Shown piece after piece: positions 1 through 43,530 of a stretch of 43,530 nucleotides of DNA. Position numbers and translations under genes: made by a program. Below the pieces are notes generated by a model. That model did not search any database. It was not told the DNA's origin and saw only the letters and a program-made list of their open reading frames with translations. Source of the stretch: Anaeromyxobacter soli (GTDB lineage Bacteria > Myxococcota > Myxococcia > Myxococcales > Anaeromyxobacteraceae); NCBI RefSeq assembly GCF_022808855.1, contig NZ_JAKZLF010000035.1, positions 1 through 43,530 on the forward strand, given 5' to 3'. The first letter of the stretch is position 1; every line of letters starts with the position of its first letter.

Positions 1-381
1 CGCGCGCTTCGCCTGCGCGGACAGCGACCGCTTCGACGCGGCCGCGTTCCCCTCGCGCTTCAGCGCGCCCTTCGCGGCGGCGCTCCTCCGGCGCGAGGGC
101 GCGCGCGGCTTGCGCTTGCCCTGTCCCACCTCGGCGTCACGCTGCGCGGAGCGCCGCGTGCGCGCGCTCGTCGTGCCCTTCTTCGGCGGCGCCAGGGGCA
201 CGCCCGCCCGCCGGGCCTTCGAGAGCCCGATCGCGATCGCCTGCTTCGACGAGCGGGCCCCATGCTTCCCCTCGCGGATGTGCTCCATCTCCTCGCGGAC
301 GAACTCGCCCGCCGCCGTGGAGGGCCGCTTCCCGGCCCGGAGGTCCGCCTTCGCCTTCCGTGTGGTGCTCTTCGTGGGCAT
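1..381 (-). CDS. DUF6496 domain protein, 3' end cut by window edge
   Basis: On the minus strand an ATG at 381 opens a frame that runs to base 1 without a stop, so 127 codons are visible. The N-terminal half carries the run EFVREEMEHIREGKHGARS followed by KQAIAIGLSKARRAG, which I recognise as the DUF6496 pattern; the rest is a Lys/Arg/Ala/Ser-rich tail (APSRRRSAAAKGALKREG) like a nucleic-acid-binding or histone-like tail. Function of the family is unknown; the strong positive charge suggests DNA or RNA binding (inference). It is divergent from the ABC transporter genes, with the 92 bp at 382-473 as shared upstream region. I trust the reading frame more than the function. Confidence 0.75.
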   Translation of the reverse strand, partial: MPTKSTTRKAKADLRAGKRPSTAAGEFVREEMEHIREGKHGARSSKQAIAIGLSKARRAGVPLAPPKKGTTSARTRRSAQRDAEVGQGKRKPRAPSRRRSAAAKGALKREGNAAASKRSLSAQAKRA

Positions 382-473
382 CCCGTCCCCCTTCGCCCCC
401 TACGATGCGTACGCCCCGACGACCCGGCAGAGCCCTGGAAGCGGGCGCGGCCGCGGTTAGCGGGGACGGCAGG

Positions 474-1250
474 ATGCGCGCGGCTCAATCGACCGAGGGT
501 GCACCGGCCATCGAGCTCCGCGAGGTCGTCAAGCGGTACGGCGCGGAGGGGCTCGGGCCGGTCTCTCTCGCGGTGCCCGCGGCCCGCACCGTGGCCCTCA
601 TCGGCCCGAGCGGCGCGGGGAAGTCCACGCTCCTTCGCCTCGTGCTCGGCCTCGTCGCGCCCGATCGGGGCGAGGTGCGCCTCCGCGGCGCGCCGCTCCG
701 CCCCGAGGACCACGCCGCCCGCCGCCGCCTCGGGTACGTGGTGCAGGGCGGCGGGCTCTTCCCGCACCTCACCGCCGGCGGGAACGCCGCGCTCGTCGCG
801 CGCCACCTCCGCTGGCCGGAGGCGCGCGTCGCGGCGCGCCTCGGCGAGCTCGCCGCCCTGACGCGCTTCCCGGCGGAGGCGCTCGCGCGCTTCCCGCACG
901 AGCTCTCGGGCGGCCAGGCACAGCGCGTGAGCCTCATGCGGGCGCTCTTCCTCGAGCCGGAGGTCCTCCTCCTCGACGAGCCGCTCGGCGCGCTCGATCC
1001 GATCACGCGCGCCGACCTCCAGGCCGACCTGCGCGAGATCTTCGCCTCGCTCGGGAAGACCGTGCTGCTCGTCACGCACGACCTCGCCGAGGCCGTCTTC
1101 TTCGCGCACGAGCTCGTGCTGCTCCGCGACGGCCGGGTCCTCCAGCGCGGATCCCTCGACGCGCTCGTGCGCACCCCGGCGGATCCGTTCGTCGCGCGGT
1201 TCGTCCACGCGCAGCGCGCGCTCGGGCTGCCCGCGGGGGCCGCGCCGTGA
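474..1250 (+). CDS. ABC importer ATP-binding protein, osmoprotectant (OpuCA/OsmV) type
   Basis: ATPase that would power import of a quaternary amine or similar osmolyte through the fused permease/binding protein encoded next. Visible motifs in order: Walker A GPSGAGKST, Q-loop region VVQGGGLFPHLT, signature LSGGQAQRVS, Walker B LLLDEPLGALD, and the switch histidine in VTHDLAEAVFFAHE. From the ATG at 474 it is 258 residues, so it lacks the C-terminal CBS domains of long OpuCA proteins. I chose 474 because the frame upstream is low-complexity and the core ABC fold starts right after this ATG (IELREVVKRYG). Its TGA overlaps the ATG of the next gene (TGATG), so the two are translationally coupled. 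Substrate is inferred from the partner only. Confidence 0.9.
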   Translation: MRAAQSTEGAPAIELREVVKRYGAEGLGPVSLAVPAARTVALIGPSGAGKSTLLRLVLGLVAPDRGEVRLRGAPLRPEDHAARRRLGYVVQGGGLFPHLTAGGNAALVARHLRWPEARVAARLGELAALTRFPAEALARFPHELSGGQAQRVSLMRALFLEPEVLLLDEPLGALDPITRADLQADLREIFASLGKTVLLVTHDLAEAVFFAHELVLLRDGRVLQRGSLDALVRTPADPFVARFVHAQRALGLPAGAAP

Positions 1251-2740
1251 TGGGGGCTGCGCTCGCGGGGGCGCTCGCGCTCGCCGCCACCGGCGGCTCG
1301 CTGACGGTCGGGTCGAAGCAGTTCGGCGAGTCCCTCGTGCTGGGCGAGCTGGCCGTGGAGCTCGCCCGGGACGTGGGCGTCCCGGCGGAGCACCGCGCGG
1401 CGCTCGGCGGCACGCGCGTCGTCTGGGAGGCGCTCGTCCGTGGGGACGTCGACCTCTACCCCGAGTACACCGGGACCGTCGCGCGCGAGCTCCTCGGCGG
1501 CGCGGTGCCGGCCGGCGATCCCGCCGCGCTCCGGGCGGCGCTCGCCGCCCGCGGCGTCGGCATGACCCGCTCGCTCGGGTTCGAGGACACGTACGCGCTG
1601 GGGATGCGGCGCGCGCGCGCCGCCGAGCTCGGGATCTCCCGCGTGTCGGACCTCGCGCGCTCGCCGCGGCTGCGGCTCGGCTTCACGAACGAGTTCATGG
1701 ACCGCGGGGACGGCTGGCCGGCGCTGCGCGCGCGCTACCGGCTGCCGCAGCGCGACGTGCGGGGGCTCGAGCACGAGGTCGCGTACACGGCGCTCGCGGC
1801 CGGCGAGATCGACGTGACGGACCTGTACTCGACCGACCCCGAGATCCGCCGCCACGACCTGGTGGTGCTCGAGGACGATCTCCACGCCTTCCCGCCCTAC
1901 GACGCCGTGTACCTCTACCGCCTCGACCTCGAGCGGCGCGCGCCCGCGGCGCTCGAGGCGATCCGGCGGCTCGAGGGCCGGATCGACGCGGCCGCCATGA
2001 TCGCGCTGAACGCGCGCGCCGAGCTCGACGGCGTCGCGCCCGCCCGCGTCGCGAGCGAGTTCCTGCGCGCCACGCTCGGCGTCGCCGCCGCGCCGGAGGA
2101 GGAGGGCCGGACGGCCCGCGTGCTCCGCCGGACGCGCGAGCACGTGGCCCTCGTGGCGGTGGCGCTCCTCGCCGCCATCGCGCTCGCGGTCCCGCTCGGC
2201 GTCGTGGCGGCGCGCCGGCCGGGCGTGGGCCGCGTCGTGCTCGCCGCGGTGGGCGTCGTCCAGACCGTGCCCTCGCTCGCGCTGCTCGTGATGATGATCC
2301 CGCTCCTCGGCATCGGCGCCCGGCCGGCGGTCGCGGCCCTCTTCCTGTACGGCCTCTTGCCCATCGTGCGGAACACGCACGCCGGGCTGACGGGGATCCC
2401 GCTCGAGCTGCGCGAGTCGGCGGCGGCGCTCGGGCTCCCTCCGGGCGCGCGCCTCCGCCTGGTCGAGCTGCCGCTCGCCACCCCCGCGATCCTGGCGGGC
2501 GTCAAGACGTCGGCGGTGATCGCCGTGGGCACCGCCACGCTCGGCGCGCTCGTCGGGGCCGGCGGCTACGGACAGCCGATCCTCGCCGGCGTGCGACTCG
2601 CCTCGGTGCCCCTCATCCTGGAGGGCGCCATCCCCGCCGCCCTGCTCGCGCTCGCCGCGCAGGCGCTGTTCGATCTCGCGGAGCGCTGGCTCGTGCCGCG
2701 CGGCCTGCGCCGGGCGCGCGCCGCGGGCGCCATCCGCTGA
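1250..2740 (+). CDS. Fused substrate-binding protein and permease, glycine betaine/osmoprotectant ABC importer
   Basis: A 496-residue fusion. Residues about 1-20 are a hydrophobic N-terminal signal or anchor. Residues about 20-275 are an OpuAC/ProX-type binding protein (TVGSKQFGESLVLGELA near the start, VDLYPEYTGTVARELL further on, VTDLYSTDPEI later). From about residue 290 comes a membrane permease with several hydrophobic spans and the inner-membrane coupling sequence ELRESAAALGLPPGARLRLVELPLATPAI typical of OpuCB-like subunits (the EAA loop). It overlaps the ATPase gene by one base (TGATG). Fusing the binding domain before the permease puts it at the N-terminus, whereas OpuABC-type fusions carry it at the C-terminus. 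Glycine betaine, choline or carnitine are possible substrates; the aromatic cage was not resolved by eye. Confidence 0.9.
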   Translation: MGAALAGALALAATGGSLTVGSKQFGESLVLGELAVELARDVGVPAEHRAALGGTRVVWEALVRGDVDLYPEYTGTVARELLGGAVPAGDPAALRAALAARGVGMTRSLGFEDTYALGMRRARAAELGISRVSDLARSPRLRLGFTNEFMDRGDGWPALRARYRLPQRDVRGLEHEVAYTALAAGEIDVTDLYSTDPEIRRHDLVVLEDDLHAFPPYDAVYLYRLDLERRAPAALEAIRRLEGRIDAAAMIALNARAELDGVAPARVASEFLRATLGVAAAPEEEGRTARVLRRTREHVALVAVALLAAIALAVPLGVVAARRPGVGRVVLAAVGVVQTVPSLALLVMMIPLLGIGARPAVAALFLYGLLPIVRNTHAGLTGIPLELRESAAALGLPPGARLRLVELPLATPAILAGVKTSAVIAVGTATLGALVGAGGYGQPILAGVRLASVPLILEGAIPAALLALAAQALFDLAERWLVPRGLRRARAAGAIR

Positions 2741-2883
2741 GCCCCGCTCGAGGGGTCGGTGGGCCGCCCCTCCCGGAGCGCGCGAGCGTGCGACCGCCCG
2801 GGCGGGGAGGAGCGGGACCCTCTCGCGGAGCAGGGGAGCGCCGGTTATATCGCCGCGGCGCTCACCTCGAGGAACCTCCGCGA

Positions 2884-3312
2884 ATGCCCTACGTCGACCC
2901 GAGCCAGCTTCCCGACCTGCCGCTCCCCTTCATGAACCGCGACCATGCCGAGGAGTTCCGGCTCCTCGAGGAGCTCGGCCTCGCGCTCGCGGCGCACGGG
3001 GACGGGAAGGGTGCGGTCGAGAGCATCCTCGAGCGGCTCGCGGTCCTCGCGGTGCACACGCGGGAGCACTTCCTCCACGAGGAGGCCGTGATGCGGGAGA
3101 CCGGCTTCCCCGCGTACCTGCCGCACAAGAGCGAGCACGACCGTGTGCTCGCGGAGATGGACGCCGAGGCGTCCGCGTACCGCCGGAGCGGCGACACGGC
3201 GCGGCTGCGCCGGTACCTGCTCGAGGTGGTCCCGCGCTGGTTCGTCTCGCACACCGGCTCGATGGACGTGGTGACCGCCGGCTACGTGGCGGCGCGGGCC
3301 CGGTCCCTCTGA
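2884..3312 (+). CDS. Bacteriohemerythrin
   Basis: A 142-residue single-domain hemerythrin, an O2-binding di-iron four-helix bundle. The ligand pattern is readable: MNRDH near residue 21, HTREHFLHEEAVM in the middle (His and Glu ligands), HKSEHD (two His), and WFVSHTGSMD near the end (His and Asp). Length matches the stand-alone bacteriohemerythrins. The ATG at 2884 is used because the longer open frame upstream from 2788 is Pro/Gly/Arg-rich and unlike hemerythrin. In microaerophilic and anaerobic bacteria such proteins store, sense or remove oxygen, which would suit a cell carrying oxygen-labile nitrogenase, class I fumarase and formate dehydrogenase; that link is inference. It appears to be a single-gene unit. 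Confidence 0.92.
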   Translation: MPYVDPSQLPDLPLPFMNRDHAEEFRLLEELGLALAAHGDGKGAVESILERLAVLAVHTREHFLHEEAVMRETGFPAYLPHKSEHDRVLAEMDAEASAYRRSGDTARLRRYLLEVVPRWFVSHTGSMDVVTAGYVAARARSL

Positions 3313-3485
3313 TCACGAGGCCCGCCGGCGACGCGTCATCGTGACGCGCCGGCACGATTTCTGGACCCGAGCCGTCCGCTTGCGCGGCGCGCGTGCGGGC
3401 TCGCCGCCGTCGACACGCGCGGCCGACCTGTGGTTCTCTTTTGCGCCCAGGCACTTACGCCGCAGCCCAAGGAGAAGGAAAGGCG

Positions 3486-5108
3486 ATGGCGACCCCAGCT
3501 TTCCAATACCAGGATCCGTTCCCGCTCTCGAAGGACGAGACGAAGTACCGCCTCCTCACGCGCGACGGCGTGTCGGTGGCGAGCTTCGACGGCAAGGAGG
3601 TCCTCAAGGTCGAGCCGTCCACGCTCGAGCGGCTCGCCCGCGAGGCGATCCGCGAGGTCTCGTTCTTCCTGCGGCCCTCGCACAACGAGCAGGTCGCGAA
3701 GATCCTCGGCGACCCCGAGGCCTCGCAGAACGACAAGGGCGTGGCCCTCGCGTTCCTCCGCAACGCCGAGATCGCCGCGCGCGGCGAGCTGCCCATCTGC
3801 CAGGACACCGGCACCGCGACGATCGTCGCGAAGAAGGGCCAGCAGGTCTGGACCGGCGCGAAGGACGAGGAGTGGCTCTCGAAGGGCGTCTACGCGACGT
3901 ACACCACCGAGAACCTGCGCTACTCCCAGACGGCCGCGCTCGACATGTACAAGGAGGTCAACACGGGCACGAACCTGCCCGCGCAGATCGACCTCTACGC
4001 GACCGACGGCGCCGAGTACAAGTTCCTCTTCGTCACCAAGGGCGGCGGCTCGGCCAACAAGACCCAGCTCTGGCAGGAGACGAAGGCGCTCCTCACGCCC
4101 GAGAAGCTCGAGAAGTTCCTCGTCGACAAGATGCGCCACCTCGGCACGGCGGCCTGCCCGCCGTACCACATCGCGGTGGTCGTCGGCGGCACCTCCGCCG
4201 ATCAGTGCCTCAAGACGGTGAAGCTCGCGTCGACGCGCTACTACGACGGGCTGCCGACGAAGGGCAACGAGCACGGCGTGGCGTTCCGCGACACCGAGCT
4301 CGAGGCGAAGCTACTCGAGGCGGCGAACGGGCTCGGCATCGGCGCGCAGTTCGGCGGCAAGTACTTCGCCCACGACGTCCGCGTCGTGCGCCTGCCGCGC
4401 CACGGCGCGTCCTGCCCGGTGGCGATGGCCGTCTCCTGCTCCGCCGACCGGAACGTGAAGGCCAAGATCAACAAGGAGGGCGTCTGGATCGAGGAGCTCG
4501 ATCACGCCCCGGAGCGGCTGATCCCGCTCGAGTACAAGAAGGGCAAGCACGAGCACGGCGTGAAGGTCGACCTGAACCGCCCGATGAAGGAGATCCTGGC
4601 CGAGCTGACGAAGCACCCGGTCTCGACGCCGCTCCTCCTCACCGGCACGCTCGTCGTCGCGCGCGACATCGCGCACGCGAAGTTCAAGGAGCTCATCGAT
4701 CAGGGCAAGGGCGTGCCCGAGTACCTGAAGAACCACCCCGTCTACTACGCCGGCCCGGCGAAGACCCCGCCGGGCAAGCCGTCCGGCTCGTTCGGCCCGA
4801 CGACGGCGGGGCGCATGGACTCGTACGTCGACCTGCTGCAGTCGCACGGCGCGTCGATGGTGATGATCGCGAAGGGCAACCGCAGCCAGCAGGTCACCGA
4901 CGCCTGCAAGAAGCACGGCGGGTTCTACCTCGGCTCCATCGGCGGCCCCGCCGCGGTGCTCGCCGAGGAGAACATCAAGAAGGTCGAGTGCATCGACTTC
5001 CCCGAGCTGGGCATGGAGGCGGTCTGGAAGATCCAGGTCGAGAACTTCCCGGCCTTCATCCTCGTCGACGACAAGGGGAACGACTTCTTCAAGAAGCTCG
5101 GCTGCTGA
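3486..5108 (+). CDS. fumA: Fumarate hydratase class I (iron-sulfur)
   Basis: Interconverts fumarate and L-malate in the TCA cycle using a [4Fe-4S] cluster. The 540-residue product matches the single-chain class I fumarases (E. coli FumA is 548). Cluster cysteines fall at C105 (PICQDTGT), C224 (AACPPYH) and C318 (AVSCSADR), the same positions as in E. coli FumA. The C-terminal beta-type domain has [13 protein letters not shown] and [18 protein letters not shown]. The start at 3486 follows a clear purine-rich ribosome site (AAGGAGAAGGAA, 3469-3480); the frame stays open upstream but that part looks like leader. The cluster is oxygen-sensitive, consistent with an anaerobic or microaerophilic life. 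Followed by a perfect hairpin at 5129-5150. Confidence 0.96.
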
Positions 5109-5128
5109 CCTGCTGATCCCGCGGCGGG

Positions 5129-5150
5129 CGGGCCGGAGCGCTCCGGCCCG
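5129..5150 (+). terminator. Hairpin after fumarase gene, possible terminator
   Basis: A perfect 22-bp palindrome of two 11-bp arms starts 21 bases after the fumarase stop. No T-tract follows, so it is either a Rho-assisted terminator or an mRNA 3'-end stabiliser. It is also 108 bp ahead of the aldo/keto reductase. Confidence 0.5.
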
Positions 5151-5257
5151 CGCCGCCTGCCGGGCTGCCCGCTCCAGGCGCGCGCTCCACCCGGGCGCGT
5201 GACAGCCGCGGCCCGGCTCCGTCATCAACATGCGCGGACCCTCTTGCGGGAGCGCGC

Positions 5258-6217
5258 ATGAAGACCCGTCGCCTCGGCAGCTCGGACCTCGACGTCACGG
5301 TGCTCGGCTTCGGGGCCTGGGCGGTGGGCGGCGGCCAGTGGGAATTCGCCTGGGGGCCCCAGGACGACGCCGCCTCCATCGCCGCCATCCGCCGCGCGCT
5401 CGACCGCGGCGTGAACTGGATCGACACCGCGGCGGTGTACGGCCTCGGCCACTCCGAGGAGGTCGTCGCGCGCGCGCTCGAGGGCGTGGCGCGCCGGCCG
5501 TACGTCTTCACGAAGTGCTCGATGGTCTGGGACGAGCGCGGGAAGATCGGCCGCTCGCTGCGCGCCGACTCCGTCCGGCGCGAGTGCGAGGCGAGCCTGC
5601 GGCGCCTCCGCGTGGACGCGATCGACCTCTACCAGATCCACTGGCCGGTCCAGGACCCGGCGGAGATGGACGAGGGCTGGTCCACCCTCGCGGCGCTGAA
5701 GCAGGAGGGGAAGGTCCGCTTCGTCGGCGTCTCGAACTACGACTGCGAGCAGCTCCGCCGCGCCTGCGACGTTGCGCCGGTCACGTCGGTCCAGCCGCGC
5801 TACTCGCTCCTGCACCGCGACGTCGAGCAGGATCTCTTGCCCTACTGCCGCGAGGACGGCATCGGCGTCATCGCCTACTCGCCGATGGGCGCGGGCCTCC
5901 TCTCCGGGAAGATGACGCGCGCCCGCGTCGAGGCGTTCCCGGAGGACGACTGGCGCCGGCGCAACCCCGACTTCCAGGAACCGCGGCTCTCCCGCAACCT
6001 CGCGCTGCAGGACCTGCTCGGCCGGATCGGCGCGAGACACGGCACCACCGCCGCGGCCGCGGCGGTCGCGTGGACGCTGCTGCACCCCGCCGTCACCGGC
6101 GCGATCGTCGGCGCCCGCAGCGCGGAGCAGGTGGACGGCTTCGTCGCGGCCGCGGACCTCGCGCTCACGAACGAGGACGTGGGCGAGATCGAGCGCTTCT
6201 TGCTCGAGAACCCGTAG
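5258..6217 (+). CDS. Aldo/keto reductase family oxidoreductase
   Basis: A 319-residue NAD(P)H-dependent oxidoreductase of the aldo/keto reductase TIM-barrel family. The catalytic tetrad is readable: Asp and Tyr in NWIDTAAVYGLGHSEE, Lys in VFTKCSMV, His in DLYQIHWPVQ. The cofactor side shows GVSNYDCEQL and, at the C-terminus, GAIVGARSAEQVD, the usual phosphate-binding segment. Sequence style is that of the general stress/YdhF-IolS-like AKRs that reduce small aldehydes or ketones; the actual substrate cannot be told. The ATG at 5258 is preceded by CGGGAGCGC. It stands alone between two intergenic regions and is followed by the GACCTC repeat. Confidence 0.92.
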   Translation: MKTRRLGSSDLDVTVLGFGAWAVGGGQWEFAWGPQDDAASIAAIRRALDRGVNWIDTAAVYGLGHSEEVVARALEGVARRPYVFTKCSMVWDERGKIGRSLRADSVRRECEASLRRLRVDAIDLYQIHWPVQDPAEMDEGWSTLAALKQEGKVRFVGVSNYDCEQLRRACDVAPVTSVQPRYSLLHRDVEQDLLPYCREDGIGVIAYSPMGAGLLSGKMTRARVEAFPEDDWRRRNPDFQEPRLSRNLALQDLLGRIGARHGTTAAAAAVAWTLLHPAVTGAIVGARSAEQVDGFVAAADLALTNEDVGEIERFLLENP

Positions 6218-6257
6218 CGCCGCCCACGCCGGCCGGCAGGACGGTGGCCGTCAAGAC

Positions 6258-6287
6258 GACCTCGACCTCGACCTCGACCTCGACCTC
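6258..6287. repeat. GACCTC hexanucleotide tandem repeat, five perfect copies
   Basis: Five head-to-tail copies of GACCTC lie 41 bp after the aldo/keto reductase stop. A shorter run of the same unit occurs at 11898-11914, after the cytochrome gene. In either strand and frame it would encode simple dipeptide-like repeats, but no gene covers it. Such arrays are prone to slippage. Confidence 0.85.
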
Positions 6288-6299
6288 CCAGACAGCACG

Positions 6300-6572
6300 T
6301 TCCGTGAACAAGCTTCGAGGCGCCATCCGAGGCTTGCTCGACCCCGGGAGCGCGCCGGCGCGCACACCCGGGCACCGCGAGGCGTGTTGATCCACAGCAA
6401 GCAAGAGTGAGGGGCATGCGCGAGGCGCGCGCGCATACCTTTGTGCGCGCCGTGAAGCGCAATGCCGGAGGGGGAAGCCCCCATCCGTCCGGCACGTCGC
6501 TTGATCGCAGTCACCTGAGATCTTGCGACAGCACCTAAGTTCCGGATCCTACGAGTAGGGGAGGGTTCCGTC
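6300..6572 (+). promoter_or_regulatory. Structured leader upstream of the multihaem cytochrome gene
   Basis: This gene-free stretch holds several inverted repeats that could fold in the mRNA: CAAGCTTCG/CGAGGCTTG at about 6308-6335 (one G-T pair), CCCGGG arms around the palindrome GCGCGCCGGCGCGC at about 6344-6371, GCGCGCGCA/TGTGCGCGC at about 6428-6452, and TGCCGGA/TCCGGCA enclosing GGGGGAAGCCCCC at about 6463-6496. A good ribosome site, AGGGGAGGG, sits just before the ATG at 6573. Multihaem cytochrome genes in Geobacter are often preceded by GEMM riboswitches; I looked for the GEMM core and did not find it, so the ligand, if any, is unknown. Confidence 0.4.
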
Positions 6573-9500
6573 ATGCAGTCCGGACTGGGTTCGTTGGCGC
6601 CGCCGCGCCTACCTGCGCTGCTGCTGTGCGTCGCCGCGATCTCGGCCGGTCCGCTCGCCTGCGGTAACGAGCGGAGCGTCCACGGTGATCCCGACCCCGC
6701 GACCTGCTCGCGCTGCCACGGCAGCGCCGACAACGCGGCGCCTCCGCTGTCGGTCACGGGCGGTCGCGACGCCAGCGACCCCGTCGTGGGCGCGCACCAG
6801 GTCCACGTGCGCGGCGGCCCGCTGCACGCTCCGATCGCGTGCTCCGCGTGCCACGTCGTCCCGCAGACGGTCGACGCGCCCGGCCACATCGACAACGGCC
6901 GGGAGAAGGTGACCTTCGGCGCGGTCGCGGTCATGGGCGGCGCGTCACCCCGCTGGACCCGCGAGACCGCGACCTGCAGCGGCACCTACTGCCACGGCGG
7001 GACGATGGGCGGCGGCGCTCACGTGGCGCCCGTCTGGAACCGGGGCGCCTCCGAGGCTGCCTGCGGGGCGTGCCACGGGCTCCCTCCGCCGCCACCCCAC
7101 GTGCAGAACCCCGACTGCGGGCGCTGCCACCTCGGCTACACCGCCTCGTCCGTGGTCGCCGCCACGCACGTGGACGGCAAGGTCGACGTGAAGGCGCTCG
7201 AGTGCAACACGTGCCACGGCTCGGCGACCAGCGCGGCTCCCCCCATCGGGACCGCCGGCGAGACCGCCACGACGAGCCTCGCGGTCGGCGCGCACCAGGC
7301 GCACCTGCGGGACGGCGCGGTCCGCGCGCGCCTCGGCTGCACGGACTGCCACGTCGTTCCCACCGCGGCGCTCCACGCCAACGGCGTCGCAGAGCTCACC
7401 TGGGGCGCGCTCGCGACCGCGGACGGCGCGAGCCCGTCGTTCAGCCCCGCGACCGCGACGTGCGCCGCGACCTACTGCCACGGCGCGACGCTGTCCTTCG
7501 GCGGCGGCCAGCTCACCGCGCCCGTGTGGACCCGGGTCGGCGAGGGGCAGGCCTCGTGTGGCGCGTGCCACGCCGCGCCTCCGCCGCTGCCGCACCCGCA
7601 GCGGACCGACTGCGGCCGCTGCCACCCCGGCACGTTGACCGCCGACGGCTCGGCCATCGACGTCGCCGGCGGCAAGCACATCGACGGGCACCTCGACCTC
7701 GCGCCGCTCACCTGCACGATGTGCCACGGCACGGACGGCGTGAACGCCGCGCCTCCCGCGGGCACGCACGGGGAGACCGCCACCTCCGAGCTCGCCGTCG
7801 GCGCGCACCAGCAGCACGTGCGCGACGGAAGCATTCGCAAGGCCGTGGGCTGCGCCGAGTGCCACGTCGAGCCGACCGTGCCGCTGCACTCGAACGGCGC
7901 CGTGGACCTCGCCTGGGGCGCGCTCGCCGCGAAGGGAACCGCCCCGGAGTGGACCCGCGCCAGCGGGACCTGCAGCTCGACCTACTGCCACGGCGCGACG
8001 CTCGCGCTCGGGGGCGGCACGGCGAAGGCGCCGGTCTGGACGGCCGTGTCCGACGGCCCGACCGCGTGCAACGCCTGCCACGGCGCGCCGCCTCCGTTGC
8101 CGCACCCGCAGGCCACCGACTGCGCGCGCTGCCATCCGGGGACCGTGCTCGCGACGGGCGGCATCGACGTCGCCGGCGGCCAGCACATCGACGGCATCGT
8201 GCAGGTGGAGGGCCGCGGAAGCTGCACGGCCTGCCACGGCAGGCAGGGCGTCAACCCGGCGCCGCCGTTCGGCACGCGCGGCGAGACGCTGACGACCCAG
8301 CGGCCGGTGGGCGCGCACCAGAAGCACGTGGTGGACGGCGCGATCCGCAAGGCGTTCGCGTGCAGCGACTGCCACGCGCTCGTGACGGATCTCGGAACCG
8401 AGCACGCGAACGGCACCGTCTCGATGCCGTTCACGGGCCTGGCCTCGCGAGGCACGACGCCGGTCTGGAACGGCGCGACCTGCAGCTCGACCTATTGCCA
8501 CGGCGCGACGCTCGGGGCGGGCGGGAATGCCACGGTGCCGACGTGGACCGTCGTGTCCACGAGCCCGACCCCCTGCGGCTCGTGCCACGGCGCCCCGCCG
8601 AGCGGCAATCACCCGCAGAGCGCGGACTGCGCGGCGTGTCACCCGGACACGGTGAACCCGGACGGCACGATCAACGTGGCCGGCGGGCGGCACATCGACG
8701 GCGCGATCCAGGTTTCGGGCGGATGCAGCCTGTGCCACGGCTCGGACGCGAACCCGGCGCCGCCGGTGGGCACGAAGGGCGAGACGGCCACCACGGCACG
8801 GGCCGTGGGCGCGCACCAGGCGCACGTGCGTGAGGGCGCGCTTTTCCAGGCGATGACCTGCGACGCCTGCCACCAGTTCTCCGACGCGACGCACCGGAAC
8901 GGCACGGCCGACCTCACCTGGGGAACGCTGGCCTCGAAGAACGGTGCGGTCCCGCGCTTCGACGCGACGACCCTCACGTGCACGAACTACTGCCACGGCC
9001 AGACGCTCGCCGCGGGCGGCAAGAACACCGCCCCGACCTGGACGAAGGTAGACGGGACGCAGGCGGCGTGCGGCACCTGCCACGGGGCGCCGCCGAGCGG
9101 CAATCACCCGCAGAGCGCGGACTGCGCGGCGTGTCATCCGGACACGGTGAACCCGGACGGCACGATCAAGGTGGCCGGCGGGCGGCACATCGACGGCGCG
9201 ATCCAGGTTTCGGGCGGGTGCAGCCTGTGCCACGGCTCGGATGCGAACCCGGCGCCGCCGGTGGGCACGAGGGGCGAGACGGCCACCACGGCACGGGCGG
9301 TGGGCGCGCACCAGGCGCACGTGCGCGAGGGCGCGCTCTTCCAGGCGATGACCTGCGACGCCTGCCACCAGTTCTCCGACGCGACGCACCGGAACGGCAC
9401 GGCCGACCTCACCTGGGGGACGCTGGCCTCGAAGAACGGCGCGGTCCCGCGCTTCGACGCGACGACGCTCACGTGCACGAACTACTGCCACGGGCAGACG

Positions 9501-11807
9501 CTCGCCGCGGACGGCAAGAACACGACCCCGACCTGGACGAAGGTGGACGGTACGCAGGCGGCGTGCGGCACCTGCCACGGCGCTCCGCCTGCCGGCAATC
9601 ACCCGCAGAGCGCGGACTGCGCGGCGTGTCACCCGGACACGGTGAACCCGGACGGCACGATCAACGTGGCCGGCGGACGGCACATCGACGGCGCGGTCCA
9701 GGTTTCGGGCGGGTGCAGCCTGTGCCACGGTTCGGATGCGAACCCGGCGCCGCCGGTGGGCACGAAGGGCGAGACGGCGACCACCTCGCGCGCCGTCGGC
9801 GCGCACCAGGCGCACGTGCGCGAGGGCGCGCTCTTCCAGGCGATGACCTGCGACGCGTGCCATCAGTTCTCCGACGCGACGCACCGGAACGGCACGGCCG
9901 ACCTGACCTGGGGGACGCTGGCCTCGAAGAACGGTGCGGTCCCGCGCTTCGACGCGACGACGCTCACGTGCACGAACTACTGCCACGGCCAGACGCTCGC
10001 CGCGGGCGGCTCGCTCGTGACGCCGACCTGGACGAAGGTGGACGGGACGCAGGCCGCGTGCGGCACCTGCCACGGGAGCCCGCCGACCACGAACCACCCC
10101 GACAACCCGCTCTGCAACTCCTGCCACCCGCTCACCGTCGCGATCGACGGCACGATCGACGTGGCCGGCGGCCGCCACATCGACGGAAACGTCGACGTGG
10201 CCGGCATGACGTGCAGCTCCTGCCACGGCTCGACGGACAACCCCGCGCCGCCGATCGGCACCCACCTCGAGACGGCGACCACCGCCCGCGCGGTCGGCGC
10301 GCACCAGGCGCACGTGCGGGACGGCACGCTGCGCAAGGCGCTGAGGTGCAGCGACTGCCACGTCGTGCCCACCGAGACGATCCACTCGAACGGCACGGTC
10401 GACCTCGCGTGGGGCCCGCTCGCCACGGCGGGCGAGGCGATCGCGGGCTTCGACCCGAGCGACCTCACGTGCACGAACTACTGCCACGGCCAGACGCTCG
10501 CCGCGGGCGGCAAGAACACGACCCCGATCTGGACGAGGGTCGACGGCACGCAGGCTGCCTGCGGCACCTGCCACGGTGCGCCGCCGCCTGCGCCGCACCC
10601 GACCTCCTCCCCCACCGGATGCGCAGGCTGTCACCCCGACACCGTGAAGCCCGACGGCTCGATCGACGTCGAGGGCGGACATCACATCGACGGCAAGCTC
10701 GACGCGACGGGCAAGTGCGGCGCCTGCCACGGGGTCCCGCCCGCCAACGGCGCCCACCTCGCCCACGCGGCGTTCCCGACGCCGGACGTGCCCCAATACG
10801 GCGATCTCCGCATCCTGGAGGCCTACGCGCCGGGCGGCGCCTCGGGCTACCAGTTCGGCTGCGGCAACTGCCACCCGCTCGACGCGGCGAAGCACATGGA
10901 CCTGAAGGTCGAGGTGGAGCTCACGCCGGCGGGCGCGGCGACGGGCTCCCTGCGCGCGCGGAACGCGCCGGACGCCGTGTACGACGCGGCCACCGGCCGG
11001 TGCAGCGGCGTCTACTGCCACTCGTCGGGCCAGGCGCTCCCCGCGTACGCGACGGCGCCCGCCTGGACCTCCGGCGCGGCGCTCGGGTGCGACGGCTGCC
11101 ACGGCAACCCGCCGAGCTACGCCTCCGGCGGCGCCGGCGCCCTCGACGCGAACGCCCACATCGGCCTCACCGAGCAGGGGCGCGAGTTCGGCCACTACGT
11201 CGGTCTCGGCGGCCCGGCGCACGCGAGCAAGCACGGCAGTGCCGTGGCCGGCGAGGCGGCGGCGCCCGTCACCTGCCAGACCTGCCACTACGCGACGACC
11301 GATCCCACGGCGACGGGGCCCTCTCGCTTCTACTGGCTCGACACGACCGGGAGCTACGTGCTCGCGGGCGGCGATCCCGCCCGGCTCGCGGATCCGCGCT
11401 GGAAGGCGACGCAGTGCGGGACCTGCCACGTCGCCGGGGGCGCCCCGGTCGCGCGGGGCAAGGTGCTGCCGCTCACGCACGTGAACGGCCGGCGCGACGT
11501 CGTGTTCGACCCGCGCACCGCGCTCCCGCCGCTCGCCGGCCTGCCGGCGGCGCCGAACACGCCGACGCGCCCGTACTGGGTCTCGCCCTCGCGGTTCTGC
11601 GAGGCCGTCCCGGCCGGCGCGGTCCTCGACGGCACGACGCTCTCCATCGAGCTGTCGGGCGCCGCGTACGACCCGGCGACGAAGCGCTGCTCCGGGGTGG
11701 CCTGCCACCTCGGCGACGCGCCGGTGTGGGGCCGGCAGTACCTCGTGAGCCCCGCGTCGGGGACCGCGAGCTGCTGCCGCTGCCACTCGACGCGCTGCGG
11801 CCCGTGA
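6573..11807 (+). CDS. Giant multihaem c-type cytochrome with CXXCH / CX4CH / CX3CH repeats, putative lipoprotein
   Basis: A 1744-residue exported protein of the Geobacter CxxxxCH/CXXCH type. The N-terminus has a hydrophobic signal ending GPLAC30-G, an imperfect lipobox, so it may be an outer-membrane or surface lipoprotein. I count 38 CXXCH, six CX4CH and four CX3CH motifs (48 in all). The body is eight modules of roughly 165 residues, each with five motifs in the order CxxCHG, CxxCH, long-spaced YCH, CxxCHG, CxxCHP, plus conserved GAHQAHVR, HIDG and PTWT elements. Modules 1-4 use CX4CH and modules 5-8 use CX3CH at the third site. A non-repeated C-terminal part carries eight more motifs and ends CCRCHSTRCGP. 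Likely role: electron transfer at or beyond the outer membrane. How many motifs bind haem is not known from sequence. Confidence 0.93.
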   Translation: MQSGLGSLAPPRLPALLLCVAAISAGPLACGNERSVHGDPDPATCSRCHGSADNAAPPLSVTGGRDASDPVVGAHQVHVRGGPLHAPIACSACHVVPQTVDAPGHIDNGREKVTFGAVAVMGGASPRWTRETATCSGTYCHGGTMGGGAHVAPVWNRGASEAACGACHGLPPPPPHVQNPDCGRCHLGYTASSVVAATHVDGKVDVKALECNTCHGSATSAAPPIGTAGETATTSLAVGAHQAHLRDGAVRARLGCTDCHVVPTAALHANGVAELTWGALATADGASPSFSPATATCAATYCHGATLSFGGGQLTAPVWTRVGEGQASCGACHAAPPPLPHPQRTDCGRCHPGTLTADGSAIDVAGGKHIDGHLDLAPLTCTMCHGTDGVNAAPPAGTHGETATSELAVGAHQQHVRDGSIRKAVGCAECHVEPTVPLHSNGAVDLAWGALAAKGTAPEWTRASGTCSSTYCHGATLALGGGTAKAPVWTAVSDGPTACNACHGAPPPLPHPQATDCARCHPGTVLATGGIDVAGGQHIDGIVQVEGRGSCTACHGRQGVNPAPPFGTRGETLTTQRPVGAHQKHVVDGAIRKAFACSDCHALVTDLGTEHANGTVSMPFTGLASRGTTPVWNGATCSSTYCHGATLGAGGNATVPTWTVVSTSPTPCGSCHGAPPSGNHPQSADCAACHPDTVNPDGTINVAGGRHIDGAIQVSGGCSLCHGSDANPAPPVGTKGETATTARAVGAHQAHVREGALFQAMTCDACHQFSDATHRNGTADLTWGTLASKNGAVPRFDATTLTCTNYCHGQTLAAGGKNTAPTWTKVDGTQAACGTCHGAPPSGNHPQSADCAACHPDTVNPDGTIKVAGGRHIDGAIQVSGGCSLCHGSDANPAPPVGTRGETATTARAVGAHQAHVREGALFQAMTCDACHQFSDATHRNGTADLTWGTLASKNGAVPRFDATTLTCTNYCHGQTLAADGKNTTPTWTKVDGTQAACGTCHGAPPAGNHPQSADCAACHPDTVNPDGTINVAGGRHIDGAVQVSGGCSLCHGSDANPAPPVGTKGETATTSRAVGAHQAHVREGALFQAMTCDACHQFSDATHRNGTADLTWGTLASKNGAVPRFDATTLTCTNYCHGQTLAAGGSLVTPTWTKVDGTQAACGTCHGSPPTTNHPDNPLCNSCHPLTVAIDGTIDVAGGRHIDGNVDVAGMTCSSCHGSTDNPAPPIGTHLETATTARAVGAHQAHVRDGTLRKALRCSDCHVVPTETIHSNGTVDLAWGPLATAGEAIAGFDPSDLTCTNYCHGQTLAAGGKNTTPIWTRVDGTQAACGTCHGAPPPAPHPTSSPTGCAGCHPDTVKPDGSIDVEGGHHIDGKLDATGKCGACHGVPPANGAHLAHAAFPTPDVPQYGDLRILEAYAPGGASGYQFGCGNCHPLDAAKHMDLKVEVELTPAGAATGSLRARNAPDAVYDAATGRCSGVYCHSSGQALPAYATAPAWTSGAALGCDGCHGNPPSYASGGAGALDANAHIGLTEQGREFGHYVGLGGPAHASKHGSAVAGEAAAPVTCQTCHYATTDPTATGPSRFYWLDTTGSYVLAGGDPARLADPRWKATQCGTCHVAGGAPVARGKVLPLTHVNGRRDVVFDPRTALPPLAGLPAAPNTPTRPYWVSPSRFCEAVPAGAVLDGTTLSIELSGAAYDPATKRCSGVACHLGDAPVWGRQYLVSPASGTASCCRCHSTRCGP
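8607..10091 (+). repeat. 495-bp in-frame tandem repeat inside the cytochrome gene (three copies)
   Basis: The string AATCACCCGCAGAG recurs at 8607, 9102 and 9597, exactly 495 bp apart, and the DNA between is almost identical, synonymous positions included. The third copy drifts after about 10005. The period is 165 codons, one cytochrome module, so copies can be gained or lost without a frameshift. Near-identity at silent sites says the expansion or gene conversion is recent. Short-read assembly could collapse this array. Confidence 0.92.
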
Positions 11808-11818
11808 CGTCGGGCGTT

Positions 11819-11847
11819 CCGCCGCGCCGGAGCGCCCGGCGCGGCGG
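11819..11847 (+). terminator. Strong hairpin after the cytochrome gene
   Basis: Twelve perfect base pairs (CCGCCGCGCCGG / CCGGCGCGGCGG) with a 5-base loop begin 12 bases after the TGA. There is no T-run, so termination may need Rho, but the position is right for the end of this transcript. It also separates the gene from the convergent LysR fragment. Confidence 0.6.
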
Positions 11848-11932
11848 GGACGCGCCTGCCCCAGCGGCGCCGTTGCGCGCCTCGGGGCGGGCTTCCGTCG
11901 ACCTCGACCTCGACCCGGTCGGCTCTGCGGCC

Positions 11933-12205
11933 TCAACGCCCGCCAGTGCCCGCGCCCTTCGTGCGCTCGATGGCCATGTCGACTTCCGCGAGGATCCGCC
12001 GAGCGTGGGACAGAAGGACCTCTCCGGCGGGAAGGAGCTTCATCCCGCGCGGCGTCCGCTCGAAGAGGCGGGTTCCGAGCTCATCCTCGAGCGCGAGGAT
12101 GTGTCGCGAAAGGGGCGGCTGCGTGAGGTGAAGCTTCCGGGCGGCGCGACCGACGTGGCCCTCTTCCGCGACCGCGACGAAGGACTGGATGTACGTGAGG
12201 CTCAC
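11933..12205 (-). CDS. LysR-type DNA-binding domain only (short or truncated regulator)
   Basis: Ninety residues starting at a GTG (12205). They match the LysR winged helix-turn-helix plus the start of the linker helix: SFVAVAEEGHVGRAARKLH, LTQPPLSRHILALEDELG, RLFERTPRGMKLLPAGEVLL, then ARRILAEVDMAIERTKG. A full LysR regulator is about 300 residues and has a substrate-binding domain; here a TGA follows right after the linker and no continuation was seen in nearby frames. It is either a remnant or a genuine HTH-only protein that dimerises through the linker helix. It is divergent from the methionine aminopeptidase gene and convergent with the cytochrome gene. No target can be assigned. Confidence 0.75.
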   Translation of the reverse strand: MSLTYIQSFVAVAEEGHVGRAARKLHLTQPPLSRHILALEDELGTRLFERTPRGMKLLPAGEVLLSHARRILAEVDMAIERTKGAGTGGR

Positions 12206-12373
12206 GAGCGGAACGGTACCTGAAGGTCGGCCTGCGTGTCAGGTCGCCGAGGCCCACGGGCCGGCCCTCGAGAGGAGCTCGTGTCCGTAAGCGGATTTTC
12301 GAGCCCGCTGCAGCGGACCCGATACCGAGACAGCATTGGATCGCCGCTGCACCTTGCTGGCAGCCTTGCCAGC

Positions 12374-13123
12374 ATGGGAATCCCGCTTCTGGGCGAACGA
12401 GAAGTCGAACGGATGAGGCGCGCCGGGAACGCCGCTGCGGCGACGCTGGCGCACGTGGGCGAGCGACTCGCCGCGGGAGTTGCCACCGCGGACATCGACG
12501 TCTGGGTGCGCGAGGACACGGCACGTCGGGGAGGCAAGCCGAGCCAGCTCGGCTTCCACGGCTTCCCCGCGGCGGTCTGCACGAGCCGGAACGAGGTCGT
12601 CTGTCACGGCATCCCGCGCACCGACGAGCGGCTGCATCCTGGCGACATCGTGAACGTGGACGTGACCACGCTCCTGGATGGCTTTCACGGGGACACCTCG
12701 GCGACGTTCTGCATCGGCGAGGTCTCCGCAGAGGCGCGGCACATCGTCGAGGTCGCCCGCCGCTGCCGGGATGCGGGAGTGGCGGTCGTGCGGCATGGCG
12801 TCCGGCTCGGGGACGTCGGCGCCGCCATCGAAGAGCTCGCGCGAGCAGAAGGCTGCAGCGTGGTGCGCGAATACGGCGGTCACGGCATCGGCAAGATGAT
12901 GCACGGTCCGCCGCTCGTGATGCACGTCGGCGCGAGGGGACAGGGCGTGAAGCTGAAGGCAGGGATGGCCATCACCATCGAGCCGATGGTGAACCTCGGC
13001 CGAGCAGAGGTGAAGCTGCTGGCCGACGGATGGACCGCCGTCACCGCGGATGGAAGTCTCTCGGCCCAGTTCGAGCACACGATCGTCGTGACTCGCGACG
13101 GCTGCGAGGTGATGACCGGATGA
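12374..13123 (+). CDS. map: Methionine aminopeptidase, type I
   Basis: Removes the initiator methionine from new proteins in the cytosol. 249 residues, normal for type Ia MAP. Metal ligands are readable: Asp in VNVDVTTLLDGFHGDTSATF (two Asp), His in YGGHGIGKMMHGPP, Glu in TIEPMVNLG and Glu in SAQFEHTIVV. The start at 12374 (MGIPLLGEREVERMRRAG) aligns with the usual MAP N-terminus; the frame is open 138 bp further up without resemblance. Oddly, an 8-bp hairpin (12355-12374) ends on the A of the ATG and no clear ribosome site precedes it. Codon use is a little less GC-extreme than the neighbours, and it sits outside the usual secY/infA context, so it may be an additional MAP copy. Confidence 0.93.
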   Translation: MGIPLLGEREVERMRRAGNAAAATLAHVGERLAAGVATADIDVWVREDTARRGGKPSQLGFHGFPAAVCTSRNEVVCHGIPRTDERLHPGDIVNVDVTTLLDGFHGDTSATFCIGEVSAEARHIVEVARRCRDAGVAVVRHGVRLGDVGAAIEELARAEGCSVVREYGGHGIGKMMHGPPLVMHVGARGQGVKLKAGMAITIEPMVNLGRAEVKLLADGWTAVTADGSLSAQFEHTIVVTRDGCEVMTG

Positions 13124-13185
13124 GCGCCGCGAGCTCCTGCGGCCGGGCGCGAATCGAATTGCCGGTGGACGGTTTCTCGGCGTCC

Positions 13186-14055
13186 TCACGCGCGCGGCGG
13201 CACGACCGCGACCGGCACCGCCGCCGTCGCGGCGAGCTCGCGGGCCAGGCTCGGGGTCGCGAGCCGGTCGAGCGCGACGCGGCGTGACGCGCCGACGACG
13301 AGCAGGGGCGCCTCCCGCGCCTCGACGATCGCGTCGGCGCGATCGAGCACGTCGCCCTGCTCGACCACGGCCTCGTCCACGTGGAGCTGCAGGCGCTCGA
13401 TCCACGCCGCGCACGCGACCTCGGCGGCGCGCTTCTGCTCGCGCGCGATCTCGTCGACCGACGCGCCCGCGAGGAACGGCAGCTCGAGGTACGGCACCAC
13501 GTGGAGCAGGACGAGGCGGCGCCCGGTCTGCGCGGCGAATCGCCCGGCGAACCGGCAGGCCTCGGTGGACGACTCGTCGAGGCGCGTCAGCGCGACGATG
13601 GGGCCGCCCCCGATGTCGGCGGTCTCGAGGTCCGGCGGGACGACGACGACGGGGGCCGGGAGCCGGCGCAGGAGGCGACGCGCCACCCGACCGAGCCGCA
13701 CGAGCGCGGCCTCCGAACGGCCGGCGATGCGGCCGACGAGCAGGGCGTCGGCGTCGTGGCGCGCGAGCGCCTCGATGAGCCCGTCGTCGGCGCCCATCCC
13801 CTCCAGGATCTCGAGCTCCTGGACGCGCTCGCCGGCCCCCTCGCGCTCGAGCGTGCGCCGGCCCGACTCGCGCGCCGCCGCGATCAGCTCGTCGAGGTGG
13901 TGGTACTTGAGCGCGGCGCGGAGGTGCTCCGGCTCGAGCACGTGGACCGCGATGAACCGCTCGTCGCTCTTCGGGACCGTCTTCGTGAGCCAGGTCGCGA
14001 AGTGCAGCGCGCCGTGGCTCCGCGGACGAAGGTCCAGGCCGATGATCCACCTCAT
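13186..14055 (-). CDS. Universal stress protein, two UspA domains in tandem
   Basis: 289 residues made of two Usp folds. The first runs from MRWIIGLDLRPRSHGAL to LRRLPAPVVVVPPD (about 1-145), the second from GGPIVALTRLDESSTEACRFA to ATAAVPVAVVPPRA. The ATP-binding G-2X-G-9X-G pattern is degenerate in both halves (GRIAGRSEAALVRLG; GASRRVALDRLATPS), so nucleotide binding is uncertain. The ATG at 14055 follows a GGGGGG purine run and is preferred over an in-frame GTG at 14073. It lies 165 bp downstream of fdhD on the same strand and could share its transcript. Tandem Usp proteins usually respond to starvation or oxygen stress. Confidence 0.9.
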   Translation of the reverse strand: MRWIIGLDLRPRSHGALHFATWLTKTVPKSDERFIAVHVLEPEHLRAALKYHHLDELIAAARESGRRTLEREGAGERVQELEILEGMGADDGLIEALARHDADALLVGRIAGRSEAALVRLGRVARRLLRRLPAPVVVVPPDLETADIGGGPIVALTRLDESSTEACRFAGRFAAQTGRRLVLLHVVPYLELPFLAGASVDEIAREQKRAAEVACAAWIERLQLHVDEAVVEQGDVLDRADAIVEAREAPLLVVGASRRVALDRLATPSLARELAATAAVPVAVVPPRA

Positions 14056-14220
14056 GGCGCCCCCCCGGCGCACGCGCCGGCTCCTCCGCCGGTCCCGAGC
14101 GGCGCCCCCATTGTCGCGGACCGGCCCGATCGCGTCGATGCCCAGACCGGAGCGTGCGATCCGGGGCCGTGCGAAGCTCCGGGAGCGGGCGGTCGCCCGC
14201 GCGTGGCCCTCGCGGGAGCG

Positions 14221-15105
14221 CTACAGCCCGGAGAGCCGCTCCGCGCCCGCGTACACGTTCATGCGTCCGGGGCGGACGAAGCCGGCGAGCGTGAGCCCGG
14301 CCGCCCGGGCGAGCTCGATCGCGAGCGACGTCGGCGCCGACACGGTGGCGACGATGGGGACCCGCGCGCGCGCCGCCTTCTGCACGATCTCCATGCCCGC
14401 CCGGCTGCTCACGGTGAGGAGCGCGGGCGCGGCGATCTGCGCGCCCGCGGCCGCCTCGGCGCGGGCGAGCAGGAGCGCGCCGATCACCTTGTCGACGGCG
14501 TTGTGACGGCCGACGTCCTCGTTCGCGGCGACGAGCGCGCCGTCGCGCGTCCAGAGCGCGGCGACGTGAGTTCCGCCGGTCTCCTCGAACACCGGCTGGT
14601 GCTCGCGGAGCGCCGCGATCTTCTCCCCGACGAGGGCCACCGGGACGGGCGCGATGGGGTCCGGCGGCACGAGCCCCGCCACGAGATCCTCGACGGCGCG
14701 CCTCCCGCAGACGCCGCAGGCGGAGCTCGAGGCGAAGCTGCGCCGGGTCCCGTCGAGCCGCTCCCAGTCGATGCGGGCGCCCGACGCCGGAGCGAGCTCG
14801 ATCGCGCTGCCGTACGCCTCGTCCCCGGGTCGGCCGCAGTGGTAGACGGCGCTGAAGTCGCTCGCGGAGGCGATGATCCCCTCCGCGAACAGGAAGCCGA
14901 GCGCGAGGCGGTGGTCGTCGCCCGGGGTGCGCATCAGCACCCCGACCGTCTCCCCGGCGATGCGCACCTCGAGCGGCTCCTCGAGCGCGACGAGATCCGA
15001 CGCGGCGCCGTCTCCCGGCCGGACGAGCGAGGTGCCCGCGATGCGCCCCTCGACGCGCGCCGCCCGCGCCGGGCCCGGCGCCCTGTCCTTCAGCGGACGA
15101 GGCAC
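14221..15105 (-). CDS. fdhD: Formate dehydrogenase accessory sulfurtransferase FdhD
   Basis: Transfers sulfur from the IscS-type desulfurase to the bis-MGD molybdenum/tungsten cofactor before it enters formate dehydrogenase. The 294-residue product has the FdhD landmarks: EEPLEVRIAGE, LALGFLFAEGII, the catalytic loop SACGVCGRR with C130 and C133, the later NEDVGRHNAVDKVIG, and SSRAGMEIVQKAARARVP, with APTSLAIELA near the end. I chose the GTG at 15105 because GGAG lies 8 bases before it; this makes the gene overlap the 3' end of the sensor gene by 16 bp, so the two are coupled. It lies about 4.7 kb from the formate dehydrogenase structural genes on the opposite strand, which fits its role. Confidence 0.93.
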   Translation of the reverse strand: MPRPLKDRAPGPARAARVEGRIAGTSLVRPGDGAASDLVALEEPLEVRIAGETVGVLMRTPGDDHRLALGFLFAEGIIASASDFSAVYHCGRPGDEAYGSAIELAPASGARIDWERLDGTRRSFASSSACGVCGRRAVEDLVAGLVPPDPIAPVPVALVGEKIAALREHQPVFEETGGTHVAALWTRDGALVAANEDVGRHNAVDKVIGALLLARAEAAAGAQIAAPALLTVSSRAGMEIVQKAARARVPIVATVSAPTSLAIELARAAGLTLAGFVRPGRMNVYAGAERLSGL

Positions 15106-17072
15106 GGCCGGCACTCCGGGCCCGCGCCGCTCTCGCCGCTCCCCGGGCCGTCCGCGGCGCGCCTCACCGCGGTCTGATCGGTCACGACCTCGAGCGCGCC
15201 CACCACGCGCCCCGCGCCGTCCCGGAGCGGGACCGCGGAGTAGAGGATCTCGAGGTCGAGGCCCTCGGGGTGCGCGTCCGTCTCGCTGCTCACCTCGCGG
15301 TCCTCCGCCATCGCGCGGGCGCAGGCGCAGCGCGCCGTGCGGCAGTCGCCCTTGCGGTAGCTGTCGTAGCACTTCGTCCCGATGAGCTCCTGCTGCGTGC
15401 GCCCGAGGAGGCTCGCGCCGGTCTGGTTCATGTACCGGATGTCGAACTCGGGACCCACGATCATGGCCGGCGCGGGCATGGCGTCGAGGTGCCCGACGAG
15501 GGTGGTGAGCGTGGCGTTCACGCCCTCGACGACCCTGCGGTAGTCGCCGTGGTGGCGCGCCGGATCGGCGCGCGCGTCGAGCCGGCCCTCCACGGCGGCG
15601 TCGGCCAGCCGCCGCATCTCCTCGACGAGCCGGCGCAGCTCGGACTGCGCCGACTGGAAGCTCCGGGTGAGCTCGTCGCGCTCGGAGCGCGGCACGAGCG
15701 GGGTCGAGAGGTCGCCCTTCGCGAGCGCGTCCGCGCCGCGGGCGACCTCCTGCAGGTAGCGGATCGTCCCGCGGAACGCCTCGGCGAGCCGCCCGACCTC
15801 GTCGCCCGAGCGGTAGGTGACCGCCTGCTGGACGTCGCCCTCCGCGATGCGCTCGGCCGCGACCGCCATGGCCTCGAGCGGCGCGGCGAGCCGGCCCGCC
15901 GACTTGCGCGCCGCCCAGACGGTCGCGAGGAGCAGCAGCAGCGCGACGCCGCCGACCGTGACGACCGAGGTCTCGAGCGAGGAGCGGACCTGGAGCAGCG
16001 GCGCGATGGCCTCGTCCCGATCCATCTCCGCGACGATCACCCAGTCCCACGGCTCGAAGTAGGCGACCGCCGCGACCCGCTCGCGGGCCCCCGCGCCCTC
16101 CGGCCGGGAGAACGACACGCGCACCGTCTCGCCGTTCGCCGCCATGGCGGCGCGCACGAGCCGCTGGACGTACGGCTCTCCGCCCGCGTCCCGCGCGTCC
16201 CAGGCGTCCTCGCCGTCGGCGTGCCCGGGGGGCGGGATGAGGTAGCGGCCGCGCTGGTTCCCGCTCGCGCCGAGCGCGTAGATCGCGCCCGTCTCGCCGA
16301 TGCGGGAGGCGGCGACGCCGGCGCGGATGCCCTCGAGGGAGTCCTGGCGGAGGCCGATGAACAGCATCCCTGCGACGCGGCCGCTCGCGTCGCGGATCGG
16401 CTCGTAGCCCGAGAGGTACCAGCGATCGAGCACCCGCGCGCGCCCCCGGTACGTGTCGCCGCGGAGCACCGTCGAGACGACGGGGTTCGCCTTGCCGTCG
16501 GGATCGACGGCGGGGATGTAGGTCCCGATCGCGCGGTGGCCGCTCCCGTCCGGCACCGTGGTCGCGACGCGGAGCATGTCGCCCCGCTCGTTCATCCGCT
16601 GGAACAGCGTGGCCTCGGCGCCGACGAGCTCGCGCACGCGGTCCACGAGCAGGCTCGGGTGGGTGGGCTCGGCGTTCTGCCCCGCCCAGACGCCGCCGAG
16701 CAGGAGCTTCGGCAGCACCGCCTCCTCGACGCTGCGGTCGAGCTGGTTGACCGCGGTCCAGCGCACCGTCTCGGAGGAGAAGGAGAGGGGGCCGAGGCGC
16801 TCCATCTGATCGCGGGCGACGCGCAGGCTGCGGGGCACCTGCAGCCAGAGCTCGCGATGGGCGGACTCGCACAGCGTGCGCAGGTCGCGGGCGGCGCGCG
16901 TGAGGCCCTCCTCGGCGAGGCGGCCCATGCTCAGCTCGACGTCTCCGGCGATGCGGCTGCGCTGCGCGGCGAAGACGACGAGGAACGCGGCGACGAGCAG
17001 CGCGGTGGGGAGCAGGGCGACGACCAGGATCTTGCGGCGCAGGTCGAGGCCCGTCGTTCGCTTGTGCAACAC
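15090..17072 (-). CDS. Membrane sensor: Cache, HAMP and Cys-rich PAS, lacking a visible output domain
   Basis: About 660 residues with chemoreceptor-like input but no output. Order: TM helix (about 15-35), periplasmic Cache region with Cache_3/Cache_2-like text such as GTYIPAVDPDGKANPVV and GVAASRIGETGAIYALG, second TM (about 370-390, VTVGGVALLLLLATVW), HAMP-like segments (AAERIAEGDVQQAVTYRSGDEVG, then ADALAKGDLSTPL), and a PAS domain holding the cysteine cluster KCYDSYRKGDCRTARCACARAM, as seen in some deltaproteobacterial chemoreceptors. It stops soon after PAS: no methyl-accepting, kinase or cyclase domain. The GTG at 17072 follows GGAGGA; an ATG at 17126 is an alternative. Overlaps fdhD and is divergent from the sigma-54 activator. 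May sense formate, a metabolite or redox and act on a partner (inference). Confidence 0.8.
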   Translation of the reverse strand: MLHKRTTGLDLRRKILVVALLPTALLVAAFLVVFAAQRSRIAGDVELSMGRLAEEGLTRAARDLRTLCESAHRELWLQVPRSLRVARDQMERLGPLSFSSETVRWTAVNQLDRSVEEAVLPKLLLGGVWAGQNAEPTHPSLLVDRVRELVGAEATLFQRMNERGDMLRVATTVPDGSGHRAIGTYIPAVDPDGKANPVVSTVLRGDTYRGRARVLDRWYLSGYEPIRDASGRVAGMLFIGLRQDSLEGIRAGVAASRIGETGAIYALGASGNQRGRYLIPPPGHADGEDAWDARDAGGEPYVQRLVRAAMAANGETVRVSFSRPEGAGARERVAAVAYFEPWDWVIVAEMDRDEAIAPLLQVRSSLETSVVTVGGVALLLLLATVWAARKSAGRLAAPLEAMAVAAERIAEGDVQQAVTYRSGDEVGRLAEAFRGTIRYLQEVARGADALAKGDLSTPLVPRSERDELTRSFQSAQSELRRLVEEMRRLADAAVEGRLDARADPARHHGDYRRVVEGVNATLTTLVGHLDAMPAPAMIVGPEFDIRYMNQTGASLLGRTQQELIGTKCYDSYRKGDCRTARCACARAMAEDREVSSETDAHPEGLDLEILYSAVPLRDGAGRVVGALEVVTDQTAVRRAADGPGSGESGAGPECRPCLVR

Positions 17073-17252
17073 GTCTCCTCCGGTGAGGGCTCGGAGAGCC
17101 CGCGCCTGCGAGAATCGCGCCGCCACGGCGGCGGTCCGGGCAGGCGTAAGGCAGCACTTTCGTGAGCCGCGCGTCCGCGAAACCTGTAAGTAAGGGGGGA
17201 TATACCGCGAAGCGCGCCATCTCGCGAGGCGCGCCGCCGTCGGTGCGCCCTG

Positions 17253-19244
17253 ATGCTCGTGCTCCCGGATGAAACAGACCGCTCGTCACTCCGGCGGCGC
17301 CTCGACCGTGCGTGGGAGCGCTTCCTGCGAGACGGGGGGCTGGAGGGGGTCCGGCCCGAGATCGCGCGCTCGTGGACGCGCTCCCGCGATCTCTACGCCG
17401 TGCACCCGGCGTTGCGGCGCGCGCCGCTCGACGCGAGCGGCGAGGTCCTGCGCCGCCGCGGCGAGGACGAGACCTTCGAGCTCGCGCGCCCGGTGCTCGC
17501 CCGGTTCGCGGCGCAGCTCGGGGAGGCGGGCCACGCCCTCGTGCTCCTCGACGCGGAGGGGGCGGTCCTGTCCGTGGGCGGAGATCCGCAGACCGTCGCG
17601 CACCTCGCCGAGCTGAACCTCTGCCCGGGCGCGAGCTGGCGCGAGGAGGCGGCCGGCACGAACGCGGCCGGCACCGCGCTCGCCGAGCGGCGCGCCGTGG
17701 AGGTCTTCGCGTCCGAGCACTTCGTGGAGGCGTGGCACCCCTGGGCGAGCGCCGCGGCGCCGATCCTCGCGCCCGGCTCCGCCGAGATCTCGGCGATCGT
17801 GCAGGTGACGGGGCCGTGGGACGCCCGGGAGCGGCACGGGCTCGTCGTCGCCTCGGCGGTCGCGGCGGCCATCGAGGAGCGGCTCCGCGCGCGCCAGGAG
17901 GTGCGCGAGGAGCTCGTGCGCCACGCGCTGCGCGCGGCCCGGAGCACGGGCGAGGCGGTGGTCGCGGTCGACGCGCGCGGGCGCGTGATCGCGGAGAACG
18001 ACGCCGCGCGCCGGCGGTTCCCGCTCGACGACGGCGAGCTCCCGCGCGCGGTGCGGGAGCGGCTCCTCGCGGCGCTGCGCGCGGGCGAGGCCTCCCGGGA
18101 CGAGGAGCTCACGCTGGAGTGGCCGGGCGCGGGGGACGAGCGCCGGCGCGCCGTCGGCTCCGTGGTGGCGCACGAGCGGCGCGCGGTGGGCGCGATCCTG
18201 CGCCTCCCCGCGCCGGCGGCGCCGCGCGCGGCGCGAGGGGCGGCCCGCCAGCGGCTCACCACGCGCTACGGGCTCGAGGCGATCCTCGGCGAGTCGCTGC
18301 GGCTGCGCGCGGCGCTCCAGCTCGCCGAGGTCGCGTCGCGGAACGATCTCCCCGTGGTGCTGCACGGCGAGTCCGGGACGGGGAAGGAGCTCTTCGCGCA
18401 CGGCATCCACGCCGGCGGCGCCCGCGCCGGCGCGCCGTTCGTGGTGCTGAACTGCGGCGCCATCCCCGCCGCGCTCGTCGAGGCGGAGCTCTTCGGCTAC
18501 GAGCCCGGGACGTTCACCGGCGCCCAGCGGGAGGGCAAGGCGGGGAAGTTCGAGGAGGCGGACGGCGGGACGCTCTTCCTCGACGAGGTCAGCGAGCTCC
18601 CGCTCCAGGCGCAGACGGCGCTCCTGCGCGTCGTCCAGGAGTCCGAGGTGGTCCGGCTGGGCGGGAGCGCTCCCCGCCGCGTGGACGTGCGGGTGGTGGC
18701 CGCGACCAACCGGCGCCTGTACGACCAGGTGGAGGCCGGCCGGTTCCGCCAGGACCTCTACTTCCGCCTCAACGTGCTCCACGTGGACATCCCGCCCCTG
18801 CGCGAGCGGAGCGAGGACGTGCCGCTCCTCGCCCGCGCGTTCCTGCGCGAGGCCGAGGAGCGGATGGGCCGCGACGGGCTCGAGCTGTCGGAGGCCTCGA
18901 AGGCGCTGCTCCTCGCCCACCCCTGGCCGGGGAACGTCCGGGAGCTCAAGAACGTGCTCATGCGCGCGGCCGCGGTCGTCGCGGGACCTCGCATCGAGCC
19001 GGCCGACCTGCGGCTGGCGCCGGTGCGCGGCCTCCCGGCGCCGGTCCGCGCCGAGGTGGCGCCTGCGCCCGCCGCGGAGCGCCCGCCCGCGCCGCCGGTC
19101 CGCGAGGGCGAGGGACCGGAGCGCGACGAGCTCGTCGCCGCGCTCGACGCGTGCGGCTGGAACATCGCGCGCACCGCGACCTCGCTCGGCGTCTCGCGGA
19201 TGACGCTCTACCGGCGCCTGCGGAAGTTCGGCATCACGCGCTAA
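17253..19244 (+). CDS. Sigma-54-dependent transcriptional activator, AcoR-like, probable regulator of the formate dehydrogenase operon
   Basis: 663 residues. An N-terminal GAF-type input domain (about 60-210) shows the AcoR-family text AAGTNAAGTALAERRAVEVFASEHF. A PAS-like segment (about 225-320) follows. The AAA+ domain has Walker A GESGTGKE (372-379), Walker [14 protein letters not shown], the arginine-finger region and AHPWPGNVRELKN. The C-terminus is a Fis-type HTH (ARTATSLGVSRMTLYRRLRKFGI). The sigma-54 contact loop reads GTFTGA (419-424) rather than GAFTGA. It is divergent from the sensor gene and lies directly upstream of the formate dehydrogenase operon, whose promoter is -24/-12 type with two palindromes, so that operon is the obvious target (inference). 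The start ATG has a weak ribosome site. Confidence 0.92.
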   Translation: MLVLPDETDRSSLRRRLDRAWERFLRDGGLEGVRPEIARSWTRSRDLYAVHPALRRAPLDASGEVLRRRGEDETFELARPVLARFAAQLGEAGHALVLLDAEGAVLSVGGDPQTVAHLAELNLCPGASWREEAAGTNAAGTALAERRAVEVFASEHFVEAWHPWASAAAPILAPGSAEISAIVQVTGPWDARERHGLVVASAVAAAIEERLRARQEVREELVRHALRAARSTGEAVVAVDARGRVIAENDAARRRFPLDDGELPRAVRERLLAALRAGEASRDEELTLEWPGAGDERRRAVGSVVAHERRAVGAILRLPAPAAPRAARGAARQRLTTRYGLEAILGESLRLRAALQLAEVASRNDLPVVLHGESGTGKELFAHGIHAGGARAGAPFVVLNCGAIPAALVEAELFGYEPGTFTGAQREGKAGKFEEADGGTLFLDEVSELPLQAQTALLRVVQESEVVRLGGSAPRRVDVRVVAATNRRLYDQVEAGRFRQDLYFRLNVLHVDIPPLRERSEDVPLLARAFLREAEERMGRDGLELSEASKALLLAHPWPGNVRELKNVLMRAAAVVAGPRIEPADLRLAPVRGLPAPVRAEVAPAPAAERPPAPPVREGEGPERDELVAALDACGWNIARTATSLGVSRMTLYRRLRKFGITR

Positions 19245-19290
19245 ACGACAGTTCGTGGATTCGCGATCACCGTCGGTGACGCGAATCACA

Positions 19291-19505
19291 GGCGAGCGAC
19301 GCGAGCCCGCCGGGGCGGCGCCGCGGAAGCGGCGAAGCGGCTTCGTGCCGGGGGGCGCACACGACGCGCCCCCCGGACCCCCTGCTCGCTCCGGCGCAGC
19401 CTCATCCGGCTGCGCCTGCGTTCGCCCTCGGCGGCGCACGGGACCCGGCGCGCAGGGGTGGGGCCCCGACGAGCTTGCTCGTCGGGGCGGGGGCGCAGCC
19501 CCCGT
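19291..19505. repeat. Structured dispersed repeat, copy A (three consecutive hairpins)
   Basis: In the 553-bp gap between the activator and the formate dehydrogenase gene. Three perfect hairpins follow one another: 19348-19376 (11-bp stem, 7-base loop), 19393-19416 (9-bp stem, 6-base loop) and 19464-19487 (11-bp stem, TT loop). The left part and the right-hand 75 bp recur at 32705-32832, and the right tip (GGGCGCAGCCC) again near 34922. It looks like a non-coding MITE- or REP-like element; no protein frame is convincing. Confidence 0.7.
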
Positions 19506-19515
19506 TCGAACATGA

Positions 19516-19568
19516 TGTCACGCACCGTCCGCGTGACATGTCACACGCGCACCCGTGACACCTGTGAC
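19516..19568 (+). promoter_or_regulatory. Paired palindromic upstream activator sites for the formate dehydrogenase operon
   Basis: Two inverted repeats TGTCAC-N11-GTGACA (19516-19538) and TGTCAC-N10-GTGACA (19539-19560) abut each other, and a further half-site TGTGAC is at 19563-19568. Their centres lie about 115 and 138 bp before the -24 element at 19664, the usual range for enhancer sites of sigma-54 activators. The natural candidate to bind is the Fis-HTH activator encoded next door. Confidence 0.65.
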
Positions 19569-19662
19569 GGTCCGGCCGCCTGAGGCGGCCGCCGGCCCCG
19601 CAAACTCCGTCGCGCGCCGGTTCTCCGGAACGCGGCGGCGCAACCGTTTCGCCTCCGCCCGC

Positions 19663-19678
19663 TGGCAGGTGTCTTGCT
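19663..19678 (+). promoter_or_regulatory. Sigma-54 (-24/-12) promoter of the formate dehydrogenase operon
   Basis: TGGCAG-GTGTC-TTGCT: GG and GC are separated by exactly 10 bases as RpoN requires, and the match to TGGCAC-N5-TTGCW misses one base. Transcription would start near 19689, giving a leader of about 108 bases to the ATG at 19798. An AAAAAA stretch follows at 19704-19709. Confidence 0.75.
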
Positions 19679-19797
19679 CTGGGGCGTCCCGACGCACGAA
19701 GGCCAAAAAAGACCTGAGCAGTCAGGTACATGCGGCGGTCGTCGCGAAGGCTTCGCACTCCAGCAGCAGTCGGCAGCAGTCACCGGAAAGGGAAGCG

Positions 19798-22700
19798 ATG
19801 AGCATCAGCAGAAGAAACTGGCTGAAGTTGACGGCTGGCGGCGGCACCGGCCTCGCGCTGGCCGAGCTCGGGTTCAGCGCGTCGAAGGTCCAGGCGGCGA
19901 CGGGGCACCTGAAGCTCACGGGCGCGAAGCAGTTCACCACCGCCTGTAACTTCTGCTCCTGCGGCTGCGGGATGGTCTGCAACGTGGTGGACGGCAAGCT
20001 CGTCAACCTCGAGGGAGACCCGGACCACGTCATCAACCAGGGCGCGCTCTGCTCGAAGGGCGCCGCGATGCAGGCGACCCACGAGTCCGACCGGCGCGTG
20101 AAGACGCCGCTGTACCGGGCGCCGGGCTCTGATCGCTGGCAGGAGCTCTCCTGGGAGGAGGCGCTCGAGAAGCTCGCGCGCAAGGTGAAGGACGTCCGCG
20201 ACTCGACCTGGATCGCCACCGAGCGGGACGGCGACGTCGAGTACCCGGTCAACCGCACCGACGCGATCGGCTTCCTCGGCGGCGCGCAGAACACGAACGA
20301 GGAGTGCTACCTCTGGAACAAGATGGGGAGGCTCTTCGGGACGAACTTCGTCGAGCACCAGGCCCGACTTTGACACAGCCCCACGGTCCCCAGTCTGGGG
20401 GCCACGTTCGGCCGTGGCGCGATGACGAACCACTGGGCGGATCTGCAGAACGCCAAGGTGTTCCTCATCGAGGGCAGCAACGCCGCCGAGAACCACGTGA
20501 TGTCGATGAAGTGGATCCGGAAGGCGCAGGAGAAGGGCGCGAAGATCATCCACGTCGACCCGCGGTTCAACCGCACCTCGTCGATCGCGGACATCTACGC
20601 GCGCATCCGCCCGGGCGCTGACATCGCGTTCCTCGGGGCGGTCATCAACCACGTCCTCCAGCAGGGGCTGTACGACGCGGAGTACGTGAAGCTGCACACG
20701 AACGCGCTCCTGCTCGCGAAGGACGAGTTCGCCCTCGAGGACGGCGTCTTCACCGGCTACCACGAGGACAAGCACAAGTACGACACGGCCTCGTGGGCGT
20801 ACGACCTCGACGCGGCGACGCAGAAGCCGAAGAAGGCGGCGAGCCTCGACGACCCGCGCTGCGTCTTCTCGAAGCTGAAGGCGCACTTCGCGCGGTACAC
20901 GCCCGAGGTGGCCGAGGAGATCTCCGGCGTGCCGGCGGAGCAGGTGAAGCTCATCGCCGAGACGTTCGCGAACAACCGCCCCGGCACGATCCTGTACGCG
21001 CTCGGGATGACGCAGCACACGGTGGGCATCCAGAACATCCGCTGCTACGGCATCCTGCAGCTGCTCCTCGGCAACATCGGCAAGGCCGGCGGCGGCGTGA
21101 ACGCGCTGCGCGGCGAGCCGAACGTCCAGGGCGCCTGCGACATGTCCGTCCTGAACGGCTACATGTTCGGCTACATCAACGCGCCGAACCACAACCACCC
21201 GACGCTCGAGGCGTGGACGAAGGACAACGGCACCTTCCGCCGGAAGTTCACCGTCAACGGCCTCAAGGCGTGGTTCGGCGAGAACGCCACCGCCGAGAAC
21301 GACTTCGGCTGGAGGTGGCTCCCGAAGAAGAACGGCGCGAAGGACTACACCGTCTTCGGGATGATCGACGACGCCTACGCCGGGAAGCTGAAGCTCCTGT
21401 GGGCCGTGGGTCAGAACCCGATGGTCACGAACCCGAACCTGAACTACGTGCACGAGGCGCTGTCGAAGCTCGACATGCTCGTGGTGCAGGAGCTCTGGGA
21501 CACGGAGACGGCGAGCTTCTGGCAGCGGCCGGGCGCCGACCCGAAGGCGATCAAGACCGAGGTGCTGCTCCTCCCCGCCGCCTACTTCATGGAGAAGGAG
21601 GGCACGATCAGCGGCTCCGGCCGCCTCGTGCAGTGGCGCTACGCGGCGGTGAAGCCGCCCGGCAAGGCGAAGGCCGACCTCGAGATCATCGACACGGTCT
21701 TCCGCAAGGTCCGGGACCTGTACGCGGGCTCGACGGATCCGAAGGACGAGCCGCTCGCGAAGGCGGTCTGGAACTACCCCGCCGAGCACACGGCGGAGGC
21801 GGTGCTCCAGGAGATCGGCGGCCGCGTCCTCTCGGAGGTCACGCTCCCCGACGGCAAGGTGCTGAAGCCGGGCGCCTTCGTGGGCGGCATCGGGCAGCTC
21901 CAGGCGGACGGCTCGACCTCCTCGGGCGCCTGGATCTACGCGGGCGTCTTCGGCGGCGGGAAGAACCTCTCGAAGCGCCGCGACGCGAAGACCGATCCCT
22001 CGGGGCTCGGCATGTTCCCGGGCTTCGCGTGGACCTGGCCGGGCAACATGAAGATCCTCTACAACCGCGCCTCCTGCGACGCGGACGGCAAGCCCTGGCC
22101 CGGCACGACTCCGCTCGTCTGGTGGGACGCGACCGAGAAGAAGTGGAAGGGCGTGGACACGCCGGACGTGCCGGACGCCACGAAGGGCCCGGAGACGCCG
22201 GAGGGCCAGCGCGCGTTCCGCATGAACGGCGAGGGCATCGGCCGGCTCATGGCGGCGGTCTACAAGGACCCCGACGCCAAGGAGAAGGGGCTGCCGCGCG
22301 ACGGCTCGTACACGCCGAAGGACGGCCCGTTCCCCGAGTTCTACGAGCCCATCGAGAGCCCGGTCGCGAACGTGCTGCACCCGAAGGCCCAGCACAACCC
22401 GTGCGTGAAGTACCCGCGCGTCCCGGGCAAGCAGCCCGTCGGCACGGCGAAGGACTTCCCGTACGTCCTCATGACGTCCTCCATCGCGGAGCACTGGTGC
22501 GCCGGGTCCACGACCCGCAACGTGCCGTGGCTCAACGAGCTGCAGCCGGAGTGCGTCGTCGAGCTGCCGACCCAGCTCGCCGAGAAGCTGCGCGTGAAGG
22601 GCGGCGACAAGGTGCGGGTCTCGTCGGCGCGCGGTGAGATGGTCGTGAAGGCCGTCGTCACGAAGCGGATGCAGGTCATGAAGATCGCCGGCCAGGACGT

Positions 22701-22866
22701 GCCGGTCGTGTGGATGCCCTACAACTGGGGGTTCAAGGGGCTCTCGACCGGCCCGTCGACGAACGTGCTGACCATCGACGCCGTCGATCCGGGCGCAGGC
22801 ACGCAGGAGACGAAGGCCTGCCTCGTCAACGTGGTGCCCGTGGAGGAGGCGGTGGCGCAGCGGTAG
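19798..22866 (+). CDS. fdnG: Formate dehydrogenase catalytic subunit, selenocysteine-containing, Tat-exported
   Basis: Oxidises formate to CO2 at a bis-MGD Mo/W site in the periplasm. The frame runs through an in-frame TGA (20371-20373) read as selenocysteine, Sec192, in the context EHQARL-U-HSPTV, exactly where FdnG/FdhF enzymes carry it. The full product is 1022 residues (E. coli FdnG 1015). N-terminus: twin-arginine signal SRRNWLKLTAGG. [4Fe-4S] ligands are C50, C53, C57 and C85. Downstream are NHWADLQNAKVFLIEGSNAAENH and the C-terminal cofactor domain with EHWCAGSTTRNVPWLNELQPE. The ATG at 19798 follows GGAAAGGGAAG. Gene callers that ignore Sec would split it into 19798-20373 and 20422-22866. 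First gene of the operon with the fused membrane subunit. Confidence 0.95.
20371..20403 (+). promoter_or_regulatory. UGA selenocysteine codon with bacterial SECIS hairpin
   Basis: Eleven bases after the TGA a hairpin begins (GGTCCCCA / TGGGGGCC, 20385-20403) with apex GTC and one U-G pair or bulge at T20387. In E. coli fdhF the TGA is likewise followed by 11 bases and then a short stem whose loop contains GGUC with a bulged U. The match in distance and shape supports SelB-dependent recoding. Confidence 0.85.
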
Positions 22867-22896
22867 CCGGCTGCGACGCGCCGAAAGGACAAGACC

Positions 22897-25119
22897 ATGA
22901 GCAACGCCACGTTGATCGATACGACGAAGTGCATCGGGTGCCGCTCGTGCCAGGTCACCTGCAAGCAGTGGAACGACATGCCGGCGGAGCGCACGCAGCT
23001 CAACCCCTCCGTCGGCCTGCAGAACCCGCTCACGCTCTCCGCGAAGACCCTGACCGTCGTCACGCCGCACGAGGTCGACGCGCCGAGCGCGCCGGGCGGG
23101 CTGCAGTACGTCTTCGCGAAGCGGCAGTGCATGCACTGTGACGAGCCGGCCTGCGCGTCGGCCTGCCCGGTGACCGCCATCCACAAGACCAAGGAAGGGC
23201 CGGTCGTCTACGACGAGTCGAAGTGCATCGGCTGCCGCTACTGCATGTGGGCCTGCCCGTGGAGCGTGCCCATGGCGGAGTGGGACTCGCTCGCGCCGAA
23301 GATCCACAAGTGCGACATGTGCCACGGCCGGGCGCAGGAGCCCGCGCCCGCGCTGCGCAACGGCGAGGCGCTCACCGGCGAGGATCACCAGCGGTTCGCC
23401 GCGGCGATCGCGCTGCCGGCCTGCGTGAAGCAGTGCCCGGCGGGGGCGCTGAAGTTCGGGGACCGCGAGGAGCTCCTCCGCGAGGCCCGCGAGCGGATGG
23501 CGGCGAGCCCGGGGAAGTACGTCGACCACGTCTACGGAGAGAAGGAGGCCGGCGGCACGAACATGCTGTACCTCGCCTCCGTGCCGTTCTCGACGCTCGG
23601 GTTCCCGCAGGTCGGGACCGAGCCCCTCCCGCGGCGGAGCGCGGTCGCGCTCGGCGCGGTGCCGCCCGCCGTCATCGGCGTGGGCGCCGCGCTCGGCGGG
23701 GCCTACGCGCTGCACAAGCGGCGCGAGGAGGTCGCCAGGATGGAGCCGAGGCAGCTCAAGGCGGCGCACGCCGCGAAGCCGGACGCGCACGACGCCCACG
23801 TCGAGTTCGCGCCCGTGAAGTCCAAGCTCTGGACGCCCGCGAACATCCTGCTCGCGGCGCTCATGGCCTTCGGCGGCGGCTCGTTCGTGGCCCGGTTCGC
23901 GCTGGGCCTCGGCGGCGCGACGAACCTCTCCGACACCTGGGCGTGGGGGCTCTGGATCGTCTTCGACCTCGTCTGGATCGCGGTCGCGGCCGGCGCCTTC
24001 GCGACGGCGGGCCTCATCTACGTGTTCCAGCGGAAGGACCTCTACTCCATCGGGCGCTCGGCCGTGCTCATGGGGCTCCTCAGCTACTCGTTCGTCACGG
24101 TGACGCTGCTCGCCGACCTCGGCCTGCCGTGGCACTTCTGGCAGCTCGCGCTGAACGCCCCCGAGCACTCGGCGATGTTCGAGGTCTCCTGGTGCGTCGG
24201 CCTCTACGTGACGGTCCTCCTCGCGGAGTTCCTGCCGGTGCCGTTCGAGCGGTGGGGCCTCGCGGGGGCGATGGAGACCTGGAAGCGCTGGTCGCCCGCC
24301 TACGTGGTCTTCGCCATCTCGGCGTTCGTGTACCTCATGTCCCGCAACCTCGTGTACACGGGCCTCGCCGCGGCGACCTTCGGCTTCATGGCCTGGGCGT
24401 TCCGCGCCCAGCCGGGCAAGAAGGCCGAGCCGATCATGCTCGCCATCGCGGCGGTGACGTTCTCCACGATGCACCAGAGCTCGCTCGGGTCGCTGTTCCT
24501 CCTCATGCCCGACAAGCTCGCCAGGGGCTGGTGGTCGCCGGTGATGCCGGTCTACTTCTTCCTCTCGGCGGTCGCGGCCGGCGTGGCGCTCATGGTGCTC
24601 GTGGAGATGTGGATCGCGAAGGGCTTCAAGCGCGCGCTCCGCATGGACCAGCTCGCGTCGCTCGGCAAGATCGCGTTCTTCGCGCTCGCGACCTACCTCG
24701 CGTTCCGCGTCGGGGACCTCGCGTTCCGCGGCGAGCTCGCGGCGGCGCTCACCGGCCCCAAGGCGGGGCTGCTCGCCGCGGAGCTGCTCGTGGGTGGCCT
24801 CCTCCCGCTCGCCGTCCTCGGCTCGGCGAGGCTGCGCGCGAACCCGAGGACGCTGTTCCTCGGCTCGCTCCTCGCCACCCTCGGCGTCGTGTTCAACCGC
24901 ATGAACGTGGTGGTGTTCGCGATGGACCTGAAGGGCGCCGCGCCGCAGATCGCGCCGCAGGGCTACTTCCCGAGCGTCGTCGAGTGGGGCATCTCCATCG
25001 GCCTCGTCGCCGCGACGATCTTCCTCTTCGGCCTCGCGACCCGGCACATGCCGGTCCTGCCGAAGCAGGAGGGCCCTGCGGCCGCCGAGGCGGATCGCGG
25101 GGCGGACGCCGCCGCGTAG
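22897..25119 (+). CDS. Fused formate dehydrogenase Fe-S (beta) and NrfD/HybB-type quinone-reducing membrane subunit
   Basis: 740 residues. The first about 190 hold sixteen cysteines (12, 15, 18, 22; 78, 81, 86, 90; 110, 113, 116, 120; 139, 142, 176, 180) in the HybA/FdnH pattern for four [4Fe-4S] clusters. A hydrophobic helix at about 243-262 is followed by a charged linker, and from about residue 305 come some eight to ten membrane spans of the NrfD/PsrC type, for example LYSIGRSAVLMGLLSYSFVTVTLL and AEFLPVPFERWG. So the electron conduit and the quinone site are one chain, replacing separate FdnH and cytochrome b FdnI. Starts 30 bp after the catalytic gene with AAAGGA before the ATG. Direction is probably formate to menaquinone (inference). 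Confidence 0.93.
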   Translation: MSNATLIDTTKCIGCRSCQVTCKQWNDMPAERTQLNPSVGLQNPLTLSAKTLTVVTPHEVDAPSAPGGLQYVFAKRQCMHCDEPACASACPVTAIHKTKEGPVVYDESKCIGCRYCMWACPWSVPMAEWDSLAPKIHKCDMCHGRAQEPAPALRNGEALTGEDHQRFAAAIALPACVKQCPAGALKFGDREELLREARERMAASPGKYVDHVYGEKEAGGTNMLYLASVPFSTLGFPQVGTEPLPRRSAVALGAVPPAVIGVGAALGGAYALHKRREEVARMEPRQLKAAHAAKPDAHDAHVEFAPVKSKLWTPANILLAALMAFGGGSFVARFALGLGGATNLSDTWAWGLWIVFDLVWIAVAAGAFATAGLIYVFQRKDLYSIGRSAVLMGLLSYSFVTVTLLADLGLPWHFWQLALNAPEHSAMFEVSWCVGLYVTVLLAEFLPVPFERWGLAGAMETWKRWSPAYVVFAISAFVYLMSRNLVYTGLAAATFGFMAWAFRAQPGKKAEPIMLAIAAVTFSTMHQSSLGSLFLLMPDKLARGWWSPVMPVYFFLSAVAAGVALMVLVEMWIAKGFKRALRMDQLASLGKIAFFALATYLAFRVGDLAFRGELAAALTGPKAGLLAAELLVGGLLPLAVLGSARLRANPRTLFLGSLLATLGVVFNRMNVVVFAMDLKGAAPQIAPQGYFPSVVEWGISIGLVAATIFLFGLATRHMPVLPKQEGPAAAEADRGADAAA

Positions 25120-25148
25120 CAGGGCCGCTCGCGCGGCTCCGTTCCGAA

Positions 25149-25180
25149 GGCCCCCGGTCGCTCGCGGCCGGGGGCCTCTT
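25149..25180 (+). terminator. Rho-independent-like terminator after the formate dehydrogenase operon
   Basis: A 9-bp perfect stem (GGCCCCCGG / CCGGGGGCC) with a 10-base loop and a short T-rich tail TCTT, 29 bases after the stop of the fused subunit. It lies before fdhE, so fdhE may be made by read-through or from a separate weak promoter. Confidence 0.7.
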
Positions 25181-25202
25181 CACTTGCTAGGATCACCGGA
25201 CG

Positions 25203-26042
25203 ATGACGAACGACGCAGCGACGAAGAAGTGGATCGAGAGCCACCCCTACCTCGAGGGCGTCGCGGCCTTCCAGGCGCTCGTCGAGGGCGCCGCCGCGGG
25301 GGCCGCGCCGCTGACGCGCCGCCCGGCGTGGGACGCCTACGTCGCGGATCTGGCCGCGGGCGTGCCGCTCCTGCGCAGCGCGCGCGCCCAGCTCGACGTC
25401 GCGCCCGAGGGCGGCGCCGCGCTCCGGACCATCGTGGCGCGCGTCGCGGCGGCCGACCTGCCCCCGTCCATCGCCGAGGGGGCGCGGGCGCTCGACGAGG
25501 AGCTCCGACAGGATCCGCGCGCCTCCGAGGCCGCGATCGCGTGGCTCGTGTGCGGCGCGCCGGAGAAGGGCGAGCCGGAGGGCGGAGGCCTCGTCCGTTA
25601 CCTGGGCTGGACCGCGCTCCAGCACGTGCTCGCGCCGGTCGTCGCCGAGTTCGACCGCTGGCGCGACGAGGAGCGCTGGGGCCGCGGAGACTGCCCGACC
25701 TGCGGCTCGGCTCCGACGATGGGCGCGCTCGTGACGGTCGCCGAGGGCCGCGGCCGGAGGCTCGCCTGCGGCGCCTGCCGGACGCGCTGGGCGTTCAAGC
25801 GCGTCGCCTGCCCCTTCTGCGGGAACGACGACGCCCACCGGCTCGGCGTCCTCGAGATCGATCAGGAGCCGGGCCTCCGGCTCGACGTGTGCGAGCAGTG
25901 CAAGGGCTACGTGAAGACGTACACCGGCACGCGCGACCTCGACCTCGTCCTCGCGGACTGGCCCACGCTGCACCTCGACGTGCTGGCCCGCGAGCGCGGC
26001 TACGAGCGGCTCGGCGTGTCGCTCTACGAGCTCGGGGCCTGA
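25203..26042 (+). CDS. fdhE: Formate dehydrogenase accessory protein FdhE
   Basis: Cytoplasmic maturation factor for Tat-exported formate dehydrogenases. The 279 residues show the family layout: a variable helical N-terminus, then four CxxC pairs in rubredoxin-like modules: CPTCG, CGACR, CPFCG and CEQCK, the last in VCEQCKGYVKTYTGTRDLDL. These bind iron or zinc, and FdhE is known to interact with the catalytic subunit before export. The ATG at 25203 lies 23 bp after the terminator. Together with fdhD on the other flank it completes a self-contained formate dehydrogenase maturation locus. SelA/B/C/D, needed for Sec, are not in the window. Confidence 0.94.
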   Translation: MTNDAATKKWIESHPYLEGVAAFQALVEGAAAGAAPLTRRPAWDAYVADLAAGVPLLRSARAQLDVAPEGGAALRTIVARVAAADLPPSIAEGARALDEELRQDPRASEAAIAWLVCGAPEKGEPEGGGLVRYLGWTALQHVLAPVVAEFDRWRDEERWGRGDCPTCGSAPTMGALVTVAEGRGRRLACGACRTRWAFKRVACPFCGNDDAHRLGVLEIDQEPGLRLDVCEQCKGYVKTYTGTRDLDLVLADWPTLHLDVLARERGYERLGVSLYELGA

Positions 26043-26111
26043 GGCGGAGACCGCCGCCGGCCCCCTCCGGAAAAGTGGACGCGCGGGGCGGGCCCGCGGG
26101 AAAAGAGGCGC

Positions 26112-26921
26112 GTGACGAACGCCCGCGCCCCGGCCGCACCTCGCCGCGTCCGCATCGGCTCCCTCGAGATCGACGTGCTGGACCGCGAGGGGGCGCTCGA
26201 CGCCATCGAGGCGCTGGTCCTCTCTGGACGGGGCGGCGCGGTGTTCACGCCCAACGTCGACCATGTCGTGAAGGCGGAGCGAGATCCGCGGCTCCGCGCC
26301 GCCTACGCCGCGGCGGACCTGGCGGTCGCCGACGGCATGCCGCTCGTGTGGGCCTCGCGGCTCCTCGGCACGCCGCTCCCCGAACGCGTCGCCGGCGCCG
26401 ATCTCGTCGTTCCCCTCGCCGCGCGGGCGGCGCGCCGCGGCTGGCGGCTCTACCTCGTCGGTGGGGCGCCCGGGGACGCGGCCCGCGCGGCGGAGGTGCT
26501 CGCGCGCGATCCCGGGGTGACGATCGCCGGCGTCGACGCGCCCACCCTCGATCCCTCACCCGCGGGGGAGGAGGCGGGCCGCGCCGCCGCCGAGCGGGTG
26601 CGCGCCGCGCGCGCGGACCTCGTCCTCGCCGCGTTCGGGGCGCCGAAGCAGGAGCTCTGGATCCACCGCCACCTCGACCTGCTCCGCCCGGCGGTCGTGC
26701 TCGGCGTCGGCGCGAGCCTGGCGTTCGTCGCGGGGACCGTGCCGCGCGCGCCGCCCTGGATGTCGCGCGCCGGCCTCGAGTGGCTCCACCGGCTCCTGCG
26801 CGAGCCGCGCCGGCTGTGGCGCCGCTACCTCGTCGAGGACGCCGCGTTCGCCGCCGTCCTCGTCCGGAGCTGGCGCGAGGCGCGCCGCGCCGCGCGGGCT
26901 CCGGGAACGCGCACCCGCTGA
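26112..26921 (+). CDS. WecG/TagA/CpsF family glycosyltransferase
   Basis: 269 residues from a GTG at 26112. Family marks: FTPNVDHVVKAERDPRLRAAYAAADLAVADGMPLVWASRLLG, then ERVAGADLVVPL, YLVGGAPGDAARAAEVL, and AAFGAPKQELWIHRH. The final GVGASLAFVAGTVPRAPPWMSRAGLEWLHRLLREPRRLWRRY is the usual membrane-associating end. Members transfer N-acetylmannosamine(uronate) or similar sugars to lipid-linked intermediates of surface polysaccharide. It stands alone here, with no other polysaccharide genes, so the polymer is unknown. It starts 69 bp after fdhE on the same strand and may be co-transcribed. Confidence 0.92.
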   Translation: MTNARAPAAPRRVRIGSLEIDVLDREGALDAIEALVLSGRGGAVFTPNVDHVVKAERDPRLRAAYAAADLAVADGMPLVWASRLLGTPLPERVAGADLVVPLAARAARRGWRLYLVGGAPGDAARAAEVLARDPGVTIAGVDAPTLDPSPAGEEAGRAAAERVRAARADLVLAAFGAPKQELWIHRHLDLLRPAVVLGVGASLAFVAGTVPRAPPWMSRAGLEWLHRLLREPRRLWRRYLVEDAAFAAVLVRSWREARRAARAPGTRTR

Positions 26922-27026
26922 CGGGGGTGCGCGATCGGCCGTGCGGCCGGGCGACCGACTCGCGCGGCCGGGCTCGCCCCGCGAACGGGAGCGGCGCGGG
27001 TGGCGGGGCGCCGGCAGAACCGCAGG

Positions 27027-28196
27027 ATGCGCCGCCCCGGTGCGCTCGCCGCCGCCTGCCTCCTCGCCGCCGCGCGCTGCGGCGGCTCGGCCGCGAGCGG
27101 CGACGGGGCAGCAGCGCCGGGCTGCACGCTCGTGGAGGACGGCTGGGGTCCCGCGGGCACCGTGCCGATCCGGGTCGAGCGGGTCGCGACGGGCCTCGAG
27201 GTGCCCTGGGCGATCGCGTTCCTCCCCGGAGGCGACGCGCTCGTCACCGAGCGGCCCGGGCGCATCCGGCTCCTGCGCGGCGGCGCGCTCGAGGCGGAGC
27301 CGGTCGCGACCGTGCCGGTGGTGGCGGAGGGCGAGGGCGGGCTGCTCGGCATCGCCGCCGACCCCGGCTTCGCGGAGAACCGCCGCTTCTACACGTACCA
27401 CACGGCGGACGAGGACGGCCGCAGGGTGAACCGCGTCACCCGCTGGCTGCTCGCCGAGGATCGGCGCTCGGCGCGCGTCGAGCGCGTGATCCTCGACGGC
27501 ATCCCGGCGGCCGTGGTGCACGACGGGGGGCGCCTCCGCTTCGGTCCCGACGGCCAGCTCTACGTCGGCACCGGCGACGCGCGCGAGCCGGCGCGCGCGC
27601 AGGACCGCGGCTCACTGGGCGGAAAGCTCCTGCGCGTCACGACGGAGGGGGCGCCCGCGGACGGGAACCCGTTCCCCGGCAGCCCGGTCTTCCTCCTCGG
27701 GATCCGCAACACGCAGGCGTTCGACTTCCTCGACGCGCGGACGCTCGTCGTCGGCGATCACGGCCCGAGCGGCGACACCGGCCGGAGCGGGCACGACGAG
27801 GTGGACGTCGCGCGCGCCGGCGCGAACCTCGGCTGGCCGGACGTGTACTCCTGCGACACGGGGGAGGGCGTCACCACACCGGCCATCGTCTGGAGCCGCG
27901 CGGCGCCGCCGGGCGGGGGGAGCGTCTACCGCGGTGAGGCGGTCCCGGCGTGGAAGGGGAGCTTCCTCGTCGGGATCCTCGGCGCGCGCCACCTGCACCG
28001 GATCGTGCTCCGCGAGGACGGACGCGTGCAGGCGCACGAGGTCTACCTGCAGGGCGAGCCGCCCGAGGGGCTCGGCCGCGTCCGCGACGTTCAGCAGGGG
28101 CCGGACGGCGCGGTGTGGGTCACGACGAGCAACTGCGACGGCCGCGGGACCTGCCCGCCCGAGAAGGACGTGGTGGCGCGGATCGTGGCGCGGTGA
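27027..28196 (+). CDS. PQQ-type aldose/sugar dehydrogenase (Gdh/Yli-like beta-propeller), exported
   Basis: 389 residues from the ATG at 27027 (a GTG at 27000 is possible). An N-terminal signal (RPGALAAACLLAAARCGG) has a cysteine but not a clean lipobox. The beta-propeller shows the soluble glucose dehydrogenase pattern: VPWAIAFLPGGDALVTERPGRI, EGGLLGIAADPGF, the catalytic His in VVHDGGRLRFGPDGQLYVGTGD, GNPFPGSPVFLLGIRNTQAFDF, and NLGWPDVYSCDTG. It would oxidise sugars or related substrates with PQQ in the periplasm and pass electrons on. PQQ synthesis genes are not in the window; some members use other cofactors. Appears monocistronic. Confidence 0.88.
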   Translation: MRRPGALAAACLLAAARCGGSAASGDGAAAPGCTLVEDGWGPAGTVPIRVERVATGLEVPWAIAFLPGGDALVTERPGRIRLLRGGALEAEPVATVPVVAEGEGGLLGIAADPGFAENRRFYTYHTADEDGRRVNRVTRWLLAEDRRSARVERVILDGIPAAVVHDGGRLRFGPDGQLYVGTGDAREPARAQDRGSLGGKLLRVTTEGAPADGNPFPGSPVFLLGIRNTQAFDFLDARTLVVGDHGPSGDTGRSGHDEVDVARAGANLGWPDVYSCDTGEGVTTPAIVWSRAAPPGGGSVYRGEAVPAWKGSFLVGILGARHLHRIVLREDGRVQAHEVYLQGEPPEGLGRVRDVQQGPDGAVWVTTSNCDGRGTCPPEKDVVARIVAR

Positions 28197-28211
28197 GCGC
28201 GGCGCCTCGGG

Positions 28212-28466
28212 TCAGCGGAGCCCGATGAGCTGGCCGAGCCGCTTCTGCGCGGTCCCCGCATGGGGCGCGGGGATGCGGAGCCCGAGGGAGAGCGGCTCGT
28301 TGAGCCGTGCGCCGAGGTGCTTCAGGCCGGCCGGGAGGAGGTCGGCCGTGGAGGCCAGGTCGAGCCCACCCGGGAGCGCCCGCGTCCGGCGGCGTCGGCG
28401 CGACGCGAGGGCGAGCGTCATCACGAAAGCGGCGCAGAGGGTGAGGAGCGCGATCCCGACGGGCAT
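28212..28466 (-). CDS. Small single-span membrane protein, unknown function
   Basis: 84 residues from the ATG at 28466, preceded by a good ribosome site (AGGTGA, 5 bases away), which is the main reason to call it. One N-terminal membrane helix (PVGIALLTLCAAFVMTLALA) is followed by SRRRRRTR, so N-out/C-in is expected. The cytosolic tail GGLDLASTADLLPAGLKHLGARLNEPLSLGLRIPAPHAG has no motif I recognise. It is convergent with the sugar dehydrogenase gene (15 bp between stops) and divergent from draG. Could be a small regulator or a membrane anchor; not assignable. Confidence 0.6.
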   Translation of the reverse strand: MPVGIALLTLCAAFVMTLALASRRRRRTRALPGGLDLASTADLLPAGLKHLGARLNEPLSLGLRIPAPHAGTAQKRLGQLIGLR

Positions 28467-28788
28467 GGTGTCACCTGGCGCGGCCGCCTGTTCGGCCGCA
28501 GACCTCCGAAGCTAGATCCCGGTCGCCAGGGCGTGACCCCCCCAGATAGGTCGCCCATGGCCCGCACCCTGGCCACAGCGGCCGGGGGGTCTCTCGCTCG
28601 CTGGCCACACCCAGAGCTCGACGCGACGGGCGAGGCGACCCGGCTTCGCTTCGCGGCTCGGGGACGACTTCACCACCGGTGCCGTGGTCGCGCCCTGGTC
28701 GTCCCGCTCGACGAGCTCCTCCAGCTCGTCGGCGCGGGAGGAGCGGCACCGCGGCGACCGGGGTACGCTTCTCGCAGGGCTGGCGCTC
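28467..28788. other. Intergenic region between the small membrane protein and draG
   Basis: No convincing gene. Contains GCGGCCG-CCTGTT-CGGCCGC (28480-28499), close to the start of the minus-strand gene, and GACGAGCT-CCTCC-AGCTCGTC (28710-28730). The draG frame is open back to 28684, but that part is Ser/Arg-rich and unlike the family. No -24/-12 motif with correct spacing was seen. Confidence 0.5.
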
Positions 28789-29709
28789 GTGCCACCGCTC
28801 TCCCTGCATCTCCCCGACGTGCGCGACCGCGCCCGGGCGGCGTTCCTGGGCGCGGCGGTCGGCGACGCGCTCGGCGCGACCGTCGAGTTCATGACGGCGA
28901 GCGAGATCCGCGCCTCGCTCGGCGTGCATCGGGAGATCACCGGCGGCGGCTGGCTTCACCTGAGGCCGGGGACCGTCACGGACGACACGGAGATGTCGCT
29001 CTGCCTCGCCCGCGCGATCGACGCCGCGGGAAGCTGGTCCCTCCGCGGCGCCGCGGACGCGCTCGCCGGCTGGCTCCGGGCCGGACCGGTGGACGTCGGC
29101 TCGACCTGCCGGCGCGGCCTCCGCCGCTACATGCTCGACGGCACGCTCGAGGGACCGCCGCACGACGGCGACGCGGGCAACGGGGCGGCGGTGCGGATGC
29201 CGCCCGTCGCGCTCCTCTCGCTCGGCGATCCCGCGATGCTCCGCCGCGTCGCGCTCGAGCAGGGCCACCTCACGCACCACCACCCGCTCTCCGACGCGGC
29301 GTGCCTGCTCGTGGGCGAGCTCGTCCAGCTCGGCTGCCTGGGGCTGTCGCTGCGCCGCCTGGGCGCCGCCGCGGCCGCGCTCGTCACCGCCGAGCCGCGC
29401 TTCCGCTTCGCGCCGTACCCGGGCCTCGCCACCGGCTACGTCGTCGACACGCTCCAGACCGTGCTCCACTTCTTCTTCGCGACACGATCGTTCGAGGAGT
29501 GCCTGATCGCGGTCGTGAACCAGGGCGGCGACGCCGACACGACCGCGGCGATCGCCGGTGCCATCGCCGGCGCGTACCACGGCCCCGACGCCATCCCGCG
29601 GCGCTGGCTCAGGCGGCTCGACCCCGGGCTCGTGGAGGAGCTCGGGCGGCTCTCGACGCGCCTCGTGGAGCTGTCACCCGTCGGTCGCGGGGCGCCACCG
29701 CGGGTTTGA
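28789..29709 (+). CDS. draG: ADP-ribosyl-[dinitrogen reductase] hydrolase DraG
   Basis: Removes ADP-ribose from the inactivating arginine of NifH, switching nitrogenase back on. The 306-residue product from GTG 28789 (CAGGG upstream) is near the Rhodospirillum DraG length. The di-manganese site is readable: TDDTEM (64-69) near the start and GGDADTTAAIAGAIAGA near the end, plus the family opening RARAAFLGAAVGDALGATVEF and the later DAGNGAAVRMPPVAL. Being DraG rather than a general ADP-ribosylglycohydrolase is supported by draT next door and the nif cluster. Unusually it is convergent with draT, 7 bp between stop codons, instead of forming a draTG operon. Confidence 0.93.
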   Translation: MPPLSLHLPDVRDRARAAFLGAAVGDALGATVEFMTASEIRASLGVHREITGGGWLHLRPGTVTDDTEMSLCLARAIDAAGSWSLRGAADALAGWLRAGPVDVGSTCRRGLRRYMLDGTLEGPPHDGDAGNGAAVRMPPVALLSLGDPAMLRRVALEQGHLTHHHPLSDAACLLVGELVQLGCLGLSLRRLGAAAAALVTAEPRFRFAPYPGLATGYVVDTLQTVLHFFFATRSFEECLIAVVNQGGDADTTAAIAGAIAGAYHGPDAIPRRWLRRLDPGLVEELGRLSTRLVELSPVGRGAPPRV

Positions 29710-29716
29710 GTCGGCT

Positions 29717-30505
29717 TCAGAAGAGCACGCGCCGGACCCGCGCCTCGCCGCCGACGGCGAGCCACTCGCGCTCGCCTCGCAGGATGGCGCGGGGAAAGAC
29801 GTCCGGCGCGAGGAAGACGCGGGGGAGCGCGACCCGCACCTCCCACACGGTCGAGCCGAACTCCCACGCGCGCTCGCGATCGTCGGTGAACGAGCAGAGG
29901 TTGTTGAGCCGTACGATCCACTCGTGCCGGCCCACCTGCGAGACGATCTCGTGGTCGCCGGGATCGTTCACCCCGCGCCAGAGCGTCACCCAGCGCGCGC
30001 CCGGGCGACGCCGCGCGAGCTCGTACTGCGTGAAGGTGTAGACGAGGTCGAGCTGGTCGAGGATCGCGCTCGTGCAGGCGCTGCCGCGCGTGCGGTCCTG
30101 CGCGTAGCGCGCGTACTCGGGCCCGTCGACGGCGCGGATCGGCGCGCGGTGGAAGCAGGGCGGGAGGCCCATGCGGCTCTCGACCCAGCCCTTCAGCACC
30201 GCGCCCTCGACGCTCGACGCGTCGACGCCCCAGCCGCGCAGGAAGCGCAGGTAGGAGTTCTTGAGGCTCCGCCGCGCCGAGGCGGTCGCCTGCTCGGCCC
30301 AGTGATGGAGCTGGAAGCGCACCGAGAGCCAGTCGTCGAACATGAGCGCCCGCGCGACCGGGTCGTCGAGCGCGTCGAGCGCGCGGAAGAGGAAGGCGTT
30401 CGAGGACCGCACGCCCTGGATCTCCAGAGGCACGGGGTGCTCGTTGAACTGGCAGCTCGCGATCACCCAGGGAGGCAGGTTGCAGCGGTTGAGCGAGATC
30501 GTCAT
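29717..30505 (-). CDS. draT: NAD+-dinitrogen-reductase ADP-ribosyltransferase DraT
   Basis: Inactivates NifH by ADP-ribosylating one arginine when ammonium or darkness/energy limitation calls for it. 262 residues from ATG 30505, opening [30 protein letters not shown] as in DraT proteins, then [28 protein letters not shown] and the NAD-binding region [18 protein letters not shown]. The target arginine is present in this NifH (R99). The frame extends to 30559 but only via TTG and with unrelated sequence. It is convergent with draG and divergent from nifA; the 104 bp between draT and nifA hold the nifA-side sigma-54 promoter. Separate transcription of T and G would allow independent dosing (inference). 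Confidence 0.93.
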
Positions 30506-30593
30506 GGTCGGTCGCGCCGGGAGCCCGCGGGATCCGGCCGTGTTCACGGCGTCCTGCAAGAACCGGCGCCTCCCCCTCGCCCGCTCGAGACGC

Positions 30594-30609
30594 TGGCACC
30601 GCGCTTGCG
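30594..30609 (+). promoter_or_regulatory. Sigma-54 (-24/-12) promoter at the nifA start
   Basis: TGGCAC-CGCGC-TTGCG, 10 bases between GG and GC, near-perfect consensus. It ends one base before the first ATG (30610). Transcription would start near 30620, which is 2 bases before the second in-frame ATG (30622), so this promoter would give an almost leaderless nifA mRNA. Confidence 0.7.
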
Positions 30610-30621
30610 ATGGGGGAGGGC

Positions 30622-32181
30622 ATGCACGGCCGCGAGGCGCGCGAGGTCCAGGCCCTGCACGACGCCGCGCGCGTCCTCTGGCTCGCGACGGATCTCCGCG
30701 AGGCCCTGGACGCGACGCTGGCGGTGCTGCAGCTCGAGCTCGGGATGGAGAACGGGACCCTCTCGCTCTTCGACCCCGTGACGGGGGAGGTGTTCATCGA
30801 GGCGGCGCCGGAGATGCGCGACCGCGAGCGGATCCTCGGGCGCCTGCGGCCGGGGGAGGGGATCATCGGGCGGATCTTCGCGACCGGCATGCCCATCGCC
30901 GTGCCCGACGTGGGGGACGAGCCGCTGTTCCTCAACCGGACCGGGACCTGGCGCGATCTCAGGGAGGAGCCGCGGGCGTTCCTCGGCGTCCCCGTCCGCC
31001 ACGGCCGGACCACGCTGGGCGTGCTCACCGTCGACCGGCGCCACAGCGCGGGCCCCATCTCCTTCGAGCGCGACCTCCGCTTCCTCGAGATCCTCGCGGG
31101 CATGATCGGCGCGCGCGTCCGGCTGCAGGAGCTCGAGAACCCGCGCCGCCGGGCGGTGCTGGAGGAGGAGGCCGGCGCGCCCGAGGCGCGGCTCCCGGGC
31201 ATGGTGGGGGTGGGGCGCCGGATGCGCGAGGTGCTCGAGCGCGTCGAGCGGGTCGCCCGCAGCCGGGCGACCGTGCTCGTGCGCGGCGAGAGCGGCACCG
31301 GGAAGGAGCTCGTCGCGCGGGCGCTCCACGAGGCGAGCCCGCGCACCGGGCGGCCCTTCGTGGCGCTCAACTGCGCGGCGCTCCCGGAGGCGCTCCTCGA
31401 GAGCGAGCTCTTCGGGCACGAGAAGGGCGCGTTCACCGGGGCCGCCGCCGGCACGAAGGGCCGCTTCGAGCTCGCCGACGGCGGGACGCTGTTCCTCGAC
31501 GAGGTCGGCGAGCTGTCCCTCTCCGCGCAGGCCAAGCTCCTCCGCGCCATCCAGGAGCGCCAGTTCGAGCGCGTGGGGGGGAGGCGCCCGGTGACCGTCG
31601 ACGTCCGCATCGTCGCGGCGACGAACCGCGATCTCGACGCCGCCGTGAAGGAAGGCGAGTTCCGGCTCGACCTCTTCCATCGCCTCTCCGTCGTGACCGT
31701 GCTGCTCCCCCCGCTGCGCGAGCGGCGCGAGGACCTCCCGGCCCTCGCGGAGCACCTCGTCCGCGAGCTGTCGGAGGAGAACGGGCGCGAGGTGCGGCTC
31801 GGCGGGGACGCGCTCGAGGCGCTCCTCGCGCACGACTGGCCGGGCAACGTCCGGCAGCTCCGGAACGTGCTCGAGGCGGCGATCGTCTCGACCGAGGCGG
31901 CGGTGCTGCGGGCCGCCCACCTCGGGCTCGAGCCGGCGCGCGAGGCGCCGGGGGACGCGTGCGCGTGCGTCCGCGACGCGAGGGCGAGGGCGGCGGGCCT
32001 GGACGCGCCGCCCGCGGCGGCCGCGGAAGGAGCCGTCCCGGCCGGCGAGGAGCGCGAGGTGCGGCTCGCGCTCGAGCGCGCCGGGTTCGTGAAGGCGAAG
32101 GCGGCGCGCCTGCTCGGGATGACGGTCCGCCAGCTCGACTGGCGCGTCCGCAAGTACGGGATCGCCGTCGAGCGGTTCTGA
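30622..32181 (+). CDS. nifA: Nif-specific sigma-54 transcriptional activator NifA
   Basis: 519 residues. Layout: N-terminal GAF domain (about 10-165, with [22 protein letters not shown], the usual NifA GAF text), AAA+ domain with Walker A GESGTGKE (222-229), intact GAFTGA (269-274), [25 protein letters not shown] and [13 protein letters not shown], then a variable linker and an HTH ([24 protein letters not shown]) as in NifA. The linker has CAC but not the CX4C pattern linked to oxygen-sensitive NifA. An earlier ATG at 30610 lies inside or upstream of the predicted promoter start, so I use 30622 (GGGGGAGGG just before it). Would activate nifH at 35101 and possibly itself. Divergent from draT. 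Confidence 0.92.
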
Positions 32182-32209
32182 ACGGCCCGCGCGCCGCGCG
32201 GAGGTGAAC

Positions 32210-32668
32210 GTGGACGACGACGTCGGGATCCGGGGGGCCACCCCCGCGGACACGGAGCCGCTCGCGCGGCTCCTCGGGATCCTGTTCTCCATCGAGGCGG
32301 ACTTCCGCCCCGACCCGGAGCGGCAGCGGCGCGGGCTCGCGCTCATGCTGGGCGAGCCGGAGCGGCGCGCGGTGCTCGTCGCCGAGCGCGGGGGCGAGGT
32401 CGTCGGGATGGTCACCGCCCAGCTCGTCGTCTCCACCGCGGAGGGCGGGCCGGCGGCGCTCGTCGAGGACCTGGTGGTCGAGGCGGCGGAGCGCGGACGC
32501 GGCGTGGGGCGCCGGCTGCTCGAGGCGATCGAGGGCTGGGCCGCCGCGCGCGGCGCGTCGCGCCTGCAGCTCCTCGCGGATCGGGAGAACGACCCGGCCC
32601 TCGCCTTCTACGCGCGGACGGGCTGGCGGGCGACGCGCCTCGTGTGCCTGCGGCGCGGCGGCCGCTGA
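32210..32668 (+). CDS. GNAT family N-acetyltransferase
   Basis: 152 residues from the GTG at 32210, which has GGAGG five bases before it (a GTG at 32204 overlaps that site). GNAT features: GIRGATPADTEPLARL at the start, VLVAERGGEVVGMVTAQLVV in the core strands, the acetyl-CoA pyrophosphate loop in EDLVVEAAERGRGVGRRLLEAIE (R-G-x-G-x-G type), and ENDPALAFYARTGWRATRLV with the usual FYxxxGF-like motif. The acceptor is unknown. It begins 28 bp after nifA on the same strand, so it is probably co-transcribed; a GNAT in this place is not part of the standard nif set. Confidence 0.9.
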   Translation: MDDDVGIRGATPADTEPLARLLGILFSIEADFRPDPERQRRGLALMLGEPERRAVLVAERGGEVVGMVTAQLVVSTAEGGPAALVEDLVVEAAERGRGVGRRLLEAIEGWAAARGASRLQLLADRENDPALAFYARTGWRATRLVCLRRGGR

Positions 32669-32704
32669 GCCTGAACGGCGCATCATGTTCCGGAAATCGA
32701 GTCG

Positions 32705-32832
32705 ACGAGCGAAGCGAGTCCGCGGGGCGCCACCGCGATGGCGGCGAAGCCGCCCGCGGCGGCGCACGGGACCCGGCGCGCCGGGGTGGGGCCCCGACGA
32801 GCTCTGCTCGGCGGGGCGGGGGCGCAGCCCTC
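32705..32832. repeat. Structured dispersed repeat, copy B
   Basis: Starts 36 bp after the GNAT stop. The last about 72 bases match 19434-19503 almost base for base, including the hairpin CCCCGACGAGC / GCTCGGCGGGG (one mismatch here) and GGGCGCAGCCC. The left part (GACGAGCGAAGCGAGTCCGC and GGCGGCGAAGC) also matches copy A, but the two middle hairpins of A are missing. Marks the left side of the HNH segment. Confidence 0.7.
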
Positions 32833-33427
32833 ATCATTCGTCACAAGTTCGGGTACTCGCCGGACGAGCGGCGGGTGTTTCGACCACGGCTTCCGTGCGC
32901 ATGACGGATTCGGGGCATCGACGGGGTCGGCGCACGCGCTCGTGCTCGACCCCGATGAACGCGGGAAGGCGGCGGAGCAGGCGAGCGTCTCGTCGTGGTC
33001 GAACCGGGCCCAGCGACGGCGTGACTTCGCGCGGGGAGCTCGCGGACTTCTCGAAGGCGCCTCCGCAGCTCGCCCCGAAGCACGCCCTGGAGCGTCGCGG
33101 AAGGTCGACCGTATTCACCTTGGGTGACAACTATCGCCAGCGGTAGTGCCGGTCGGTGCCGCGGCTCTTCTCGCGACGAAGCAAGACGTCCCAGATGCGG
33201 TGGGTGAGACATTTCCCATTGACGCCTTCTCGCTTCGATCGCGCTCGGCATATGAGTAGGCGCGGGAGGGCCGCTCTCGCGAACGTGCCCCGCGCGTGAA
33301 GCGCGCGCCGATCGGTTTGAGGCTCCGACGAGGGCGCAGCGGAGAACGCCGCGCAGGCGCGAGCCTGGAGCGTCTCCGGAGCTCCGGAAATCGCGTGTTA
33401 CGAAGGGTGTACTGGAGGTGCACACCC
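32833..33427. other. Gene-free, less GC-rich stretch upstream of the HNH gene
   Basis: Several short frames exist on both strands (for example 32834-33130 on the minus strand) but all are Arg/Ser/Pro-rich with no recognisable domain, so I call none. Base composition drops around 33110-33290, unlike the rest of the window. A perfect 14-bp palindrome TCCGGAGCTCCGGA lies at 33375-33388, 26 bp before the HNH ribosome site. Probably a decayed insertion or acquired flank. Confidence 0.5.
33375..33388. promoter_or_regulatory. 14-bp perfect palindrome upstream of the HNH gene, possible operator
   Basis: TCCGGAGCTCCGGA is 53 bp before the HNH ATG and clear of its ribosome site. A dimeric regulator could bind it; nothing in the window identifies which one. 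Confidence 0.3.
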
Positions 33428-34636
33428 ATGTCTGCGCCCGCTGCTCTCGAATCGAACGCGCTCGCGATCCGCCTGCGCGAGCTCGCCGGAGAGGAACGAA
33501 ACGTTCAGGTCGACTTCCTCCTGCACCTCGACGAGTTCGATCGGCGCCGCGCCTTCGTTGAAGCCGGCCATGCGTCCCTGTGGGCCTATTGCCTTGAGGC
33601 GCTCCACCTCCGCGAGGGCGCCGCCGGGCGGCGCATCCAGGCGATGCGCGTGCTGCGACGCTTTCCGACACTGGAAGCCCCACTCCGCGATGGCCGTCTC
33701 TGCCTTTCCACCGTCGCGCTCCTCGGCCAGGTGCTCACCGAGGAGAACGTGGACGACCTCCTCGCTCGCGCCGCCTTCCGGACCCGGGCCGAGGTCGAGC
33801 ACCTCGTCGCCTCCGTCCAGGCGCGCACCGCTCCGCGTGCTGGCCTCCGCAAGCTCACCGAACGCGCGCCCACCGCGGGAAGCGCAGCGCTGCAGCTCCC
33901 AGCTTCCGATGCCGGGCAGGCCGAGACGGCGACCGAGCCCGGCACCGCGAAGCCGACCCTCGATCCGGGACCCGCGGCCGGCGCTCTGCCGGGGCCCCCG
34001 CCCCCCGCAGCGCAGCCGAAGCGACGGGCCGAGACGCTCGCCGTCTCGGAGAGCCACTGGTCGCTCCGGGTCACGCTCGACCGCGCCTGCAAGGAGGACC
34101 TCGAGACGCTCCGGTCGCTTCTGTCGCACAAGGTCCCGGACGGCGACCTCGCGGCGGTGCTCCACGAGGCGATCCGCTGCGCCATCGAAAAGCACGGCAA
34201 GCGCAAGGGCGCGGTCGCGCCGGAGCGGAAGACGAAGAGAGCGAAGCAGGCCGGGACGACGATTGCCAGCGCGTCGAAGAAGACCGCGGCGAAGCCGCCG
34301 GCCGCGAGGACCACGATCCCGGCGATAGTGCGCCGCGCGGTGTGGACGCGCGACGGCGGGCGCTGCGCCTGGGTCGGCCCGGACGGCTGCCGCTGCAACA
34401 GCCGCTGGAAGCTCGAGCTCGACCACATCCAGCCCGCCGCCCTCGGGGGACCGTCCACGATCGAGAATCTTCGGCTCGCCTGCCGAGCTCACAACCTGCT
34501 TCACGCAGAGAGCACCTTCGGGCGCGAGCACATGGATCGCTTCCGCCGCGACGCGGGCGACGGGCCATCGTCGCTCTCGCTCGCTGACGTGGCGCCGCTG
34601 CGTCCCGTCAGGCAGCTGGGAATGTGGGCGCCGTGA
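33428..34636 (+). CDS. HNH endonuclease domain protein (DUF222-like layout)
   Basis: 402 residues from ATG 33428 with a strong GGAGGT eight bases upstream. The N-terminal half is helical (LAIRLRELAGEERNVQVDFLLHLDEFDRRRAFVEAGHASLWAYC, LRDGRLCLSTVALLGQVL), like the DUF222/HNH group. The middle, about 170-300, is Ala/Pro/Lys-rich and low complexity. The C-terminus carries the HNH fold: RDGGRCAWVGPDGCRC, LELDHIQPAALGGPSTIENLRLACRAHN (His, Asn, His). Such multi-copy HNH proteins are found in actinobacteria and myxobacteria; function is unclear, nuclease activity is expected. It sits between nifA/GNAT and nifH, flanked by repeat pieces on both sides (32705-32832 and about 34922), which suggests it came in as a unit. 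Confidence 0.88.
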   Translation: MSAPAALESNALAIRLRELAGEERNVQVDFLLHLDEFDRRRAFVEAGHASLWAYCLEALHLREGAAGRRIQAMRVLRRFPTLEAPLRDGRLCLSTVALLGQVLTEENVDDLLARAAFRTRAEVEHLVASVQARTAPRAGLRKLTERAPTAGSAALQLPASDAGQAETATEPGTAKPTLDPGPAAGALPGPPPPAAQPKRRAETLAVSESHWSLRVTLDRACKEDLETLRSLLSHKVPDGDLAAVLHEAIRCAIEKHGKRKGAVAPERKTKRAKQAGTTIASASKKTAAKPPAARTTIPAIVRRAVWTRDGGRCAWVGPDGCRCNSRWKLELDHIQPAALGGPSTIENLRLACRAHNLLHAESTFGREHMDRFRRDAGDGPSSLSLADVAPLRPVRQLGMWAP

Positions 34637-34942
34637 CCCTGCGGCAGCCGGCCCGGAGTTGGGAGAACCTCCGGCGAACCGGGGTTGGGTCGCATGGCCG
34701 CGCGGCCAGAGCGACGACTCGCCGCTCGCGTACTTCCGGGCTTCCGAACCCCTGCGCCCCCGCCGGTGACGCTCACCGCTCTGCCGCCCGCAGTGCTCCG
34801 CCCGGAGCGTTCCGGCGCGCGCGTGCTGACCCGTCGATGCCCAGCCGGAGCGCGCGGTGCGCCGCTCGGCCGACCGAAGCCGCTCCCTCGGTTCAGCAGC
34901 CGAAGATGTGACGAATCCTGAGGGCGCAGCCCCCGGTCATAA

Positions 34943-36040
<1,098 letters not shown>

Positions 36041-36067
36041 CGCAGGGCACGGGCGAGGAGAACGACG

Positions 36068-37513
36068 ATGTCCAATTCGGTGAAATCGGTCGACGGCATC
36101 ACGAAGGAGTCGACCCAGGCGATGATCGACCGGACGCTCGAGGCGTATCCGGAGAAGGGGAAGAAGAAGCGCGCGCCACACCTCGCCCCGAACGACCAGG
36201 CGTCGGGCAGCGCCTGCGTGAAGTCGAACAGGAAGACGGTCCCCGGCGTCATGAGCGCCCGCGGCTGCGCCTACGCGGGCGCCAAGGGCGTCGTGTGGGG
36301 GCCGATCCGCGACATGGTCCACGTCTCCCACGGGCCGGTCGGCTGCGGCTGGTACTCGTGGGGCACGCGCCGCAACCTCATGAGCGGCGTGAACGGCGTC
36401 TCCAACTTCGCGATGCAGTTCACCTCCGACTTCCAGGAGAAGGACATCGTCTACGGCGGGGACAAGAAGCTCGCCGTCCTCCTGCGGGAGGCGAAGGAGC
36501 TCTTCCCGCTCGCCAAGGGCATCTCCGTGCTGTCGGAGTGCCCGGTCGGCCTCATCGGCGACGACATCAACGCCGTCGCCAAGCAGATGTCGAAGGAGCT
36601 CGACCTCCCGGTCATCCCCTGCAACTGCGAGGGCTTCCGCGGCGTCTCGCAGTCGCTCGGGCACCACATCTCCAACGACACGATCCGCGACTACATCATC
36701 GAGACGCGCGAGTTCTCCGAGCCGGAGACGCCGTACGACATCGCCCTCATCGGCGAGTACAACATCGGCGGCGACGCGTGGTCGACGAAGCCGCTCCTGG
36801 AGGAGTGCGGCTTCAACGTGAAGGCCGTCTGGACGGGCGACGGCCAGATGGAGCACATCGCGGCGACGCACGAGGTGAAGCTCAACGTCATCCACTGCTA
36901 CCGCTCCATGAACTACATGTGCAAGGTCATGGAGGAGAAGTACGGCGTGCCGTGGATCGAGCTGAACTTCTTCGGGCCGACGAAGATCAAGGAGAGCCTG
37001 CGCAAGCTCGCCGAGCGGTTCGACGACCGGATCAAGGCGAACGTGGAGAAGGTCATCGCCAGGTACGATCCCATGATGCAGAAGGTGATCGAGGAGGTCC
37101 GGCCCCGCCTCGAGGGCAAGAAGGTCATGCTGTACGTCGGCGGCCTGCGACCGCGCCACACCGTCAGCGCCTACGAGGACCTCGGCATGGTCGTCGTCGG
37201 CTCCGGCTACGAGTTCGCCCACGCGGACGACTACGACCGGACCGCCCCCGAGATGCCCGACGCGACGGTCATCTACGACGACGCCTCCGAGTACGAGCTC
37301 GAGCGGTTCGTCCACGACCTGAAGCCGGACCTCGTCGCCTCCGGCATCAAGGAGAAGTACCTGTTCCAGAAGATGGGGCTGCCCTTCCGGCAGATGCACA
37401 GCTGGGACTACTCCGGCCCGTACCACGGGTACAAGGGCTTCCCGATCTTCGCGCGCGACATCGACATGGCGATCAACAGCCCGACCTGGGGCTTCGTGAA
37501 GTCGCCGTTCTAG
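36068..37513 (+). CDS. nifD: Nitrogenase molybdenum-iron protein alpha chain NifD
   Basis: Carries the FeMo-cofactor that reduces N2. 481 residues from ATG 36068 (GAGGAG upstream). P-cluster cysteines C67 ([11 protein letters not shown]), C93 ([11 protein letters not shown]) and C158 ([12 protein letters not shown]); cofactor ligands C277 ([10 protein letters not shown]) and H444 ([16 protein letters not shown]). The text [14 protein letters not shown] differs from the Azotobacter VGCGQYSRAGRRN and is like NifD of anaerobes such as Geobacter and Desulfovibrio. No delta subunit gene (vnfG/anfG) follows, which supports the molybdenum type. A short GC hairpin lies just after the stop (37519-37534). 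Confidence 0.98.
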
Positions 37514-37518
37514 CCGGA

Positions 37519-37534
37519 GGGGGCCACGGCCCCC
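37519..37534 (+). terminator. Small GC hairpin between nifD and nifK
   Basis: GGGGGCC-AC-GGCCCCC follows the nifD stop in the 93-bp gap before nifK. With no T-tract it is more likely an mRNA processing or stabilising element than a full terminator, since nifK must be made in equal amount. Confidence 0.35.
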
Positions 37535-37606
37535 GCCACCTCTCGAGACCTCGATCCGCCGTCCCGCCGGACGGAACGCCACCCGCTTGCCCGAAGGAAC
37601 CGACAC

Positions 37607-39076
37607 ATGGCGAACAACCTTGGACTGACCGTCAAACCCGTCTGCGAGATCACGCGCGAGGACGAGGAGCGGGTCCGCGCCTGGATCGACACGCCGGAGT
37701 ACCGGGAGAAGAACTTCGCGCGCCAGGCGCTGGTGGTGAACCCGGCCCACGCCTGCCAGCCGCTCGGCGCAGAGCTGTGCGCCCACGGCTTCGAGGGGAC
37801 GCTGCCGTTCGTGCACGGCTCGCAGGGCTGCGCGTCCTACTACCGCTCGACGCTGAACCGCCACTTCCGCGAGCCCGCGCCGGCGGTCTGCAGCGCCATG
37901 ACCGAGGACGGCGCGGTGTTCGGCGGGCAGAACAACCTGCACGAGGGGCTGGAGAACGCCTGCGCGCTCTACGCGCCGAAGATGATCGCCATCTTCACCT
38001 CCTGCATGCCGGAGATCATCGGCGACGACGTCTCGTCGTTCCTGAAGAACGCGAGGGCCAAGGGGCACCTCCCGAAGGACCTCCCGGCCCCCTACGCCAA
38101 CACCCCCAGCTTCAGCGGCTCCCACGTCCACGGCTACGACGCCATGCTCGGCGCCATCCTCGAGACCCTGACCGAGGGGAGGGCGGTGGAGGGGCGCTGC
38201 ACCGGCAAGCTCAACTTCATCGCCGGCTTCGACGCGAACACCGGCAATTACCGTGAGTACAAGCGGATCTTCGAGGCCTTCGGGATCCCGTACACCTTCC
38301 TCGCCGACATCTCCGAGACGTTCGACTCCCCCCTCGACGGCACCTACCGCCTGTATCCGGGCGGCACCCCGCTCGAGGAGGCGGCCGACTCCATCAACGG
38401 CAAGGCGACGCTCTCCGTCGCGCCCTACGCCACCACCAAGACCTTCGGGTGGGTGAAGGAGAACTACTCCGGCAAGCACGTCTCCATGCCGATGCCGATG
38501 GGCATCGCCAAGACGGACGCCTTCCTCCTGAAGCTCTCGGAGCTGTTCGAGAAGCCGGTGCCGGACGCGCTCGCGGCGGAGCGCGGCCGGGCGGTGGACG
38601 CGATGACCGACGCCCACCAGTACGTCCACGGGAAGCGGTTCGCCGTCTACGGCGACTCCGACTACCTCCTCGGCTACGTCTCCTTCCTGCTCGAGATGGG
38701 CGCGAGGCCCGTCCACGTCCTCTGCTCGAAGGGCTCGAAGAAGCTGGAGAAGGAGCTCCACTCGCTGCTCGACGCCTCGCCCTACGGCAAGGACGGGAAG
38801 GTCTACATGAACAAGGACCTGTGGCACCTGCGGTCCCTGCTCGTGACGGAGCCGGTGGACGCGCTCATCGGCGACACGCACGGCAAGTTCGCCGCGCGCG
38901 ACGCGAAGATCCCGCTCTTCCGCTTCGGCTTCCCCATCTTCGACCGCGTCAACAGGCACCGCTACCCGCTCGTCGGCTACCAGGGCGTCGTCAACATGGT
39001 CACCGAGATCTGCAACAAGTTCATCGATCTCCAGGACGACGGCTGCGAGGACCGCTTCTTCGAGATGATGCGGTAG
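37607..39076 (+). CDS. nifK: Nitrogenase molybdenum-iron protein beta chain NifK
   Basis: Partner of NifD in the alpha2beta2 MoFe protein, sharing the P-cluster. 489 residues from ATG 37607 with GAAGGA upstream. P-cluster cysteines are C50 (AHACQPLGAE), C75 (GSQGCASYYR) and C133 (FTSCMPEIIGDD), with the serine-bearing SFSGSHVHGYD further on. The N-terminal extension is short compared with Azotobacter NifK (523), as in other anaerobe-type NifK. The end FFEMMR is followed 42 bp later by nifEN. No oddities in codon use. Confidence 0.98.
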   Translation: MANNLGLTVKPVCEITREDEERVRAWIDTPEYREKNFARQALVVNPAHACQPLGAELCAHGFEGTLPFVHGSQGCASYYRSTLNRHFREPAPAVCSAMTEDGAVFGGQNNLHEGLENACALYAPKMIAIFTSCMPEIIGDDVSSFLKNARAKGHLPKDLPAPYANTPSFSGSHVHGYDAMLGAILETLTEGRAVEGRCTGKLNFIAGFDANTGNYREYKRIFEAFGIPYTFLADISETFDSPLDGTYRLYPGGTPLEEAADSINGKATLSVAPYATTKTFGWVKENYSGKHVSMPMPMGIAKTDAFLLKLSELFEKPVPDALAAERGRAVDAMTDAHQYVHGKRFAVYGDSDYLLGYVSFLLEMGARPVHVLCSKGSKKLEKELHSLLDASPYGKDGKVYMNKDLWHLRSLLVTEPVDALIGDTHGKFAARDAKIPLFRFGFPIFDRVNRHRYPLVGYQGVVNMVTEICNKFIDLQDDGCEDRFFEMMR

Positions 39077-39118
39077 CGGCCGCGCTCGATCCCGACCCCG
39101 AACCCGAGCGAGGCGGCC

Positions 39119-41872
39119 ATGCCGCGGCCCGACTACTACGACGCGCCCGACTGCGAGACGAGCGAGAAGGGCGCCCCGAGGTTCTGCAAGAAGTCCGAGC
39201 CCGGCGAGGGCACCGAGCGGAGCTGCGCGTTCGACGGCGCGCGCGTCGTGCTCATGCCGGTGACGGACGCCATCCACCTCGTGCACGGGCCGATCGCCTG
39301 CGCCGGCAACTCCTGGGACAACCGCGGCGCGCGCTCCTCCGGGTCGCAGCTCTACCGGCGCGGCTTCACGACGGAGATGCTCGAGAACGACGTGGTCTTC
39401 GGCGGGGAGAAGAAGCTCCGCCGCGCCATCGTCGACCTCGCGTCGCGCTACCCGGAGGCGCGGGCGATCTTCGTCTACGCCACCTGCGTCACGGCGATGA
39501 CCGGCGACGACGTGGAGGCCGTCTGCAGGTCGGTCGCGGGGGAGGTGCCGGTCCCGGTCATCCCGGTGAACACCCCGGGGTTCGTCGGGGACAAGAACAT
39601 CGGCAACCGGCTCGCCGGCGAGCTCCTCCTCGAGCACGTGATCGGCACGGCCGAGCCCGAGACGACGACCCCGTACGACGTGAACCTCATCGGCGAGTAC
39701 AACATCGCCGGCGACCTCTGGGGGATGCTGCCCCTCTTCGAGCGGCTCGGGATCCGCATCCTGTCCTGCATCTCGGGCGACGCGCGCTTCGACGACCTGC
39801 GCCACGCGCACCGCGCCCGCCTGAACGTCATCATCTGCTCGAAGAGCCTCACGAACCTCGCGCGGAAGATGAAGAAGCGCTGGGGCATCCCGTACCTGGA
39901 GGAGTCGTTCTACGGGATGACCGACACCGCGACCGCCCTGCGCCACATCGCGCGCGAGCTCGATCGCGGGCGCGGCGACGGGGCGAGCGCGATGGCCGAC
40001 GCGGTGGAGGCGCTCGTGGCCGAGGAGGAGGCGCGCTGCCGCGCGCGCATCGCGCCGCACCGGGCGCGGCTCGAGGGCAAGCGCGCGGTGCTCTTCACCG
40101 GGGGCGTGAAGACCTGGTCGATGGTGAACGCCCTGCGCGAGCTGGGCGTCGAGATCCTCGCGGCGGGGACGCAGAACTCCACGCTCGAGGACTTCCACCG
40201 CATGAAGGCGCTCATGCACCGCGACGCCCGCATCATCGAGGACACCTCGACCGCCGGGCTCCTCGGGATCATGCGCGAGAAGCTGCCCGACCTCGTCGTG
40301 GCGGGCGGAAAGACGAAGTTCCTCGCGCTCAAGACGCGGACGCCGTTCCTCGACATCAACCACGGCCGCGCGCACCCGTACGCGGGCTACGAGGGGATGG
40401 TCACCTTCGCCCGCCAGCTCGATCTCACCGTGAACAACCCCATCTGGCCCGCGCTCTCCGCGCGGGCGCCCTGGGAGCTGCCGGAGGCCGCCCTCGAGGC
40501 CGAGCGCGCGGCGGCGCGGGGCCACGCGGCGGCGCTCGCCGCCGAGGACCTCTCCGCGTCGCGCGTCGCGGTGCCGGCCAAGGCCGCGACGGTGAACCCG
40601 CAGAAGAACTCGCCCGCGCTCGGCGCGACGCTCGCGTACCTCGGCGTGGATCGCATGCTCGGGCTCCTCCACGGCGCGCAGGGCTGCTCGACGTTCATCC
40701 GGCTGCAGCTCTCGCGGCACTTCAAGGAGTCGATCGCCCTCAACTCCACGGCCATGAGCGAGGACACCGCCATCTTCGGGGGCTGGAGGAACCTGAAGGC
40801 CGGGCTCGCGCGCGTCATCGAGAAGTTCCACCCGGGCGTCGTCGGGGTCATGACCTCGGGGCTCACCGAGACCATGGGCGACGACGTGCGGAGCGCGATC
40901 GCCGAGTTCCGCCGGGAGCGCCCGGAGCACGCCGGCGTGCCCATCGTCTGGGCGTCCACGCCGGACTACTGCGGCTCGCTGCAGGAGGGGTACGCCGCGG
41001 CGGTGGAGGCCCTCGTCACCACGCTCGCGGAGGGAGGGACGCCGATCCCGGGGCAGGTGACGCTGCTCCCGGGCGCCCACCTCACTCCCGCCGACGTCGA
41101 GGAGCTGAAGGGCATGATCGAGGCGTTCGGACTCTCGGTCGTCGCCGTCCCGGACATCGCGAACGCCCTCGACGGCCACATCGACGACGAGGTCTCGCCG
41201 CTCTCGACGGGCGGCGTGGGGGTGGACGCGATCCGCTCCGCGGGGCGGAGCGTCGCCACGATCTACGTCGGCGACTCGCTCGCCCGGGCCGCGCTCCGCC
41301 TGGAGGAGGCGTTCGGGATCCCGGCCCACGGCTTCACCTCGGTGACGGGCCTCGGGGAGGTGGACCGGCTCGTCGCGACGCTCGCGGCGATCTCGGGTCG
41401 GCCCGTCCCCGGCGCGCTCCGCCGGGCGCGGAGCCGCCTCATGGACGCGATGGTGGACAGCCACTACGCGTTCGGCGGGAAGCGCGTGGCGCTCGCGCTC
41501 GAGGCCGATCACCTGAAGGGCCTCACCCGCTTCCTGCACGGGATGGGGTGCGAGATCGGCGCCGCGCTCGCCGCGACGCGGACCCGTGGCCTCGACGCGC
41601 TGCCCGCGCGGGCGGTGTCCGTCGGCGACCTCGAGGATCTGGAGACCGCGGCCCGGGGGGCGGACCTCGTCGTCGCGAGCTCCAACGGGCGCCAGGCGGT
41701 CGCGAAGCTCGGGGTGAAGGCCCACCTGCGCGCGGGCGTGCCGGTGTTCGACCGGCTCGGCGCGCACCAGAAGGTCTGGGCCGGCTACCGCGGCACGATG
41801 AACCTCGTGTTCGAGGTGGCGAACCTGTTCCAGGCGAGCGCGACCGAGGCGCAGCGGCTCGCGCACAGCTGA
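39119..41872 (+). CDS. nifEN: Fused FeMo-cofactor scaffold NifE-NifN
   Basis: One 917-residue chain combining NifE (about 1-455) and NifN (about 490-917). NifE marks: SCAFDGARVVLMPVTDAIHLVHGPIACAGNSWDNRGARSSG, YATCVTAMTGDD, and DINHGRAHPYAGYEGM. The linker (about 456-490) is Ala/Glu-rich. NifN marks: TVNPQKNSPALGATLAYLGVDRML, LLHGAQGCSTFIRLQLSRHFKE, TAMSEDTAIFGGWRNLK, and TSGLTETMGDDVRSAI. It receives the NifB product and matures it with NifH, Mo and homocitrate. I see no stop or frameshift at the junction. Fused nifEN is known in Geobacter relatives. It ends 14 bp before nifX, whose ribosome site GGAGGT straddles the gap. Confidence 0.96.
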   Translation: MPRPDYYDAPDCETSEKGAPRFCKKSEPGEGTERSCAFDGARVVLMPVTDAIHLVHGPIACAGNSWDNRGARSSGSQLYRRGFTTEMLENDVVFGGEKKLRRAIVDLASRYPEARAIFVYATCVTAMTGDDVEAVCRSVAGEVPVPVIPVNTPGFVGDKNIGNRLAGELLLEHVIGTAEPETTTPYDVNLIGEYNIAGDLWGMLPLFERLGIRILSCISGDARFDDLRHAHRARLNVIICSKSLTNLARKMKKRWGIPYLEESFYGMTDTATALRHIARELDRGRGDGASAMADAVEALVAEEEARCRARIAPHRARLEGKRAVLFTGGVKTWSMVNALRELGVEILAAGTQNSTLEDFHRMKALMHRDARIIEDTSTAGLLGIMREKLPDLVVAGGKTKFLALKTRTPFLDINHGRAHPYAGYEGMVTFARQLDLTVNNPIWPALSARAPWELPEAALEAERAAARGHAAALAAEDLSASRVAVPAKAATVNPQKNSPALGATLAYLGVDRMLGLLHGAQGCSTFIRLQLSRHFKESIALNSTAMSEDTAIFGGWRNLKAGLARVIEKFHPGVVGVMTSGLTETMGDDVRSAIAEFRRERPEHAGVPIVWASTPDYCGSLQEGYAAAVEALVTTLAEGGTPIPGQVTLLPGAHLTPADVEELKGMIEAFGLSVVAVPDIANALDGHIDDEVSPLSTGGVGVDAIRSAGRSVATIYVGDSLARAALRLEEAFGIPAHGFTSVTGLGEVDRLVATLAAISGRPVPGALRRARSRLMDAMVDSHYAFGGKRVALALEADHLKGLTRFLHGMGCEIGAALAATRTRGLDALPARAVSVGDLEDLETAARGADLVVASSNGRQAVAKLGVKAHLRAGVPVFDRLGAHQKVWAGYRGTMNLVFEVANLFQASATEAQRLAHS

Positions 41873-41886
41873 CGGCGGAGGTCACC

Positions 41887-42297
41887 ATGCGGATCGCGTT
41901 CACGAGCACCACGGGCGAGCGGATCGACGAGCACTTCGGGCGGGCGGACCACTTCTACGTGTGGGAGATCGGGCCCGGCGCGGCCCGCTTCCTCGAGCGC
42001 GTCAGCGCGATCACGAGCGCCGACGACGAGGAGGACCGCATCGCCGCGCGGGCGAGCGCGCTCGCCGGCTGCGCCATCGTCTACACCGCGCAGATCGGCG
42101 GACCCGCCGCGGCGAAGCTCGTCTCGCGCCGCATCCACCCGATGAGGACGAGCGGCGAGGTGGCCGTGGCGGAGGTGGTCGAGCGGCTGCAGGAGGTCCT
42201 GCGCGGCCGGCCGCCGCCGTGGCTCCGCAAGGCGATGGCGCCCGCGGGAGCGGGCGCCGCGGCGGAGACGCCGGCGGACGAGGCGAAGGACGACTGA
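41887..42297 (+). CDS. nifX: NifX-like dinitrogenase iron-molybdenum cofactor carrier
   Basis: 136 residues of the NifX/NifB-C-terminal/NafY cofactor-binding family. Visible: MRIAFTSTTGERIDEHFGRADHFYVWEI (the DEHFGRA signature with its His), the strand-helix core CAIVYTAQIGGPAAAKLVSRRIHPM, then an Ala/Glu/Asp-rich tail from about residue 110. NifX binds FeMo-cofactor precursors and passes them between NifB and NifEN. GGAGGT precedes the ATG at 41887. Position between nifEN and the ferredoxin is typical for nifX. Could also be named as a generic NifX-associated protein, but context favours nifX. Confidence 0.9.
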   Translation: MRIAFTSTTGERIDEHFGRADHFYVWEIGPGAARFLERVSAITSADDEEDRIAARASALAGCAIVYTAQIGGPAAAKLVSRRIHPMRTSGEVAVAEVVERLQEVLRGRPPPWLRKAMAPAGAGAAAETPADEAKDD

Positions 42298-42339
42298 ACG
42301 GCGCCGTGAAGGGCGCACCACACGGGAGAGGAGACGGTC

Positions 42340-42603
42340 ATGGCGTTCATCACGGGGCTGACGCGCGGGAAGCGGGAGTGGACCCCACGGTTCGTGCGGA
42401 ACATCGATCCCGAGCTCTGCATCGGGTGCGGCCGGTGCATCAAGATCTGCGCGCACGGCGTGCTCGCGCCGGCGGAGGTGGACGAGGAGGAGTCCGCGAA
42501 GATGTTCGCCGCGGTCGAGAACGCGGACGACTGCATCGGCTGCGAGGCCTGCGGCCGGACCTGCAAGAAGGGCGCGTTCTCGTTCGAGCCCCTGGCGGCG
42601 TGA
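42340..42603 (+). CDS. fdxB: Nif-associated 2[4Fe-4S] ferredoxin (FdxB / ferredoxin III type)
   Basis: 87 residues with two CxxCxxCxxxC sets: CIGCGRCIKIC (about 27-37) and CIGCEACGRTC (about 68-78). Neither is followed by the Pro of ordinary bacterial ferredoxins, but by Ala and Lys. The long spacer between sets (VLAPAEVDEEESAKMFAAVENADD) is typical of nif-specific ferredoxin III. It would deliver low-potential electrons to NifB/NifEN or to NifH. GAGAGGAG lies before the ATG at 42340. It sits 42 bp after nifX and 7 bp before nifB. Confidence 0.92.
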   Translation: MAFITGLTRGKREWTPRFVRNIDPELCIGCGRCIKICAHGVLAPAEVDEEESAKMFAAVENADDCIGCEACGRTCKKGAFSFEPLAA

Positions 42604-42610
42604 GGACGCC

Positions 42611-43530
42611 ATGCGCCTGCCCGTCCTCGCCCGTCCCGACGCCGCGCCCCCCGCGGCGAACTGCACGTTCGGCCGCGGCTGCGGCGACGCCCCGCCGGCG
42701 CTCCCCGCCGACGTCGCCGCGCTCGTCGCCGATCACCCCTGCTACAGCGAGGATGCGCACCACCACTTCGCGCGCGTGCACGTCGCGGTGGCGCCCGCGT
42801 GCAACGTGCAGTGCCACTACTGTAACCGGAAGTACGACTGCTCGAACGAGAGCCGGCCCGGGGTGGTGTCGGAGCGGCTCCGCCCCGAGGACGCGGTGCG
42901 CAAGGTGCTCGCGGTCGCCGCGGAGCTCCCGGAGCTGTCGGTGGTCGGGATCGCGGGGCCGGGGGACGCGCTCGCGAACCCGGACGCCACCTTCGCCACG
43001 CTGGAGGGCGTGCGGCGCGCGGCGCCGGATCTTCGCCTGTGCCTCTCCACGAACGGCCTCGCCCTGCCCGAGCACGCGGCGCGGCTCGCCGCGGCGGGGG
43101 TGCGGCACGTGACGGTGACGGTGAACATGATCGACCCCGCCGTCGGCGAGCGGATCTACCCGTGGGTGCTGCGGGGCGGGCGCAAGCTCCGGGGCGTCGA
43201 GGGCGCCCGGCTCCTGTCCGCGCAGCAGCTCGAGGGGATCGCGGCGCTCGCCGCGCGCGGCGTGCTCGTGAAGGTGAACTCGGTCGTGATCCCGGGCGTG
43301 AACGACGCGCACCTCCCCGACGTCGCCCGGGCAGTCCGCCGCGCCGGCGCGTTCCTCGTGAACCTCGTCCCGCTGATCTCGGAGCCCGAGCACGGCACGC
43401 ACTACGGTCGCACCGGTCAGCGGGGCCCGACCGCCGAGGAGCTGGAGCGCGTCCAGGTGGCCTGCGAGCTGGACGCCCGGGTCATGCGGCACTGCCGGCA
43501 GTGGCGGGGCGCCGCCGGGGGGGGGCGGGG
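42611..43530 (+). CDS. nifB: Nitrogenase cofactor biosynthesis protein NifB, 3' end cut by window edge
   Basis: Radical SAM enzyme that builds the NifB-co [8Fe-9S-C] core. About 306 codons are visible. The radical SAM site is ACNVQCHYCNRKYDC (CX3CX2C), followed by NESRPGVVSERL, GIAGPGDALANPDATF, LSTNGLALPEH, and VKVNSVVIPGVND, all typical. The last 12 residues are suspect: after MRHCRQ the family has CRADAVG, but here the DNA gives WRGAAGGG and ends in a poly-G run, probably bad contig-end bases. A second cysteine needed by NifB is thus lost only in the assembly. ATG 42611 with GAGGA upstream, coupled to the ferredoxin gene. A C-terminal NifX-like domain cannot be seen. Confidence 0.95.
   Translation, partial: MRLPVLARPDAAPPAANCTFGRGCGDAPPALPADVAALVADHPCYSEDAHHHFARVHVAVAPACNVQCHYCNRKYDCSNESRPGVVSERLRPEDAVRKVLAVAAELPELSVVGIAGPGDALANPDATFATLEGVRRAAPDLRLCLSTNGLALPEHAARLAAAGVRHVTVTVNMIDPAVGERIYPWVLRGGRKLRGVEGARLLSAQQLEGIAALAARGVLVKVNSVVIPGVNDAHLPDVARAVRRAGAFLVNLVPLISEPEHGTHYGRTGQRGPTAEELERVQVACELDARVMRHCRQWRGAAGGGR

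What the first reader, a model, noticed from the sequence alone, without database searches (positions are those of the whole stretch)
6573..11807. A putative lipoprotein with 48 haem-type motifs in eight repeated modules
Seen: 38 CXXCH, six CX4CH and four CX3CH motifs in one 1744-residue exported chain. Known: Geobacter-type proteins of this family carry CXXCH with CX4CH sites, and extracellular multihaem cytochromes can form conductive filaments. Inferred: evenly repeated modules of about 165 residues with five motifs each could stack into a long electron path or filament at the cell surface.
Basis: partly seen in the sequence, partly recalled or inferred. Interest (0 to 1): 0.7.

Follow-up and report, generated by a model that had tools for sequence, protein, structure and literature searches.

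The report
Modular 48-haem surface electron-carrier lipoprotein
A soil bacterium related to Anaeromyxobacter carries a gene for a giant iron-containing (haem) protein built from eight similar five-haem blocks plus an eight-haem end piece, and its sister species have more or fewer blocks, as if evolution were lengthening and shortening an electron wire at the cell surface one block at a time.

Summary
It is eight ~165-residue pentahaem modules plus a distinct 8-haem C-terminal cap. Every module keeps 10 Cys and 10 His (5 motif, 5 candidate distal ligands), so bis-His ligation is likely. It belongs to the known CxxxxCH/CxxCH cytochrome family (TIGR01904). 48 is not a record: syntenic orthologues in A. 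terrae SG22 and another Anaeromyxobacter carry 58, and this genome has a 61-haem frame; a 40-haem A. dehalogenans protein was reported in 2008. New here: many cap-bearing relatives follow haems = 5n+8 (n = 0, 1, 2, 3, 8, 10). Outer modules are orthologous; inner ones duplicate or drop out per species by 495-498-bp units. In three other genomes a cap-bearing cytochrome directly follows a porin-like gene and an 11-haem exported cytochrome, the layout of porin-cytochrome conduits; this genome has a kindred porin-like/12-haem pair lacking a surface cytochrome. Best reading: an outer-membrane lipoprotein extending such a conduit outward (or storing charge). Continuous haem spacing and filament formation were not shown: AlphaFold models were poor (pLDDT 57-61).

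The parts
6557..6565 (+). ribosome-binding-like AGGGGAGGG
   Evidence: read directly
6573..6659 (+). signal peptide, hydrophobic stretch ending ...AISAGPLA before C30
   Evidence: translation; conserved in both orthologues
6660..6662 (+). Cys30, candidate lipidated cysteine (not in any haem motif; lipobox GPLAC has Pro at -3)
   Evidence: one search list of Cys outside motifs; orthologues GPLAC and GPLGC; many relatives have a good lipobox
6687..7184 (+). pentahaem module 1 (orthologous in three species)
   Evidence: tree
7185..7694 (+). pentahaem module 2 (orthologous)
7695..8204 (+). pentahaem module 3 (orthologous)
8205..8705 (+). pentahaem module 4 (type expanded to several copies in the orthologues)
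8706..9200 (+). pentahaem module 5, recent tandem duplicate (495 bp)
   Evidence: 95% DNA identity to module 6
9201..9695 (+). pentahaem module 6, recent tandem duplicate (495 bp)
9696..10193 (+). pentahaem module 7, tandem duplicate
10194..10697 (+). pentahaem module 8 (closest to the last module of both orthologues)
   Evidence: 79% and 67% identity to the last module of the two orthologues; pairs with G008_m10 in the tree, not starred
10698..11804 (+). 8-haem C-terminal cap, shared by Myxococcota relatives with 0-10 modules

Best explanation
An exported, probably outer-membrane-anchored multihaem c-type cytochrome of the CxxxxCH/CxxCH family. It works as a variable-length electron conductor (with charge storage) that carries electrons from an outer-membrane porin-cytochrome conduit out to minerals, humics or other acceptors. 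The 8-haem cap is the conserved functional end; the array of pentahaem, bis-His modules between the N-terminal lipid anchor and the cap sets the length, and module number changes by unequal recombination between near-identical 495-498-bp repeats. Shown: motif count, module and cap architecture, conserved ligand residues, family membership, copy-number differences in syntenic orthologues, purifying selection on duplicated modules, gene neighbourhood of relatives. Inferred: lipidation, surface location, haem ligation state, continuous haem path, conduit partner, reach or capacitor function.
For: 48 motifs. TIGR01904 E=8e-114, PF14522 E=9e-51, PF09698 E=3e-21. All 28 modules of the three long orthologues keep 10 Cys and the ten His columns, 5 of them non-motif; only 10 Met in the chain, so bis-His is likely. 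Orthologues between the same aldo/keto-reductase and Usp genes have 10 modules + cap = 58 haems. Cap relatives with n = 0, 1, 2, 3 modules. Tree: modules 1-3 group by position across species, inner modules group largely within species; recent duplicates dN/dS 0.13-0.36. In G163, G055 and G007 a 23-, 18- or 13-haem cap protein directly follows an 11-haem exported cytochrome and a homologous ~510-560-aa porin-like gene. Own genome has a 483-aa porin-like + 12-haem gene pair, the latter related to the 11-haem protein (hhalign 98.8%, E=6e-17), matching the published Anaeromyxobacter pcc clusters that lack a surface cytochrome (PMC4245776).
Against: In the window the gene stands alone, with no electron-transfer gene directly beside it. 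Lipobox has Pro at -3. Only three of about 25 cap relatives sit in the porin cassette. The cassette porin-like protein is not detectably related to the own-genome porin-like protein and neither matches a porin family model; beta-barrel evidence is weak (amphipathicity z 1.4-3.0). The profile match between the two periplasmic cytochromes is helped by haem-motif bias. Structure predictions were poor and had no haem. No expression or protein data.
Confidence: 0.62

Rival explanations
1. Periplasmic electron capacitor: the many haems store electrons when acceptors are scarce rather than moving them outward, as proposed for the 40-haem protein of A. dehalogenans 2CP-C.
For: Haem number is high and variable, and the 2008 genome paper proposes this role (PMC2330069). 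The gene stands alone in the window. Storage needs no strict length, which fits variable copy number.
Against: Relatives sit in porin-cytochrome cassettes in the place of the outer cytochrome; lipoprotein signals are widespread among relatives. Storage and conduction do not exclude each other.
Confidence: 0.2
2. Polymeric extracellular filament: monomers stack end to end into a conductive cytochrome filament like OmcS, OmcE or OmcZ.
For: Repeated modules and high haem density (about 33 residues per haem in modules); other cytochrome filaments are known in metal reducers (PMC6584659, PMC9473688, from their abstracts).
Against: No sequence match to OmcS, OmcE or OmcZ in solved structures; one long chain with a terminal cap already supplies length; filament assembly was not testable here.
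Confidence: 0.1
3. Mostly neutral array expansion: tandem duplication adds modules without benefit and copy number drifts.
For: Inner modules turn over fast and differ between sister species.
Against: Every haem and ligand residue is intact in every module, frames are open, and dN/dS of duplicates is 0.13-0.36.
Confidence: 0.08

Closest known systems
CxxxxCH/CxxCH domain c-type cytochromes (TIGR01904 / PF09698, Geobacter and Anaeromyxobacter)
   Same: Same motif pair repeated; family model matches nine stretches at E=8e-114
   Different: Here organised as regular pentahaem modules plus a conserved 8-haem cap, with module number varying in steps of five haems
40-haem cytochrome of Anaeromyxobacter dehalogenans 2CP-C (PMC2330069)
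   Same: Giant multihaem protein of the same genus; a 40-haem protein of the same domain family was seen here in G001
   Different: Different locus, and the 40-haem protein seen here does not end in the 8-haem cap spacing pattern
PCC3 porin-cytochrome systems of Gallionellaceae (PMC10734462)
   Same: Surface multihaem partner of variable haem number (10-35) behind a porin and a periplasmic multihaem cytochrome
   Different: Homology to the present protein not tested; window gene is not clustered with a porin
GSU1996 dodecahaem cytochrome, Geobacter sulfurreducens (PDB 3OUE; PMC10138318)
   Same: Tandem c7-like haem domains in one chain; weak sequence match E=0.01
   Different: Triheme domains with one His-Met haem each; here pentahaem, probably all bis-His, with CX3-4CH sites
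OmcS / OmcE / OmcZ filaments
   Same: Proposed long-range extracellular electron transfer
   Different: Polymers of small cytochromes; no sequence match found

Membership tests
TIGR01904 CxxxxCH/CxxCH cytochromes | Family HMM above curated cut-off | tested here: met
   371.5 bits against cut-off 27, nine stretches
TIGR01904 CxxxxCH/CxxCH cytochromes | CX4CH site followed by CXXCH | tested here: met
   Present in the modules as haems 3 and 4; CX3CH replaces CX4CH in modules 5-8
Porin-cytochrome (PCC) outer-surface cytochrome | Encoded with a porin-like protein and a periplasmic multihaem cytochrome | tested here: not met
   Not met in the window or its orthologues; met by three cap-family relatives
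Porin-cytochrome (PCC) outer-surface cytochrome | Exported lipoprotein | tested here: inconclusive
   Signal peptide and conserved non-haem Cys30, but Pro at -3 of the lipobox
Porin-cytochrome (PCC) outer-surface cytochrome | Surface exposure | not testable with these tools
   Needs surface proteolysis or labelling
GSU1996-type c7 nanowire cytochrome | Tandem triheme c7 domains with a His-Met haem | tested here: not met
   Five haems per module, five conserved distal His candidates, no conserved Met
OmcS/OmcE/OmcZ filament subunits | Sequence homology to a filament subunit | tested here: not met
   No match at E<=1 in PDB sequences
OmcS/OmcE/OmcZ filament subunits | Polymerises into a filament | not testable with these tools
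   Needs cryo-EM
MtrC/OmcA decahaem surface cytochromes | MtrC-like domains II/IV (PF22113) above cut-off | tested here: not met
   Not listed for the window protein; two cap relatives at 21-24 bits against cut-off 30; MtrC best PDB profile hit only E=0.004

The most novel reading that the evidence does not exclude
A length-tunable biological wire: a surface cytochrome whose reach and charge capacity are set in quanta of five haems by recombination of a 495-498-bp unit between a fixed anchor and a fixed 8-haem terminal cap, so that closely related bacteria (and perhaps cells of one population) differ in wire length.
Probability: 0.35. Interest if true: 0.75.

Novelty: new variant of a known kind. 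Interest (0 to 1): 0.5.

Why it matters
It turns giant multihaem cytochromes, usually just counted, into a natural series with 0, 1, 2, 3, 8 and 10 modules of one type on one conserved cap. That series makes an open question directly testable: whether more haems in a surface cytochrome mean longer reach, faster conduction or more stored charge. It also names a candidate for the surface cytochrome missing from the published Anaeromyxobacter porin-cytochrome clusters.

Tried and rejected
AlphaFold of three tandem modules (pLDDT 60.6, pTM 0.42) and of module 8 + cap (pLDDT 56.5, pTM 0.43): too poor to measure haem distances, and no coordinates are exposed. Foldseek and VIA-align on the triple-module model gave nothing. 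PDB profile searches gave only weak, haem-motif-driven hits. The MtrB/PioB Pfam model finds nothing in the own genome, not informative because these porins are divergent. Idea that 48 haems is a record: rejected (58 and 61 in the genus; 48 in a Nitrospirae MAG). Idea that the immediate neighbours give the function: rejected, since the flanking MetAP is specific to this species' locus and the orthologous loci share only AKR, fumarase, Usp, chemoreceptor and sigma-54 regulator genes. Promoter/terminator scan uninformative at this G+C.

Full report
Observation. The frame 6573-11807 (+) encodes 1744 residues with 38 CXXCH, 4 CX3CH and 6 CX4CH motifs; shuffling the same residues gives a mean of 0.3 CXXCH. 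The long antisense frame 6945-11936 is what 75% G+C and a repetitive gene would give and has no support of its own.

Anatomy. After a signal peptide and Cys30 (a Cys outside any haem motif), haems 1-40 form eight groups of five with spacing about 45, 42, 29, 18, 33 residues; the third haem of each group is the CX4CH or CX3CH site. Haems 41-48 have a different spacing and form a C-terminal cap. Each module has ten Cys and ten columns of conserved His, five in the motifs and five outside them, in all 28 modules of the three long orthologues. The chain has only 10 Met. Bis-His ligation throughout is therefore likely (inference), unlike GSU1996, where each domain has one His-Met haem (PMC10138318). 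In the DNA, modules 5-7 are 495-498-bp tandem repeats, 86-95% identical.

Family. NCBIfam TIGR01904 matches nine stretches at E=8e-114; Pfam PF14522 (c7) and PF09698 also match above cut-off. The nearest solved structures by sequence are GSU1996 (3oue, E=0.01) and another c7-like protein (1rwj, E=0.06).

Not a record. The same genome holds a 61-haem frame (L058), and other members of the genus hold 40-, 44-, 51- and 61-haem frames. A 40-haem protein of A. dehalogenans 2CP-C was reported in 2008 and proposed as an electron capacitor (PMC2330069).

Copy-number ladder. Orthologues lie between the same aldo/keto-reductase and Usp genes in G008 and G005 and have 10 modules + cap = 58 haems each. 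Searching with the cap alone found relatives across Myxococcota. Their haem counts are 8 (cap only; G000, G005, G008), 13 (G002, G003, G006, G007, G011, G070), 18 (G055), 23 (G163), 48 and 58: that is 5n+8. Some relatives do not fit the ladder (10, 11, 12, 15 and 22 haems). A sister group in Archangium-like genomes runs 12, 17, 37 with a 7-haem end (5n+7). More distant matches in Geobacter and Nitrospirae have up to 48 haems with irregular spacing.

Turnover. In the module tree modules 1 and 2 group by position across the three species with full support, and module 3 with moderate support. Module 8 is closest to the last modules of the orthologues (79% and 67% identity), but its grouping is not starred. 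The inner modules group largely within species: one type has one copy in the window, about four in G008 and about six in G005; a second type has three copies in the window and two in G008. This is the pattern expected of unequal recombination inside a tandem array. Recent duplicates show dN/dS 0.13-0.36 and cap orthologues 0.24-0.30, so the extra modules are under selection to stay intact. Caveat: the window genome is in 80 contigs and repeats this alike can be collapsed by short-read assembly, so 48 may be a lower bound; G005 is a single contig.

Context. In the window the gene stands alone between an aldo/keto reductase and a methionine aminopeptidase; the aminopeptidase is absent from the orthologous loci. 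In three other genomes cap-bearing proteins sit in a cassette: a ~510-560-aa exported, porin-like protein, an 11-haem exported cytochrome, then the modular cytochrome. These are G163 (23 haems), G055 (18 haems) and G007, same genus (13 haems). The porin-like proteins of G163 and G055 are homologous (31%, E=1e-48), as are the 11-haem proteins (38%, E=2e-59), and both are found next to the G007 protein. This is the layout of porin-cytochrome conduits. The window's genome has, on another contig, a 483-aa porin-like gene directly followed by a 12-haem gene, the latter related to the 11-haem protein (hhalign probability 98.8, E=6e-17). G002 has the same pair. Published work describes such two-gene Anaeromyxobacter clusters (porin plus a 12- or 14-haem periplasmic cytochrome of about 340 residues) and notes that they lack an outer-membrane cytochrome (PMC4245776). 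The modular lipoprotein is a natural candidate for that missing partner. This last step is inference.

Mechanism. Most likely, electrons cross the outer membrane through the porin-like/12-haem pair, pass to the anchored modular cytochrome, run along bis-His haems through eight modules to the cap, and leave for minerals, humics or partners. If one haem spans about 1 nm, as in the 104-angstrom rod of 10-haem MtrA (PMC4245776), a fully extended chain would be of the order of 50 nm; this is a rough upper estimate. Storage of charge is a compatible second role. Polymerisation is possible but nothing here supports it.

Limits. The porin assignment rests on gene layout, near lack of Cys, weak beta amphipathicity and the published annotation of the Anaeromyxobacter cluster. 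The lipobox of the window protein has proline at -3 and is imperfect, though the Cys is conserved in both orthologues and many relatives have good lipoboxes.

Verdict. A real and well-preserved giant cytochrome, member of a known family, with an architecture (module ladder plus fixed cap, species-level copy-number turnover, porin-cytochrome neighbourhood in relatives) that I did not find described in the papers searched.

Noticed in passing
window 19555-22866 +: Formate dehydrogenase-N alpha gene split by an in-frame TGA at 20371-20373 in the context EHQARL-U-HSPTVPSLGATFGRGAMTNHW, which looks like the usual selenocysteine site of this enzyme.
   Followed up: partly
window 35045-41872 +: Four reading frames that look like nitrogenase genes (nifH, nifD, nifK and a 917-aa NifEN-like frame) from their N-termini; not searched.
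   Followed up: no
window 11924-12213 -: A short LysR-type helix-turn-helix-like fragment between the cytochrome and the methionine aminopeptidase; the aminopeptidase is absent from the orthologous loci.
   Followed up: partly
L058 (G000:C1:112000-128000) 3463-9609: A second giant frame of the same domain family with 61 haem motifs, conserved in G008 (61) and shortened in G005 (51), overlapping a long frame with 19 motifs.
   Followed up: partly
L057 (G000:C1:80000-97000): Cluster of further multihaem frames (27, 26, 19, 16 and 10 motifs) in the same genome.
   Followed up: no
L146, L147, L149, L152, L171: Archangium-like genomes carry a sister subfamily with 5n+7 haems (17 and 37); in L147, L149 and L152 the next gene is a 10-haem protein, in L147 with an MtrC/MtrF-domain match at E=8e-15.
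   Followed up: partly
L120, L128: Cap-bearing cytochromes whose N-terminus is an InlB-B-repeat-like domain (PF18998) instead of pentahaem modules, hinting that the cap is combined with adhesion-like parts.
   Followed up: partly
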